A stretch of 56,011 nt of DNA, from NCBI GenBank assembly GCA_903939515.1, contig CAJAHH010000143.1:1-56011 (forward strand). The letters run 5' to 3'. A model generated the notes under the pieces. It worked only from the letters and a program-made list of their open reading frames with translations, did no database searches and was not told where the DNA came from. Shown here one piece after another: positions 1 through 56,011 of the stretch. A program made the position numbers and the translations under genes. Position 1 is the stretch's first letter; every line of letters starts with the position of its first letter. Source of the stretch: an uncultured Verrucomicrobiota bacterium (GTDB taxonomy: Bacteria; Verrucomicrobiota; Verrucomicrobiia; Limisphaerales; UBA9464).

Positions 1-583
1 ATTCAATGCGGACCGATGGGTAGCGGTTCGCCGAAACGGCGCTGCTACTGGGGATGACGCGCCATGAAGCATCGCCTTTGGGGGGTTCTGGAGCCTAGCC
101 ATTCCCGCCACCGGGTTGGACGAGGGCGTCCCGACGAAGAGTCCCGACGAAGAGGTGACAAGGATTTCCCGTGCGCAACCATCGCCGGATTCGGAAACCG
201 GAACGCACGCAACATTCATCCAGGGTTTCCAAGGGCAGTGCCCGATCGCTTGCGACGGGCGAGGTGACAATCCGGTTTCGCCGGTTTGCCCAACCCATGA
301 CAGGCAACCCATGACAGGATAGGGACCCCCTCAAACTCGATCTAGACCTTCCGAGGCAAGGGCCAACGAGGGTTGAAGCACAGTTGGGTCAAATTCAGAA
401 ATCGTTCCATGACCCCGTTCCCGGGCACTGTCCTGCGAGTGTCCTACTTCATCGCCCGGATCAGCCTCGGAATCAAATCCGTGGTTTAAGGGTATATGCC
501 CCTTGCGGAAGGGGCTGTGACTCTCCGTTGGCTGATGGATGTGGGCGGATTTCCCTGATGACCAATACCGCCCTCCGGTGGCA
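1..583. other. Intergenic region with no convincing gene
   Basis: The short open frames here have no recognisable motif and overlap on both strands, so no gene is called. A 14-base direct repeat (caacccatgacagg) occurs twice in tandem near 292-319. Positions 388-422 resemble the REP-like sequence found between the transporter genes at 25-29 kb. The window edge may cut off a gene to the left, but no coding frame runs into position 1. Confidence 0.5.
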
Positions 584-2758
584 TCAAGGATTCGACAGAA
601 CCAAGCGATAGAAGCGGGCCGTCCCGGACGCGGTCGGATCTGCGAATTGCATGTCGCCTCCGTCGATCGTTCCAGAGGTGACCACCTGCCAATCGATCAG
701 GTCCGACGAGGATTGAAGCACCACCGCACGGTCGGCTGGGCCTTGCAACCTCAGTTGGAAGCCCTCGGAGGATGCACCCAAGGCGGTCAGTTTCAGGTCG
801 GGAATAACGACCTCGGATCGGGTTCCAAAGATCTCCAGGCGGTAGTCTGACACCTGCCCAGCGTTGCCGCCGACCGTATCCCGGATTCGGAGCTTCCAAT
901 CGCCACGAGCTGACTCACCCCATTGGAAAACCGAGGTAAATCGGTGTTCGATGTTTTGGTTGGTGTCTCCGTGGGGGACGAACAGGTGGCTAATCGTGCC
1001 GGCAGGCGATATCAGGTCGATGGCGAGTTCCCCCCGCGACGGATGGGTGAGCGTCAAGTTCAGGGTGACCTGCTCGACCCTGAGGTCGTCTATGACCAAG
1101 AGATTGCCCTGAAAGACCCCCTCGTCGGGGATGGGCGGGAGATCCTTTGTTGCTTTCACGACCACGGCACTCTGGCGTGCGCCGAGATTCTGCCAACCTG
1201 AGGCCAGTTGCACCGCGGCGGCTGCGTCCACCCGTCCAGCACCGAATTCGTGGTTGAACCGAATTTTCGCAGAATTGGTGAACCAGCCGGGGTTCTCAGG
1301 CTGAGTCATCGCCGCCGAACGGATGAGGACCTCCTGGACATCCCGCCAACCGAGCTTTGGGTTCGCCTGGAGCATCAACGCCACGACTCCGGAAACAAGC
1401 GGTGCGGCCGAGGATGTCCCGTTGAAGGTGCTCGTGTAGTCGATTTCAGCGATGTCGGATTCGACGTCAGCGCGATTGTACCCGCGTTCACCCAACAGAT
1501 CGGTGGTGAACGAACCCGGCAACCGGGATTTGTCGTTGCCCGAGGGGGCTGAAATAATCAGACAGGCTCCCGGCTCGCTGTAGTCGGCACGGTGTCCCAA
1601 ATCGTTGAGCGCGCCTACGGCGATCGTCCCCGGATAATTGGCGTAGCCGTCATTGTTGGCATTGTCCTGCTCGTTGCCGCCGTTTCCGGCGGACCAAACA
1701 AAAATGGTCCCAAGACCGCCGCGCCCCTGGGAGAGCGCCGTGTCCAGAGCTGCCTTCATCAATGGGCCGAGGGCGCTGATGGTCTTGCCGTCATCGTCGG
1801 CACCCCACGAATTGTTGCTGATGTGGACGAGGTCCAATCGATGGGCCATGGCTTTGGCTTCTTGATCATCCCCCGTGTTACCGCCAATCAAACGAATGGG
1901 GACCAGGCGTGCGGCGTAAGCGGCACCTGCCACCCCAATGCCATTGTTACCGCTGGCGGCAGCCACCCCGGCCACCGCGGTTCCATGGGAGTCGGCCGCG
2001 GGTTTGCCTTCAGCATCGACTCCGTTGGCTCCTTCGGGTTCTGGCTGCGGATCCTGGTCCCGGTAATCGTAGCCGGCTTGAGGAACGATGCGGTCCGTGA
2101 GGTCGGGGTGAGCGCTTTCCACCCCATCGTCCACGATGGAGATCACCACACCTTCGCCATGGCGACCGGATTCCCAGACAGGAAACACATTCGCATCCGC
2201 ACCCGGTGTGCCCTCCGATTGACCGGTGTTCTTGAGAGTCCACTGCCGCGGGAGGAGCGGGTCATTCGGTTGGACCTTGGGTGTGAGGTATCGCCCGAGG
2301 ATGACTTCTGCCCGAAGGACCTCGGCGTGCTGCCGGAGACGGGCGGCCAGAGCAAGCCCGGAGGATTCGCCGGCATGAAAAACCGCGAGACTCCCGTCGA
2401 ATGCCATGGTCTCAACCGAGACGGCTTGGACTTGCGTGGCCAGAGCACCGATGTCGGTACCGGGTGCGACCTTGACGGACACGCGGCGGGTGATGATGCG
2501 GCGACGGCCGTTCGATCTCGGCTCGCCGGCGGGATAAATCACGGTTTCGAGTCGGGTTCCCGGGGCCCGCGATGACTTGGCGGTACCCATCTCGTCGACA
2601 CGCACCACCCGATCTAGCTTCGGCCCCGAGAGGTGCACCTCATCGGTCGCGATGACATAATCCCGTTCGACACCGCCGTCCGTGAGTCGGAGGGACTGCG
2701 CGAGCAGCAGCGGAGCGGAAATCGCCAAAGCGGCCAATTGCCGGGGTAATGAACTCAT
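584..2758 (-). CDS. Secreted subtilisin-like (S8) serine peptidase with P/Homo B domain
   Basis: A secreted endopeptidase of 724 residues. The N-terminus has a signal peptide (hydrophobic stretch LAALAISAPLLLA). A propeptide-like region fills about residues 25-165. The S8 catalytic triad is visible: Asp210 in SIVDDGV, His258 in DSHGTAVAG, and Ser449 in NGTSSAAP, with the oxyanion Asn359 in WSAGNG. A P/proprotein convertase beta-sandwich follows at about residues 525-640 (RGELAIDLISPAGT, then GDWKLRIRD). The last 70 residues form a small beta-rich tail (VVLQSSSDLIDWQ, then ARFYRLV) of a kind common at the C-terminus of secreted Verrucomicrobia proteins, probably for sorting or surface attachment. 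It is a single-gene unit transcribed away from the DUF1592 gene. The family is clear; the substrate is unknown. Confidence 0.93.
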   Translation of the reverse strand: MSSLPRQLAALAISAPLLLAQSLRLTDGGVERDYVIATDEVHLSGPKLDRVVRVDEMGTAKSSRAPGTRLETVIYPAGEPRSNGRRRIITRRVSVKVAPGTDIGALATQVQAVSVETMAFDGSLAVFHAGESSGLALAARLRQHAEVLRAEVILGRYLTPKVQPNDPLLPRQWTLKNTGQSEGTPGADANVFPVWESGRHGEGVVISIVDDGVESAHPDLTDRIVPQAGYDYRDQDPQPEPEGANGVDAEGKPAADSHGTAVAGVAAASGNNGIGVAGAAYAARLVPIRLIGGNTGDDQEAKAMAHRLDLVHISNNSWGADDDGKTISALGPLMKAALDTALSQGRGGLGTIFVWSAGNGGNEQDNANNDGYANYPGTIAVGALNDLGHRADYSEPGACLIISAPSGNDKSRLPGSFTTDLLGERGYNRADVESDIAEIDYTSTFNGTSSAAPLVSGVVALMLQANPKLGWRDVQEVLIRSAAMTQPENPGWFTNSAKIRFNHEFGAGRVDAAAAVQLASGWQNLGARQSAVVVKATKDLPPIPDEGVFQGNLLVIDDLRVEQVTLNLTLTHPSRGELAIDLISPAGTISHLFVPHGDTNQNIEHRFTSVFQWGESARGDWKLRIRDTVGGNAGQVSDYRLEIFGTRSEVVIPDLKLTALGASSEGFQLRLQGPADRAVVLQSSSDLIDWQVVTSGTIDGGDMQFADPTASGTARFYRLVLSNP

Positions 2759-2966
2759 CGCGGGAATAATAGTGCAGTCGATTCAGGGCCGTCCATCGAC
2801 AATAGGGTTTCCGCGCAGCGCAACGCGCAACGATCCCAACGAGCCGCAGTGGGACTCAGTATCGACTATTTTTTGCTGCTCCGCGCTCAGGTGTCAGCAC
2901 CGTTGCTGAACCCGTGGGGTCTTGCACTAGCAGCCCCCGGTCGCCGGGCACATTGACAGCTTATCC

Positions 2967-5474
2967 TTGAGAGATATAAATTTCGAAATAAGCCTACCAA
3001 AAATCAATTCTCCTCTTAGACGGTGGCGATTTGCCATCAGCCTGATTCTGCTAATAGGCTCTCAATTGCTAGGTGCAGATCGACTGGGCGAGCGTGTCGT
3101 GGCTGGCGAACGCGATGAGAATTCCAGCAAACGCGTTCAGGAACTGTTGGGTTCAAACTGCGTCACATGCCACGGAGCCAGCGATCCGAAAGCGGGTCTG
3201 CGACTGGATCGACTTCAGGTGGATTTGCAGAAGCATCCCGACGCCGCCAGACAGTGGCAACTGGTCCTGAGCGCGATTAGCGATAACGAGATGCCGCCTG
3301 CGAAGGAAAAACAGCTCGCCGCGGACGATCGGACCTATCTCGTAAAGTGGATCGAAGCGGAGCTTGAACGTTTCGTTGAATCGTCGACTGCTGATCGACC
3401 TGCTCTCCGTCGGAAGCTGACGAGAATGGAGTATCAAAATACGATGCGCGACCTGCTTCAAATCGAAATGGATTTCGCCCGCGATCTGCCTGCTGACCCC
3501 ATTTCTTCAGACGGATTTTCCAATGATAGTCGACTGCTTGAACTAACACCGGTGCATCTTGAGGCCTATCTGAAGTGCGCACGAAGTGCCTTGCAACGAG
3601 TCATCGTTTCCCACCCGCGGCCTGATGAGTTCCATCACCGTTTTGATCGCTCCAACGTTTCCAATTGGCTGGGTGAGTCGCATATCGCGAGTGAACTTGG
3701 GAGGCAGCAGCAGTTTTTAGCGAAGATCGAGAAGGACTATCCGGAGCAGGGTGAGTTTTTGGTTCGCGTGGCTGTGGAGGCCAAACTCCAGTCCAATTGC
3801 GGCTTCCCGCTTTTGGAAGTCTCCGTTGGCTATCAACCCGATACGGAAATTCTGTTTCGCGAGTTCCCGGTGACAGAAGTCAATGCAGCGGGCGATCACG
3901 TTTTTGAGTTCAAGGGACGGATCGAAGACTTTCCGCTGCCCGTTCGCGGCCAAGGAAAAATCCCGGGCTTGGTGGTGCGAGTGCGAAATATCTATGACGA
4001 CGGCTCGAAACTGCCAAAGGGAGCCAAAGGCAAAGACGAGAAATTTGCTTATCCGGCCGAGCCGCACCTGCCTGTGCTGCAGGTGAAATCAGTCGAGTTT
4101 CATGGTCCGATTTTCGACACTTGGCCGCCGGCGCATCATGCCAACATCGTCACGAAAAATGGTTCCGATCAACAAGTCCGGCGACCCGACGTGCGACGAA
4201 TTCTCTCTGCGTTTGCCAGGCGGGCGTTTCGGAGGCCGGTATCGGACAAAGAGGTGGATTCGTTGTTGAAATTCCATGACAGGATCAAGCCCGGCTTTCC
4301 CAGGATTGAAGACGCGATACGCGAGACGCTGGCATTTGTGTTGATTCAGCCGGACTTCCTATTTTTTCCAGGCGCTCAGCACCAGCCATCGGTTCAAACG
4401 AAATCGCGCCCGACCGGCGACTGGGAGCTGGCTTCGAAGTTGTCCTATTTCCTGTGGAGTTCGATGCCTGACGAACGACTGTTTGATCTGGCGGAGGCCG
4501 GCTTGCTTAAGCAGCCGAAGATACTTCGCTCGGAAGTCGAACGGATGCTGATCAGTCCTAAGTCATCGGTATTTCTAGAGCAGTTTCCTGATCGTTGGTT
4601 GTCTCTGGACCTCATTGAGAACATCGAGATTAGTCGAGATTACCACCCGAATTTCAACGCACGTCTCAAGACGGACATGATCGGCGAGAGCCGGGCATTT
4701 TTTGCGGAGATGGTTCGTGAAAATCGCAGAATTCAGGATTTTCTGTTGGCAGATTTCACCATGTTGAACGAGCCCTTGGCGCGGCATTATGGGGTCTCAG
4801 GAGTGCTGGGTATGAAGTTTCGCCACGTGCGGATTCCAGCCGACCAGCACCGTGGTGGATTGCTTGGACAGGCAGGCTTCCTGTTGGCGGGCTCGACGGG
4901 CGCAGACTCGCATCCGGTTCGACGCGCCGTTTGGATTCGCGATCGCCTCCTAGATGACCCGCCACCGCCACCGCCGGCCAACGTGCCTAGCTTGGATTCC
5001 ATCGATCCGCAATTTCATCAGCTTTCGATGCGTGAAAAATTGCAGGCTCATCGCCGCGATCCCTCCTGTGCCAGTTGCCATCGCGATCTGGATCCTTGGG
5101 GCATCGCCCTAGAAAACTACGATGCCGTGGGCTTGTGGCGCACCGAAGTCCGGACCAAAAAAGGCGACAAGATGGTGACGTCACCGGTTGTGTCTAAAGA
5201 CTCATTTTCCAACGGCTCAGAGCTGGATGGACCCGATAAACTCAAGGAACGCCTGGCGTGCGAGTATAGCGATCAGTTCGCGCGATCCTTGATGCGGCGG
5301 TTGTTGACCTATGCCCTAGGAAGGTCGCTCGATTTGCGCGACCAAAAGCCAGTCAAAGCACTGGATGAAAAGTTTGCTGCTGCCGGATACCGGATGCGGG
5401 ACATGGTCCAGCTTGTTGTGTCCAGTGAACTGTTTAACAAACACGCAAATGAAGAAAAAATCTTGGCACCTTGA
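2967..5474 (+). CDS. DUF1592/PSCyt1 planctomycete-type cytochrome-like protein
   Basis: A secreted protein of 835 residues of the DUF1592 family, with the usual order PSCyt1, DUF1587, DUF1595, DUF1592, DUF1588, DUF1585. A haem-c-like CxxCH motif (CVTCH, residues 65-69) sits after the signal segment RFAISLILLIGSQLLGA. A second CxxCH (CASCH) lies near residue 701 in the DUF1588 part, followed by DPWGIALENYDAVG, a hallmark of the family. The only reasonable start in this frame is TTG at 2967; the first internal ATG comes well after the signal peptide. The next gene overlaps its 3' end by 26 bases, so the two are co-translated. DUF1592 proteins nearly always pair with a DUF1552 protein; the reaction is not known. 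By eye, base composition is less GC-rich than the neighbouring genes. Confidence 0.9.
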   Translation: MRDINFEISLPKINSPLRRWRFAISLILLIGSQLLGADRLGERVVAGERDENSSKRVQELLGSNCVTCHGASDPKAGLRLDRLQVDLQKHPDAARQWQLVLSAISDNEMPPAKEKQLAADDRTYLVKWIEAELERFVESSTADRPALRRKLTRMEYQNTMRDLLQIEMDFARDLPADPISSDGFSNDSRLLELTPVHLEAYLKCARSALQRVIVSHPRPDEFHHRFDRSNVSNWLGESHIASELGRQQQFLAKIEKDYPEQGEFLVRVAVEAKLQSNCGFPLLEVSVGYQPDTEILFREFPVTEVNAAGDHVFEFKGRIEDFPLPVRGQGKIPGLVVRVRNIYDDGSKLPKGAKGKDEKFAYPAEPHLPVLQVKSVEFHGPIFDTWPPAHHANIVTKNGSDQQVRRPDVRRILSAFARRAFRRPVSDKEVDSLLKFHDRIKPGFPRIEDAIRETLAFVLIQPDFLFFPGAQHQPSVQTKSRPTGDWELASKLSYFLWSSMPDERLFDLAEAGLLKQPKILRSEVERMLISPKSSVFLEQFPDRWLSLDLIENIEISRDYHPNFNARLKTDMIGESRAFFAEMVRENRRIQDFLLADFTMLNEPLARHYGVSGVLGMKFRHVRIPADQHRGGLLGQAGFLLAGSTGADSHPVRRAVWIRDRLLDDPPPPPPANVPSLDSIDPQFHQLSMREKLQAHRRDPSCASCHRDLDPWGIALENYDAVGLWRTEVRTKKGDKMVTSPVVSKDSFSNGSELDGPDKLKERLACEYSDQFARSLMRRLLTYALGRSLDLRDQKPVKALDEKFAAAGYRMRDMVQLVVSSELFNKHANEEKILAP

Positions 5475-6810
5475 TCGCCGCTCATTCTTGCGGGGCACCG
5501 GCCTGTTCGGCGCTGGAGTTTCACTCGGGCTTCCCTGGCTGGAATGTATGGGCAGTGAGAAATCCAAGGCGAAGGAAGTCGCCAAACGATTTTGCACGAT
5601 GTATTTCGGCTTTGGAGTCAGCCTTCCCAACGCGAAAGGTGGTGATGCTAAGTGGCGTTGGTTTCCGGAGTCCGAAGGGGCCAACTATCAATTATCCCAT
5701 ACGCTGGAGCCTATTCAGCCGCTTCGCGATAAGCTGACGGTGATCGGCGGACTCTCGCATCCCATGGGGCGCAAGATGGGGGCTCACGACACAGCCGATA
5801 CGTTTCTCACCGGTGCGTACTTGAACAATAAGTTCCTGCGAAACACGGTTTCTGCCGATCAAATTGCCGCGATGTCGTTGCGCGACAAGACTCGTTTCCC
5901 TTCGCTGGTGCTCTCCACCGATGGAGGCGTAGGAGAACCGACGCGATCTAGCACTCTTTCCTATGATGCCATGGGGCGTCCTATTCCTGCTTTGAACCAA
6001 CCGCTGCAGGTGTTTAATCGCTTCTTTGGTTCTGGCGACGAAAATTTGATTGATGAGCATCGATTGCTGCAAAGCAAAGCCAGCATGCTGGATCGAATCT
6101 TGGCTGATGCCAAATCGATGCGGCTGAGACTGGGAGATCAGGATAAGCAAAAGCTGGACGAATATTTGTCTTCAGTGCGCCAGATTGAACAGGGTGTCGA
6201 ACGAGCGCAGAAGTGGATGGAGATTCCAAGACCCAAGTTGCGAGACGAGGAACGGAACATGTTGCACTTGGATGCCGATGACAAAGCGCCATTAGTCTAT
6301 ATTCGGACCATGTACGATTTGGTTTACTTGGCGTTTCGGACGGATTCTACGCGAGTGGCGACCTACCAAATCACAAACATGGCCGATGGATCGTCCAAGG
6401 CAGGCAAGTTTCCGCAGCTAGAGGGTTTTAAGAGCTCGCTGCATTCATTGGCGCACGATTATGACAAGCCAGGTGGATCCGAAGCGCTTGGACGATGGGA
6501 CAGATTGATGGTTGAACAGTTTTCGTATTTTATCTCGCGACTGGCCAGTGCCCCTGATCAAGGTGGCTCAGTATTAGATAATTCAGTTATATTATACGGC
6601 AGCAGTAATAGTAATACCCACAATAATAGCAACTACCCATTGTTGCTTGCTGGCGGTGCGAACTTGGGGTTGAAGCACGGGCGCTACATGCGATTAGCTG
6701 AATCGGTACCGTTATCAAATTTATTGCTGACGATGTTGAATTGCGTAGGTGTCGAGACGGAACGGTTTGCCGATAGCACGGCTCGGCTCGCTGACGTGAC
6801 ACGAGCCTAG
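5449..6810 (+). CDS. DUF1552 family Tat-exported protein
   Basis: A 453-residue partner of the preceding DUF1592 protein. The start is set at ATG 5449, inside the 3' end of the upstream gene, because it places a twin-arginine signal right at the N-terminus (DRRSFLRGTGLFGAGVSLG). The frame is open 84 bases further upstream, but that adds a signal-less extension. The body is typical of DUF1552: FCTMYFGFGVSLPN early, a central FPSLVLSTDGG stretch, and a C-terminal part with SVILYGSSNSNTHNNSNYP and LLLAGG. The family is related to DUF1501 and the alkaline-phosphatase-like fold, but the substrate is unknown. Export folded through Tat suggests a cofactor or metal. The 3' part (6560-6660) is locally AT-rich. 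Confidence 0.9.
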   Translation: MKKKSWHLDRRSFLRGTGLFGAGVSLGLPWLECMGSEKSKAKEVAKRFCTMYFGFGVSLPNAKGGDAKWRWFPESEGANYQLSHTLEPIQPLRDKLTVIGGLSHPMGRKMGAHDTADTFLTGAYLNNKFLRNTVSADQIAAMSLRDKTRFPSLVLSTDGGVGEPTRSSTLSYDAMGRPIPALNQPLQVFNRFFGSGDENLIDEHRLLQSKASMLDRILADAKSMRLRLGDQDKQKLDEYLSSVRQIEQGVERAQKWMEIPRPKLRDEERNMLHLDADDKAPLVYIRTMYDLVYLAFRTDSTRVATYQITNMADGSSKAGKFPQLEGFKSSLHSLAHDYDKPGGSEALGRWDRLMVEQFSYFISRLASAPDQGGSVLDNSVILYGSSNSNTHNNSNYPLLLAGGANLGLKHGRYMRLAESVPLSNLLLTMLNCVGVETERFADSTARLADVTRA

Positions 6811-6827
6811 TGGGTGAACTCTTTTGA

Positions 6828-6857
6828 CTGATAGAAACCGATAGAAACTGATAAAAA
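6828..6857. repeat. Three tandem 10-base repeats
   Basis: Units ctgatagaaa, ccgatagaaa and ctgataaaaa follow each other exactly, one helical turn apart, 17 bases after the DUF1552 stop. The phased A-tracts would bend the DNA. The array could be a protein-binding site or slippage; neither can be decided from sequence alone. Confidence 0.7.
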
Positions 6858-7010
6858 TTGCTTTTTACACGCCGCGCTATCATGGCGCAGTTCATCCATA
6901 TCTTGGAGCAACGAGCGTCGCTAAACGAGCGTTGTCAAATATCCGATTTCATTCCCGAAGTTTCCCGAACAAAAGGCAAATTGCGGATAGCCCTTCATTA
7001 ACCTCCGCGA

Positions 7011-7230
7011 AGAAACCCAGCGCCTCGTCCGCCTCTAAAAGACAAACTTCGTCTTCCGCCATGATTCGGACACCAATCCGATCCCACCGGAAAACTGTCC
7101 GATATCAGCCCGGACGACTGTGCGCTTTAAATCGGAACGGTGTCCGATATCAAATCGGATTGGTGTCCAGTTTGCTTCGGAATACGCAACAACCAAGCCC
7201 GATGCAGGCCGTGTGCCCTCACGCGGCGTC
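7011..7230. repeat. Left copy of the repeat flanking the HEPN/MNT pair, split by an insert
   Basis: Two segments, 7011-7045 and 7189-7230, match the continuous right copy 8029-8101: 30 of 35 and 39 of 42 bases identical. The right copy joins the same two segments directly through acaa. The left copy therefore contains an insert of about 143 bases (7046-7188), and acaa appears on both sides of it. Confidence 0.8.
7046..7188. mobile_element. Small hairpin insert (MITE-like) inside the left repeat copy
   Basis: A perfect 15-base inverted repeat, ggacaccaatccgat at 7068-7082 and its complement at 7154-7168, spans most of the insert. Inside it, tgtccgatatca occurs twice (near 7097 and at 7141) in direct orientation. 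The possible 4-base target duplication acaa (7042-7045 and 7189-7192) fits insertion into an older repeat. The inverted repeats sit about 20 bases in from the insert ends, so it is not a classical terminal-repeat MITE. No transposase is encoded. Confidence 0.5.
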
Positions 7231-7311
7231 TGGACTGTGAAAATGAAACCACCATTTACCCGCCACCCATCAGTGGCTATGCTAGCGGCGACGTAACCGA
7301 AACAATCCACC

Positions 7312-7725
7312 ATGAACAACCAAGACATCCGTTGGATTCAACGTCTGGAAAATTATTCCAAGGCGCTGCAGCAGTTGACCCGCTTCATAGAGCGGGGTGA
7401 GCTCAACGAATTTGAGGAGCAGGGTTTGATTCAGAGCTTTGAATACACTTACGAACTGGCTTGGAATACGCTTAAGGATTTGTTTGAGGATCAGGGGGAA
7501 ACCAACCTCACTGGCAGCCGGGACGTTTTCCGGTTGACGTTCCGGCGCGGGTTGGTGGAGAACGGCGAGGTGTGGATGGATATGATCAGAAGCCGGGGAC
7601 TGACGGTTCATACTTACAACGCGAAAATCGCCGAAAGCATCGCCACCACCATTCGCCAAGCATATTATCCGGAGTTTGTAAAATTGGAGGTGCAGTTGAA
7701 AAAGTTAAGCAAGGAAGTGAGATGA
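7312..7725 (+). CDS. HepT-like HEPN toxin (HI0074 / nucleotidyltransferase substrate-binding family)
   Basis: A 137-residue helical HEPN protein of the HI0074 family, the toxin half of a type VII toxin-antitoxin pair. It carries the HEPN RNase motif R-X4-H-X-Y: Arg95, His100 and Tyr102 in RGLTVHTY. In characterised HepT proteins the tyrosine of this motif is the residue the partner modifies with AMP. The N-terminal half has the family signature QSFEYTYELAWNTLKDLFE. Its stop overlaps the start of the next gene (ATGA arrangement), so toxin and antitoxin are translationally coupled with the toxin first. The pair lies between two copies of a repeat, which suggests acquisition as a unit. An older view treats these proteins as substrate-binding subunits of the nucleotidyltransferase; the intact motif favours an active toxin. 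Confidence 0.9.
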   Translation: MNNQDIRWIQRLENYSKALQQLTRFIERGELNEFEEQGLIQSFEYTYELAWNTLKDLFEDQGETNLTGSRDVFRLTFRRGLVENGEVWMDMIRSRGLTVHTYNAKIAESIATTIRQAYYPEFVKLEVQLKKLSKEVR

Positions 7726-8078
7726 GCGCCGCCCGCTTTGGCCTGACCGAGCCGACGATTGAAAAGATTGGCGGCGTGCTGGCCCAGCATCCGCAGGTGG
7801 AGCAGGCGGTATTATACGGTTCGCGGGCCAAGGGCAATTATAAGAACGGTTCGGACATTGATCTGACATTAATGGGCGATGAATTGAGCCATGATGATTT
7901 GCTGAAATTGATAGGCGAACTGGATGACTTGTTGTTGCCTTACATGATTGACCTTTCAATTTTCCACCAGCTGACGCATCAGGATTTGATCGACCACATC
8001 CGGCGGGTGGGCGTGGTGTTTTACGAAAAGAAACCCAACGCCTCGCCTGCCTCTACGAGACAACCAAGCCCGATGTAG
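7722..8078 (+). CDS. MntA-like nucleotidyltransferase antitoxin
   Basis: A 118-residue minimal nucleotidyltransferase of the MNT family, the antitoxin partner of the HEPN gene it overlaps by 4 bases. The motif GS-X10-DxD is exact: Gly33 and Ser34 in YGSRAKG, then Asp45 and Asp47 in SDIDL. A third acidic residue is likely Asp73 in PYMIDLSIF. Related MntA enzymes silence HepT by transferring AMP to its motif tyrosine. The start ATG 7722 is supported by the overlap and by the purine-rich aaggaagtgag before it. The frame is open back to 7572, but that part is only a shadow of the toxin gene. The last 17 or so residues (KPNASPASTRQPSPM) are encoded by the right copy of the flanking repeat, so this tail is probably not original. 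Confidence 0.9.
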   Translation: MSAARFGLTEPTIEKIGGVLAQHPQVEQAVLYGSRAKGNYKNGSDIDLTLMGDELSHDDLLKLIGELDDLLLPYMIDLSIFHQLTHQDLIDHIRRVGVVFYEKKPNASPASTRQPSPM

Positions 8079-8101
8079 GCCGCGTGCCCTCACGCGTCGT
8101 C
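8029..8101. repeat. Right copy of the repeat flanking the HEPN/MNT pair
   Basis: This 73-base sequence matches the left copy (7011-7045 plus 7189-7230) without the insert. It begins inside the antitoxin gene and supplies its last codons and stop. The two copies put the pair on a segment of roughly 0.9-1 kb bounded by direct repeats. Confidence 0.8.
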
Positions 8102-8175
8102 GGGGCAATTTCTTACTCCGCGTTCTCCGCGCCTCCGCGTGAGTCTTGGCCCCAGTCTCCGGCGAGGCTTTGAGC

Positions 8176-8307
8176 TCACCGAACTGAACTGAGGACGGGG
8201 CGGAAGCCCAGATCGTTGAACCGAAAGCCCGGGATGAACCTGCCTCGATCGGCCGAGCGAACGAACCGGGCGCCGAAGTACCCACTGCCCCCGCGGTCCA
8301 CGCGGTT
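8176..8307 (-). pseudogene. C-terminal relic of a SUMF1/formylglycine-generating-enzyme-like protein
   Basis: Read on the minus strand, this stretch encodes NRVDRGGSGYFGARFVRSAD followed by RGRFIPGFRFNDLGFRPV and then a stop at 8176-8178. That is the typical end of a SUMF1 (FGE-sulfatase) domain: R-V-x-R-G-G-S, then R-x-A-x-R, then G-F-R. No start codon or N-terminal domain lies upstream, because the DUF1501 gene ends at 8320 in the same direction. It is a truncated remnant of a secreted SUMF1 protein. Confidence 0.6.
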
Positions 8308-8319
8308 GGAGCCTATTGG

Positions 8320-9795
8320 CTATGCGATCATCTGCTTGAGCACGTTGGCGCGGATGTCGGTGAGCCGGCGAATGCGGCCAGCGTAATGGTAGGTCAGGTT
8401 CTCGTCGTCGAGCCCCAGGAGGTTGAGGAGGGTTGCATGCACGTCGCGGATGGGGATCGGTTCATCGGCCGCACAGAGGCTGTAGTCGTCGGTCGCGCCT
8501 ACCGTGGCGCCGCCTTTCACGTCGCCGCCCGCCATCCACATGCAGAGGGCGTGGCCGTTGTGGTCGCGTCCGACGTTGTCGCCGACGGCCCCGTTGACAA
8601 AGGACGTGCGTCCCATCTCGGAGGCCCACACGACGAGGGTTTCATCAAGCAATCCGCGACGCTTGAGGTCGGTCAGCAGTCCGGCCACGGGCAAGTCTAC
8701 CTCGCGACTGTGTTTGATCATGCCGTCTTTCACATTGCCGTGATCGTCCCAGCTGTCCTTGCCGATTTGCACACCGTGCAAGAGGAGGGTGTGGCGAACG
8801 CCCCGCTCGACGAGGCGGCGGGCCAGTAGGCATTGGCGTCCAAAGCCGGCCGTCTTCGAATTATCCAGTCCGTAGAGGGCCTTGGTTTCTTCTGTTTCGC
8901 CGGAGAGATCGACAAGTTCGGGCGCGGCTGCCTGCATGCGAAAAGCCAGTTCGTAGGCTCGGATGCGGGCCTCGAGTTCACTGTCCTTGCCTCCGTCGCC
9001 CAGATGGCGGCGGTTGAGCCAGGCGAGCGCGTCGAATTCCTGTCGCTGTTGCGCAGCGCTCACACCTTGCGGCCGGGCGAGATCTACGATTGGGGTACCG
9101 GTGGGACGCAGGAAGGTGCCTTGGTAGGTCGCGGGCAGATAGCCGTTGCTCCAGACTGCCGCGCCGTTGGTGGGCGCACCGCGCGGATCCTGAATAACGA
9201 CGTAGCCCGGCAGATTCTGGTTCGTGCTGCCGAGCCCGTATTGCACCCACGAGCCAACCGACGGGCTGCCCGGAAACTGGCTGCCGGTCGCGACGTGGAG
9301 CGTGGCGGGACCGTGATTTTGGTTATCCACCTGGATGCCATGAATGAAGGCGAGGTCATCGACGTGCCGGGCGAGGTTCGGAAATAACTCGGAGATGTAA
9401 CGGCGCGACTGGCCGTGCTGCTGAAACTTGAACGGGCTTCCTACGCATTGATGGTCAAAGGTCAGACGCCCTTGCAGTTCGCCGGAAGCGATCTTGGGAA
9501 TGTGCGGAATCCGTTTGCCGTGGAACTCGTTCAGCTTGGGTTTGTATTCGAACGAATCCACCTGGCTGACGCCGCCGCACATGAAGAGCATGATGCAATT
9601 CTTGGCCTTGCGAGGAAACGAGGGCGCTTTACCGGCGAGAGGATCGATGATGACGGAAGCGGCCCGAGCCTCGCGTGCCAGAAGGCCAGTGAGCGCCAGC
9701 CCGCCGAAGCCGTGGAACATCCGCCCGAGAAAATCCCTGCGACTGGAATTGTATCCCTGCGACCACAGCGCGCCTGGAAATGGATCATTCGACAT
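8320..9795 (-). CDS. DUF1501 family Tat-exported protein
   Basis: A 491-residue DUF1501 protein. The start at 9795 gives a twin-arginine signal near the N-terminus (SSRRDFLGRMFHGFGGLALT) and overlaps the stop of the upstream DUF1553 gene by 11 bases; the frame is open 51 bases further but without improving the signal. Family landmarks are KNCIMLFMCGGVSQVDSFEYKP, the HGIQVDNQNHGPATLHVATG segment, DDHGNVKDGMIKHSREVD, VVWASEMGRTSFVNG and RDHNGHALCMWMAGG. DUF1501 belongs to the alkaline phosphatase/sulfatase-like group and is found in nearly fixed pairs with DUF1549/DUF1553 proteins. The substrate is unknown. It is the second gene of a two-gene operon and should act outside the cytoplasmic membrane. 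Confidence 0.92.
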   Translation of the reverse strand: MSNDPFPGALWSQGYNSSRRDFLGRMFHGFGGLALTGLLAREARAASVIIDPLAGKAPSFPRKAKNCIMLFMCGGVSQVDSFEYKPKLNEFHGKRIPHIPKIASGELQGRLTFDHQCVGSPFKFQQHGQSRRYISELFPNLARHVDDLAFIHGIQVDNQNHGPATLHVATGSQFPGSPSVGSWVQYGLGSTNQNLPGYVVIQDPRGAPTNGAAVWSNGYLPATYQGTFLRPTGTPIVDLARPQGVSAAQQRQEFDALAWLNRRHLGDGGKDSELEARIRAYELAFRMQAAAPELVDLSGETEETKALYGLDNSKTAGFGRQCLLARRLVERGVRHTLLLHGVQIGKDSWDDHGNVKDGMIKHSREVDLPVAGLLTDLKRRGLLDETLVVWASEMGRTSFVNGAVGDNVGRDHNGHALCMWMAGGDVKGGATVGATDDYSLCAADEPIPIRDVHATLLNLLGLDDENLTYHYAGRIRRLTDIRANVLKQMIA

Positions 9796-11938
9796 AAACA
9801 AATTCGTTGGCATTAAGCAGCACGCGGCAAACTGGAGCCAGCGCATCGCTGCTACCCGTACTCGTTGCCATGAGCGCCTGCATCCGTTCGGATTCGTCGG
9901 GCGTAGGCTCGCGACCGAGCGCGGTCTTGAAAGCCAGTTGGATTTGCGTCGCGGGTGATTCCCCGGCCTCCTTGCGGATGCGCGCGGCCAAGTGAGTGGC
10001 TTCTTCGTTGGCGAAGCGCCCGTTATACATAGCCAGCGCCTGCAAGGGCGTCACCGAAGCCTGCCGTCGGTCGCGGGTGGCGTCGCACACCACCGAGTCA
10101 AACGTTTGCAGGAACGGCATAGTCATCGAGCGTTGCTGATAAATGTAAATGCTGCGCTTACGACCTTCCGGACCTTCCTGCGTGGCCCACTTGCTGTTAT
10201 CGTATTTTACTTCCTCGGCCAACCCCTCGGGCAGCGGAGGGAAAATCGGTAGCCCGAATTGTTCCGGGTTCAATCGTCCGCTGACCGCCAGCACGGCATC
10301 GCGCACCGCCTCGGCTTCCAAACGCCGCGTTCGGAAATGCCAGAGGAGTGTGTTCTCCAGATCCGCCGTTTCCGCCTTGGAATCGTGATGCCTCGACGAC
10401 TGGCGATAGGTGGCGGAGTTGAGGATTAGCCGATGCATGGCCTTGAGGCTCCACTTGGAATCGATGAACCGGCGGGCCATCCAGTCGATCAACTCGGGAT
10501 GTGAGGATCCGCCACTGAGTTTGCCGAAATCGCTCGGAGTGGCCACCAACCCGCGCCCAAAGTGCCAATCCCAAAGACGATTGATCATCACCCGTGCCGT
10601 CATCGGATTATCTGGGCTCACGATCCATTGGGCGAGAGCGAGGCGGCGGCTGCGGGTCGGCCAACGTTTGAAGGGATCGAGGCGAATCGGCGCGGGGTTC
10701 TGATGGCCCGTGATGACGCTCGGAAAACCGGGTTCGACAACCTCACCAGGCTTGTCCCATTCGCCGCGATTGAGGATCCGCGTCTCCGGCACACCGGGTT
10801 CGAACGGCGGCCCGTAGGAGTGACGCAACGACATGGCGACGGGTTGCAGACGCTTGAGATCCTGTTCAAGCAAGCGGACGCGAGCTTTTGCTTTACTCCG
10901 TTGTTCACGTTGCTCCGGCGTGAGCGAAATCTTGGGAACCGATTTCTTGCCGAGGTCCTCGATCTTGTCGAATGCGGCCAAGAGAGTGCGCGCCTCACCG
11001 AGTTCTGCATTGCGTTGCTCGGTGAGCTTCGTTGCCCACTCCTTTTCCCCCTTTCGATAGAACTCTGCCGGGAGCGGCCCGCCGATTTGGAAAATATCCC
11101 CCGGCAGCGGGCGCTGGAGTTGGACCGTCGAAAAGAAGGCCTTCATCCGATAGAAGTCCTTGGTCGGAATGCGGTCGTATTTGTGGTTGTGACATTGCGC
11201 GCAGCCGACCGTGAGACCTAGAAAGACGGAACTTACGGTCGCTGTCATTTCGCTGAGCATTTCATGGCGGGAGGCGTCGCCCCGCGGTTCGGTGAATGGG
11301 GCCAGGCGCAGAAATGTCAGCGCGACGGTCGGTTCTGGCTTCAGATCAGAAAGTTCGCCTGCGCCCATGATCTCTTCTGTTTCATCGCCCGCGATCTGTT
11401 CGATTACGAATTTATCGTAGGGCTTGTCCTGGTTGAAGGCATCGATGACATAATCCCGGTACCGCCAGGCGTTCGGAAAATCGGGATCCCCTTCATAGCC
11501 AGCGGTGTCGGCGTAGCGGGCGAGGTCGAGCCAGAAACGCGCCCAGCGTTCGCCGTAGCGCGAGTCGTCCAGTAGCTTGTCCACGAGCTTTTCATAGGCC
11601 TTGGGATCGGGATCGTTCACGAAGGCGTCCACTTCGCCTGGAGAGGGCGGCAAACCGATCAAATCAAAATAAAGCCTGCGGACGAGAGTGCGAGCGGAGG
11701 CTGCCGGCGCGAGCGTGAGGCTCTTTTCCTCCAGTGCGGCCAGAATGAAGTTGTCGATCCCGTTGGTGACCCGGTCTGCGTGCCGGACCACGGGAGGCTT
11801 GATGTCGGCAAGCGAAGTGAAAGGCCAGACGGCAACAGCATTCGTTGGTGCCGATTCCGCGAGCAGAACCTTCGCCAGCAGGCAGCTCGCAAGGCAGAGG
11901 CTGAAAATCATCACGATGCTGCGGAGAGGGCGAGTCAC
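9785..11938 (-). CDS. DUF1549/DUF1553 (PSCyt2-PSD1) secreted protein without the cytochrome domain
   Basis: A protein of 717 residues from a GTG start at 11938, chosen because AAGGA lies 6 bases upstream (11945-11949, minus strand) and the signal peptide (MIFSLCLASCLLAKVLLAES) then sits at the N-terminus. The frame is open to an ATG at 12046. DUF1549 comes first (ARTLVRRLYFDLIGLPPSPGE, then RYGERWARFWLDLARYADT and CAQCHNHKYDRI), and DUF1553 forms the C-terminal half (SRRLALAQWIVSPDNPMTARV, RLWDWHFGRGLVATPSDFGKL, SATYRQSS). Unlike the homologue at 36.3-38.4 kb, it has no N-terminal PSCyt1 CxxCH domain. It overlaps the DUF1501 gene and is co-expressed with it. The reaction is unknown. Confidence 0.92.
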   Translation of the reverse strand: MTRPLRSIVMIFSLCLASCLLAKVLLAESAPTNAVAVWPFTSLADIKPPVVRHADRVTNGIDNFILAALEEKSLTLAPAASARTLVRRLYFDLIGLPPSPGEVDAFVNDPDPKAYEKLVDKLLDDSRYGERWARFWLDLARYADTAGYEGDPDFPNAWRYRDYVIDAFNQDKPYDKFVIEQIAGDETEEIMGAGELSDLKPEPTVALTFLRLAPFTEPRGDASRHEMLSEMTATVSSVFLGLTVGCAQCHNHKYDRIPTKDFYRMKAFFSTVQLQRPLPGDIFQIGGPLPAEFYRKGEKEWATKLTEQRNAELGEARTLLAAFDKIEDLGKKSVPKISLTPEQREQRSKAKARVRLLEQDLKRLQPVAMSLRHSYGPPFEPGVPETRILNRGEWDKPGEVVEPGFPSVITGHQNPAPIRLDPFKRWPTRSRRLALAQWIVSPDNPMTARVMINRLWDWHFGRGLVATPSDFGKLSGGSSHPELIDWMARRFIDSKWSLKAMHRLILNSATYRQSSRHHDSKAETADLENTLLWHFRTRRLEAEAVRDAVLAVSGRLNPEQFGLPIFPPLPEGLAEEVKYDNSKWATQEGPEGRKRSIYIYQQRSMTMPFLQTFDSVVCDATRDRRQASVTPLQALAMYNGRFANEEATHLAARIRKEAGESPATQIQLAFKTALGREPTPDESERMQALMATSTGSSDALAPVCRVLLNANEFVYVE

Positions 11939-12824
11939 GGCGAATCCTTGCCGGGGTTCGACCGGCTTTTCATTGAGATTTGAGCGGTGTGGCACCAGCA
12001 CGTTTGGGTTTTTAGTCGTTCGCCAAAATGCGAATGGAACCGTCATTTGGAGTTTGGCCGGGTTCAGGTGAAAGATTACATGGATTCTGAGCGCGGTTGG
12101 GTGTGAGTAAACTGGAATTCACACGAGGGAAGTACAAATGCAGTTTGGCGAACTGAAGCTTGAGGCAACGATCGAGCGTTTTAGAGGTGTTTCAGCAAAA
12201 TTAATGGTTTCAGCGAGGGGTGAAACTTTCGTTTGAGCTGAAACTCTCAATCAGTGGCCGCCGTCACCGTGCGGTTTCTTACCCTGGCCAATTCCTGTTG
12301 AAACGCCTTCGGGGAGTAGTCACCGACTCTCAGCCACTCCTCTTGGACAGCAGGCAGCGCCAGAATGGACTTGATGTGCAGAGACAGCATTCCTCCGAGT
12401 CATCGGCGTCGAGCACTCCGCTTCGCCGGCACTTCCAGGCGACCACGACAGGGTTCATTCAGAGTTAAAAAACTCGGGCCCTTCGGAAGCCATCGTGACC
12501 GGAACGTGGCTCGGCAATCTGCAGGGCTTCCCACAGTTGTGGTCGCTGGTTGTCGATTAAGAGAAACCGTCGACTGGAGTCCGCTTTTTCGGGGTGATCA
12601 ACCGGTGATGAGGTCGCGGATGGCGTCTGCTACCTCGGCGGCACGCGCCAGGGTCTTTGTCGCGGTGACCTAGACCATCGACGCGATCCCGATGCGTTCT
12701 TAGAGGGGCTCCGGGCTGCTCTCTTTATGCCTTGGCCCGAGCCAAACGCATCAGTCCTGCTGCAAGCGGGTGACTCACTGACTGGAGAGCCGGATGCGGG
12801 AAATCTACCTGTCCGGTTGGGAAG
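11939..12824. other. Long gap with possible decayed coding fragments
   Basis: No intact gene can be supported. On the minus strand three pieces look protein-like. Positions 12603-12672 read VTATKTLARAAEVADAIRDL and end in a stop, with TAG directly before. Positions about 12467-12560 read LIDNQRPQLWEALQIAEPRS. Positions 12247-12390 form a 47-residue frame beginning MLSLHIKSILALPAVQEEWL. They lie in order on one strand in different frames, which suggests a decayed gene, but no family is recognised. Confidence 0.35.
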
Positions 12825-12852
12825 GAGGGAGGGCCAACAACGGCCCTCCCTC
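12825..12852 (-). terminator. Hairpin after the phytase/5'-nucleotidase gene
   Basis: A perfect 11-base-pair stem, gagggagggcc (12825-12835) and ggccctccctc (12842-12852), closes a 6-base loop about 60 bases past the stop of the gene at 12914. No clear T-run follows on the minus strand, so it may be a weak terminator or an mRNA-stabilising hairpin. Confidence 0.5.
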
Positions 12853-12913
12853 TGTTAAACTGATCCGTAAGGAGTGATTTGTTAGGAGTTCGCTTTTTGA
12901 CACTCCGCGATGA

Positions 12914-15900
12914 TCACTGCACCACAACGATGCGGTAGTAGCGCTGCCCGTTGGGGGTGCGGTTGTCGAGGAGTTCGCGGAGGGTTCCGGTTCCTTGGGT
13001 GGTGACGGGGAGTCGGACCCAGGTGCCGTCGAGCGACTCCTTGGATTCCGCGGCGTAGATCCGTCCGGGCAGCGACCTGAAGGTCAAGCGGGTCGCCGGG
13101 CTCGGTCCTTCGATTCGTCGAACCATCGGGGCGAGCACCATGTCGCCACGGCGGGAGAGGTTCTGGATGCGGAGGTCGTCCGCAGCCACGGTGTCGGCCT
13201 CGCGGAACACTTCGATGGCGCGAAGGTAGTCGGCCAGAGCCTTCTGTTCGCCGCCGTCGGTGTTGAATAAGACGGTGGTGCCGGTTGGGACCAGGTCTAT
13301 CCGGTTGGTTCCCCGGGTGAGCGGTAAGTAGCTGTCGCCGCCGGCCGCCATGAAGTTCAGCGTTACGATGCGGAAGGTGCGGTTTGTATCGCCCACGACC
13401 TGGCCGTTCTCGACGACCACGTCCTGGCTGTCGTCGGCGCGGACAACGACGAGGTTGCGAAGGCGTTCACCGGGGAGGCTGATCGAGGTGGGGACGCCGT
13501 TGGTGTCGCGCACGTACGTCATCGGAGCGTTGGTCGGCACGAAGCTGAAGCTGATGCCTGAAACCTGCGGGAACTGTCCCGGGGTGCCGCTGCCGGCAAC
13601 CGCCCACTCCATGGTGTCGCGCAGCTGCTGCGCCGTGAGGGTGACAAGCGACAGTGTGTTGTTGAACCGGAGGCTGTTCTCGATGTCGAGCTGGCTAACT
13701 TCTCCAGCCTGCTTGCCGACGCGCGGGTTGGCAGGAGGCGGAGTTAGGGAGACAAAGCCGCCGGAGGACGAGACCGCGCCGATGGAATCACGGATGCCAC
13801 CGCCGTTCTTGAGGGAGACTACGGTGTTGGGATCGGTTTGACGCGCGCGCCAAAGGTTAGCGTCGGCGGTCAGGTCGCCCAGGTTCGTCTCCTCGGTGCG
13901 AACACTGTTCCGGATGCCGTTCAGGTACACCGAGGTGCGTCCAAAACGGTTGCCGTCCTTGCCGTCCACGATGTTGGCCAAGCGAGTGACGACGTCGACG
14001 ACGTTCGAGGACGGGGCCACGTTGCCGGTGTCGAGCACGCCCTGGATGTCTGTGGCGTAGGCGCCGCTGCGGTTGTCGAAACCGGTGAGACGGCCGGCCT
14101 CGTCAAAGCTGGCGATCAGGCGGCCGACATAACGGTAGCTGGAACCGGTGTTCACCACGTAGACCGGCTCGCCGGTGGCAGAGGTGAACAGGCTCGGGTA
14201 GGAGCTTGCGACGAAGTCCTCCGGCCGCAGGCGATCGGAAGGCTTGGCGAACACGCTGTGGGAACCGCCGGCAACAATGATGTCGACGTCGCGCAACTTG
14301 CTGGCGAGCTCGAACTCACGGGAGAACTGCTGGAGGTGGGTCATAACGATCACCTTGTTCACCCCGAGGGCGATCAGCCCGTCAACCGCCGCCTGGATGT
14401 CGGCGAGGAGGTTCTGGGAGACGCCGATGTTTCCGGGGGAGGAGATCGATCGGAGCTCGGTGACCGTGCCGCCAACCAGACCGATCTTCTGTCCGCCGAT
14501 GGTGATGATTGCGCTCTTGGCGACTTTGTTCTTCATCGCGGAAACCTCCTGGGCATCGGCGGTGACGAGGCTGGCCATGCTGCTGTCGGTGGCGAAGTTT
14601 AGGTTCGCGCTGAGGTAGGGGAACGCTGTGCCCGCGTAGCCGGCGGCGGTGTCCGGGAGGATAAGACTGCGTACCTGGGCCGTGTTGTCGTCGAACTCAT
14701 GGTTGCCGAAGCAGGAGGCATGGATGCCGAGGGCGTTGAGGATGGTGATGTCGGCGCGGCCTTTAATCCCGTTGAAGGGGGCCGCGGGATCTGCACTCGC
14801 GGTGAAGAACGGGCCGGGGATGTAGTTGTCGCCGCTGGCGAGAACCAGCGTGGCGGAGGGATACGCGGACTTGAGCGCATTCAACACCGACGAAAACCGC
14901 GGGGCGTCGTCTAGGGCGGCGATGCCGGCCTCGAAGTCTGAGGCGTGGAGCACCTGGAAGGTGAGCGCACCGCCGATGGCGCGGGTGACGGTGAGGTTGA
15001 CCGGGGCGCTGGTGGAAGTGAGCCCGAGGTTGTCAGTGGCCACCGCAGTCAGAACGTGGGTGCCGACTGGAGCATTGGCCAAGGTGAAGCTGAACGGCGC
15101 GTTGGTCGAGGTGCCGATCTTGGCAGCACCGGCGAAATAGTCGACCGAGCGGACTGAGCCGTCGATGTCGCCTGAGGAGACCCGGAACGCGAGGCTGTAG
15201 GGTGCCGACGCGGTGGTGTTCGCGGTCGGCGCGGTGATCGCAACCGTGGGCGCTATGTTGCCGGCGGTGATGTTGATGCTGCGGCTCGCCTCGGAGACGG
15301 CGCCGCTGTTGTCGGTGGCTACGACGCGGTAGGTGTGCGTACCGACCGTGGGATTGAAGTTCCAGACCCAGGGGAAGGCGGTGTCTTCACCCAGCTTCAC
15401 ACCGTCCTCGAAGAACTCGACCTTGACCACGATGCCGTCGGTGTCGGCCACGGTGGCGGTGAAGGGCAGGGCACCCTGGGCGTAGGAGTTGCCGGACGGC
15501 AGGCTGATCGCAATCGTCGGGGCGGCGTTGGCAGCGCGGACGGTGCTTACGCCGGGCAGAGTCACGCGGTAGGCGAGGAGCATAATGTCCACCTGAACCG
15601 CGTTGGTTCCGACTGGGACGCCATTGTGGTAGACGACGTCCGACTTGAAGTCGTTGTCGTTGCCCAAGAGCATCAGGTAGTCCTCCGGATTTGCGGGATC
15701 CTTGAGCGGGATTAACGAGATCGCCTCCCACTTCTCGCTCAGCGAGTTCACATCCTGGTTCGTGCTGGTGTTCAACCCGAACTTCGCGAGCTGCGCGGCA
15801 TCGAGCAGGTCGACGAAGTCCTGACGGGCGACCGGCGTAATCCCTTCGGGCAGCGTGGTGCCGGTGTTGGGCAGTGATATCTGGCCCGGCGCGCCTCGCT

Positions 15901-16987
15901 CGAGGTCGTAGGCGGTCCCGGCTATATTCGACGCGGTCGCGGTTGAGGCGAGGACAACCCGCTTGTAGAGCGGCGAAAGGCCCGGGGTTGCGCCGCGGCC
16001 GATGCCATCGCGTTCCAGCACCAAAAAGGTGCTGGCGTTCAGCGCAACGACTTCGCTGACCGGTGTGTGGTTGTTGGTCGTCGTGTTGCCGTTGAGCGTG
16101 AGCTGGTAGACGTGTTCGGCGACGACTTTCCCATAGGTGGCGGACGCGGGGTCGGCGTCGAGTTGGAGGATGCGGGTGTTGCGGCCGAGGCCGCCGGCGC
16201 CGCCATCCTGAATGGTCGGCGACTGGAGGAATGCCACCAAGCGCTTGCCATCGGGGGTCAGGGAGAGTCCCTCGAGACCGCGGTTGTTGCGGCGTCCGGA
16301 GGTCGGGACGGAGTTGCCGGTGAAGTTCAGCCGGCCCGGGAACGAGCCTTGCGCCGGGAGCAGCGCGGCCGGGGGAAGGATTGTCTCCATGAGTCGGGCC
16401 TCGGAATTGAAGCGGAACATCGCCGGGCCGTATTCGTCGCTCACCCAATAGCCGCCGTCAGCGGTCAGCACCAAACCCTCTGCGTCCAGAGACCGCCGGC
16501 CGCCACCGATGGAACCGGCCGGAGACTGGGGCACCACTGGGGCGTTGGTGTTGGCGGCATCGAATCCTGTGTAGGGAAGGCCCTCGCTGCCGTAGCGGAA
16601 CAAGACCGTCGCGGTGTTGGTGAAGGTGATTTGTCCTTGAGCGACCGGACTTTCGCCGTAGTAAGGCGAGATGACGAAGTCGTACATCTCGAGGCGAGGA
16701 CGGTAGTCGGTGGCACCATCGCCGAATCCGCGATCCGGCAGGCCCACGATACGGCCGGAGATCCGGCCCGCGGTGTAGACCAGCGAATTGGTGTCGATGG
16801 CCATGGCAGAGAATCCGCCGAGGGTGTCCTGCCGGCCGTCACCAGCCTTGTCGAAGGTGGCGGCCGGCACACGGCCGACGCCCACTAGGCCCTTGTTGAC
16901 GAATCCGGCGAACTGTCCGAACGCCAAAGTCGCAGAGGCCGCGAGGATGGGTATTGATAGAATTTTCCTGAGTAGCATTCCTGCCAC
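12914..16987 (-). CDS. Secreted esterase-like phytase / Ig-like / 5'-nucleotidase fusion protein
   Basis: A 1357-residue exported protein with several domains. A signal peptide (LLRKILSIPILAASATLAFG) is followed, at about residues 30-480, by an esterase-like phytase domain (LGGFSAMAIDTN, SLDAEGLVLTADGGYWVSDE, GLEGLSLTPDGKRL). Two Ig-like repeats follow at about 490-670 (APTIAISLPSGNSYAQG and APTVAITAPTANTTAS, each ending in GTHxxxxVATD). A 5'-nucleotidase-type metallophosphatase occupies about 675-930 (HASDFEAG, ASGDNYIPGP, FGNHEFDDN, THLQQ, GGSHSV), and its C-terminal substrate domain lies at about 985-1230 (NLGDLTADANLW, SLKNGGGIRDS). The first metal motif is DFE rather than the usual DxH. 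The likely role is release of phosphate from phytate or nucleotides outside the cell. The start is GTG 16987 or ATG 16978. Confidence 0.88.
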   Translation of the reverse strand: MAGMLLRKILSIPILAASATLAFGQFAGFVNKGLVGVGRVPAATFDKAGDGRQDTLGGFSAMAIDTNSLVYTAGRISGRIVGLPDRGFGDGATDYRPRLEMYDFVISPYYGESPVAQGQITFTNTATVLFRYGSEGLPYTGFDAANTNAPVVPQSPAGSIGGGRRSLDAEGLVLTADGGYWVSDEYGPAMFRFNSEARLMETILPPAALLPAQGSFPGRLNFTGNSVPTSGRRNNRGLEGLSLTPDGKRLVAFLQSPTIQDGGAGGLGRNTRILQLDADPASATYGKVVAEHVYQLTLNGNTTTNNHTPVSEVVALNASTFLVLERDGIGRGATPGLSPLYKRVVLASTATASNIAGTAYDLERGAPGQISLPNTGTTLPEGITPVARQDFVDLLDAAQLAKFGLNTSTNQDVNSLSEKWEAISLIPLKDPANPEDYLMLLGNDNDFKSDVVYHNGVPVGTNAVQVDIMLLAYRVTLPGVSTVRAANAAPTIAISLPSGNSYAQGALPFTATVADTDGIVVKVEFFEDGVKLGEDTAFPWVWNFNPTVGTHTYRVVATDNSGAVSEASRSINITAGNIAPTVAITAPTANTTASAPYSLAFRVSSGDIDGSVRSVDYFAGAAKIGTSTNAPFSFTLANAPVGTHVLTAVATDNLGLTSTSAPVNLTVTRAIGGALTFQVLHASDFEAGIAALDDAPRFSSVLNALKSAYPSATLVLASGDNYIPGPFFTASADPAAPFNGIKGRADITILNALGIHASCFGNHEFDDNTAQVRSLILPDTAAGYAGTAFPYLSANLNFATDSSMASLVTADAQEVSAMKNKVAKSAIITIGGQKIGLVGGTVTELRSISSPGNIGVSQNLLADIQAAVDGLIALGVNKVIVMTHLQQFSREFELASKLRDVDIIVAGGSHSVFAKPSDRLRPEDFVASSYPSLFTSATGEPVYVVNTGSSYRYVGRLIASFDEAGRLTGFDNRSGAYATDIQGVLDTGNVAPSSNVVDVVTRLANIVDGKDGNRFGRTSVYLNGIRNSVRTEETNLGDLTADANLWRARQTDPNTVVSLKNGGGIRDSIGAVSSSGGFVSLTPPPANPRVGKQAGEVSQLDIENSLRFNNTLSLVTLTAQQLRDTMEWAVAGSGTPGQFPQVSGISFSFVPTNAPMTYVRDTNGVPTSISLPGERLRNLVVVRADDSQDVVVENGQVVGDTNRTFRIVTLNFMAAGGDSYLPLTRGTNRIDLVPTGTTVLFNTDGGEQKALADYLRAIEVFREADTVAADDLRIQNLSRRGDMVLAPMVRRIEGPSPATRLTFRSLPGRIYAAESKESLDGTWVRLPVTTQGTGTLRELLDNRTPNGQRYYRIVVVQ

Positions 16988-17412
16988 ACTATCCAGTCGT
17001 AGGTTACGGGAGGGTTGGGCTGCTGTTAAGCCTGTGTTAACTCAATTCTAGGCACCCTTGTGCTTAACTGCATATCAGGTGCGTTTTTCTTGAAAACTTT
17101 TGCCAGCCTTTGGCAATGGCTTGGCAGTAGGGACTGAGGTTGCCTCCTGCCCCCCGCACCGATCCGACTCGGCAGAATGACTGCCGCCCTGACGGAAGTC
17201 TTCATGCCAGGAGGGCGAACCAGGTCTGCGGTGAGGTCTGCGGTGAGTACGTGCCGAGTCAGTGCTCACCTCTCAGGGAGGCCAGCGAGGTGTTACGGTG
17301 AAACCCCAGCAAAAACATGACTGTGGATGCTCTGAACTCAGAACCAGCGAAACAGCGGCCTTAAAACAAAATCTCTTGCTCGTGGAGCGCAAAAAGAACA
17401 TTTTACTGTCAA
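16988..17412. other. Divergent intergenic region before the TerC gene
   Basis: No gene seen. It must hold the promoters of the phytase fusion (minus) and the TerC gene (plus). A 12-base unit, aggtctgcggtg, occurs twice in tandem at 17222-17245, and the bases after it can fold through gtgagtac and gtgctcac. No manganese (yybP-ykoY) riboswitch consensus could be recognised before the TerC gene. Confidence 0.5.
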
Positions 17413-18147
17413 ATGAACTTTTTAGCAGAGCTCCAAACACCGGCCTTTTGGGAGAGTTTAATGTTGATCATCTGGATCAACATCATCCTGTCAGGAGACA
17501 ACGCAGTGGTGATCGCTTTGGCGTCCCGTTCTCTGCCGCCCGATCAGCAGAAGAAGGCGGTGCGGTGGGGCGCCGGAGGGGCTGTGGTTCTCCGCATCCT
17601 CCTGACGGCGGTCGCCTTCAAGATGCTTCACTGGCCGTATCTCAAGATCATCGGTGGACTCCTTCTTCTATGGATCGCGATCGGCTTGCTTGTTCCGAAT
17701 AAAGAAGAGGAACACGTGGACAGTCCCAACAACCTTCTCAAGGCGATCAAGGCCGTGCTCATCGCGGATTTGGTGATGAGTCTGGACAACGTGCTGGCCG
17801 TCGCTGGTGTGGCCAAGGACAGCGTTGCATTGCTCGTCATCGGTCTGGCTGTCAGCATTCCGTTGGTGGTTTTCGGGGCGACAATGTTGATGAAGTTGAT
17901 GCAGCGATTCCCTGTCATCATCACCGCAGGCGCAGGTGTTTTGGGATGGGTTGCGGGAGAAATGCTGGTCACCGACCCCAGTTCGAAGATTTGGATCGAG
18001 AAAAACCTTACGTGGATGCACATAAGTACCCCGATCGGGGGTATTAGTTGGTCACAAATCGTCGGTGCTGTTTTGGTGGTCGTGGTCGGCAAGGCATTGG
18101 CGGCTCGCAAATCGAAGGGCCATTCTGAGGAACCCCATTCGGCTTAA
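17413..18147 (+). CDS. TerC-family integral membrane protein (YjbE type)
   Basis: A 244-residue membrane protein with about seven hydrophobic segments. The two halves carry the paired acidic signatures of TerC proteins: NIILSGDNAVVIALAS near the N-terminus and LIADLVMSLDNVLAVAGVA in the middle, each with an Asp-Asn that likely coordinates a metal. Characterised relatives export manganese or supply it to exported metalloenzymes, and others are linked to tellurite resistance. Metal specificity cannot be read from sequence here. The gene stands alone between a divergent and a convergent neighbour. The start ATG 17413 places the first membrane segment right after a short N-terminus; the preceding bases are A-rich without a clear Shine-Dalgarno. 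Confidence 0.9.
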   Translation: MNFLAELQTPAFWESLMLIIWINIILSGDNAVVIALASRSLPPDQQKKAVRWGAGGAVVLRILLTAVAFKMLHWPYLKIIGGLLLLWIAIGLLVPNKEEEHVDSPNNLLKAIKAVLIADLVMSLDNVLAVAGVAKDSVALLVIGLAVSIPLVVFGATMLMKLMQRFPVIITAGAGVLGWVAGEMLVTDPSSKIWIEKNLTWMHISTPIGGISWSQIVGAVLVVVVGKALAARKSKGHSEEPHSA

Positions 18148-18524
18148 ACACCCGACTCCCCGGAGCCGCCTGCCGCTTCTTAATGAGGGTGAATAGGATT
18201 TTAGTTCCTTCTCCCTATTTTCAGGAGTCAGCAATGCAATAGTGCTGACTCCATTCCCGACGGTCGGGCTCTAGGACGGCGGGGCTCTAGAAAAGGACGG
18301 GCTGCAACCCGGCCAAGCACTCACTGGCTCTCCGCTCTCACTGGGTCTGAGGGGATTGCCAACTCGCTCCGAATCGGCCTTCAACCCGAAGCGATCGATG
18401 GATTGTCTACTGCCGTTGAATGATCTGCAGTCTCAGACGATGGAGTGATGCCGCACCGGTCCGCGCGCCGAAGGAGGCGCAGCACTGAGCGCGATCGACA
18501 AGTCGATCAAAAGATTCTGGATGT
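18148..18524. other. Convergent intergenic region, nothing recognised
   Basis: This 377-base gap lies between the ends of the TerC gene and the glycosyltransferase gene. Short G/C-rich inverted bits (for example cgggctgcaacccg near 18299-18312) are present, but there is no T-run typical of a terminator and no coding frame. Confidence 0.4.
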
Positions 18525-19283
18525 TCATGGATGCGATTTCGCATCCGAAGTCGCCGGGTGGGTCTGCGATCCTCGGACGCTGGCGAGGACGGCCCGCCAT
18601 TCCTCGGCGTGGGGGATGTTCTCGTAGCCCTTCATTTCAGGGGTGCCTCGAGTGAAATGGACTGCTTTCGGGTCTAGCCCAGGATCCGAATGCCCCTCCA
18701 ACCAGTTCCAGGTCGGTGGAAGATCCCCGATCAATGAGTCGTCCAACCACTCGAACGCGTGAAGGTTTCGTCCGGGCCGAGTGTTGATCCAGCTCTCAAG
18801 GGGCGCATGGGCCGGATGCCGGCAATTCCAAAGCACGAGGCTCGACCAATTCTTGCGCCGGTAGTTGAGTTGCAATTGCCCATCCATCTTGATGCCTTCG
18901 GGCGGAGCATACTGATGCTGCACGACCTGCACCGCATACCGCGGATCCGCTAAAGCCAACAGTTCCTGGATGTCTGCCCGCCATAGGAAATCGCTGTCGC
19001 AGAACACCGCCCAGGGCGTGGTACTCAAGAGTGGTGTCAAAAAGCGGGTGATGGCGAACTCGGTCGACATGGGCGCTTCGGAAATCACATCCCACAAGCG
19101 TCCCTCCCTCCGCTCATGGCGCCGCGTGTAGAGGCCCAACCCTCGCAAGTGCGGTTCCAATAGCGGCACTAGTTGTGGCACTAGTTGCGGCACCTTCTGG
19201 CAATGGTTGCGAATCGACCTGACACACACTTCGTATGCGGCCGCCTCCCTAGAATCGAACCCGATGAAGACCTCACAGTTCAT
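18525..19283 (-). CDS. Probable glycosyltransferase (GT8-like, DxD motif)
   Basis: A 252-residue protein from ATG 19283. The N-terminus VFIGFDSREAAAYEVCVRSI is the typical first strand and helix of a GT-A nucleotide-sugar transferase related to family 8. A DxD-type metal site follows in VFCDSDFLW. Further on, SSLVLWNCRHPAH and AVHFTRGTPEMKGY resemble acceptor-side motifs of the same family. The frame is open back to a TTG at 19331 next to the upstream stop; the ATG is preferred because it puts the first beta strand at the N-terminus. It is the last gene of a compact three-gene set likely building a surface glycan. A 12-base tandem duplication (19163-19186) encodes the odd LVPQLVPQLVP stretch. 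Confidence 0.7.
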   Translation of the reverse strand: MNCEVFIGFDSREAAAYEVCVRSIRNHCQKVPQLVPQLVPLLEPHLRGLGLYTRRHERREGRLWDVISEAPMSTEFAITRFLTPLLSTTPWAVFCDSDFLWRADIQELLALADPRYAVQVVQHQYAPPEGIKMDGQLQLNYRRKNWSSLVLWNCRHPAHAPLESWINTRPGRNLHAFEWLDDSLIGDLPPTWNWLEGHSDPGLDPKAVHFTRGTPEMKGYENIPHAEEWRAVLASVRGSQTHPATSDAKSHP

Positions 19284-19327
19284 AAATACAAAGTCTGAGA
19301 CTGCCGGAATTGAAGGGATGGGCGCAT

Positions 19328-20095
19328 TCAATCCAATCGAATGACCCGAAGCAGCGAAGCCGCTTCCTCGGAAACCTTCTTAACCGAAATTCGGCCCATT
19401 GCTTCCGCACAATGGGGGCAACGCTTGCGTCTCCCGCAGGGGGTTCCGCCTGAGAATAAATTCACATGATGCGCATACCCCGTCTGCGCCGGGGAAATGT
19501 AGCCCCCAAAGATCACGATCGCCGCCGTTCCAAACGCCGCGGCCGCATGATGCAGGCCGCCCTCCGGAAGGATCGCCAACCGGGCACGCTCCAACACGGC
19601 GCAGGCCTGACGAAAACTCGTGGTCTTGATGATTTCCGCTCCCGGCAACGGCGGGCAATGTCGGGAGGCAAACTGGGAGACCGGATATCCTTTGGATTGA
19701 AGGTGGGCCGACAAGGCACACCAGCGATCCCATCCCCAGTCTTTGTTGGGACTCGCCTCCGGCTTGAGCGCGGGTTCCAGAAGAATCCTGCCCTCATATC
19801 GACTCCCGACAGCCCGTTCTTCGTCGGTCAGATAAATCTCGCCCAGTGGACAAACCCACTCGCGCCAAACCCATCCCCCGAGCGTCCGACCTGCGATGTA
19901 ATCACGCTGCCCCGGGGCATTCACCAATGTCTGCACCTTCCCCCGATAGTCGACCGCGGCAAACCGTGGATTGTTCTCCCACACGGGACTCCAACGGGGG
20001 CGTCCCCGCTGATCCAATACCCGGATGGGTAAGGCGTTCCGTCTCTGCATGCGGCGCGCCAGACCCGTTACGATGAGTTCATCTCCCAAGCCCAT
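19328..20095 (-). CDS. Glycosyltransferase family 9-like (heptosyltransferase-like) protein
   Basis: A 255-residue GT-B type protein. The N-terminal loop MGLGDELIVTGLARRMQ matches the G-x-G-D start of family 9 proteins, and EGGLHHAAAAFGTAAIVIFG is the C-terminal nucleotide-sugar binding segment. A stop lies directly upstream of ATG 20095, so the missing first beta strand is real and not a wrong start. Near the end a cysteine-rich piece (PCGRRKRCPHCAEAMG) could bind metal. It sits 3 bases after the gene at 20099-21028, and its stop abuts the next gene, so the three are one operon. The likely task is adding a sugar to lipopolysaccharide or another surface glycan; donor and acceptor are unknown. 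Confidence 0.75.
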   Translation of the reverse strand: MGLGDELIVTGLARRMQRRNALPIRVLDQRGRPRWSPVWENNPRFAAVDYRGKVQTLVNAPGQRDYIAGRTLGGWVWREWVCPLGEIYLTDEERAVGSRYEGRILLEPALKPEASPNKDWGWDRWCALSAHLQSKGYPVSQFASRHCPPLPGAEIIKTTSFRQACAVLERARLAILPEGGLHHAAAAFGTAAIVIFGGYISPAQTGYAHHVNLFSGGTPCGRRKRCPHCAEAMGRISVKKVSEEAASLLRVIRLD

Positions 20096-20098
20096 AGG

Positions 20099-21028
20099 TC
20101 AAACCGCTGCCTGAAGCGTTCTCCAAGCCACGCCGCTGCGAAACTCCTCTAGGCTCCATTGCTGGCCCGCCAAGGCCGCCGCCCACGCCGCCCGCCCCGG
20201 AGGATAAATCGGTGATTCAATCTTGGTGAAATCAGACAGGCCCATCTTGGACGCCGCACAGTCCCCCGCCACAAACACCGGGACACCGGCCAGCAAGGCC
20301 TCGTTGGCCGCAGCACTGGACCAGGTCACCAACGCCCAGCAGTCCACCAATGCCTCTTTCAAACTGGCCGCCAACGCCATTTTGTTGCTGCGCCAACCCC
20401 TCACCTGAATGGGCCGGTCGGTGTGTTGTCGAATCTCCGCCAGCGCCTGCTCCCACCATCCCCCGGACTTTCCGGCCACCACCGACATGTAGGTGCTCGA
20501 CTGCACCGCCACCACCAGGTGACGTCCGGATTTCTTCCAGGGTGCAATTTCTACGCCCAGACTCGCGAACCGCTTCCAATCCGGACGCTCGCTCCCGGTT
20601 GCCTGAACCCCGCGGCGCACTGCACGAAACAGTCGCCCGCGAGCGGCATCGAAGTAGGCATTGTCCAAATAGTACCAATCCATTCCCTCACGAATCGCTT
20701 GTCGCCACAGATGCTGGGTCGGTTCGGTGACCCCAAAAAAGCAGGCAGCTCCCGGACTCAATCGCGCTGGAGGCGGCTGGAACACTCCACTGCCTCCGGC
20801 ACCTTGGACAAACGCCTCGCAAACCACGCGCGCCTTCGCCTTGCCTTTCGCCGCATAGCCGCATATTTGCGTTTGGAATACGCGGGGAACGGCAAGGCCT
20901 GCGCTCGAAAACTCATCGATCTCCGGCCGCCAATTTTCCAGCGTGGCGTCATAGCCATCGCTGCTGCAAACAACCGGCGGCCACGTGCTCGCCAAATCTC
21001 TGCTATTGAGATGGTGAATGGATTCCAA
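20099..21028 (-). CDS. Conserved protein, GT-B-like, possible surface-glycan enzyme
   Basis: A 309-residue protein without a firm family assignment. The middle carries GMDWYYLDNAYFDAARGRLFR and a later PWKKSGRHLVVAVQSS strand. The C-terminal part has ALVTWSSAAANEALLAGVPVFV, which resembles the nucleotide-binding half of capsule-type and other GT-B glycosyltransferases. The start is TTG 21028: an in-frame stop lies four codons upstream and the first internal ATG is deep in the protein. It is the first gene of the three-gene set with a family 9-like and a family 8-like transferase, which supports a role in making or modifying a surface polysaccharide. That role is inferred from context and weak fold resemblance only. 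Confidence 0.65.
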   Translation of the reverse strand: MESIHHLNSRDLASTWPPVVCSSDGYDATLENWRPEIDEFSSAGLAVPRVFQTQICGYAAKGKAKARVVCEAFVQGAGGSGVFQPPPARLSPGAACFFGVTEPTQHLWRQAIREGMDWYYLDNAYFDAARGRLFRAVRRGVQATGSERPDWKRFASLGVEIAPWKKSGRHLVVAVQSSTYMSVVAGKSGGWWEQALAEIRQHTDRPIQVRGWRSNKMALAASLKEALVDCWALVTWSSAAANEALLAGVPVFVAGDCAASKMGLSDFTKIESPIYPPGRAAWAAALAGQQWSLEEFRSGVAWRTLQAAV

Positions 21029-21296
21029 GGCTCGTTTTCTTCAAAAATAGGCTCCGCAAATCAATTTAGAGGAGGCCCTTTAAATTTTACTAAACAGGTC
21101 TCCAATGCAGCACCTTTCGTTCCAAGGAAAGTACGCTCGTGTGGTTCGTGGTTTTCTCTAAAGGAAACGAACACTTAAAAAACCGTTCAGTGGAGCTTTG
21201 GCGTCCGCTGGAAAGAGTCTCAGCCCTCAGCCTCGCGAACGACGAACGCCATCGGCCTGCGCAGATCGACGGCTTTTTCTTTGCCGAATTCCTGGC

Positions 21297-22622
21297 TTAT
21301 CGGACCAGGCAGGGTTTCTTCGGGTCGAACTTCCAGCCGGGGATTAGGAACTGCATTGCCGCAGCGTCGTCGCGTGAGCCGGAGGGCAGTTCCAGGTAGA
21401 GCTGATGGGCGGCTTCGAGCTGAGCCGGGTCGATCTCGATGCCCAATCCCGGTTTCTGCGGGACCGTGACCTTGCCACCTTTAATGAGCAACGGCTCCTG
21501 GGTGAGGCGCTGACCTTCCTGCCAAATCCAATGAGTATCCATCGCGGTGACATCGCCCGGGGCGGCGGCGCCGACGTGCGTGAACATCGCGAGGGAGATG
21601 TCGAAATGACTATTGGAGTGCGAACCCCAAGTGAGACCGTGTTCGTGGCAGAACTGCGCGACCTTGACCGAACCCTGCATTGTCCAGAAGTGCGGGTCGG
21701 CGAGAGGGATGTCGACTGCTTGTAATTTCAGCGCGTGGTGGAGCTGGCGCCAGTCGGTGGCGACCATGTTCGTGGCGGTGCGGAGGCCGGTGGCTTTTTT
21801 GAATTCCGCCATAATCTCGCGGCCGGAGAAGCCGGCTTCGGCGCCGCAGGGGTCTTCGGCATAGGCGAGGATGCCTTTCAGGTCCTGGCAGACCTCGACG
21901 GCTTCCTTGAGTAGCCAAGCGCCGTTCGGGTCGAGCGTGAAGCGAGCGGTTGGTATGCGGGCGGCGAGCGCGCGGACGGCCTCGATCTCGAGAGCCGCGC
22001 TGAGCACGCCGCCCTTGAGCTTGAAGTTCTGGAAACCGAAGCGTTCCTGCACGGTCTCGGCTTGCCGGACGATGCTTTCGGGAGTCAGTGCCTCTTCGTT
22101 GCGGAGGCGGTACCAAGCGTGCTCAGAGTTGGTTTCCTCGCGATAGCCGAGGGGGGTCTTGCGACGGTCGGCGATGAAGAAGAGGTAACCGAGCATCTCG
22201 ACCTCGGTGCGTTGCTGACCCTTGCCGAGGAGTGCTGCGAGGGGTTTTGATTGAAACTGGCCGAGCAGGTCGAGAAGGGCGGATTCGATCGCAGTGACGG
22301 CGTGGATGGTCACGCGCAAATCGAACGTCTGGAGGCCCCGCCCGCCCGCGTCGCGGTCGGAGAAGGCCGCGCTGACCGCGGCGAGAAGCGTTTCGTAAGC
22401 GGCGATTTCCTGACCGATGAGCAATGGCGCAGCGTCCTCGATCGTCTGGCCAATCCTCTCGCCGCCCGGGACTTCGCCGAGGCCGGTACGACCGGAGTTG
22501 TCGGTGATCAGGACGATGTTACGCGTGAAGAAAGGACTGTGTGCCCCGCTCAGGTTGAGCAGCATGCTGTCATGGCCGGCGACCGGTACGACGCAGATGG
22601 ATCGGATCAGTGGAGAGGACAT
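21297..22622 (-). CDS. gudD: Glucarate dehydratase
   Basis: A 441-residue enolase-superfamily enzyme that dehydrates D-glucarate to 5-dehydro-4-deoxy-D-glucarate in the cytoplasm. All key positions of the family are visible. The base Lys203 is in FKLKGG (Lys201-Lys203). Metal ligands are Asp231 in DPNGAW, Glu256 in YAEDPCG and Asn285 in TNMVATDW. Asp309 is in LADPHF and the second base, His335, in GSHSNSH. Length and motif spacing agree with known GudD proteins. It is the last gene of the operon kdgD-transporter-gudD, 48 bases after the transporter. The product feeds straight into KdgD. Galactarate activity cannot be excluded, but the GSHSNSH motif and spacing favour glucarate. Confidence 0.93.
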
Positions 22623-22670
22623 CAGGTTAGAGGAATGGAGGACAGGACGGGCAGAGAATCCGGGAAAGGC

Positions 22671-23963
22671 TCAGGCACGTGGCGTGGTACGGGCGAGGAA
22701 GACGAGGCCGGCGGCGAGCACCGAGGCGATGCTGAGCCCATAGAGTCCGTATTGGACGGAGCCCGTCGCTTGTTCGAGCCGTCCGAAGACCGTCGGGGCG
22801 ACGAATCCGCCGAGGTTTCCCAGTGAGTTAATCAGCGCGATGACTGCGGCCATGATGCGTGCATCTAGGTAGCCTTGGGGAATTGGCCAGAAGAGAGATG
22901 AGGCGGACTTGAAGCCGAGCGCGGCGAAGCAGATCGCGACGAAGGCGAACACCGGTCCGCCGGTCGTGGACAGGAACAGGCCGGTGGCCGCAATGACCAA
23001 GGCACCCGCGACCCAGAGCTGCTGGCGCTTCCATCGGGCGGCAGCGCCGGCGGCGACATACATACCGAGTATGGAAATCGTCCACGGCACCGAGTTGAGG
23101 AATCCAACCTGCAGGTCGGTGAGGTTACCCATTTTCCGGATGATGCTCGGTAGCCAGAACGTCGCGGCGTAAATCGTGAGTTGGATGGAGAAGTAGATGA
23201 GGCAGAACAGCACGATTTGCGGGTCGCGCAGGAGCTTAAACAGGCTGGTTTGGATGGGCTGGGAGGCGTCTCGTTCGCGTTGCTCGGCTTCGATGGCTCC
23301 CTCGAGGGCGTCTCGCTGGGCGGGCGTCAGCCAGCGGGCGTCGCGAGGCAGAGAATCCAACCAGAACCAGGCTCCGACACCGATCGCTACGGAGAAGAGG
23401 CCTTCGATGAGGAGCATGCTTTGCCAACCTTTCAGGCCGAAGAGCGGTGCCTGCATCAGTGCCCCCGACAGGGGCCCGGAGAGGATGGATGCGATGGCCG
23501 AGCCGCTCAGAAAAAGGGCGATCGCCTTGCCTCGTTCGGCCGAGGGGAGCCAGCGGGTAAAATAATAGATCACACCGGGGAAGAAGCCTGCCTCAGCCGA
23601 ACCTAGGGCGAAGCGCAGGAGGTAAAATTCGTTCTCCGTCCGGGCGAAGGCCATCAGCGAAGCCACGACGCCCCAGACCACCGTGATGCGGGTGAGCCAC
23701 AGGCGGGCACCGAACCTTTGGAGCAGCATGTTCGACGGGACCTCGAAGATCGCGTAGCCGACGAAGAAAAGGCCGGCGCCCAAGCCGTAGGCAGCGCTGT
23801 CCAGCCCGAGGTCGGTCCGCAGTTGCTGCTGGATGAAGCCGACGTTCACACGGTCAAGGTAGTTGACGATGAACATCAGGATGAAGAGCGGTAGCACCCG
23901 CTGCTTCACCTTGGCGACGGCTTCATCCAAGCGCGCTGCTGGGTTTTCGGCAAACGCGCTCAT
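22671..23963 (-). CDS. gudP: MFS transporter, anion:cation symporter family, probable glucarate permease
   Basis: A 430-residue, 12-helix major facilitator carrier of the anion:cation symporter family. Family marks are NYLDRVNVGFIQQQL in helix 1, YGLGAGLFFVGYAIFEVPSNML, the RFALGSAEAGFFPGVIYYFTRWLP loop, and a central cytoplasmic loop with DSLPRDARWLTPAQRDALEGA. Relatives import hexuronates, glucarate or galactarate with protons. The gene lies 6 bases after kdgD and 48 before gudD, so glucarate is the most likely substrate. The symbol is assigned from that context; by sequence alone a related sugar acid is possible. Start ATG 23963 is directly behind the kdgD stop. Confidence 0.85.
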   Translation of the reverse strand: MSAFAENPAARLDEAVAKVKQRVLPLFILMFIVNYLDRVNVGFIQQQLRTDLGLDSAAYGLGAGLFFVGYAIFEVPSNMLLQRFGARLWLTRITVVWGVVASLMAFARTENEFYLLRFALGSAEAGFFPGVIYYFTRWLPSAERGKAIALFLSGSAIASILSGPLSGALMQAPLFGLKGWQSMLLIEGLFSVAIGVGAWFWLDSLPRDARWLTPAQRDALEGAIEAEQRERDASQPIQTSLFKLLRDPQIVLFCLIYFSIQLTIYAATFWLPSIIRKMGNLTDLQVGFLNSVPWTISILGMYVAAGAAARWKRQQLWVAGALVIAATGLFLSTTGGPVFAFVAICFAALGFKSASSLFWPIPQGYLDARIMAAVIALINSLGNLGGFVAPTVFGRLEQATGSVQYGLYGLSIASVLAAGLVFLARTTPRA

Positions 23964-23969
23964 CGCGGC

Positions 23970-24881
23970 TTACAGGACTCCTGCTTTGGCGATCAGGGCG
24001 GCGAGCTGTTCGGCTTCAGCTGGCTTGAGGTCGGTCAGCGGTGCGCGCACAGGGCCCGCGCCGTGGCCGACGATCGTGGCGCCCGCCTTGATGATGCTGA
24101 CCGCGTATCCGGCACTCTTGTTGCGTATTTCGAGGAAGGGCAGGAAGAAGGTATCCAGCAGGCGGTTTTGGGTTGCGCGGTCGTCCTGCGCAACGGCCTG
24201 ATAAAATTCCATCGCGGTCTGCGGGATGAAGTTGAAGACGGCGGAGGAATACACCGGCACCCCCATCGCCTTGTAGGCGGCGGCGTAGACTTCGGCGGTG
24301 GGCAGGCCGCCGAGGTAGCTGAAACGCTCGCCCAGGCGTCGGCGGATCGAGACCATGAGTTCGATGTCGCCGAAACCGTCCTTGTAGCCGATGAGGTTCG
24401 GGTTGTGCTCGGCGAGTTTCTCGAGATGGTGCGCCTGCAGGCGGCAAACGTTGCGGTTATAAACGACAACGCCGATCTTCACCGACTTGCATACCTGGTC
24501 GACGTGCGTGGCGACGCCGTCTTGGTTGGTCTCCGTCAGGTAATGTGGCAGCAATAGGATACCCTTGGCACCGAGACGCTCGGCTTCCTGCGCATATTGG
24601 ATAGCCACACGGGTCGGTCCTCCAGCACCGGCGAGGATGGGCACGAGGCCGTCGCAGGTATCGACCGCTGTCTTGATGACCAATGAGTATTCCTGGGGCT
24701 CCAAGGAGAAAAATTCGCCCGTGCCGCCTGCGGCGAAGAGCACGCTTGCGCCGTACGGTGTCAGCCATTGCAGCCGCTTGGAGTAACTCGGGGCATCTAG
24801 GTCACCATTGGCCTTAAAATCGGTGATTGGGAAGGAGAGCAGTCCCGACGAGAGGATCTTCTGGAGTTCTAAGGGGGACAT
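23970..24881 (-). CDS. kdgD: 5-dehydro-4-deoxyglucarate dehydratase
   Basis: A 303-residue class I aldolase-like enzyme of the DapA superfamily that dehydrates and decarboxylates 5-dehydro-4-deoxy-D-glucarate to alpha-ketoglutarate semialdehyde. Visible landmarks are FPITDF near the N-terminus, GGTGEFFSL (residues 52-60) for carboxylate binding, catalytic Tyr141 in VYNRN and the Schiff-base Lys167 in IGYKDGFGD. The length is standard. It is the first gene of the glucarate operon and directly precedes the transporter. The next enzyme of the pathway, a semialdehyde dehydrogenase giving alpha-ketoglutarate, is not in this window. No regulator gene lies beside the operon; a palindrome at 25119-25133 in the upstream gap is a possible operator. 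Confidence 0.93.
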
Positions 24882-25303
24882 GGGAGGAGCGATGGCAGCG
24901 GTTGGTGGTTAGATTTCACAGAGCAGAATTGGAGCGACTGCCGTAGACGAGGCGAGAGAGGTCGAGGTGATTCGCGTTCAGCAGCTCGGTAGGCGGGGCA
25001 GCATCCGGATCATTCTGGAAGCAGACGAGCCGTGGGAGCCGATAGAGGGCGTCGGACAGCGACAGACAAATCGATAGAATTTTGATTTTTTAGGGGTTCG
25101 CGATCCGAGAGAGGCGGTCGTGTCGACGACACGTCCTGCGGCTCAGGAAACGAAGCTGAATTCGGAAAGTCAAGGATCTGAGGACAAGGTCTTCAGACCT
25201 GTTTGCCTGACCCATATTGGTGCGATCCTAGGCTTTGCTCCACGCGTAGAGATCAATGCTGCAGACCTCCTCAAATTGTCAGCCAGCTAGGGTCCAGACA
25301 CTG
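24882..25303. other. Upstream region of the glucarate operon
   Basis: No gene. It separates the permease at 25304 from kdgD and should hold the promoter of the glucarate operon. It contains a 15-base palindrome at 25119-25133. Positions 25085-25112 resemble 28509-28535, so a decayed third copy of the repeat unit found upstream of the two transporters may lie at about 25085-25333. Confidence 0.5.
25119..25133. promoter_or_regulatory. Palindrome, possible operator of the glucarate operon
   Basis: The sequence cgtgtcgacgacacg is a perfect inverted repeat, two 7-base arms around one central A, 238 bases before the kdgD start. The form fits a dimeric repressor site, but no regulator gene is adjacent and no second copy was found, so the role is open. 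Confidence 0.3.
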
Positions 25304-25333
25304 TCAAGAATTGCTGCCCGAACCCGATTTCGG
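25303..25333 (+). repeat. REP-like copy over the end of the permease gene
   Basis: The sequence beginning gtcaagaattgctgcccgaa matches the REP-like copies at 27026 and 28753. The stop codon of the permease (25304-25306, minus strand) and its last residues, SGSGSNS, are written in this repeat. Confidence 0.6.
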
Positions 25334-26650
25334 AATTTCGAACGGCGCCGAGACTTTCCGTTTCTTGTAGAATGGGATCCCGACGAGCAGGAGCCCGAGG
25401 CCCATCAGCGAGCTTAAAGTCGACTCGATCAGGGTGTTGACGACGAACACCGTTGATACGGTCACGAAGACTAGGACGGTGAACGGATACCCGACTACGC
25501 GGTACGGGCGGTTCCATTCGGGATGCTTCCGGCGGAGCACGACGACCGACATCGCGATCATTGTGAAGAAGATCCAGTTGGCGAACCCGGCCATCGTGAT
25601 TAGGTGTTCGTAGCCACCGGTGAGTGTCATGAGGCCCGCCAAGATTGCCATGGCCCAGATCGCGTTGGCCGGCGTCTCGAAGCGCGGGTGCACGGTCCCT
25701 AGTTGTGGGAAGATTACTCCGTCGCGTGCCATGGCGAAGAACACCCGCGGCCCAACTAGTATGCTGGCGGCAATGGTGCCGACGGTAGAGCAGACGATAG
25801 CCAGCGTGATGAGGGTTGCGCCGACTGGTCCAATCATGGCTGACATGGCGTCAGCTGCCACGCGCTCCGAGGCGGCGATGCTAGGCTGACCTAGCACGAA
25901 GATGTAAGTGAGGTTGGCGCCGAGGTAGGCAGCGATGACGAATAAGACGCCGAGGATGATGCTACGCGGGATGTTCTTCTGAGGATCTCGGATCTCGCCG
26001 GCCACGAAGCTGACAGACTGCCAGCCATCGTACGCAAACAGCGTGGACACCATCGAAAGTCCGATCGCCGCCAGTTTCCCCCTCGACAGGCGTTCCGGCA
26101 AGATCGGCAGGAAGTTCGCCGAACTGCCGCGGAGGGTGATGACCGCGAGCCCCACCAGCAAGACGAGGCCGGCAACCTTGAAGACGGTGAACAAATTCTG
26201 CACACCGGCGCCTTTCTTGACGCCACGCGTGTTGACGAACGCAAGCACGAGTAACAACCCGATTCCCAGCGCCTTTTCGGCCCACCAGGTCAACGGCACG
26301 AACCACTGCAAGTACAACAGGAACGTGCTCGTTAGCGCCGCAATAGATCCTGGGAAAACGACAAGCATCAGGGTCCAGCCGTATAGGTACGCCCAGAACT
26401 GGCCGTAGGCCTCTCGCATGTAAATATAGAGACCGCCGGATTGGGGTAGCATCGTGCCCAACTCGGCGAGCGTCAGCGCCCCGCACAGGACGAGCAGTCC
26501 GGAGAACACCCAGATACCGACGACCAATCCGGGCTCCGCAATGCGCTGGGCGATTAGGCTCGGGATTACAAAAATTGCGGATCCGATGACCGTGCCCACG
26601 AGCAGCGTGACGGCGTCGAAGAGGCTGAGCTTGCGCGGAAGGTTTTTCAT
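25304..26650 (-). CDS. APC-family amino acid permease
   Basis: A 448-residue, 12-helix secondary transporter of the amino acid-polyamine-organocation superfamily. The first helix carries the family's unwound substrate site (LLVGTVIGSAIFVIPSLIA). ALTLAELGTMLPQSGGLYIYMREAYG is the classic second signature, and FAYDGWQSVSFVAGEIRDPQKNIPR is the conserved helix 6 and loop. It resembles the LAT/serine-threonine exchanger-like branch; the transported amino acid cannot be named. The last residues are encoded by a REP-like repeat, so the natural C-terminus may have differed. The gene is a single transcription unit preceded by a repeat unit shared with the next transporter. Confidence 0.9.
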   Translation of the reverse strand: MKNLPRKLSLFDAVTLLVGTVIGSAIFVIPSLIAQRIAEPGLVVGIWVFSGLLVLCGALTLAELGTMLPQSGGLYIYMREAYGQFWAYLYGWTLMLVVFPGSIAALTSTFLLYLQWFVPLTWWAEKALGIGLLLVLAFVNTRGVKKGAGVQNLFTVFKVAGLVLLVGLAVITLRGSSANFLPILPERLSRGKLAAIGLSMVSTLFAYDGWQSVSFVAGEIRDPQKNIPRSIILGVLFVIAAYLGANLTYIFVLGQPSIAASERVAADAMSAMIGPVGATLITLAIVCSTVGTIAASILVGPRVFFAMARDGVIFPQLGTVHPRFETPANAIWAMAILAGLMTLTGGYEHLITMAGFANWIFFTMIAMSVVVLRRKHPEWNRPYRVVGYPFTVLVFVTVSTVFVVNTLIESTLSSLMGLGLLLVGIPFYKKRKVSAPFEIPKSGSGSNS

Positions 26651-27094
26651 CTGGATTGGCGTCGGGTATGGGTTATTGGCAGGGATTTGTTTTCATGCCC
26701 CACGCTGAACCAGCGAAGATGGGCTCTCCTCACTGACATGCGCAAAACGGATCCGAAACGGATCATTTTTCTTTGGAAATCTTCCGTTTCATTTTGGAAG
26801 TCGTGGTCAGGCACAGGGAATCGGGGTCGGGCCCGGAATCTTGCCAGATTACACTGACGATTTGCTGCGGAAGGTCCGCGGGCCGCTGATGGATTGGCGA
26901 CGTCAGATGCGGGGAAACCGCAGAGCCAGCGGCTCGAGCCAGAGTCCCAGCCAGCGCTCTCCCATGGGCCCAAGTGCGGAATGGAAGGCCTTGTCGGGTT
27001 CCGTTCGGCTCAAGCCTGCGGCTTTGTCAGAAATCGTTGCCCTGAACACCATTTACCCGCGGTCAGTGACCTCGTCAGTGGTCGTGGCGGACGC
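26651..27094. other. Repeat-filled region upstream of the permease
   Basis: No gene. It holds a copy of a compound repeat unit at 26737-27057: a 38-base element (26737-26774), then two REP-like sequences in opposite orientation (26816-26845 and 27026-27057) about 180 bases apart. The same arrangement lies upstream of the next transporter. Confidence 0.6.
26737..27057. repeat. Compound intergenic repeat unit, copy A
   Basis: It starts with a 38-base element (26737-26774) that matches 28434-28471 at 36 of 38 bases and contains the doubled core acggatccgaaacggatc. After 41 bases comes an inverted REP-like sequence (26816-26845), and 180 bases later a forward one (27026-27057). Copy B at 28434-28783 has the same order with nearly the same inner spacing (177 bases). 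Confidence 0.65.
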
Positions 27095-28432
27095 TTAGAT
27101 CGCTGCCGGTTGATGTGAGCCATCCCCTTCAATCACCTCGCCGTCCCTGGTCGCGGTGAGTCGCTTGGGAACCAGCAATAAGACCGGCAGGATTAAGATG
27201 TAGACGATGACGGCCAAAATGACCGTTGGATTGAACCCCCCATGCTTGTCATAAATCCATGTGAACAACAGGTCCCCCACCCGGCTGGCGAGTTCATAGA
27301 ACGCAAAGAACAGCATCATCGTCGCGCCCTGGCAGCCGCGCGGGGCCGAGCGGATCACCAGGTCCGTTAGCGCCGCCTGGGCAATGCCGCCCAGGAGGCC
27401 CATTGGAATAGCGACATACAAGGCGCCTATTGCGTCGCGCACCATCAGAAGTGGAACCAGTTGCACAACCCCGAGTGAGAAACCGACCCACAGTAGCGTT
27501 CGAAGCGCGATCCTCTGACTGAACCAGCCATAGAGCATAAAAACAGGTAGAAACCCGCCGCAAAAGATGCCCTTCCACAGGCCCCATTGGGCGTCGGTTC
27601 CGTGCCAGTGATCGACGAAATGGTACTGCAGCACTGACCCGAGTGGCCCGAATTGCCACATCAGCTGGATCAACATGACCGGATAAATTGGCCAGTAGCG
27701 GACGATGCGCCCGATATCCTGCATAAAATGCACGGTGGGGATGTCATGACGGGTCTCCGTAAACACCCATTTTGGACCCACAATGCCCAGCACTGCAATG
27801 GACAGCATCAGCCCACCGGCAGAGTAAAATAGAACACGAGCCGCCGCTTCCGCGCCCTGGCCCTCAATCGTCTGGCTAAGCATGCCGCCGCCAATAAAAG
27901 AGATGAGGTCGGGTATGAATGCTCCCATGCTGATCAAGCTGCTCATCTTGCCCGATACGGCGTGCTTTTGTGCCAGGGTATTGACCACGCCATAGATCGC
28001 GCTGGACACCATTTTGAAGGCCATGGTGGCAACGAACAACCCGCCGAGAAACACCGCGTAGCTGGGAGTCATCAAAGCCACCGCTCCATAGACCAAGGCG
28101 GTGAGGCCTCCGAAGACCAGTATATGGCCGCGGTCACCGCGGCCGAAGGGGCTCCAGCGGTCCCGGACGAACCCGAATACGAAGCCTAGAATCAGCGGCA
28201 GGCCGACCCAAAGTTTGAACACTGCCAGATCGTTGGCCCCGAGGTGCATCCGGTTCTTCAAGAAGAAGGTGACCGGAATATCGATCATGCCGGAGGTCGG
28301 CCCTGAGAAATTACTTAGCACCAGCAGCAGGCCACCGAATGCGAAGGCTTGGACACGTCGTCGGCCTGAAAGACCAGCGGACGGGCCCGTCATCGGGGCT
28401 GGATCGGTGGAGCGGAGTTGAGCCATCACCAC
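27095..28432 (-). CDS. Major facilitator superfamily transporter
   Basis: A 445-residue membrane carrier with about 12 hydrophobic segments. After a short cytoplasmic N-terminus come GGLLLVLSNFSGPTSGMIDI (helix 1) and the loop GFVFGFVRDRWSPFGRGDRGH, which is the D-R-x-x motif between helices 2 and 3 of MFS proteins. A late motif, APRGCQGATMMLFFAFYELA, resembles folate-biopterin or nucleotide-sugar type carriers of the superfamily, but no substrate can be assigned. The frame begins GTG GTG ATG at 28432-28424; ATG 28426 is the likely start. A 38-base repeat element sits immediately upstream, within the leader of this gene. Confidence 0.85.
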   Translation of the reverse strand: MVMAQLRSTDPAPMTGPSAGLSGRRRVQAFAFGGLLLVLSNFSGPTSGMIDIPVTFFLKNRMHLGANDLAVFKLWVGLPLILGFVFGFVRDRWSPFGRGDRGHILVFGGLTALVYGAVALMTPSYAVFLGGLFVATMAFKMVSSAIYGVVNTLAQKHAVSGKMSSLISMGAFIPDLISFIGGGMLSQTIEGQGAEAAARVLFYSAGGLMLSIAVLGIVGPKWVFTETRHDIPTVHFMQDIGRIVRYWPIYPVMLIQLMWQFGPLGSVLQYHFVDHWHGTDAQWGLWKGIFCGGFLPVFMLYGWFSQRIALRTLLWVGFSLGVVQLVPLLMVRDAIGALYVAIPMGLLGGIAQAALTDLVIRSAPRGCQGATMMLFFAFYELASRVGDLLFTWIYDKHGGFNPTVILAVIVYILILPVLLLVPKRLTATRDGEVIEGDGSHQPAAI

Positions 28433-28855
28433 TCATGCGCAAGACGGACCCGAAACGGATCATTTTTCTTTCGATGTCCTGCGTTTATTTTGCGGATTGA
28501 GGGAGGGTTGCCTTTTGAGGCTCCGCGATCAGGAGAGTTGGAATGAGGGAATCAGGGTCAGGCAAAGATTCTTGGAAGTTTTGGGTCGGTTTGGGCTTGG
28601 ATCTGACAGGTTGCACCCAAGGGTTGGGATCCCTGCAAGTTAGCGACGGCAGTGGGCCTCAAGAGAAGCCTTAGCTTCTCTCCGGGCTGGATCTTCGGGC
28701 GGTTGAAGATGACAAGCCTCGCCGATTGTTACCCAGCCATGGTGGAACCCCCGTCAAGAATCGTTGCCTCACCCCGGTTTCACCCCAGGTGCCGCCCTCT
28801 GCTGGCACCAGGGTTCACTCCCTGAGGGTAGACTGGGTCCGTTCAGCTGGCCCCG
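28433..28855. other. Repeat-filled region upstream of the MFS gene
   Basis: No gene. It is mostly copy B of the compound repeat unit (28434-28783). The remaining bases up to the isomerase-like gene show nothing recognisable. Confidence 0.6.
28434..28783. repeat. Compound intergenic repeat unit, copy B
   Basis: It contains the 38-base element (28434-28471), an inverted REP-like sequence (28548-28575, ending caaagattcttgg) and a forward one (28753-28783, beginning gtcaagaatcgttgcc). The element begins 1 base from the start of the MFS frame, whereas in copy A it lies 86 bases from the permease start. That mismatch argues for a mobile or duplicated repeat rather than a fixed operator. Confidence 0.65.
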
Positions 28856-29728
28856 TCACCGGTTGCCAGCACTCCAGCCGCGGACAAATCCGATGCACTG
28901 GGCCACATCGGGCACGGAGTGATCCCAGTTGAACTCGTACTCGCAGCTAATGTTGCCGTCGAATTTCTGGCGGCGCAGCTCGGCGAGAACCGCACCCATG
29001 TCGGTCGAACCGGTCCCGAAAATCATGTCGCGCTGACCGTGCCCGAGTTGTTCGCGCTCCTTGGCGTGCAACGAGATCACCCGACCTTCGAGCATGCGGA
29101 GTCCATCCACAGCCTTGATGCCGCTGGTCTGCCAGTGGCCGATGTCGGCACAGGCGCCGATGCGGGAGTCGCGGTTGCGGACGAGATCAGCCACCCACTT
29201 CGGATCCCAGACCTTGTAGGCCGGGTTCTTGGGCTGCTGGGCGTGGTTGTGGAAGGCCACGCGGATGTCGAACTCCTTCACGAGCGGCTCGAAGGTGTCG
29301 ATCGCATCGGTCGATTCGGTGGTGATGGCGTAGAGGCCGAGTCCCTTGGCGAACTGGAAGAGTTTCCGGGCCGCGGCAGCCTCCTTCGGGATCGTCACCA
29401 CGCCGTAGTTGACGGCCTTGAGGCCATGCTTCTTGAGCTTCTCCTGGAGCTTCTGGATGGCCTCCGCAGGCATCTCGTGGCCCACCTTGGTGGCGCGGTC
29501 TTCTGGGCTTAGCGCCTGTCCGGGGTAGAACTCGATGACCCTGCCGCCCGCCGACTCGGTCTTCTCGATCGCTTCGAACGCGGTGAACCGGTTGAAGGTG
29601 TAAGCCTGACAGCCGATGGCGAACCCGCCGATGCGGTATTCGGTCGGGATGGGTTCGGCCCAAAGCGAACCAGCCAGGGTGACGAGGGATGCCAGAGCCG
29701 TGAGGCGGAGAATCGAGAGGGAGTTCAT
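28856..29728 (-). CDS. Secreted sugar phosphate isomerase/epimerase-like protein
   Basis: A 290-residue TIM-barrel protein of the xylose isomerase-like (AP endonuclease 2) family with a signal peptide (LTALASLVTLAGSLWA), so it probably works in the periplasm. Family features are GCQAYTFNRFTAFEAIEKTESAGGRVIEF at the start of the barrel, RVAFHNHAQQ, GACADIGHWQTSGI, ISLHAKERE and the final ISCEYEFNWDHS. These His, Asp and Glu residues form the metal site of the fold. Exported members are frequent in Verrucomicrobia and Planctomycetes beside glycan-degrading genes. The real substrate is unknown, since sugar phosphates are not expected outside the cell. It is divergent from the beta-helix gene. 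Confidence 0.88.
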   Translation of the reverse strand: MNSLSILRLTALASLVTLAGSLWAEPIPTEYRIGGFAIGCQAYTFNRFTAFEAIEKTESAGGRVIEFYPGQALSPEDRATKVGHEMPAEAIQKLQEKLKKHGLKAVNYGVVTIPKEAAAARKLFQFAKGLGLYAITTESTDAIDTFEPLVKEFDIRVAFHNHAQQPKNPAYKVWDPKWVADLVRNRDSRIGACADIGHWQTSGIKAVDGLRMLEGRVISLHAKEREQLGHGQRDMIFGTGSTDMGAVLAELRRQKFDGNISCEYEFNWDHSVPDVAQCIGFVRGWSAGNR

Positions 29729-30049
29729 GAGATGGGGATTTCAGGACATGGAAGCGAAGCCTCGCCCAATTCTCAACACCCAACCCGTGTTCAAGTCCGC
29801 CTTAAAAATTCTTACGCTGCAGGTTCCTTGGAATGGGTATAGACCTCCGGTGGTTCACCGGGGTCCGTGTTCCGCCCAGCATCTGCTTCCACGAGGCCCT
29901 GGGAAATTGGGCCCAGTCACAGAGTCTCGACAGGTTTGGGTCGAAACTCGGTTTGCGGGTTGGGGCGCCAGACTTGACTGGAGTTGGGGATATCAGCGTC
30001 TCTGGAGCCTTCAATACGGCGGTCTTCCGGGCTGCTTTCGAATGGATTT
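29729..30049. other. Divergent promoter region
   Basis: This gap lies between the isomerase-like gene and the beta-helix gene and must carry both promoters. No clear hexamers, operator palindromes or repeats were recognised. The open frames that cross it upstream of 30050 lack coding features. Confidence 0.4.
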
Positions 30050-31594
30050 ATGACGTTCCGGGTTTTCAGGCAGTGGACACGATGGGTGTTTGGGCTGGTG
30101 GGCGCAGGGTGCTGCGTCCATGCGGCTGATTTCTACGTGTCGCCCAGCGGGAAGGACTCCAATTCAGGGACTTCGCTCAAAGCACCCTGGAAGACCTTGA
30201 AGCGAGTCAACCGGCACATCGCGGATCACCGTCTTGCGCCCGGTGATGGGCTGTTTCTTGAGGGCGGAGCCACCTTTGACGGGGGCCTTCGCATCGAACA
30301 CGCCGGTGGCGGAACGCGGCAGTCACCGGTGCGAATCACCAGCTACGGGCGCGGGCAGGCGATCCTCCGGCCAGGCCTGGAATCGGGCCTTCTCATCCGA
30401 GAGACTTCGTGGATCACGGTTTCCCAACTGAAGCTCATCGCCTCTTCCGGAAACCTAGGCGATGGCATCCGCTGCGATCGGGACCAAGAAACCCTCGAGC
30501 GAGTGGCCGGTGTGGTGATTCAGGACTGTTCGATGACGGGCTTCGGATGGCACGGAATCATGGTGGATGCCAGCCAGCGCTCGATGGGGTTTGAAGGCGT
30601 CAGAATCGAACGGTGCCTGACGTCGAGTAACCGCTATGCCGGAATCATGGTGTACGGAGGCAATCCGGCGGGGCGGAGTTCGCGGCCTCATGCGGGGGTC
30701 CGAATAGAGGATTGCGTGGCCGTGGGGAATCCGGGCGATCCCGATGAACGGAAACATCACTCGGGCAGTGGCATTTTCATCGATGGAGTCGATACCGCCC
30801 TCATTCGAGGCTGTGTTGCGGCGGGCAACGGGGCTGCGTGTCGCAATGAACGAGGGGGTCCGGTGGGCATCTGGGCTCACGCTTGCCGTCGGGTGACCAT
30901 CGAAGGGTGTGAATCTTACGGGAACCAGTCCTGCCTCCGGGATGGTGGTGGGTTCGATTTGGATGGGGGATGCGAGGAGAGTTTGTTGATTCGGAACTTT
31001 TCACATCACAACCACGGTCCCGGGTTCTTGGTGTACACCTATTCGGGGGCCGCTTACGCCGACCGTGATTGTCAGGTCCGGGATAATATCTCGTGGAACG
31101 ATGGAGCCAGAAGCTCTGGCTATGCCGGAATCCAGTTGGGCTCGGAAGACGGATGCCAGATCACCGGTTTGATCGTGGAACGAAACACCGTGATCGCACC
31201 GGTCGAATCGGTGGCGGCGGTGCGTGTCATGGGACGGTCCATTCAGGCCTGCATCCGAAGCAATTTGGTTGTGGTTCCCGCACACGGAACCTTGGTCTCC
31301 ATCTCCGGTTTCGAGCATCGGGTTCGCTTTGAGGACAACCGTTATTGGAGGGCCGATGGGAAGCCCGTGTTTCTGGTCGATTTCCAATGGACCATTCCCG
31401 CCTTGAATGCTTGGCACAACGCCACCGGACCCGATCACCGATTTGTTGCGGTGGGTGAGCTCTTCGCAGATCCAGAACTCCGGCTTCCTCAGACGCCGGA
31501 CTTCAAATCGCTGCGACGTCGGCCATCATGGCCTCGAGTGTCCCACCGGTTTCTTTCCGAGGTTGGTGCCCCAGAGAAGCCGGGCTTTCCTTGA
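30050..31594 (+). CDS. Secreted right-handed parallel beta-helix protein
   Basis: A 514-residue exported protein. The start ATG 30050 gives a signal peptide (WTRWVFGLVGAGCCVHA) followed by DFYVSPSGKDSNSGTSLKAPWKTL, the standard N-cap of secreted polysaccharide lyase-like beta helices. The frame is open to 29984, which would add an unlikely leader. The body shows repeating coils (VVIQDCSMTGFGWHGIMV, VRIERCLTSSNRYAGIMVYG, ALIRGCVAAGNGA, VTIEGCESYGNQS, LLIRNFSHHNHGPGFLVY). Such proteins are often pectate lyases, glycosidases or epimerases acting on uronic-acid polymers. No catalytic set can be assigned, so substrate and reaction are open. It ends convergent with a small membrane protein gene. 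Confidence 0.85.
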   Translation: MTFRVFRQWTRWVFGLVGAGCCVHAADFYVSPSGKDSNSGTSLKAPWKTLKRVNRHIADHRLAPGDGLFLEGGATFDGGLRIEHAGGGTRQSPVRITSYGRGQAILRPGLESGLLIRETSWITVSQLKLIASSGNLGDGIRCDRDQETLERVAGVVIQDCSMTGFGWHGIMVDASQRSMGFEGVRIERCLTSSNRYAGIMVYGGNPAGRSSRPHAGVRIEDCVAVGNPGDPDERKHHSGSGIFIDGVDTALIRGCVAAGNGAACRNERGGPVGIWAHACRRVTIEGCESYGNQSCLRDGGGFDLDGGCEESLLIRNFSHHNHGPGFLVYTYSGAAYADRDCQVRDNISWNDGARSSGYAGIQLGSEDGCQITGLIVERNTVIAPVESVAAVRVMGRSIQACIRSNLVVVPAHGTLVSISGFEHRVRFEDNRYWRADGKPVFLVDFQWTIPALNAWHNATGPDHRFVAVGELFADPELRLPQTPDFKSLRRRPSWPRVSHRFLSEVGAPEKPGFP

Positions 31595-31660
31595 GTTTCG
31601 GGTCCTGAATTTCCGATCGAAGTTCCGTTCGCGGCAGCCCCGAGCAAAGGAGGCTCTTTT

Positions 31661-32116
31661 CTACGCGTCGCTGTTGGCGACATGCCATCGGGCCAGGTAC
31701 CAGGCGGGAACGATCAGGGTTGTAAAGAAGAGGCACAGGCCGAAGTTCTGGTACACGTTGGGCACCAGAGAGATTCCCTGGTGCTCGGCGATTTCGATGC
31801 CGAAAAAGTGCGCGATGAGCCCAATCATACCGCACTGGATGGTCTTGAAATAGGCCCGATTGCGCAGCGTCAGCTCCCGCTCATAGATGTGATGGTCGAA
31901 TGCACTGCCAACAAAGCTGTGGGCACTCACGAACAGGAGGATGGACAGGATTGTGCCTACCACCAGACACACTCTCAGAAGTATTAGGAGTCCGGGCCGG
32001 TCGGTCTGAAGGAAGAATTTACCGAAGTACCCTCCCCAGAGAGCCACGATGGCGATACGCGACAGTCTCAAGGTGGTCTGGGCCGAAAAACGGAAATAAT
32101 GGGAGGGGAGTTTCAT
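31661..32116 (-). CDS. Small integral membrane protein of unknown function
   Basis: A 151-residue protein with about four hydrophobic segments: near residues 18-35, 42-66 (LLILLRVCLVVGTILSILLFVSA), 90-108 (IQCGMIGLIAHFFGIEIA) and 122-142 (NFGLCLFFTTLIVPAWYLA). It has no recognised family. The predicted protein has a sensible composition and the opposite strand is much less protein-like, so it is likely real. It sits between the beta-helix gene and a large secreted protein gene; nothing ties it to either. Confidence 0.65.
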   Translation of the reverse strand: MKLPSHYFRFSAQTTLRLSRIAIVALWGGYFGKFFLQTDRPGLLILLRVCLVVGTILSILLFVSAHSFVGSAFDHHIYERELTLRNRAYFKTIQCGMIGLIAHFFGIEIAEHQGISLVPNVYQNFGLCLFFTTLIVPAWYLARWHVANSDA

Positions 32117-32231
32117 GGGACAGGCACGAGGTTCAGAGGGGGGCCGGTGATGATTAAACCAGAACCCGGCTTCACGTGCGCTGGATCAGGCGGGCTAGGG
32201 CGGCGATGGGCCACTGAATCTGAACTGGGAT

Positions 32232-34589
32232 TTAATTTCGGAGGCTCACGTGTTCGAGGCGGTAATGGTACGTCTCTGAGTTCGTGCCGGGTTGGGTGCT
32301 CTTCTCCCCGAGGGCTGCTCCCAATTCGTCCCAGAGGGAAGGGATTGTCGAGGCGGGCAATCTCTGCTGGATCTGGACTGACCGCGTCGGTTCGCCGGAT
32401 AACTCACTCAGGGAAGCCCGGAGCCGTCGGTTTAATCCGGTATACTCCACGCTGAAGAGGTAGGGGTGCCCGGCTTTCATGCCTCCGGGGATGGCTAGAG
32501 CCCAAGCCTTCGACTTCCCGTTGGATGCCAAAACCACTCGGACCTGGTCCGCCGACGCGATCTGGAGCGTCAGCGAGTGGCGCTCGATCGGCTCATCGGC
32601 GGCGAAGAATCCCAGTATCATTGGGTTGTTCGGAGTGTTGCCGAAGGATTCGATGCGGAAATTGAGTGCGGCTTGGAAAGAGGTGTTTTGGGGCGAAAGA
32701 CGGATGGGATGCACATAGCGGCGACGCTGGGGAGCTTGGGATGAGGCCTCGACCGAATTCGACCTATGCGTCGACGGCCATTTCCCCGTGATGTTGACGG
32801 CCCGGGACTCCTTGGACCAGGCGTAGGGGACCGCCTCGAGGCTCATCAGTGGCACTTCATGCGCCGGGTTGGCTTTGCGGCCGAGACTCAGCATGTCGAA
32901 GTCGAAGTGCCAACCGTGTTGCAGGGGGTCGCTTGAAAAATCCTCGTCGAGAGTCTCCACGGCTTCGGTGCCGGTGTTGAAAGTCCGGTTACCGATGGCC
33001 GCCAAGAACGGGTTGATGCCCGCCGCAGGGGTTTGGCCGTAGTGCGTGTGCTCCGACCACATCCACACGTATTCGTCACTGTAGGCCAATGCCAGTGGCA
33101 GATTGCTCCATAAGGAGGATTTAGTCCCACTCGGCCATCCGGGATAGAGGTTCCACGGGTCATCCTCGACCCACGCCGCCATCCCGGTTTTCACAAACCG
33201 ATCGTACTTCGGCGGGTTGCCGCTCAGCGAACGCCATTCTTTAATCCAGGCGCGTGCCGCCTCATAGCGGCCGCGATCCCCGGCGAAGCCTTCTTGCTTG
33301 CCGTCGTTGGCGGCATTGAACGTCCCCGGTCCCTGACCGTAGTAGAACGTGTTTTCGTAGCCGTGGATGAGTTGGCCCGGGGACTCGATGCCATCGAGCA
33401 CACCGTCCAGAAACGGAATGCTGCCTTGCAGCGGTTCGTAGCCCACCGCATCGGGAGACCAGGCGAAGGTGACGATGATTTTTACGGCCGGCAATTGCGC
33501 CTGGACGGCCTTGATCCATTGGGCTCCTCGGCGGCGCAGCACTTCGGGAGAGTCCTTCCCGAGGGGGAATTTGAGGTTGGCTGGTCGATGGGTCTCAAAC
33601 TCCGGGACCCCCGACTTCGTTCGCCAGCGGTAGTTGCCGTACTGTTCTGTATCTAGCCAGAAGCCTTTCAGATGGGCTTCACGGCACAGCCGTGCCGCCA
33701 TGGCGGCATTGTGCTCCACGATGGCCCAGTCGCGATCGTTGGAGAGATCGGGAGTGAAGCGACCGCGTGCCCCGTCGACGAGTGTGCAGTTGAGGAAGTT
33801 GTCGGTGAGCGTTCCCCAGCGCACCGAGTGGAGGTCCGCCACGATGGGAGCGATCGCTTCGTAGGGCAGTTCCACAGTGTTCCACAGCAGTTCGTGGATG
33901 AAGTATCCGCGAGGAGCCAGTCCCAGCCGTTCTCCCCATTCGGCCGGCAGGATTGCGGGTACGACGTACCCATCGTAGGGAAAGGAGGCCGCGAACTCGG
34001 GGTGTTTTGCCAAGTAGTGCGAAGTCACGGCGTTCTCACCGCCCGTGGTGCCAAACTGGCCGCCACCGATGCTCTTTTTTCCCCGCAATTCTTTCGAACG
34101 CGCCCACGGCTCTGGCTGGGGATCCCGGTGGGTCTCCACTCGAATCCAAGCGATGGCGATCGAACCGGCTTGGTGGCTAGGATCTAAACGTAGCCTGGCG
34201 CCTGTTCCCATGGGTGGAAGCGGGATGCGGTACTCGTGCCACAGTCCGTCGTTTCGGATTACAAAGGCTCGGCTGTTGCTCTCGGAAAAAGTGGTTCCGT
34301 GATAAATCTGCCCCATCGGATCGGCATTCGATCGCATCCGGATCGTGACTGTCACCCATTGATCGGGTGGAAAATCCACCGGTGGCCCGATGAGGTTCGG
34401 ATCGGAAGCAGTGACGGTCATCGTCCAGCCTTCCCGAGTGATGTGGTCGTGGGTCACTCCGGCGTTGGTTGTCCAACCCTGGGTTCCCCGGGCAAAGTCC
34501 CAGAATGCGAGAACGCCCTCGCCGCGGGCGGCCAATGCGAGCCAAGCGAGACACCCCGCCAAGAGAAACCCACTGCGGCAACTCGTCAT
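32232..34589 (-). CDS. Large secreted protein, possible new glycoside hydrolase
   Basis: A protein of 785 residues from ATG 34589, which starts with a signal peptide (SGFLLAGCLAWLALAARGEG); an ATG at 34637 is also open. Residues about 25-155 look like a carbohydrate-binding beta sandwich (FWDFARGTQGWTTN, WHEYRIPLPP). The central part looks like a TIM barrel: GYFIHELLWNTVELP, KGFWLDTEQYGNYRW, VKIIVTFAWSPDAVG, LDGVLDGIESPGQLIHGYEN and YSDEYVWMWSEHTHYGQ. The acidic residues at strand ends (Asp-Thr-Glu, Asp-Gly-Ile-Glu, Trp-Ser-Glu-His) resemble glycosidase active sites. The C-terminal 200 residues look like a LamG-type sandwich (LNFRIESFGNTPNNPMILGFF). No family is recognised. Neighbours are a beta-helix protein, a DUF1553/DUF1501 pair and an alpha-galactosidase. 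Confidence 0.75.
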   Translation of the reverse strand: MTSCRSGFLLAGCLAWLALAARGEGVLAFWDFARGTQGWTTNAGVTHDHITREGWTMTVTASDPNLIGPPVDFPPDQWVTVTIRMRSNADPMGQIYHGTTFSESNSRAFVIRNDGLWHEYRIPLPPMGTGARLRLDPSHQAGSIAIAWIRVETHRDPQPEPWARSKELRGKKSIGGGQFGTTGGENAVTSHYLAKHPEFAASFPYDGYVVPAILPAEWGERLGLAPRGYFIHELLWNTVELPYEAIAPIVADLHSVRWGTLTDNFLNCTLVDGARGRFTPDLSNDRDWAIVEHNAAMAARLCREAHLKGFWLDTEQYGNYRWRTKSGVPEFETHRPANLKFPLGKDSPEVLRRRGAQWIKAVQAQLPAVKIIVTFAWSPDAVGYEPLQGSIPFLDGVLDGIESPGQLIHGYENTFYYGQGPGTFNAANDGKQEGFAGDRGRYEAARAWIKEWRSLSGNPPKYDRFVKTGMAAWVEDDPWNLYPGWPSGTKSSLWSNLPLALAYSDEYVWMWSEHTHYGQTPAAGINPFLAAIGNRTFNTGTEAVETLDEDFSSDPLQHGWHFDFDMLSLGRKANPAHEVPLMSLEAVPYAWSKESRAVNITGKWPSTHRSNSVEASSQAPQRRRYVHPIRLSPQNTSFQAALNFRIESFGNTPNNPMILGFFAADEPIERHSLTLQIASADQVRVVLASNGKSKAWALAIPGGMKAGHPYLFSVEYTGLNRRLRASLSELSGEPTRSVQIQQRLPASTIPSLWDELGAALGEKSTQPGTNSETYHYRLEHVSLRN

Positions 34590-34715
34590 CAAAACCGAGC
34601 CTGCGGAGAAACCTCGAGGGGATGAGGGGCTGATCATTGGGGCAATGGGTTGTCAGGGTGGGGTTGGAAGTTTTTGGGAACTAAAAAGGGCCCGCCCCCT
34701 TACCGGTGCCGTAGA

Positions 34716-36209
34716 TCAAGTGAGCAGGGCATCAACGGGTTTTCCTTTTCCGTCTTTGGTGACGTAAAAGGGGCGACCCTCCGTGACGTAGTTGGTGTCG
34801 GCGCGGATGCCGAGCGCCTTGTAGATCGTTGCATATGCGTCGATGAGTGGGACTGGGTTCTCGACGGCGAGCATCGGATGGCGCTGAGCAGTTTTTCCAT
34901 GGACGTATCCCTTTTTGAACCCGCCACCAAAGAAGGTCATGCAGTTGCAACTGCTGAAGTGGCCGTGGAAACCGTACATTTTCTCATTGGCGATAATGAG
35001 ATCCTCTCCGGTATGCCGCTCGGCAAAGCCTTCCGTTTCGGAACCGGCCGACGGCGCACTGGCGATGGTTCGACCAAATTCTGTCATGATGCAGACGAGG
35101 GTTCGCTCCAGTAGGCCGCGCTGTTTTAGGTCGCCGATGAGTTGGGCGATGGAGCCATCGATTTGGTGCTTCATTTCCTTCATGCGCCGGTGGCCGTTCT
35201 CGTGCATGTCGAATCCTTGGAAAGGGCCATACTGATATTCGACCTGCACAAAGCGGGCGCCCCGTTCCACCAAGCGTCGGGCCAGGAGCAGCCCGTTGCC
35301 GAAACGGCTGCCATTGAAATATCCCGGGTCGAGCTGATCAGCGGCGGCAATCTTAGGTTGGTACGCAGCGATGACTTCTGGCTTTTCCTCTTGAGCGAAG
35401 TCGAAGGCGGCCTTCACCGGGGAATCCATCATCGCGCGGGCTTCTTCCAAGGTCTTGAGGTGCTCTTGAGCCTTGGGAGAATCGCGGAGCTCTTGGGTTG
35501 AAAGGCCGGCGATTTTCTTGAGCAATCCTTGGCGGCGGTCGAGACGATCTACCGTCATTCCCGCGGCCGCAGTGAGTGTCGCCATGCCCTTGGAAGGATC
35601 GGGTACCATGAATGGAGCGTGGTTCACGCCATAGAATCCCGGCCCCAGGTATTCACTAATGAAGAGTCGCTCGGCATCCGAGGTGTCGATGTCCCGGCCG
35701 ATGTAAATGTACGGCGGCACCGCAGGATTGCGGCGACCCAGTGTGCGACCAATCACCGATCCGATACTCGGAGCTTGGACCCCCACCGGAAACAGGTAGC
35801 TGGTCATGGCGTAATGTTGCGCCTTGAGATGAATGGCCCCGAATTTGGTGTCGTTGGTGAGGCTGCGCAGAAGGGTGCCTTGATCCATCACCGAGGCGAT
35901 GGACTCCAATCCCTCTCCCAAGAAAATTCCGTCGGCGGCTGTGGGGATCTTCGGGCAAGTACCCAGCAATTCACTGCCCTTCATGCCCGCTCGAAACGGC
36001 GTGTGCTGCTTCGGATCCCAGAGGTCGGTTTGCGCCATGCCTCCGGGGAGCCAAATCAAGATCATGGCGTCCGCCTTCGGGGTGAGCGGGGCTTTCGCAG
36101 CCGCCTCCGCCTCGGCAGCACTGGCGGTCCACGGGTTAAACCCGGCGGTCGCGGCAGCAGCAACGGTGCTTCTTTGAAGGAATTGTCGGCGGTCCAATCG
36201 AGTGTTCAT
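34716..36209 (-). CDS. DUF1501 family Tat-exported protein
   Basis: A 497-residue DUF1501 protein. The N-terminus is a clear twin-arginine signal (LDRRQFLQRSTVAAAATAGF). Landmarks are DAMILIWLPGGMAQTDLWDPK, the HYAMTSYLFP segment, RLVERGARFVQVEYQYGPFQGFDMHENG, VCIMTEFGRTIASA and a C-terminal FGGGFKKGYVHGKTA. The pattern matches the 8.3 kb homologue, but the proteins differ enough that recent local duplication is unlikely. It follows the DUF1553 gene by 62 bases and should be co-expressed. Members belong to the alkaline phosphatase/sulfatase-like group; the substrate is unknown. Its position within a carbohydrate-related stretch suggests a role on sugar polymers or their sulfate or phosphate esters. 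Confidence 0.92.
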   Translation of the reverse strand: MNTRLDRRQFLQRSTVAAAATAGFNPWTASAAEAEAAAKAPLTPKADAMILIWLPGGMAQTDLWDPKQHTPFRAGMKGSELLGTCPKIPTAADGIFLGEGLESIASVMDQGTLLRSLTNDTKFGAIHLKAQHYAMTSYLFPVGVQAPSIGSVIGRTLGRRNPAVPPYIYIGRDIDTSDAERLFISEYLGPGFYGVNHAPFMVPDPSKGMATLTAAAGMTVDRLDRRQGLLKKIAGLSTQELRDSPKAQEHLKTLEEARAMMDSPVKAAFDFAQEEKPEVIAAYQPKIAAADQLDPGYFNGSRFGNGLLLARRLVERGARFVQVEYQYGPFQGFDMHENGHRRMKEMKHQIDGSIAQLIGDLKQRGLLERTLVCIMTEFGRTIASAPSAGSETEGFAERHTGEDLIIANEKMYGFHGHFSSCNCMTFFGGGFKKGYVHGKTAQRHPMLAVENPVPLIDAYATIYKALGIRADTNYVTEGRPFYVTKDGKGKPVDALLT

Positions 36210-36271
36210 GGCGCTGAGTGAGCCGGTGTCTTGGTAAAGCGGGGTTGGGTTAAAACGCGATGCGGCCAGGA

Positions 36272-38389
36272 CTATCGGATGTATTGAAACTCGGGGCTGA
36301 CGAACAGTACCCAGAGAATGTCACCGATTGCTTCCGTGAGAGCCTTTGGCCCATTCGCGCCGGACAAATGGGAAGCAATTGTGGCGCGTTCTGCCGCGCT
36401 GGGCATTCGGCTCAAAGTGAGCCAGTAAAGGTGCTGAGCCATCTCCTCAGGCGACGCTGTAGACTTGGTAAAAATCCCGGTGATCTCCTCTGAATACACC
36501 ATTCGGTGGAGCTCAGGTCCGTTGAGGAGTTCGAGCGATTGAACCACCGCGGTGTCGTCGGGCCGAGCGGTGCTCACCTCACTGCGTGCAGCGGGTTTTC
36601 CCAAGGCGCGGGTGAGGGGAGTGGAGTCTTCCTTGCGATAGGCCCGGTCTTCGTTTTTCCACTCCTTGCGGGTTACCCTGCGGATGCTGTCCAACCACTG
36701 CTCCGCGGTGAGCCGCCTCAGCGTCGGCGAGCGGAAGTAGCGGGGTTCACTCGGCTTTAAGATGTCGAAGCGGTCGGCCCGCTCAGGCTGATACGCCGTC
36801 TGGTAAGTGCGGCTCGTTAGAATCCATCGAAGGGTGTGACGAAGATCGAAGTCGTGCCGCACGAGATCCTGTGCGAGCCATTCGAGCAATTCGGGATGAC
36901 TGGCGGGGAGGTCGCTGCGGAAATCGTCTGCGGGCTCGATCAATCCCAAGCCCAAGTAGCGCTTGAACAATCGGTTCACGATGCTTTTAGAGAAGCGTGG
37001 ATTGAGCGGGTCGACCAGCATCTGCGCCACGCGATGGAGGCGATGGTTGAGATCGGTGGGAACCTCCAAAGTCATGCCATCGAGTTCGAAAGGAAATTTT
37101 GCCGGGATGCGTTGACCGGTCCGGGCCTCGCAGCGGATGAGTTCGAGATCTGCGGGTGCGAACATTCCAGCAAAGGCCGTGAAGCGCGCCTGAGGCCATT
37201 CCTTGTTGAGGAAATGGCTGTGGCAGCTCGCACACTTCATTCCAGTACCGAGGAAGACCTGGCTCACATTGGCTGCACTTTGAAGTGTTTCTTCATGGGT
37301 CTCATTCTTGATGTAGCCGCTGACGACATGCCGTCCGTTGGGCGTATATTCTTTGGGCTTCCGGTAGCCGGGCAGCGTGGGGTCGATGAGCTCAGCGACG
37401 AACAAATCGAAGGGCTTGTTGGCCGTGAAGCTATCGAGGATCCACTGTCGATGGTTGCCTCGGGATCCGATGCCGCCGTTGATGTCTGTGGGGGAGCTTC
37501 CGAGCGCATCTTCCCAGAACGGGGTCCAGTGCGCGGCGTAATCGTTGGTGCGCGAGAGCAAGCGCTCAATGAGCAGGGTTCGCTTGTCGGGTGTTGGATC
37601 GGCAACAAACGCCTGAGCTTCTTGGAGGGGCGGAATGAGACCGGTGAGGTCGAGATACGCGCGGCGTGCGAAGGTGGAGTCGTCGCAGAGGGCGGGCGGC
37701 ACCTCAGCCTCGGGGAGTTGGGCCTCGCGCCATTTCGCACTAATGAAGGCATCGATGGGATTTCCCGGACCGGGTGGAGACGTTTGATCCGGTAGAAAGG
37801 AAACTCGATACCGGCGTGTCTGCACAAACCGCTCCTGGGGTGATAACGCGTCGTAGACCAAACGATCGAGAAGGCGGCCGGCTTTGAGCGCAGAGTGTTG
37901 GGAGGGGTTGGGCGCTGAAAGGGTTTTGGCAGCGGCCATGGAATCATCGAGAGCCCCTGCGGCGATCCATTGTCGGATGAGATGCAGTTCCTCCGCGTTC
38001 AGCGCCGGTGCCCCCTTGGGCATTTGAGCCGCGTCGGCCAGACCGCGGATGTGGCGCACGATCGGGCTTTCATCGGGTTTTCCCGAGATCACTGCGGGAC
38101 CATCTTTTTTGCCGCCCCGTTTCAGGCCATCCACGGTCGACACATCGAGGCCAGCCTTGTGCTCTTCGGTGGAATGGCATTCGACGCAGGCGTCGAGCAG
38201 TATCGGGCGGATATCGCGTTGGAAACTCACCCGTGAACCGGAAGCCGAATCGAGAGGTCGGAGAGGAATTGAGACCGAAGGCTTGCGAGTCTCCGCGGCC
38301 TGAGCCGACAGCAGGAGTAGCAGCAGCCCGGTACCCCCGATGGAGATCAGGCAGCCGCACAAGTCGGACAATGATCGGAGGTAACGCAT
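36272..38389 (-). CDS. PSCyt1-DUF1549-DUF1553 secreted cytochrome-like protein
   Basis: A 705-residue protein from ATG 38389, chosen because a signal or anchor (LISIGGTGLLLLLLSAQAAE) then lies at the N-terminus; the frame is open to 38512. A PSCyt1 haem-c-like domain comes first, with CVECH at residues 68-72 and MPKGAPALNAEELHLIRQWI. DUF1549 follows (DDSTFARRAYLDLTGLIPP, then MKCASCHSHFLNKEW with a second CxxCH). DUF1553 ends the protein (FSKSIVNRLFKRYLGLGLIEP, SRTYQTAYQPERADRFDI, LNGPELHRMVYSEEI). It is the complete form of the module that lacks PSCyt1 at 9.8-11.9 kb. It is the first gene of a pair with DUF1501. Electron transfer is suggested by the CxxCH motifs; the reaction is unknown. Confidence 0.92.
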   Translation of the reverse strand: MRYLRSLSDLCGCLISIGGTGLLLLLLSAQAAETRKPSVSIPLRPLDSASGSRVSFQRDIRPILLDACVECHSTEEHKAGLDVSTVDGLKRGGKKDGPAVISGKPDESPIVRHIRGLADAAQMPKGAPALNAEELHLIRQWIAAGALDDSMAAAKTLSAPNPSQHSALKAGRLLDRLVYDALSPQERFVQTRRYRVSFLPDQTSPPGPGNPIDAFISAKWREAQLPEAEVPPALCDDSTFARRAYLDLTGLIPPLQEAQAFVADPTPDKRTLLIERLLSRTNDYAAHWTPFWEDALGSSPTDINGGIGSRGNHRQWILDSFTANKPFDLFVAELIDPTLPGYRKPKEYTPNGRHVVSGYIKNETHEETLQSAANVSQVFLGTGMKCASCHSHFLNKEWPQARFTAFAGMFAPADLELIRCEARTGQRIPAKFPFELDGMTLEVPTDLNHRLHRVAQMLVDPLNPRFSKSIVNRLFKRYLGLGLIEPADDFRSDLPASHPELLEWLAQDLVRHDFDLRHTLRWILTSRTYQTAYQPERADRFDILKPSEPRYFRSPTLRRLTAEQWLDSIRRVTRKEWKNEDRAYRKEDSTPLTRALGKPAARSEVSTARPDDTAVVQSLELLNGPELHRMVYSEEITGIFTKSTASPEEMAQHLYWLTLSRMPSAAERATIASHLSGANGPKALTEAIGDILWVLFVSPEFQYIR

Positions 38390-38759
38390 GCGAGTCTTTA
38401 TCAAATTGGCAAAGGACCTCTTCGGTCGCGACGGTGGGGTGTAAGAGGGGCGAGGCTGACCGGTTAGCCGAAAACTTTCCAAGGCTTTGTCCGCTTCCCA
38501 GGACTTCGCCATGTCTGTATTCGTGAAGCCTAAGTCGGCGGTTCAGTGGCTGCTGCCATCTTTTCCTTGGCCGATGGGCCTCGTCTTTCTGGTGTCAGCA
38601 CGGTGCCAGATCCAAAGTCTGAGGCGGATTGGATATTTCGGAGAATGAAGAGTGAAGAAGGGAGATCGAGTGCCCTGTCCAGCGAGGAAATCCCGTAGCT
38701 TTTGCGCGCGTCTACCAGTCGATCTGAGGAGTTTATCAACAGATCATTTTTCAACCCGA
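38390..38759. other. Divergent region between the DUF1553 pair and the GH36-like gene
   Basis: No gene is supported, although frames are open into it from both sides. It must hold the promoters of both units. A short imperfect hairpin (ggtgtcagcacggtgcc, 38590-38606) is present; nothing else was recognised. Confidence 0.4.
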
Positions 38760-41519
38760 ATGAAACAAGTCCTTCAATTCTTCCTCGTGCTTGCGATTTT
38801 GGAAGGCATCGCTCGCGCAGAGAACGCAGAAACGGTGATCGGCAACCACTACCTGGAACTGCGCTTCCAAAAGACGGGTGACCGAATTGCGGCAACCACT
38901 TTGCACCAGCGTGTCTCGAATCGGATCATCACGCTGAGCGCCGATGACTTTTCGTTGAGTCGGGAAGGACAGGCTCCGCTGCAATCCAAGGACTTCAAAG
39001 TACATCAGGTACAGCGCACAGGAATTCCAGGAGGCCAGCGCCTGAGCCTGCTTTTGCGGGGCGGAGCGGGCGACGTTGCGGTGGTTTATGAACTGCTGGA
39101 TGACGACGCCTTCCTGCGCCGTCATCTCGAGTTTTCCCCCACTGCGCCGATGCTGTTACGCCAGGTCGAGGTTTGGAAAATTGGGTTGGAGGGCCAGTGT
39201 CTCGACCAGGAAACCGGGCCTCCCGAAGAGCTGTTGAACAACGTTTGGGGGGTCGATCGTAAGACTGGTTTTGGAAAGCCGGTCTTTCTCGAAGACACAT
39301 TTTGGGGTCTGGAATTTCCCGCCGGCTACAATCACTACGCCTCTGGATTCGTGACGCTCAGTCATCTACCGGGTCGCACGATCACAACGAAGTTCATCAG
39401 CAAGACAGCGGTTCTTGGTGTCGCGCCTCCCAGAGCGGTTGCCTCCAGATTTCGCGCCTATATTGCCCAGGGACGCCACCGTCCGGCGTTGCCGGCTGTG
39501 CAAGTGGACTACAACACGTGGACCACCGTGTCGCCCGCCACGGAAGCCAACAGTCTGGACCTGATCGGGCAGTTCAAAAGAAACCTGTTCGAGCCGCACC
39601 GGGTTGCCTTTGACAGCTTCACCTTGGATGACGGTTGGGATGCGAAGAAGAGCCTGTGGGATCTGAACACCAATGGATTTCCGAATGGATTCAAACCTCT
39701 GTTGGCCGCGTTGCAGCCCATGGGAACGAAGCTGGGCCTGTGGCTCTCACCCTCCAGTGGGTATGAGCACGCGGCCTGGGGGGCAAGGCAGGGGTATGCC
39801 CGGAATGCGACGTTCGACTGGTTTCTCTGTCAGAGTGATCCCGGCTATCGCCGCGCCATGAGCCGCCTCATCCCGGATTTGATCGGCAATCATGATGTGG
39901 GTTTCTTCAAGATGGATGGCTTCTGCGCCAGTTGTGACACCCCGTTGCACGCACACCATCTGGACGGCGATTTCGCCCGCGAGGCCAATGTGGATGCCTT
40001 CATTGAAATGCTCACCGCCATGCGGAAGGCCAAGCCCGGTGTGTATTTGGATCCAACGAGTGGGATGTGGCTCAGCCCGTGGTGGCTGTGGTTTGTGGAT
40101 TCGGTTTATGCCGATACCTACGACGGAACCGCTCCGGCCTTGGTGCCTTCCCCCAATGGGTTCGACGGGGCGACGACGATCCGCGATGCGCTATTGCGTC
40201 GAAGAATCGCCGCAAATCCTGGATTTGATCCCGCCGCTATCGAAACCCTCGGAGTATATTTAGACCCCACACTGGCCATTGATCCCGCCAGTTTTTTTGA
40301 TAGCTGGCATGACAACGCCATGATGGTGGCGGGCCGTGGAAACCGCCTGCTCACCTTCTACATGAACCCGGCGAAGTTCCCGAATCCCGAGCGGGATTGG
40401 CCATTCCTGGCGGGATTGATCAAGTGGACCCGGCACAACGCTACGACACTCGCTCAAACGGAGATGATCTTGGGCGACCCCTACCGCGGGGAGGCCTACG
40501 GTTATGCTCATTTTCTGGGAGGGCGCGGAATCCTGGCTCTGCGCAATCCCTTCATTCAGCCCCAGACGGTGCACGTGAAGTTGGATGAATCGTGTGGTTG
40601 GAAGCCAAGCGACGCTGGAAACGGGACGTATGGCGCCACCGTCGTCTTCCCGTATCATGAGACGCTGCAGCCTCTTCTTCGGCAGGGCGATTTGCTCACC
40701 CTGCAATTGCAGCCTTACCAAACAATTCTCATCGAAATTGAAGCCAGCGGAAAATCATCCCTCCCCTTCGCCGGGGTTCGAGTTCGCGAAATGGATCGCT
40801 CGGAAAGAAGGATTTCTTGGGAGGCTTTTGGATCCCCAGGGGCAAAACTCTCGGTGCCGGTTTCAGGATTGCCCAAGCCCAGCAAGATTGAATGGGCGGG
40901 TCGGGCGATCAAGAGCACTGGAAGCGCGGGAAGCATGAAGCTGCCCCTGACTTTCCCGGGTGAAGCGCAGCGCAGTTTTGTCGAATCCGGCCGCCTCCAG
41001 ACGGCTCTCGCCACGAACAGCACGAGCCAGCTTGAAGGCACGGCAACGGTGACCATCGCGAAAGGAACGAAGGCATTTCTCTATGTACTGTGTCAGGATC
41101 CCTCGCCCTCTGATTTGCAATTTCAATGCCGGGCAACCCTCAACGGAATTCCGGTTCCCGCTTCAGCCATCCACACGCTTGTGGGCTCGAAAACCACTTT
41201 GCGGGAGGTGCGAGAGTTGCCCTTGAAACCGTGGGTTTTCTTTCGGTTTCCCGTGCCGGAAGGGAAAAACACGATTCGGATCACCCTCAGTCCCGCCACC
41301 CCGAAGACGAAGACGTTTGAAGTCCAGGCGGGATGGTGGCTCTGGACCGAAGAGCCTCTGCAACGGGCCATCCTGACGATGGAGTTTGATGAGAGTTTGC
41401 CGTCGGTCTTGGCAAAGGTTCTCCCGAGTCCCTCCGGGATGGAGGTCCAACGGCAGGTCATTCCCCTGCAAGGGTTGCAGTCGTTTACTTCAAGATCTTC
41501 GACGCGATTGAGCGAGTGA
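38760..41519 (+). CDS. Secreted GH36-like alpha-galactosidase (clan GH-D)
   Basis: A 919-residue exported glycosidase. ATG 38760 gives the signal peptide MKQVLQFFLVLAILEGIARA; the frame is open to 38652 but without a signal there. An N-terminal beta-supersandwich (about residues 25-270) precedes the catalytic barrel. Clan GH-D landmarks are FDSFTLDDGWD (near residue 290), MGTKLGLWLSPSSGYEH, and FFKMDGFC with the likely nucleophile Asp386. SVYADTYDGTAPALVP probably holds the acid/base region. The C-terminal 200 residues add a further beta domain. Activity on alpha-galactosides is the best guess; alpha-N-acetylgalactosamine or other alpha-sugars are possible. It is divergent from the DUF1553-DUF1501 pair and closes the carbohydrate-related stretch. 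Confidence 0.82.
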   Translation: MKQVLQFFLVLAILEGIARAENAETVIGNHYLELRFQKTGDRIAATTLHQRVSNRIITLSADDFSLSREGQAPLQSKDFKVHQVQRTGIPGGQRLSLLLRGGAGDVAVVYELLDDDAFLRRHLEFSPTAPMLLRQVEVWKIGLEGQCLDQETGPPEELLNNVWGVDRKTGFGKPVFLEDTFWGLEFPAGYNHYASGFVTLSHLPGRTITTKFISKTAVLGVAPPRAVASRFRAYIAQGRHRPALPAVQVDYNTWTTVSPATEANSLDLIGQFKRNLFEPHRVAFDSFTLDDGWDAKKSLWDLNTNGFPNGFKPLLAALQPMGTKLGLWLSPSSGYEHAAWGARQGYARNATFDWFLCQSDPGYRRAMSRLIPDLIGNHDVGFFKMDGFCASCDTPLHAHHLDGDFAREANVDAFIEMLTAMRKAKPGVYLDPTSGMWLSPWWLWFVDSVYADTYDGTAPALVPSPNGFDGATTIRDALLRRRIAANPGFDPAAIETLGVYLDPTLAIDPASFFDSWHDNAMMVAGRGNRLLTFYMNPAKFPNPERDWPFLAGLIKWTRHNATTLAQTEMILGDPYRGEAYGYAHFLGGRGILALRNPFIQPQTVHVKLDESCGWKPSDAGNGTYGATVVFPYHETLQPLLRQGDLLTLQLQPYQTILIEIEASGKSSLPFAGVRVREMDRSERRISWEAFGSPGAKLSVPVSGLPKPSKIEWAGRAIKSTGSAGSMKLPLTFPGEAQRSFVESGRLQTALATNSTSQLEGTATVTIAKGTKAFLYVLCQDPSPSDLQFQCRATLNGIPVPASAIHTLVGSKTTLREVRELPLKPWVFFRFPVPEGKNTIRITLSPATPKTKTFEVQAGWWLWTEEPLQRAILTMEFDESLPSVLAKVLPSPSGMEVQRQVIPLQGLQSFTSRSSTRLSE

Positions 41520-41665
41520 GCAGGGAGGGGATGGAGGTGCAGGAGTTGGCGGTCGGGCAGGAGGTCGGGCGGGCGATCCGGGGGGCTGTGTTCCAGACCA
41601 CCCTCTTGAGCGTCGAAGGGTGAGCGTTGCCTTATCCGGCGGCCTCGTCGGTCGGGCTCCGTCGA

Positions 41666-42229
41666 TTAATCTTCGGTCGGCCCCCGAAGGCGTTGCAGTG
41701 TTATTTCGACCGACTGGGTATCGTCACTGACCCATACCGATCCGTCTTGGACCGTGATTTGCAGCGCCATGGTCCGCTGGACCAACACGGCGAGACCTTG
41801 GCTCTGCTTGGAGGGGATTTGCCAGACGCTCAAATTGCGCAGGCGGGTGAGCCGGTTTTCGAGGTCCTTCCACCAGGCCGGTGCATTGGAATGGAAGTTG
41901 TAAACCGAGAGGCGTTCGACGCGGGCGGAGGTTCGGAGCAATCGCTTTTCGTCCGGTTGACCGAGCTCGATCCAGTGGGTGACGCGCCCGGTGGCATCCT
42001 TTTGCCAGAGACTCGGTTCATCGGGCTCCCACATGTCCTTGGCCAGCTCGAGCGGGCTTTCGTCCGGTGAGGCCGGTGCGTTGAGTGCTAGAGCCAGAAG
42101 GCGAACCACCAGGCGCTCATCGGTCTCGGAAGGATGCCGTGCGATGGTTACGGAATGGTCGCAGTAGAGGTTGCGATCCATATCCGAGAGCTGGAGCTGT
42201 GCTTTGTGAATGGTTGCTTTGAGGGCCAT
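41666..42229 (-). CDS. yaeQ: YaeQ family protein
   Basis: A 187-residue protein of the YaeQ family, a PD-(D/E)XK nuclease-like fold of unknown cellular role. The N-terminus MALKATIHKAQLQLSDMDRN, with ARHPSETDERLVVRLLALAL directly after, is diagnostic. DEPSLWQKD, WIELGQPDEKRL, WWKDLENRL and LQITVQDGSVWVSD complete the family pattern. The start at 42229 matches the family length; the frame is open to 42322, which would add 31 residues without similarity. In Escherichia coli, YaeQ was once linked to RfaH suppression, but that role is not established. It is a single gene convergent with the GH36-like gene. Confidence 0.93.
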   Translation of the reverse strand: MALKATIHKAQLQLSDMDRNLYCDHSVTIARHPSETDERLVVRLLALALNAPASPDESPLELAKDMWEPDEPSLWQKDATGRVTHWIELGQPDEKRLLRTSARVERLSVYNFHSNAPAWWKDLENRLTRLRNLSVWQIPSKQSQGLAVLVQRTMALQITVQDGSVWVSDDTQSVEITLQRLRGPTED

Positions 42230-43128
42230 GGAAGCGGTTTCGAACTCTAAACTAGCAGACGCCGGTCGTCGGGAACATCTCGATGAGGCCGGATTCGCTG
42301 CCAGCAGCGGTTTGCTGGCCACGGGCGCATCGTCTCTGACGTCGTAGATTTAGCGCCGTGGGGTCAATTCAGGCGATGAGCGACATCGATCAGCGTCCGA
42401 GTGTTCGACGACAATTATTCTCCCCCCCCTTTGGCGGCATTTAAAATTCCCTACTTGAGGTGAGTTGAGGTTGGTTTGTAGCAGGACTCCGGGATGTAGC
42501 CCAATGACCTCTGAGGTAGGGACCGATCTCCGAGCGGTCCGGCTCCGCAGACGTTCCGTGTCAGCGGACATGGCGCTTTCGGAGAAATCGCCCCACCTCG
42601 GAGGCGCTCAGGTAAGGTTGAGTTTGTGGCAGGAACCCTGGAGGGAGAGGTTGGTTTTTAGCAGGACTCCGGGATGTAGCCCAATGACCTCCCCAGGTAG
42701 GGACCGATCTCCGAGCGGTCCGGCTCCGCAGACGTTCCATGTCAGCGGACATGGCGCTTTCGGGGCCGACCCCGAGGTCTAGGCCTGGTCCGATAGACGG
42801 CCTTAGTTTGAGGGCGTTGAGGTTCTGGTTTGGGAATAAAACAATTTTGTGATTGATCCAAATTTGCTCTTTTGACCGGTGGGCTCGTGAGGTAACTCTG
42901 CGGTGTTACCCCGTTTTTCATTCATTCTAACCCCGACCCTTGGGATCGTGGGACGCAACGCGAGAACCCGTGCCTCAATGACCGGGGCGACTGCGGGATC
43001 CTCGCGTTTTGGAGCGCGGACACCCCTGTGATGCGGATGGCTCTTCCCCATGGCAGGCATGGTCCGCGCCTTTCTGGAGAGGGTACTACATCGAGCGAAG
43101 GCGCTCTGTCGAACGAGAGGCTTCCGCG
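42230..43128. other. Repeat-bearing gap upstream of the sigma factor gene
   Basis: No gene. Two copies of a 117-base repeat (42467-42582 and 42647-42763) fill the middle. A short AT-rich stretch near 42830-42870 could hold a promoter for the sigma factor gene. The open frames in the repeats are the same sequence read twice and are not genes. Confidence 0.6.
42467..42763. repeat. Two copies of a 117-base repeat, period about 180
   Basis: Copy 1 spans 42467-42582 and copy 2 spans 42647-42763. Both contain gaggttggttt, gcaggactccgggatgtagc, ccgatctccgagcggtccgg and gcagacgttcc, with only a few differences. Each ends in a hairpin-forming piece; in copy 2 it is perfect (ccatgtc, loop agcg, gacatgg). 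The 64 bases between the copies do not repeat. It looks like a dispersed repeat family that landed or duplicated here. Confidence 0.8.
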
Positions 43129-43719
43129 ATGATTGCGGTGATGCACAACATCGAGCAGGACCGGGCCGATGAATCGACCACGGCCGAACGCTTGTTTGTG
43201 CAGGCTTACGATGAGTTGAGAAATATGGCCATCAGCAAGATGTTGGTGGAGGACGCAGGGCATACTCTCCAGCCGACTGCGTTGGTTCACGAAGCCTGGC
43301 TCCGTCTCGGGGGCGACGCCCAACCCCATTGGGATAACCGAGCTCACTTTTTCTGCGCGGCCACCAAGGCCATGAACCGTATTCTCGTGGATCGTGCTCG
43401 CCGCAAGAATTCACTGCGCCGTGGCAAACGAGCGACGCATGTGGACATCGATGGAATCGAGATCGCGATACTATCGGCGGAGGACCGGTTGCTGATTTTG
43501 GATGGTGCTCTGAACCGTCTCGCAGAACTGAGTCCCCAAAAAGCGGAGTTGGTGAGGCTGAGATATTTTGTGGGTTTGACCCTCGCTGATGCAGCCCAAG
43601 TTCTGGAGATCTCCGAACCCACGGCAAAGCGTTGGTGGACTTATGCCCGCGCCTGGCTTTTTCGGGAGTGCCACAATCCGGCGGACCCCCATCTTTCCCT
43701 CACACCGGCCCTAGTCTAA
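43129..43719 (+). CDS. ECF-type RNA polymerase sigma factor
   Basis: A 196-residue extracytoplasmic-function sigma factor. Region 2 is YDELRNMAISKMLVEDAGHTLQPTALVHEAWLRL, with HFFCAATKAMNRILVDRARRK as the -10 recognition part. Region 4 is LNRLAELSPQKAELVRLRYFVGLTLADAAQVLEISEPTAKRWW, a helix-turn-helix. The TALVHEAWLRL motif marks the ECF group typical of Acidobacteria, Planctomycetes and Verrucomicrobia. The start ATG 43129 has agagg nearby; the frame is open to 43009. No anti-sigma gene is adjacent. Instead a Ser/Thr kinase gene follows 180 bases downstream on the same strand, an arrangement known for groups such as ECF43, where a kinase is thought to control the sigma factor by phosphorylation. 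Confidence 0.93.
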   Translation: MIAVMHNIEQDRADESTTAERLFVQAYDELRNMAISKMLVEDAGHTLQPTALVHEAWLRLGGDAQPHWDNRAHFFCAATKAMNRILVDRARRKNSLRRGKRATHVDIDGIEIAILSAEDRLLILDGALNRLAELSPQKAELVRLRYFVGLTLADAAQVLEISEPTAKRWWTYARAWLFRECHNPADPHLSLTPALV

Positions 43720-43899
43720 CTGAGCCTCGAGAGAATCTGCGCAACGGCCGAGGATAGGTATATTCGTAGTAAAACTAGTAATTAAAACCAAACTGTTGGC
43801 ATTACTAGTAGCTAATGTAAGGAAAATTCAAAAAAAAGCTGTTTTATATTACATTATAGCCCACGCTTAAGTAGTTTAACTAATTATTTTCAGTATTGC

Positions 43900-46875
43900 A
43901 TGATCTCCGACCCTGATCTTGAAGAGTCCATTTTTAATTCGGCTCTGCTGTTGGAGACACCCGAGGCCCGAGCCGCGTATCTGGACTCCTCGTGCGCTGG
44001 AAAACCTGAGCTTCGTCGGCAGGTGGAGGAACTCATTGCCGCTGGGGAAGCCGCCGGCACCTTTTTGGCTCAACCTGCCTTAGCCATTCCACTCATTGAG
44101 ACACCGGACATCACTTCCAAAGAGAGTGTAACCCCTGCTGGTTTCGAGGTCCTGGGGTCTTACGTGGGACGTTACCGGTTGCTTCAGCTCATCGGCCAGG
44201 GGGGCTGCGGGCGGGTTTTTCTGGCAGAGCAGGAGCAACCGGTTCGCCGGCAGGTCGCACTGAAGGTGATTAAACTGGGCATGGATACGCGGGCGGTGGT
44301 GGCGCGGTTTGAGGCCGAGAGGCAAGCACTCGCATTAATGGACCACCCGCACGTTGCAAAGGTACTGGATGCAGGTGCAACGGAAACCGGGCGGCCATTT
44401 TTTGTCATGGATTTCGTGCGTGGGATCCCAATCACTCGATACTGCGACCAGCACCACCTTGATCTCCATCAGTGTCTCGAATTGTTCATCAAAGTTTGCC
44501 ATGCGGTTCAGCATGCGCACCAAAAAGGGCTCATCCATCGAGACATCAAGCCCTCTAATATTCTAGTCCTATCGGTCGACGGGATTCCTACCCCCAAGGT
44601 CATCGACTTTGGCATCGCCAAGGCGACAGAGAGCCGGCTGACAGAACATACCGTTCACAGCGAGTTGCACCAATTTATCGGCACCCCGGCCTACATGAGC
44701 CCGGAACAGGCGGATATCGGAGTGATCGACATCGATACACGCAGCGACATCTACAGCCTCGGTGTCCTTCTCTACGAACTGCTGGTGGGCAGCACCCCGT
44801 TCAATGGGAAGGAGATGGTGGCCTCGGGCATCGACTCCATGCGTAAGACGATCCGCGAGAAGGAACCAATACGCCCGAGTGCACGCCTCACGAACATGCC
44901 CAGCAGTCGTCTGGCTGGCACCTCCCAGTTGCCCTCCAAATTATGTATGGACCTCGACTGGATTGTCATGATGTGCCTCGAGAAGGACCGTCAGCACCGT
45001 TACCATACTGCAAATGATTTAGCGGCCGATTTGAAGCGGTATCTCAATCATGAGCCGGTCCTCGCTCGCCCGCCCAACCAGCTTTATCGTTTCCTAAAGA
45101 TGGTGCACCGTAACCAGACTGTTTTTGCATCCGTTTTAATTGCAGTATTCATAATGGTGATTGGAACAGTGGTGAGCACTTGGTATGCAGTAAGAGCCAA
45201 TAACGCTGAAAAAGTACAGAGCTACTTACGAATAGAGGCTCAAAAAAAGGAAATCGAATCCAGGAAAAATTATACGAACGAAACAACACTTCGAACAATC
45301 GCTGAAAAATCATTAGAGCAACTTCGTCGTCTTGTGTACATATCAGATATGAATGTAGCCGACCATGCACTGCGAGAAGGCAACATAGGGTCGGCCGTAA
45401 TACTATTAAAAAAACACGTTCCGACAGACGGTCAGTCCGACTTGCGAGGCCTGGAGTGGCGGTACCTTTACGAAAAGACTCGGGGAGATGATCGTCAAAC
45501 ACTGGAACCACATCGCGATGCAACAGCGTGTGTGGAATATTCGCCAGACGGAAAGACGCTGGTCACTTCTAGTTTTGATGGAACAATGAGGGTGTGGAAA
45601 CGTAATCCAGATGGTCGAATCGGGAGCTTTTTTAGCATTACAAACCATGCACGCAGTCGCAAATCGTTCAGCTTTTCATCGAAATCAAATTTCCTTGCGA
45701 TTAACAAAGATAATCAACTAATTATCCTCGATAGTAGCACTTACAAAAACATTTGGGATCTTGGGCTGATTATATTTAAAAGTGATTACAGCAGCCAGAC
45801 ATTTTCTCCGGATGGTCAACAGTTGGCCATAAAGATCAACGAAGGAATTGGTGTCTGGAATATGGACAACAGAAATCGAACGGTTATTGCAGGGACGAAT
45901 TCTAGTTTTGGCAACAATCTAGAATTCTGTTCTAGCAATAAAACATTAGCCGTAGCTAATAGAAACACTGTTCAAATATGGAATACATCTACATTTCAGA
46001 AAGTAGCGGAAAGCCAGCAAACAAGCAGCATGATCACAAGTCTTATTGCTTTAAAAAATGGTGATTATATATTTGTTGGCAGGCGAGATGGGACAATCAC
46101 TTTGCTAAGTGTGCCGAAACTAAATGTAATTAAAAAATGGAAAGCTCATTCTAGTCTGGTTTATGGGCTCGCGATTTCCCCCGATGGAAAAACAATCGCT
46201 TCGGGGGGAGGCGATCAAATCATTAACCTTTGGGGCGTTTCTGAATTAATAAATAGTGGAGCGGCAACTGAATCTTTGAAGTCTCTCCGAGGCCACTGTA
46301 ATCAAATTTGGGCGCTAGCGTTTTCTCCAGATAGCCGATATTTGGCTTCCGGCAGCAAGGATGGTGTCATTAATCAATGGGATTTACTGGTTGAAGGAAT
46401 TCCCAAGTTTTCTGAAGTTTCAGAGGGTTCTAAACAAAATTTACCGCAACAGATAAATTTAGAGTTGGCTGTTAATCCATATCCTGATGACATATATGAT
46501 TCATCTAACAATATTACAGCGCATTCGCGCGAACATGGATATGGATTAGATATCATAGAAACGCGGACGGGTCACATTAAATGGATATTTAAAAACGGTT
46601 CTGTAAAAAGACTATCAAGCATGAATTTTTCAAGGTCAGATAAGTTGATAGGTATTGGAGGGCATGATAATATTATTCGTATACTTGAAACAGCGACTGG
46701 AAAACTACACTCCAAAATGACGGGGCACTTTTCTGCGGTGAGTGCATTAATTTTCTCTCAAGACGATCAAAATATTATATCCGGCGGCACAGATGGCATG
46801 ATTAAAATATGGGATACTGAAACCGGTAGAGAAATAATTTCTTTAGATACAAAAAGGGTTTTGTGCGTGATTTAA
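43900..46875 (+). CDS. Transmembrane Ser/Thr protein kinase with WD40 repeats (frameshifted end)
   Basis: A 991-residue protein. The kinase domain (about residues 92-385) is complete: glycine loop IGQGGCGRVF, Lys122 in VALKVIK, catalytic HRDIKPSN (Asp215), DFG (236-238) and GTPAYMSPEQ. A single membrane helix lies at about 408-430 (ASVLIAVFIMVIGTVVS), then a coiled segment, then eight WD40-like blades such as YSPDGKTLVTSSFDGTMRVW and FSPDSRYLASGSKDGVINQW. The kinase half is GC-rich, while the sensor half from about 45150 is clearly AT-rich. The frame stops at 46873 in mid-blade, but a -1 shift at an A5G3 run (46851-46858) continues the blade to 47015. Downstream of the ECF sigma gene, it probably regulates that sigma factor. 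Confidence 0.9.
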   Translation: MISDPDLEESIFNSALLLETPEARAAYLDSSCAGKPELRRQVEELIAAGEAAGTFLAQPALAIPLIETPDITSKESVTPAGFEVLGSYVGRYRLLQLIGQGGCGRVFLAEQEQPVRRQVALKVIKLGMDTRAVVARFEAERQALALMDHPHVAKVLDAGATETGRPFFVMDFVRGIPITRYCDQHHLDLHQCLELFIKVCHAVQHAHQKGLIHRDIKPSNILVLSVDGIPTPKVIDFGIAKATESRLTEHTVHSELHQFIGTPAYMSPEQADIGVIDIDTRSDIYSLGVLLYELLVGSTPFNGKEMVASGIDSMRKTIREKEPIRPSARLTNMPSSRLAGTSQLPSKLCMDLDWIVMMCLEKDRQHRYHTANDLAADLKRYLNHEPVLARPPNQLYRFLKMVHRNQTVFASVLIAVFIMVIGTVVSTWYAVRANNAEKVQSYLRIEAQKKEIESRKNYTNETTLRTIAEKSLEQLRRLVYISDMNVADHALREGNIGSAVILLKKHVPTDGQSDLRGLEWRYLYEKTRGDDRQTLEPHRDATACVEYSPDGKTLVTSSFDGTMRVWKRNPDGRIGSFFSITNHARSRKSFSFSSKSNFLAINKDNQLIILDSSTYKNIWDLGLIIFKSDYSSQTFSPDGQQLAIKINEGIGVWNMDNRNRTVIAGTNSSFGNNLEFCSSNKTLAVANRNTVQIWNTSTFQKVAESQQTSSMITSLIALKNGDYIFVGRRDGTITLLSVPKLNVIKKWKAHSSLVYGLAISPDGKTIASGGGDQIINLWGVSELINSGAATESLKSLRGHCNQIWALAFSPDSRYLASGSKDGVINQWDLLVEGIPKFSEVSEGSKQNLPQQINLELAVNPYPDDIYDSSNNITAHSREHGYGLDIIETRTGHIKWIFKNGSVKRLSSMNFSRSDKLIGIGGHDNIIRILETATGKLHSKMTGHFSAVSALIFSQDDQNIISGGTDGMIKIWDTETGREIISLDTKRVLCVI

Positions 46876-47015
46876 AGTTTGACTCAAAATTTAATACATT
46901 AACTGCATATTTCGACCGTCAAAACGAGGGTGTGTTCGAAATAAAGTTTCCTAATCTATCCGAAATAGATTCTTCAGTGATAATGGGTTTTAGCGATTCA
47001 GATCCGCAGGATTAA
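46854..47015 (+). other. Out-of-frame continuation of the kinase WD40 domain
   Basis: Read one base back from the kinase frame, the sequence continues GFVRDLKFDSKFNTLTAYFD and then EGVFEIKFPNLSEID, and ends in a stop at 47013-47015. This is a normal WD40 blade end (x-VRDLxFxxxxxTL) with the same AT-rich codons as the blades before it. The likely cause is a one-base loss in the aaaaaggg run, a sequencing error, or programmed slippage. Confidence 0.65.
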
Positions 47016-47447
47016 AGTAGGTTGCTCAGATCGGCGGTTCTGCTCCGAAGGCGAAGTTGGTGGAGAGAAGGAGCCCAATGATGAGAGACTGGGCCGTACT
47101 TGGGACTGGCCGAAGGCAGAGGGAGGACACCCTAGGCCTAGGGGCTGTCACAGAGGTTGGATCGTGGGCGCGGCCACGCGCTCAGCAACAACAGGATGAG
47201 GTTCAACGCATTGCTTCAGCGCTCTGACGAGGACTCTCCCCGAGGAGTACAGGCGCGCGAGCGCTGAGTCATGGATAGCGAGCGCAGGCTGCGAACTGCA
47301 GGACTCATTCGGAGAATTCAGCCCGAAGCGGGGGTACGGTGCTACCGCAGGCCCACTAGGGTTGAGCCTCCGAAGCCCAGGGAACCAGCGCGGAGGCGGG
47401 ATCATGCAAAAGGATCCCCCCACCGCTCTTATCGGCCGTTGCCTATC
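47016..47447. other. Convergent intergenic region between the kinase and secA
   Basis: No gene seen in these 432 bases. A perfect 14-base palindrome, ccctaggcctaggg, lies at 47130-47143. No hairpin with T-run was found as a secA terminator. Confidence 0.45.
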
Positions 47448-50400
47448 CTATTGGCCGCAGCACTTCTTGTATTTTTTGCCGCTGCCGCAGGGGCAGACGT
47501 CGTTGCGGCCCACACGGGGAACCGCATGCACCGGTTGCGCCTTGGACAACACTTCGTTGGCTTCGCTAACCAGGTTGCTGGACTCTGCCAAAGAGGCTGG
47601 ATCCTGGAACGGGGCTGCCGTCTCGTGGGTGGTCGTCTGCGGCAGGTTTTGCAGGAACTGCTCGAAAGCCATGAGGCTCGAGGCGCTGCGGAAGATGTTA
47701 TGGCAGATCTCCGACTTGATGTTGACCATCAGGGCGTCGAACAGCTTGAAGGCCTCGGCCTTGTACTCGATGAGCGGATCCCGCTGGCCGTAGGCGCGCA
47801 GACCGATGGAGTTGCGCAGTGAATCCATCCCGTAGAGGTGTTCCTGCCAGAGGCGGTCGATGGCATCGAGGATCGTGTAGCGCTCAATGTTGGCCAACGC
47901 GTCGATGCGCTCGAAGCTCACCTTCAGCTCATAGGAGTCACGGATGGACTTCGAAATGAAGTTCAGCACCGAGAACTGAGCCTCGCTCAGACCATCGAAC
48001 ATCGACCCCTCCACCGGAGCCACCTTGCCCGCACGGGCGGCCTTGAGGATTTCTTCCTCGGGCATCCCCAGTGGGAAGTTCAGGTTCACCCAGTCGGCCA
48101 TGCCGCGGATGTCCCAATCACCCGGGTCCGAATCGCGGTGCGTGAACTGCTCCACCTTCTGCAGGACGACCTCTTCCATGATGTCCATCAGGCGATCCCG
48201 AACATCGTCAGCATGAATAATGTCGTTGCGGAAGCCATACACGACCTCGCGCTGCTTATTCATCACGTCGTCGTACTCGAGCGTGCGCTTGCGCTGCTGG
48301 AAGTAATGACCTTCGACACGCTTCTGCGCCGTCTGGATCGACCGGTTGAGCAGCGGGTGCTCGAGCTCTTGGCCTTCCTCAAGGCCCATGCGCTCCATGA
48401 CCTTGGTGATGCGCTCGGAGCCGAAGAGACGCATCAAGTCATCTTCGAGCGAGATGAAGAAATGGGAAGAACCCGGATCGCCCTGACGCGAGCAGCGGCC
48501 GCGCAACTGGCGGTCAATGCGGCGCGATTCATGGCGCTCGGTGCAGAGCACGTGCAGGCCGCCCAACTCGGCGACCCCGGCCCCCAGTTTGATGTCGGTG
48601 CCGCGACCGGCCATGTTGGTGGCGATGGTCAATGATCCCTTCTGACCCGCGCGGGCCACAATTTCGGCCTCCTGCTCGTGGTATTTCGCGTTGAGCACCG
48701 AATGCACGATGCCTTCCTTTTTGAGCATCCGACTGAGCATCTCGCTCGATTCCACGGAAATGGTTCCCACCAAGATCGGTCGACCTTGCGTGTGCAATTC
48801 CTTCAGCTCCTTGAGCACCGCGTTGAACTTCTCGCGCCGGGTCTTGTAGACCGTGTCGTTGGAGTCTTTGCGGATATTGGGCCGGTTGGTCGGGATGGTC
48901 AGCACCCCCAGCTTGTAAATGTCGAAGAACTCCTGAGCCTCGGTCTCGGCCGTGCCGGTCATGCCCGCCAGCTTGGTGTAGAGGCGGAAGTAGTTCTGGA
49001 TGGTGATCGTGGCCAGCGTCTGGGTTTCGCGCTCGATCTGGACGTTCTCCTTGGCCTCGACCGCCTGGTGCAGTCCCTCACTCCAACGCCGACCGCTCAT
49101 GAGACGGCCGGTGTGCTCATCGACGATGATGACCTTGTTGTCTTGCACCACGTATTGGACGTCGCGCTCGTAGAGGCAGTAGGCCTTGAGCAGTTGGCTC
49201 AGCGCGTGAATGACGCCCGCCTTCTCCTCGAATTGCGCCTGAATGCCACCCTTGGCTTCCATGCGCCCTTTGGCGTCGAGCTCGGTCGAGGTGTCGATCT
49301 GGTGGTAGAGCGTGGGCAGGTCGGGCAGCACGAAGGAGTCGGGATCGTTCGGGCTGAGATGGGCACGGCCCTTTTCGGTGAGGTCGGCCTCGTGGGACTT
49401 CTCCTCGATGGCGAAAAACAGTTCCTCCTTCTGGGCGTACAGTTCCTTCTTGGACTGGTCGGTGAGCAGCTGAGCTTCGTAGCGCTGCACCAACTGCTGG
49501 TTGCGGGGCTCCTCGAAGACGCGCATGAGGCCTTCGGAGCGCGGTTGGCCGAGTTTGGATCGGTACAGCAGCATGCCGATCTCCTGTTCCAGATCGGCGG
49601 CGTTCTTGGGCGGGACGCCGTTTTCAGGGCGCAGCTTAGGAATGAGGGCCTCGGCTTCGCGCAGGAAGCGGTTGCAAAGTTCCTGCTGGGCTTGGACCAG
49701 GCGTTGGACCGCCGGCTTGAACTCGACGAACTTCTGGTCCATCGACACGACCGCGGGACCCGAGATGATCAGCGGGGTTCGCGCTTCATCGATGAGGATG
49801 GAATCTACTTCGTCCACGATGGCGAAATAGTGGCCCCGCTGGACCTGCTCTTCTTTGCGGGTGGCCATGCCATTGTCGCGCAAGTAGTCGAAGCCGAACT
49901 CGGCGTTGGTGCCGTAGGTGATGTCGCACTGGTACATCTCCCGACGCACCGACGGCGGTTGGTCATGCAAAATGCAGCCGACGCTGAGGCCGAGGAACGT
50001 GTAGACATGGCCCATCCAGTCGGAGTCGCGCGCCGCCAGGTAGTCGTTGACGGTGACCACATGCACACCACGTCCGGTTAGGGCGTTCAGGTAAACGGGC
50101 ATGGTTCCGACGAGCGTCTTGCCCTCGCCAGTGGCCATTTCTGCGATCCGGCCCAGATGCAGCCCCATGCCGCCAATGAGCTGCACGTCGAAGGGGACCA
50201 TTTCCCAGCGGATGGGATGTCCGCGGACCTCGACCTCGGTGCCGCAAAGACGGCGGCAGGCGTTTTTGACGACGGCGAAGGCTTCGGGGATCAGGGCTTC
50301 GAGCTCACGCTTTAACTCATCGTTGTCCTGGATGGTCGACAGCCGGGCCTTCCAAGCGGCGGTCTTCTCGCGAAGCACCGACTCCGGCTGCGACTGCAGT

Positions 50401-50501
50401 TCCTGCTCGATCTGGTTGATCCGGGCAACGAGCGGACGGAGGCGCTTGACCTCACGGTCATTGCGGGACCCGAATATCTTACGGAAAATCAGACCGATCA
50501 T
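47448..50501 (-). CDS. secA: Preprotein translocase ATPase SecA
   Basis: The motor of Sec export, 1017 residues. The nucleotide-binding domain begins with the Walker A loop MATGEGKTLVGT (about residues 113-124). GTNAEFGFDYLRDN, VDEVDSILIDEARTPLIISG and AYCLYERDVQYVVQDNKVIIVDEHTGR follow. The second motor domain has NMAGRGTDIKL and GRCSRQGDPGSSHFF. The C-terminus ends in a zinc site for SecB or ribosome binding (CPCGSGKKYKKCCGQ). Escherichia coli SecA has 901 residues; the extra length is mainly an insertion at about residues 285-410 within the first motor domain, as in Bacteroidetes-type SecA. It is a single gene divergent from the RND-type adaptor. Essential housekeeping function. Confidence 0.98.
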   Translation of the reverse strand: MIGLIFRKIFGSRNDREVKRLRPLVARINQIEQELQSQPESVLREKTAAWKARLSTIQDNDELKRELEALIPEAFAVVKNACRRLCGTEVEVRGHPIRWEMVPFDVQLIGGMGLHLGRIAEMATGEGKTLVGTMPVYLNALTGRGVHVVTVNDYLAARDSDWMGHVYTFLGLSVGCILHDQPPSVRREMYQCDITYGTNAEFGFDYLRDNGMATRKEEQVQRGHYFAIVDEVDSILIDEARTPLIISGPAVVSMDQKFVEFKPAVQRLVQAQQELCNRFLREAEALIPKLRPENGVPPKNAADLEQEIGMLLYRSKLGQPRSEGLMRVFEEPRNQQLVQRYEAQLLTDQSKKELYAQKEELFFAIEEKSHEADLTEKGRAHLSPNDPDSFVLPDLPTLYHQIDTSTELDAKGRMEAKGGIQAQFEEKAGVIHALSQLLKAYCLYERDVQYVVQDNKVIIVDEHTGRLMSGRRWSEGLHQAVEAKENVQIERETQTLATITIQNYFRLYTKLAGMTGTAETEAQEFFDIYKLGVLTIPTNRPNIRKDSNDTVYKTRREKFNAVLKELKELHTQGRPILVGTISVESSEMLSRMLKKEGIVHSVLNAKYHEQEAEIVARAGQKGSLTIATNMAGRGTDIKLGAGVAELGGLHVLCTERHESRRIDRQLRGRCSRQGDPGSSHFFISLEDDLMRLFGSERITKVMERMGLEEGQELEHPLLNRSIQTAQKRVEGHYFQQRKRTLEYDDVMNKQREVVYGFRNDIIHADDVRDRLMDIMEEVVLQKVEQFTHRDSDPGDWDIRGMADWVNLNFPLGMPEEEILKAARAGKVAPVEGSMFDGLSEAQFSVLNFISKSIRDSYELKVSFERIDALANIERYTILDAIDRLWQEHLYGMDSLRNSIGLRAYGQRDPLIEYKAEAFKLFDALMVNIKSEICHNIFRSASSLMAFEQFLQNLPQTTTHETAAPFQDPASLAESSNLVSEANEVLSKAQPVHAVPRVGRNDVCPCGSGKKYKKCCGQ

Positions 50502-50730
50502 GGGTGTCTCAATTTAAAGAACCGGCAAGCTAAGTAACCCCACTCCCAGCGTCAAAGGCTTTGACCGGAACTCGGCGGCCTGTTTCAGAGCAAGGTCCGA
50601 GGTTATTAGCCTCTTCCGAGGGTGTGATGAGGCTTCGCGGGACAAAGGCAGAAGCCTTGCTTCTCCAGAGTAGGTCCGACTTTGATCTGGCGCGGGATTC
50701 CCACACCCGGGCAGCCTCATCGGCATCTGC

Positions 50731-51822
50731 ATGAAGCGCTTCGTTCACCCCCTGATCTCCAGCACCGTCTTGGCCTTGGTGAGCGCTTGGATCGCCAGCG
50801 GCTGCAAGCCGGCTACCACGCCCGGTGCGGTTACGGCCAAGGGGGCTGGCGGCATGGTCTTTCAGGTTGTGGCGGTGGAGGCTCGCCTGCAGCCCGTGGC
50901 CGAGGTGGTCTCGTTGGTGGGAACCGTGACCCCCAATGAGTCGGTGGAAATTAAATCCGAAACCGATGGTGTGGTGCAGACAATAGGCTTCTCTGAGGGT
51001 CAGTCGGTCGAGGCGGGTGCGCTCCTGCTGTCTCTCGATCATACGAAGTTCCAGGCAGCCCTGCAGGAATCCGAGGCTTCGCTGGAGTTGAGTCGGGCCA
51101 ATTTTGAGCGGGCCCAGCAGATGTTCCGGGGCAAGCTGATTGCTCAGCAGGAGTTCGATCAGGCATCGGCGACCTTTCAGGTCAACCAGAGTGCCGTCGA
51201 GCTGCGCCGCCGGTTGCTCAAAGACGCCCGCATCGTGGCTCCCTTTTCGGGTACCACCGGAGCCCGTCAGATTAGTCCGGGCCAAGTCATCTCCCGCAAC
51301 ACGCCGCTCACCACCTTGGTGGACCTTTCAGTGATGAAGGTGGAGCTGAGTCTGCCGGAACGGTTCCTCGGCCAGGTGCGTATTGGTCAGAAGGTAGACT
51401 TTTATGTGGATGCTTATCCGAAGGAGCGTTTTTCGGGTGAGGTCTATTTCATTTCCCCGCAATTGGACCCAGGCACCCGGACCGCCTTGGTTAAGGCTCG
51501 CGTGGCCAATCCGGAGGCGCGCCTTCGGGGCGGGATGCTGGCCCAGTTGGGCTTGTCGGTGCGACTCCGGGAATCGGCATTGGTCATTCCGGAGCCATCG
51601 GTGATGGCCAGTGGAGACACCAACATGGTCTTTGTGGTCAGTCCTCAAAATCAGGCCGTGATGCGTCCGGTTCGCCTGGGAATGCGCTTGGCCGGCAAGG
51701 TTGAAGTTCTCAGTGGTATCGAACCGGGCGAGAAGGTGGTGGTGGAGGGTGGGAAGAAGATTTTCCCTGGGGCTCCCCTCAAGCTTTCGGGACCGGAGTC
51801 CACTGCACCCTACTTGCAGTAA
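50731..51822 (+). CDS. RND/HlyD-type efflux periplasmic adaptor, probable lipoprotein
   Basis: A 363-residue membrane fusion protein. The N-terminal hydrophobic segment ends in AWIASGC, a plausible lipoprotein cleavage site. The lipoyl-like half motifs (VEIKSETDGVVQTIGFSEGQSVEAG and ARIVAPFSGTTGARQISPGQVI) flank a helical hairpin (LELSRANFERAQQMFRGKLI). A beta barrel and membrane-proximal domain follow (FLGQVRIGQKVDFYVDAYPKE and RLGMRLAGKVEVLSGIEPGE). Such adaptors link an inner-membrane RND pump to an outer-membrane channel. No pump or channel gene follows: downstream are a small unassigned gene and the convergent pnp. The partners must be encoded elsewhere or lost. Confidence 0.9.
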   Translation: MKRFVHPLISSTVLALVSAWIASGCKPATTPGAVTAKGAGGMVFQVVAVEARLQPVAEVVSLVGTVTPNESVEIKSETDGVVQTIGFSEGQSVEAGALLLSLDHTKFQAALQESEASLELSRANFERAQQMFRGKLIAQQEFDQASATFQVNQSAVELRRRLLKDARIVAPFSGTTGARQISPGQVISRNTPLTTLVDLSVMKVELSLPERFLGQVRIGQKVDFYVDAYPKERFSGEVYFISPQLDPGTRTALVKARVANPEARLRGGMLAQLGLSVRLRESALVIPEPSVMASGDTNMVFVVSPQNQAVMRPVRLGMRLAGKVEVLSGIEPGEKVVVEGGKKIFPGAPLKLSGPESTAPYLQ

Positions 51823-51948
51823 TCGCTGACGAGTGCCTGCTGGGCTGCGGGCCTGACGCAGAAAGTTTGTTTGCTGGGATCAGAAACAGATTGACCCCAA
51901 CAGAGTGTCCGAGGCCTTCTTTTCGGTGTTACCCCTGTTACACCGAGC

Positions 51949-52299
51949 ATGAGCGAGGCTTCGTCCATGACCTTGCGCCAGCGTCTGGCCACCGTGCGTG
52001 CTTGTGAGCCCGCCGACGTGGGGCTCTGGGCGTTGATGGAGTGCGTTTCTCCTTGGAAACGGTCTCTGTACCAGCTGGCTCGATGGATTCAGCCCAAGGC
52101 CTTTGCTCAGGATGTTAGCGTGGTGGAGGACGCTCTGAATGCCACGCGGCCGGAGCAGGTGAAGTTGGCCATCACCGACTTGCACGACCGGGCCCGCCGC
52201 CGGCCGGTCTTTTGGAGGGATTCGTTGGGTTTGCGGGTCTCCGGGCGACGGTTGTTGGTCATGGCCCAGTTGGGTTTTCAGAGTGCGTCGTTGCAGTGA
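51949..52299 (+). CDS. Small hypothetical protein
   Basis: A 116-residue frame with no recognised family. It looks helical and basic (MTLRQRLATVRACEPADVGL, WALMECVSPWKRSLYQLARW, VKLAITDLHDRARRRPVFW) and lacks membrane segments or a signal. It lies 126 bases after the adaptor gene on the same strand and before the pnp terminator. A longer antisense frame (51880-52362) reads as low-complexity, basic sequence, so the plus strand is the better choice. Confidence 0.5.
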   Translation: MSEASSMTLRQRLATVRACEPADVGLWALMECVSPWKRSLYQLARWIQPKAFAQDVSVVEDALNATRPEQVKLAITDLHDRARRRPVFWRDSLGLRVSGRRLLVMAQLGFQSASLQ

Positions 52300-52360
52300 A
52301 CTCCTCTTCGGTAGCCGTTCTTCGACAGCACTTTTCTTTGGGTGACACAGCGTCCCCAAC

Positions 52361-52390
52361 AAAAAAGGCGCCTGCGTTGCCGCAGGCGCC
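52361..52390 (-). terminator. Rho-independent terminator of pnp
   Basis: On the minus strand a perfect 10-base-pair stem (ggcgcctgcg and cgcaggcgcc) with a 4-base loop is followed by six T residues (52361-52366), 20 bases past the pnp stop. It is a textbook intrinsic terminator. Confidence 0.92.
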
Positions 52391-52410
52391 CTTGAGATAC
52401 GTTGAGTGGA

Positions 52411-55083
52411 TTATTCCTGAGCATCAGAACCGCCGCTGGCGGACTCGCTGGCAGCAGGTGCCTCACCCGAAGAGGCTTTTTCGCGCTCTTCCATGGCAGC
52501 CTTGCGGCTGAGGCGGACGCGGCTCTTTTCATCCTGACCGAGGAGTTTCACCCAAATCTCGTCGCCGAGCTGGACGATATCTTCGACCTGCTTGACGCGG
52601 AAGTTGGCGAGCTCGCTGACGTGCACCAGACCTTCGCGGCCCGGGAGGAACTCCACAAAGGCTCCGAAGTCTTTGATGGTCACAACCTTGGCCCGGTAGA
52701 TCTTTCCGATCTCTAGGGGTTCGCCGGAACCTTCGCCTTCGGCACCAGCCGGGGCGTCGCTACGACGGCCACCGCGATCTCCGCCGCGAGCACCACGGTC
52801 TGCGACACGGCCACCGCGATCACCACCGCGATCTCCGCTGCGAGCACCACGGTCTCCACCGCGGTCTCCGCCACGATCGGCTCCGCGCTCGGGGCGTTCA
52901 GCACGCTCCGGACGGGCTTCTTCGCTGGCTGCAGGGGCTCCCTCTTCCGGGGCACCGGTGGAGGGCGGGATTTCTCCACGCTCTTCCATGGCGGCCTTAC
53001 GGCTGAGTTTCACGCGACCCTTTTCGTCGACTCCAATGCACTTCACCCAGATGTCGTCACCCATCTTGATGACGTCTTCAACGCGGGCGACGCGCTTGTT
53101 GGACAACTCGCTGACGTGCACTAGGCCGTCCTGACCGGGGAACACTTCGACGAAGGCGCCGAATTCTTTGATCGTCACGACGCGGCCTTTGTAGACCTTA
53201 CCGATTTCGATCTCGGCGCTCAGCGCTTCGATCTCGCGGCGGGCGATTTCCATGCCTTCCGGGGACACGGAGAACACCTTCACGGTTCCGTCGTCCTCGA
53301 TGTTGATTTCGCAGCCGGACTCTTCGACCAGGCGCTTGATGTTCTTGCCGCCAGGCCCGATCAGCGCGCCGATCTTCTCGGGGTTGATCTTCAGGGTAAC
53401 AATGCGCGGGGCGTACTTGGAAATATCCGAGCGCGGGGCCGGCAGCGTGGTGAGCATGTGGGCCAGGATCAGGCCACGGGCCACGCGGGCCTTCTCGATG
53501 GTCTGCTCCATGATCGGTAGCGGGATGCCCTTGAGCTTCAGATCCAGCTGGAAGCCGGTGATGCCCTTGTCGGTGCCCGCGATCTTGCAGTCCATGTCGC
53601 AGAACGCGTCTTCCCAGCCGATGATGTCGGTCAGGAGCTTGTAGCGGGAGATCTCGTGATTGGCTCCGTACTCGGTGCAAATACCGATGGAGATACCTGC
53701 CACCGGGCGGGTGATGGGCACACCGGCATCCATGAGGGCCAGCGTTGCGCCGCAGACCGAAGCCATCGAGGTGGAACCATTGGATTCCATGATCTCGGCG
53801 GTGATGCGGACGGCGTAGGGATACTCGGTGAGGGGAATCACCGGGCGAACGCTGCGCTCGGCCAGAGCGCCGTGGCCGATTTCGCGGCGGCCGGGGCCAG
53901 TGATGCGGCCGGTCTCACCGACGGAGTAGTTCGGGAAGTTGTAGTGCAGCAGGAATTGCTTCTTGGTTTCGCCACCAGTGTAGGAGTCGAACTGCTGGAT
54001 GTCGTCGCTGGTGCCCAAGGTGGCCAAGCAAACGGCCTGGGTCTCGCCGCGGGCGAACACAGCCGAACCGTGGGCGCGGGGCAGGAAGCCCACTTCGCTG
54101 GTCAGGGTGCGAATTGCGTCGAAGTCGCGGCCGTCCAGACGCTTGGAGTGGTCGAGGACGAGGCTGCGGATCGCTTCCTTCTGGATGTAATACTGGGCGT
54201 CCTTGAGGACGAACTCGGTCACCTTATCGGCACCGAATTGGGCGACGAGCTTCTGACCGACTTCGGCGAAGATCGCGTTGACGGCAGCCTCGCGGGCCAG
54301 CTTCTGCTGGGTGAGGAGGGCCGGGATGATGCGATCACCGGCCAGCGTCTTGGCGGCGGTGAGGATCTCTTCCGGAACGATGGTCACCGTGATGGCGCGC
54401 TTGGTCTTGCCGGCCTTGGCAGCCAGTTCTTCCTGAGCGGCGATCAAGGGTTGGCAGGCGGCCTGGGCGAATTTCAGGGCGGAGATGAAATCGGCCTCCG
54501 AGATTTCGTTGGCGGCACCTTCGTACATGACCACGTCGGTCTTGTTGCCGACATAGATGAGGTCGAGGTCGGACTGGGCCTGCTGTTCGTGGGTGGGGTT
54601 CACTAGGAACTCACCGGCGACGCGGGCGATGCGGACGGCGCCGAGCGGTCCATCCCAAGGAATGTCGGAAACGGTCAACGCGGCCGAAGCTCCGAGGATG
54701 GAGAGGATGTCGGCGTCATTCTGGCCGTCGGCCGAGAGCAGCAGCGACTGGACTTGGACTTCATTGTACCAGCCCTTGGGGAAGAGCGGGCGGATGGGGC
54801 GATCGGTCAGGCGGCAGGTGAGGATCTCCTTTTCGGAGGGCCGGCCTTCACGCTTGAAGTATCCACCGGGGAAACGGCCAGCGGCCGCCGCCTTCTCGCG
54901 GTAATCCACGGTGAGGGGGAAGAAATCCTGACCGGGCTTGGCCTTGGAGGCCGCAACGGCCGCCGTCAGGATGATGGTTTCACCGAGTTGAACGGTCACG
55001 GCGCCGTCGGCCTGCTTTGCAAAGCGGCCGGTTTCGATGGTGATGAATTGACCACCGACGGGGATTTGAACGGTATGGGACAT
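52411..55083 (-). CDS. pnp: Polyribonucleotide nucleotidyltransferase (PNPase) with two S1 domains
   Basis: An 890-residue 3'-5' exoribonuclease that degrades RNA with phosphate. Both RNase PH halves are present: [21 protein letters not shown] and [15 protein letters not shown] in the first, [25 protein letters not shown] and [17 protein letters not shown] in the second. A KH domain ([18 protein letters not shown], about 555-615) and an S1 domain ([20 protein letters not shown], about 628-700) follow. After the usual end comes an unusual tail: a linker at about 731-785 rich in RGG, DRG and GDRG units, then a second S1 domain ([20 protein letters not shown], about 792-865). Escherichia coli PNPase has 711 residues and one S1. 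It follows rpsO, as in many bacteria, with its own leader. Confidence 0.97.
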
Positions 55084-55383
55084 ACTAGCAGTTGCCCGAC
55101 CGCCCTGAGGAACTTCACTCGACCTTCAGTAAACCTTTCTTGGTGGGGAAGGTTTGTTGGTGGAGAGCGAGTGAAATTTCCCGGGCGGACCGGGCGTTTC
55201 TTTTTAACTTCTTTGACGCGTCTTTGGGTTTTTGGTGCGGGTGACTTTGCGCGCGCGTCGAATGGGCGCGGCACCCGCAATTGTCCGCTTTGGACAATCT
55301 GGACAACCCTGTGGTCGCGGCAATCGTGGCCTGCAGGGTCTCCTAAAGCGAAAACCGGGCTGGAGGCCCGGCGTCGCAAAAAA
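55084..55383 (-). promoter_or_regulatory. pnp leader with two hairpins
   Basis: The 300 bases between rpsO and pnp hold two perfect 7-base-pair hairpins: attgtcc/ggacaat (55280-55298, 5-base loop) and aaacctt/aaggttt (55131-55155, 11-base loop). In Escherichia coli the pnp leader hairpin is cut by RNase III and PNPase then represses its own synthesis. A similar loop here is possible but unproven. Confidence 0.4.
55351..55371 (-). terminator. Terminator or attenuator between rpsO and pnp
   Basis: On the minus strand, ccgggc (55355-55360) pairs with gcccgg (55366-55371) around a 5-base loop and is followed by four T residues. It begins 12 bases past the rpsO stop. The T-run is short, so some readthrough into pnp is likely. 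Confidence 0.7.
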
Positions 55384-55641
55384 TTACTTCCGGAGCTTCA
55401 GCTTCTTGGTCAGCGCCTGGTAACGGGCCGAATCGGTGCGGTTCAGATAATCGAGCAAGCTGCGGCGTTTGCCCACCATGAGCAACATACCACGACGGCT
55501 GCTATGATCCTTCTTGTTCTTCTGAAGATGCTCCGTCAGGGAGTTAATCTTCTCAGTGAGAAGGGCAATCTGGACATCGGCAGAGCCGGTGTCTTTTGCG
55601 TGGATGCGGTGTTCGGCGATGGTTTTGTTTTTTTCGAGCAT
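55384..55641 (-). CDS. rpsO: 30S ribosomal protein S15
   Basis: An 85-residue ribosomal protein that binds the central domain of 16S rRNA and helps form the small-subunit platform. The family sequence is plain: [10 protein letters not shown]-type start ([20 protein letters not shown]), then [21 protein letters not shown] and [20 protein letters not shown]. Length is near the usual 89 residues. It precedes pnp, the ancestral order in many bacteria, and a short terminator separates them. Its start ATG 55641 follows a leader with no strong Shine-Dalgarno. Confidence 0.97.
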
Positions 55642-56011
55642 GATTCGGTGTCGGGAAGCTTGATGCCTCCCAGTAAGCGGTTCCGTTTATCCTGAATCGC
55701 CAAGCTAAGGGGCTGCGGTAAATGGGGCAAGCCCGGAGTTTTCTCACTCTAGGAGGGTCGTTTTTTGGGGATCAGCGGGTTGGGTTGCGGGTGGGGCTCT
55801 GCGGGATAGGTCCTGCGCTCGCAGGGAACGTTGGGACAGGGGGAGCTTTCGCGCGTTTGCGCGAGGGGGATCAGGGTGTCGACGTTCCTATGCTCGCTCC
55901 GGACCTATCCCGCTGCCGCCCAGGTGTGTTGTCTGGGGGCGGTGGGTCGATTTTGGGAGGGGATGAGGGAGGGGTTTTAAGAAGGGAGATGATGGATTGT
56001 GTCGTGGGTGG
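55642..56011. other. Region upstream of rpsO, with an inverted repeat
   Basis: No gene is seen. It should hold the rpsO promoter close to 55641. An inverted repeat lies at 55801-55923. The final 80 bases are G-rich on the plus strand without coding features. Confidence 0.5.
55801..55923. repeat. Inverted repeat, REP/BIME-like
   Basis: Perfect 13-base arms, gcgggataggtcc (55801-55813) and ggacctatcccgc (55911-55923), enclose 97 bases. Inside, acgttcc-type sequences next to the arms are also roughly complementary (gggaacgtt near 55829 and gacgttcc near 55881). The layout resembles a paired extragenic repeat. Confidence 0.6.

Follow-up and report, generated by a model that had tools for sequence, protein, structure and literature searches.

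The HEPN-MNT gene pair in the window (the whole 56,011-nucleotide stretch of DNA analysed) is, at a probability of roughly 0.8, an accessory module orphaned from a type I restriction-modification operon whose genes stood in the order hsdM-hsdS-HEPN-MNT-hsdR. The direct repeats on either side mark the origin of the pair, as debris of the lost operon joined to a REP palindrome, and not its way of moving. The features of the locus are as follows:

5365 to 6810, plus strand: DUF1552 (HXXSHH) gene, the left flank that fixes the locus in relatives (PF07586, E=3.4e-76).
6946 to 7045, plus strand: decayed hsdS 3' end, first half of the left copy (matches the G034 hsdS 3' end over 73 nt at 81%, E=9e-14).
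7048 to 7188, no strand assigned: non-autonomous element of 141 bases, IS21-like at its ends, that is inserted into the left copy (9 copies aligned).
7189 to 7233, plus strand: second half of the left copy, linker and REP palindrome with a GCAG tag, GCCGTGTG-CCCT-CACGCGGC (repeat search; predicted stem-loop).
7236 to 7311, plus strand: HEPN leader, starting at the former hsdS stop position (TGA, 7238-7240).
7312 to 7725, plus strand: HEPN gene of the PF08780 / HI0074 family, putative RNase toxin (PF08780, E = 1.9e-40, 138.2 bits).
7722 to 8078, plus strand: MNT nucleotidyltransferase gene, putative AMP-transferring antitoxin (PF18765, E = 1e-17, 64.5 bits; PF01909, 36.2 bits).
8028 to 8059, plus strand: hsdS 3'-end fragment, first half of the right copy, out of frame in the MNT gene (31/32 bases, E ~4e-11).
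8060 to 8104, plus strand: second half of the right copy, linker and GTAG REP palindrome (8075-8096 exact to the search pattern).

The HEPN/MNT-type identity of the pair, as given in the original prediction, was borne out for both genes by the PF08780 and PF18765 matches, and the end of the HEPN gene is joined to the start of the MNT gene by an ATGA overlap. Both motifs had been called intact and are so: R95-x4-H100-x-Y102 in HEPN by direct reading and alignment, and GS33-34-x10-D45-x-D47 in MNT as read from the translation. A PF08780 HEPN adjoining an MNT-domain gene, with RX4HXY and GSX10DXD, places the pair in class I HepT/MntA. HEPN passes the HI0074 subfamily model of NCBIfam (86.2 bits, cut-off 55.8), and the equivalogs NF047751 and NF047752 scored below their cut-off of 60 bits (21.4 for HepT and 47 for MntA); the pair was therefore filed under this broader class. 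The nearest solved structure to HEPN was 8xdj (E=1.5e-37), and the closest solved MNT gave E=1.2e-25, with 8xdj and 8xeh among the nearest. PADLOC run on the pair returned no match for HEPN and partial matches of MNT to candidate systems (best E = 1.9e-9). By analogy with these families, the pair is probably a HepT/MntA-type RNase silenced by AMPylation.

Between the window genome (G000) and its genus relative G017 (contig JAPLUH010000435.1), dN/dS was 0.113 for HEPN, 0.134 for the MNT core and 0.084 for the flanking DUF1552 gene; the low values for HEPN and MNT, read as purifying selection, suggest that both genes are still functional. The last ~17 codons and the stop of the MNT gene lie in repeat DNA, the TAG stop belonging to the GTAG of the REP, and this hsdS/REP-derived tail gave a dN/dS of 1.28, a figure resting on 5 changes only. 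Phage or plasmid cargo was considered and rejected: no close relative was found among 94 plasmid records (81 of them Piscirickettsia) and three phage records, all below 60% identity. A second HEPN-MNT pair is present in the window genome (G000:C116:14196-14564, locus L006), with no type I match nearby; its HEPN has close relatives in seven other genus genomes, mostly beside an apparent metal-ATPase gene (by eye).

The repeats claimed to flank the pair were recovered in the window repeat search as 7183-7233 with 8054-8104 (51 nt, 88%) and 7010-7045 with 8028-8063 (36 nt, 86%). It had been missed that both motifs form a single unit in the right copy (8028-8104), the halves of the left unit standing ~143 bases apart, split by an element inserted at ~7048-7188, and that the MNT gene runs with its 3' end into the right copy. 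The repeats are composites, in which the 3' end of hsdS, the type I restriction specificity gene, is followed by a GTAG-type REP palindrome. When 8025-8104 was used as a query against the whole genome, a match was obtained at 7183-7233 with E = 4.4e-12, far past chance.

The hsdS half was recognised by searching the 36-base motif against the collected loci, where it led to the 3' ends of hsdS genes; in G090 it is read in frame as ETLSEETQRLARLYERKHAALEALKKSLLHQAFTGEL and then a stop. The fragment in the right copy matched 31 of 32 bases in the hsdS ends of G090, G034, G031, G189, L182 and L177, and scored lower against G008:C17, G128 and G085:C10. An hsdS remnant should resemble the conserved 3' end of HsdS and stand in the correct order relative to the pair, and both were found. 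The left block reads ISFPKFPEQKANCG-stop-PFINLREETQRLVRL; because its DNA matches the hsdS end of G034 (G034:C237, CAMAUY010000237.1) and its reading carries a stop and a shift, it is a decayed hsdS end, weak at the protein level, where the best tblastn value was E=0.004 against the HsdS of G034 and three further HsdS queries gave 0.056 to 0.56 (1.5 kb subject in each case). The HEPN leader lies directly 3' of the hsdS stop in G008:C111 and in G195/L176, and DNA similarity of the window to G195 (84.9%) ends at 8026, right before the hsdS fragment. At three or fewer mismatches, a 24-base hsdS-end pattern occurred at 96 places in 80 of 320 order genomes, places not individually confirmed as hsdS (reversed control, 11); two places less than 3 kb apart on the same strand were found in four loci (G000, G031:C10, G189:C435 [CAMAWP010000435.1] and G008:C17).

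Neither the hsdS ends nor any other part of the 56 kb window was matched by the HsdM, HsdS or HsdR queries used in tblastn at E 1e-3, so that no intact operon was found there, and no hsdM or hsdR remnant adjoining the pair was recognised. We infer a former operon from the short hsdS ends in the window together with the operons of relatives. Because the Methylase_S profile has no match in G017 and one weak match elsewhere in G000 (24.2 bits, cut-off 22), the enzyme that once accompanied the pair seems to have been lost and the pair kept, which is not certain given assemblies 94 and 96% complete.

The relatives' operons place the pair between hsdS and hsdR. The layout hsdS-HEPN-MNT-hsdR was found in L177 and L182, and an hsdS end followed by HEPN, MNT and hsdR in G195/L176 and L184 (= G189). 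L182 is a complete operon encoding HsdM, a KilA-N protein, HsdS, HEPN, MNT and HsdR (Pfam order N6_Mtase+HsdM_N, KilA-N, Methylase_S, NTase_sub_bind, Polbeta, ResIII+EcoEI_R_C). Outside the genus, the closest relative found was G195 (G195:C37, WBXJ01000037.1); its HEPN is 91% identical to that of the window, and its pair lies just 5' of hsdR. An ATGA overlap joins MNT and hsdR in L177, L182, G189 and L290, and is absent in G195. In the HEPN tree, built from 22 of 24 rows (two were omitted for a stop codon inside the translated stretch), the window, G017 and G195 form one clade with support 98/94. Pairs stand beside hsdS ends elsewhere too, in G008:C111 (HsdS E=8e-13), G085 and G034 (~23 bases, by eye).

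The survey of the order covered 80 loci, into which 81 of 89 PF08780 rows fall (the eight outside being G001:C158, G176:C473, G103, G053, two of G305, G026:C103 and G019:C177); three of the loci (L307, L346 and L347) gave no HEPN match with the queries used. Type I genes were found near PF08780 pairs at 15 of the 80 loci from the order and, among named loci, at 7 of 80, two overlapping sets, with queries taken from one type I family, so that others could be missed. Their presence at a minority of PF08780 loci counts against a general rule. At four further order loci of the 80 (window, G017, G034 and G085), a remnant of the hsdS end was recognisable only from DNA similarity or by eye. Gene order also departs from that in the parts of PMC3710099 drawn on here, where MNT is almost always the first of the two genes: of the 76 named loci in which the two genes were recognised, 75 had MNT immediately 3' of HEPN. 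G008:C111 (L049, 4943-5260) holds a broken HEPN gene directly 3' of an hsdS end; it is a second example from the genus, one in decay. In G085:C8 (L048, 732-2075), HEPN-MNT is followed by an hsdS-end remnant, a Fic gene and then, by eye, an apparent hsdR start; several accessory genes share one operon slot at this locus.

It is possible, though less likely than not, that the hsdS end, HEPN and MNT form a unit exchanged among type I operons through short matches between hsdS 3' and hsdR 5' sequence, the window being one landing. In G195 the hsdR start is present twice, first as 48 bases with one difference 5' of the hsdS end and again after MNT, and the hsdR/hsdS join lies on GCGTTGAAG, common to the hsdS end and the hsdR start; the slot is moreover occupied by Fic between the hsdS-end remnant and hsdR start in G085 and, in G090 and G313, by unnamed genes lying between hsdS and hsdR, and KilA-N lies between hsdM and hsdS in L182. 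However, G195 is the one clear case, a lead and no rule, the window pair comes without hsdR sequence, and ordinary recombination between homologous operons would look alike. More widely, and as a tentative proposal that we consider somewhat unlikely as a whole, HEPN-MNT of Verrucomicrobiota could be a built-in part of the type I operon (hsdM-hsdS-HEPN-MNT-hsdR, with the MNT/hsdR ATGA overlap), a PrrC-like guard with its own AMP-adding antidote, which would be swapped together with the last hsdS bases at short hsdS-end/hsdR-start matches and would outlive the operon as a selfishly kept orphan, as in the window.

The DUF1552 left flank is present in five of 19 genus genomes (G000, G017, G008, G014 and G005), its gene having 93% DNA identity in G017, G008 and G014; the G005 contig stops inside the gene. 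In G017 the pair lies right behind the DUF1552 gene with the right copy only, window ~6840-7239 and hence the left copy being missing. Different DNA without the pair follows the gene in G008 and G014 (the G014 contig ends ~640 bases past it). Because these two have the same DUF1552 site without the pair, the pair is most simply an acquired module, gained in the ancestor of G000 and G017.

A 24-base linker pattern, running from the last hsdS bases into the first REP bases, was found with three or fewer mismatches at three places in 2 of 320 order genomes: two of them in G000 (where the left copy has 3 mismatches), one in G017 and none in the 318 others. Its confinement to the pair locus points to local duplication, and to neither background nor a dispersed repeat. 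The worry that the repeat was genome-wide background is thereby answered, since the REP half recurs in the genus and the linker pattern does not. To the original prediction the layout had suggested a small cassette that entered or moved by recombination between the repeats. Acquisition stands, from the empty sites of G008 and G014; the repeats as insertion ends of the pair are not supported, G017 having the right copy only, which also goes halfway towards a pair conserved at this locus with no repeats. That the terminal direct repeats served as recombination sites for entry or exit of the pair is improbable: these empty sites and two good repeat copies around the pair speak for it, but the pair has a single copy in G017, both repeat halves have other origins (hsdS end and REP), no copy was seen 3' of the DUF1552 gene in G008 or G014 over the ~640 to 800 bases read, and the proposed check for an empty site keeping one repeat copy found none by the linker pattern (three or fewer mismatches) among 320 genomes.

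The left copy was probably ancestral and lost in G017, as judged from two genomes, because the left hsdS end sits at the hsdS position of intact operons and the HEPN leader of G000 starts at the hsdS stop. The locus is carried by these two genomes only, both fragmented assemblies; with the left copy absent from G017 and no third genome, it is the position argument that places this copy in the common ancestor.

The element that splits the left copy was aligned as the window copy and eight others (G000, G003, G014, G017 and G018), all of which extend to TACGCA and then diverge. In G017:C206 both such ends flank an IstA-like gene (rve, Mu-transpos_C) and an IstB gene, a complete relative, and the 141-base element is therefore an IS21-type non-autonomous derivative. 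ACAAAC and ACAACC (7042-7047 and 7189-7194) may be its target duplication. The statement that no transposase is present thus holds for the surroundings of the pair as read, but overlooks this non-autonomous element within the left copy.

On the right, 8109-8163 is a TTTCTTACTCCGCGTTCTCCGCGCCTCCGCGTGAG-type repeat present in many of 96 genomes compared, and 8165-8313 is a short stretch repeated in genus genomes at 73 to 98% (G000:C57, G008:C32, G001:C238 and others), whose minus strand by eye resembles what we take to be the C-terminal end of a formylglycine-generating sulfatase-modifying enzyme. Over 8276-17363, comparison with G017 shows the pair followed 3' by ~320 other bases and then by a homologue of window 17363-25205; the DUF1501/DUF1549 block (8320-11881) has its homologue, at 84%, across the DUF1552 block on the opposite side. 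A rearrangement breakpoint forms the right flank of the pair.

In the REP half, the GTAG form consists of GTAG followed by GCCGCGTG-CCCT-CACGCGGC; the right REP has one stem mismatch, and the left is tagged GCAG and has a C changed to T in its stem. At three or fewer mismatches the pattern had four copies in the window genome and was present in 8 of 19 genus genomes (reversed control, 1 match). Matches to Y1_Tnp (RAYT-type) were found in 18 of 19 genus genomes, and the physical link between REP and RAYT is one below-cut-off Y1_Tnp match between REPs of the same type in G001:C74. A tag with an immediate stem-loop, four copies in the genome and Y1_Tnp across the genus together identify the palindromes as GTAG REPs. 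An integron-like attC reading, prompted by repeat clustering in relatives, was dropped once the halves had been recognised as GTAG REP and hsdS end. With both elements common in the genus, a RAYT (Y1) transposase might have placed the REPs independently on either side of the pair, the hsdS match being incidental, but this is very improbable, as the same hsdS end, linker and REP occur in both copies (86 to 88% identity), the linker pattern was found nowhere else in the 320 genomes, and two separate landings would not copy at least 30 bases of hsdS.

As an orphaned operon module, the locus would have arisen in the following way. The left repeat is the decayed 3' end of hsdS, straight 5' of the HEPN leader as in intact operons, and is interrupted by a GTAG-type REP palindrome. 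The hsdS-end::REP composite recurs, joined to the MNT gene at its 3' end; this second copy would have come from a local duplication of hsdS::REP, for which AAGAAACCC, a short match shared by the ends of hsdS and the MNT gene, may have been the site. This microhomology as the duplication site is a guess, and the MNT 3' ends of relatives differ. Alternatively, [hsdS::REP-HEPN-MNT] may have been duplicated in tandem and most of the second unit lost. An IS21-type mini-element splits the left copy, and G017 would have lost its left copy after the duplication. HEPN and MNT show purifying selection though no hsdS is found in G017 and only one weak match in G000. Judging from characterised relatives, HEPN would be an RNase toxin that MNT inactivates by AMPylating the tyrosine of RX4HXY. 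Within an intact operon, the pair would plausibly act upon restriction failure, as PrrC does, and we hypothesise by this analogy that the restriction enzyme controls HEPN there. The repeat-bounded cassette is now readable as a history of restriction operon, REP insertion, duplication, enzyme loss and survival of the pair, and with the intact relatives it can be tested whether a type I enzyme is guarded by an AMPylating toxin-antitoxin.

Several known systems resemble parts of this locus. GTAG REP palindromes with RAYT transposases are described in passages of PMC3733652, with O. terrae as a verrucomicrobial example; the likeness here is the GTAG tag with a stem-loop at once, known in Verrucomicrobia, and the difference is that copies of this type are few, four in the genome at three or fewer mismatches. 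In open-licence literature, as represented by titles and abstract openings, no hsdS-HEPN-MNT-hsdR layout was found reported, which is weak evidence of absence. The 'HEPN-M' row for PF08780/DUF86 in the table of PMC3710099 gives methylase and nuclease domain fusions and, in that row, no restriction operon. Coupling of HEPN toxins to restriction has been proposed generally in portions of the same paper, which counts 16 or more clades of HEPN proteins with links to such systems, and also in PMC3506569.

For the pair itself, the HepT/MntA type VII system of Shewanella (SO_3166/SO_3165), in which MntA is described in part of PMC7641770 as putting AMP on the RX4HXY tyrosine of HepT and so blocking its RNase, likewise has a PF08780-/PF01934-type HEPN adjoining MNT, with RX4HXY and GSX10DXD; it differs in that the window pair falls under the NCBIfam equivalog cut-offs given above. 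The HEPN-MNT module of 8xdj/8xeh/8xeo, which provides the closest solved HEPN and MNT to the window pair, is probably the Legionella pneumophila module of PMC11586414, in which MNT AMPylates HEPN according to the part of that paper used here. PrrC, in the type Ic operon PrrI, shares with the pair a HEPN-fold RNase encoded together with type I hsdMSR genes (parts of PMC3710099 and PMC3506569); the restriction enzyme keeps PrrC silent, and PrrC carries an ABC ATPase of its own, whereas the pair has a separate MNT partner and, in the window copy, stands with no enzyme beside it.
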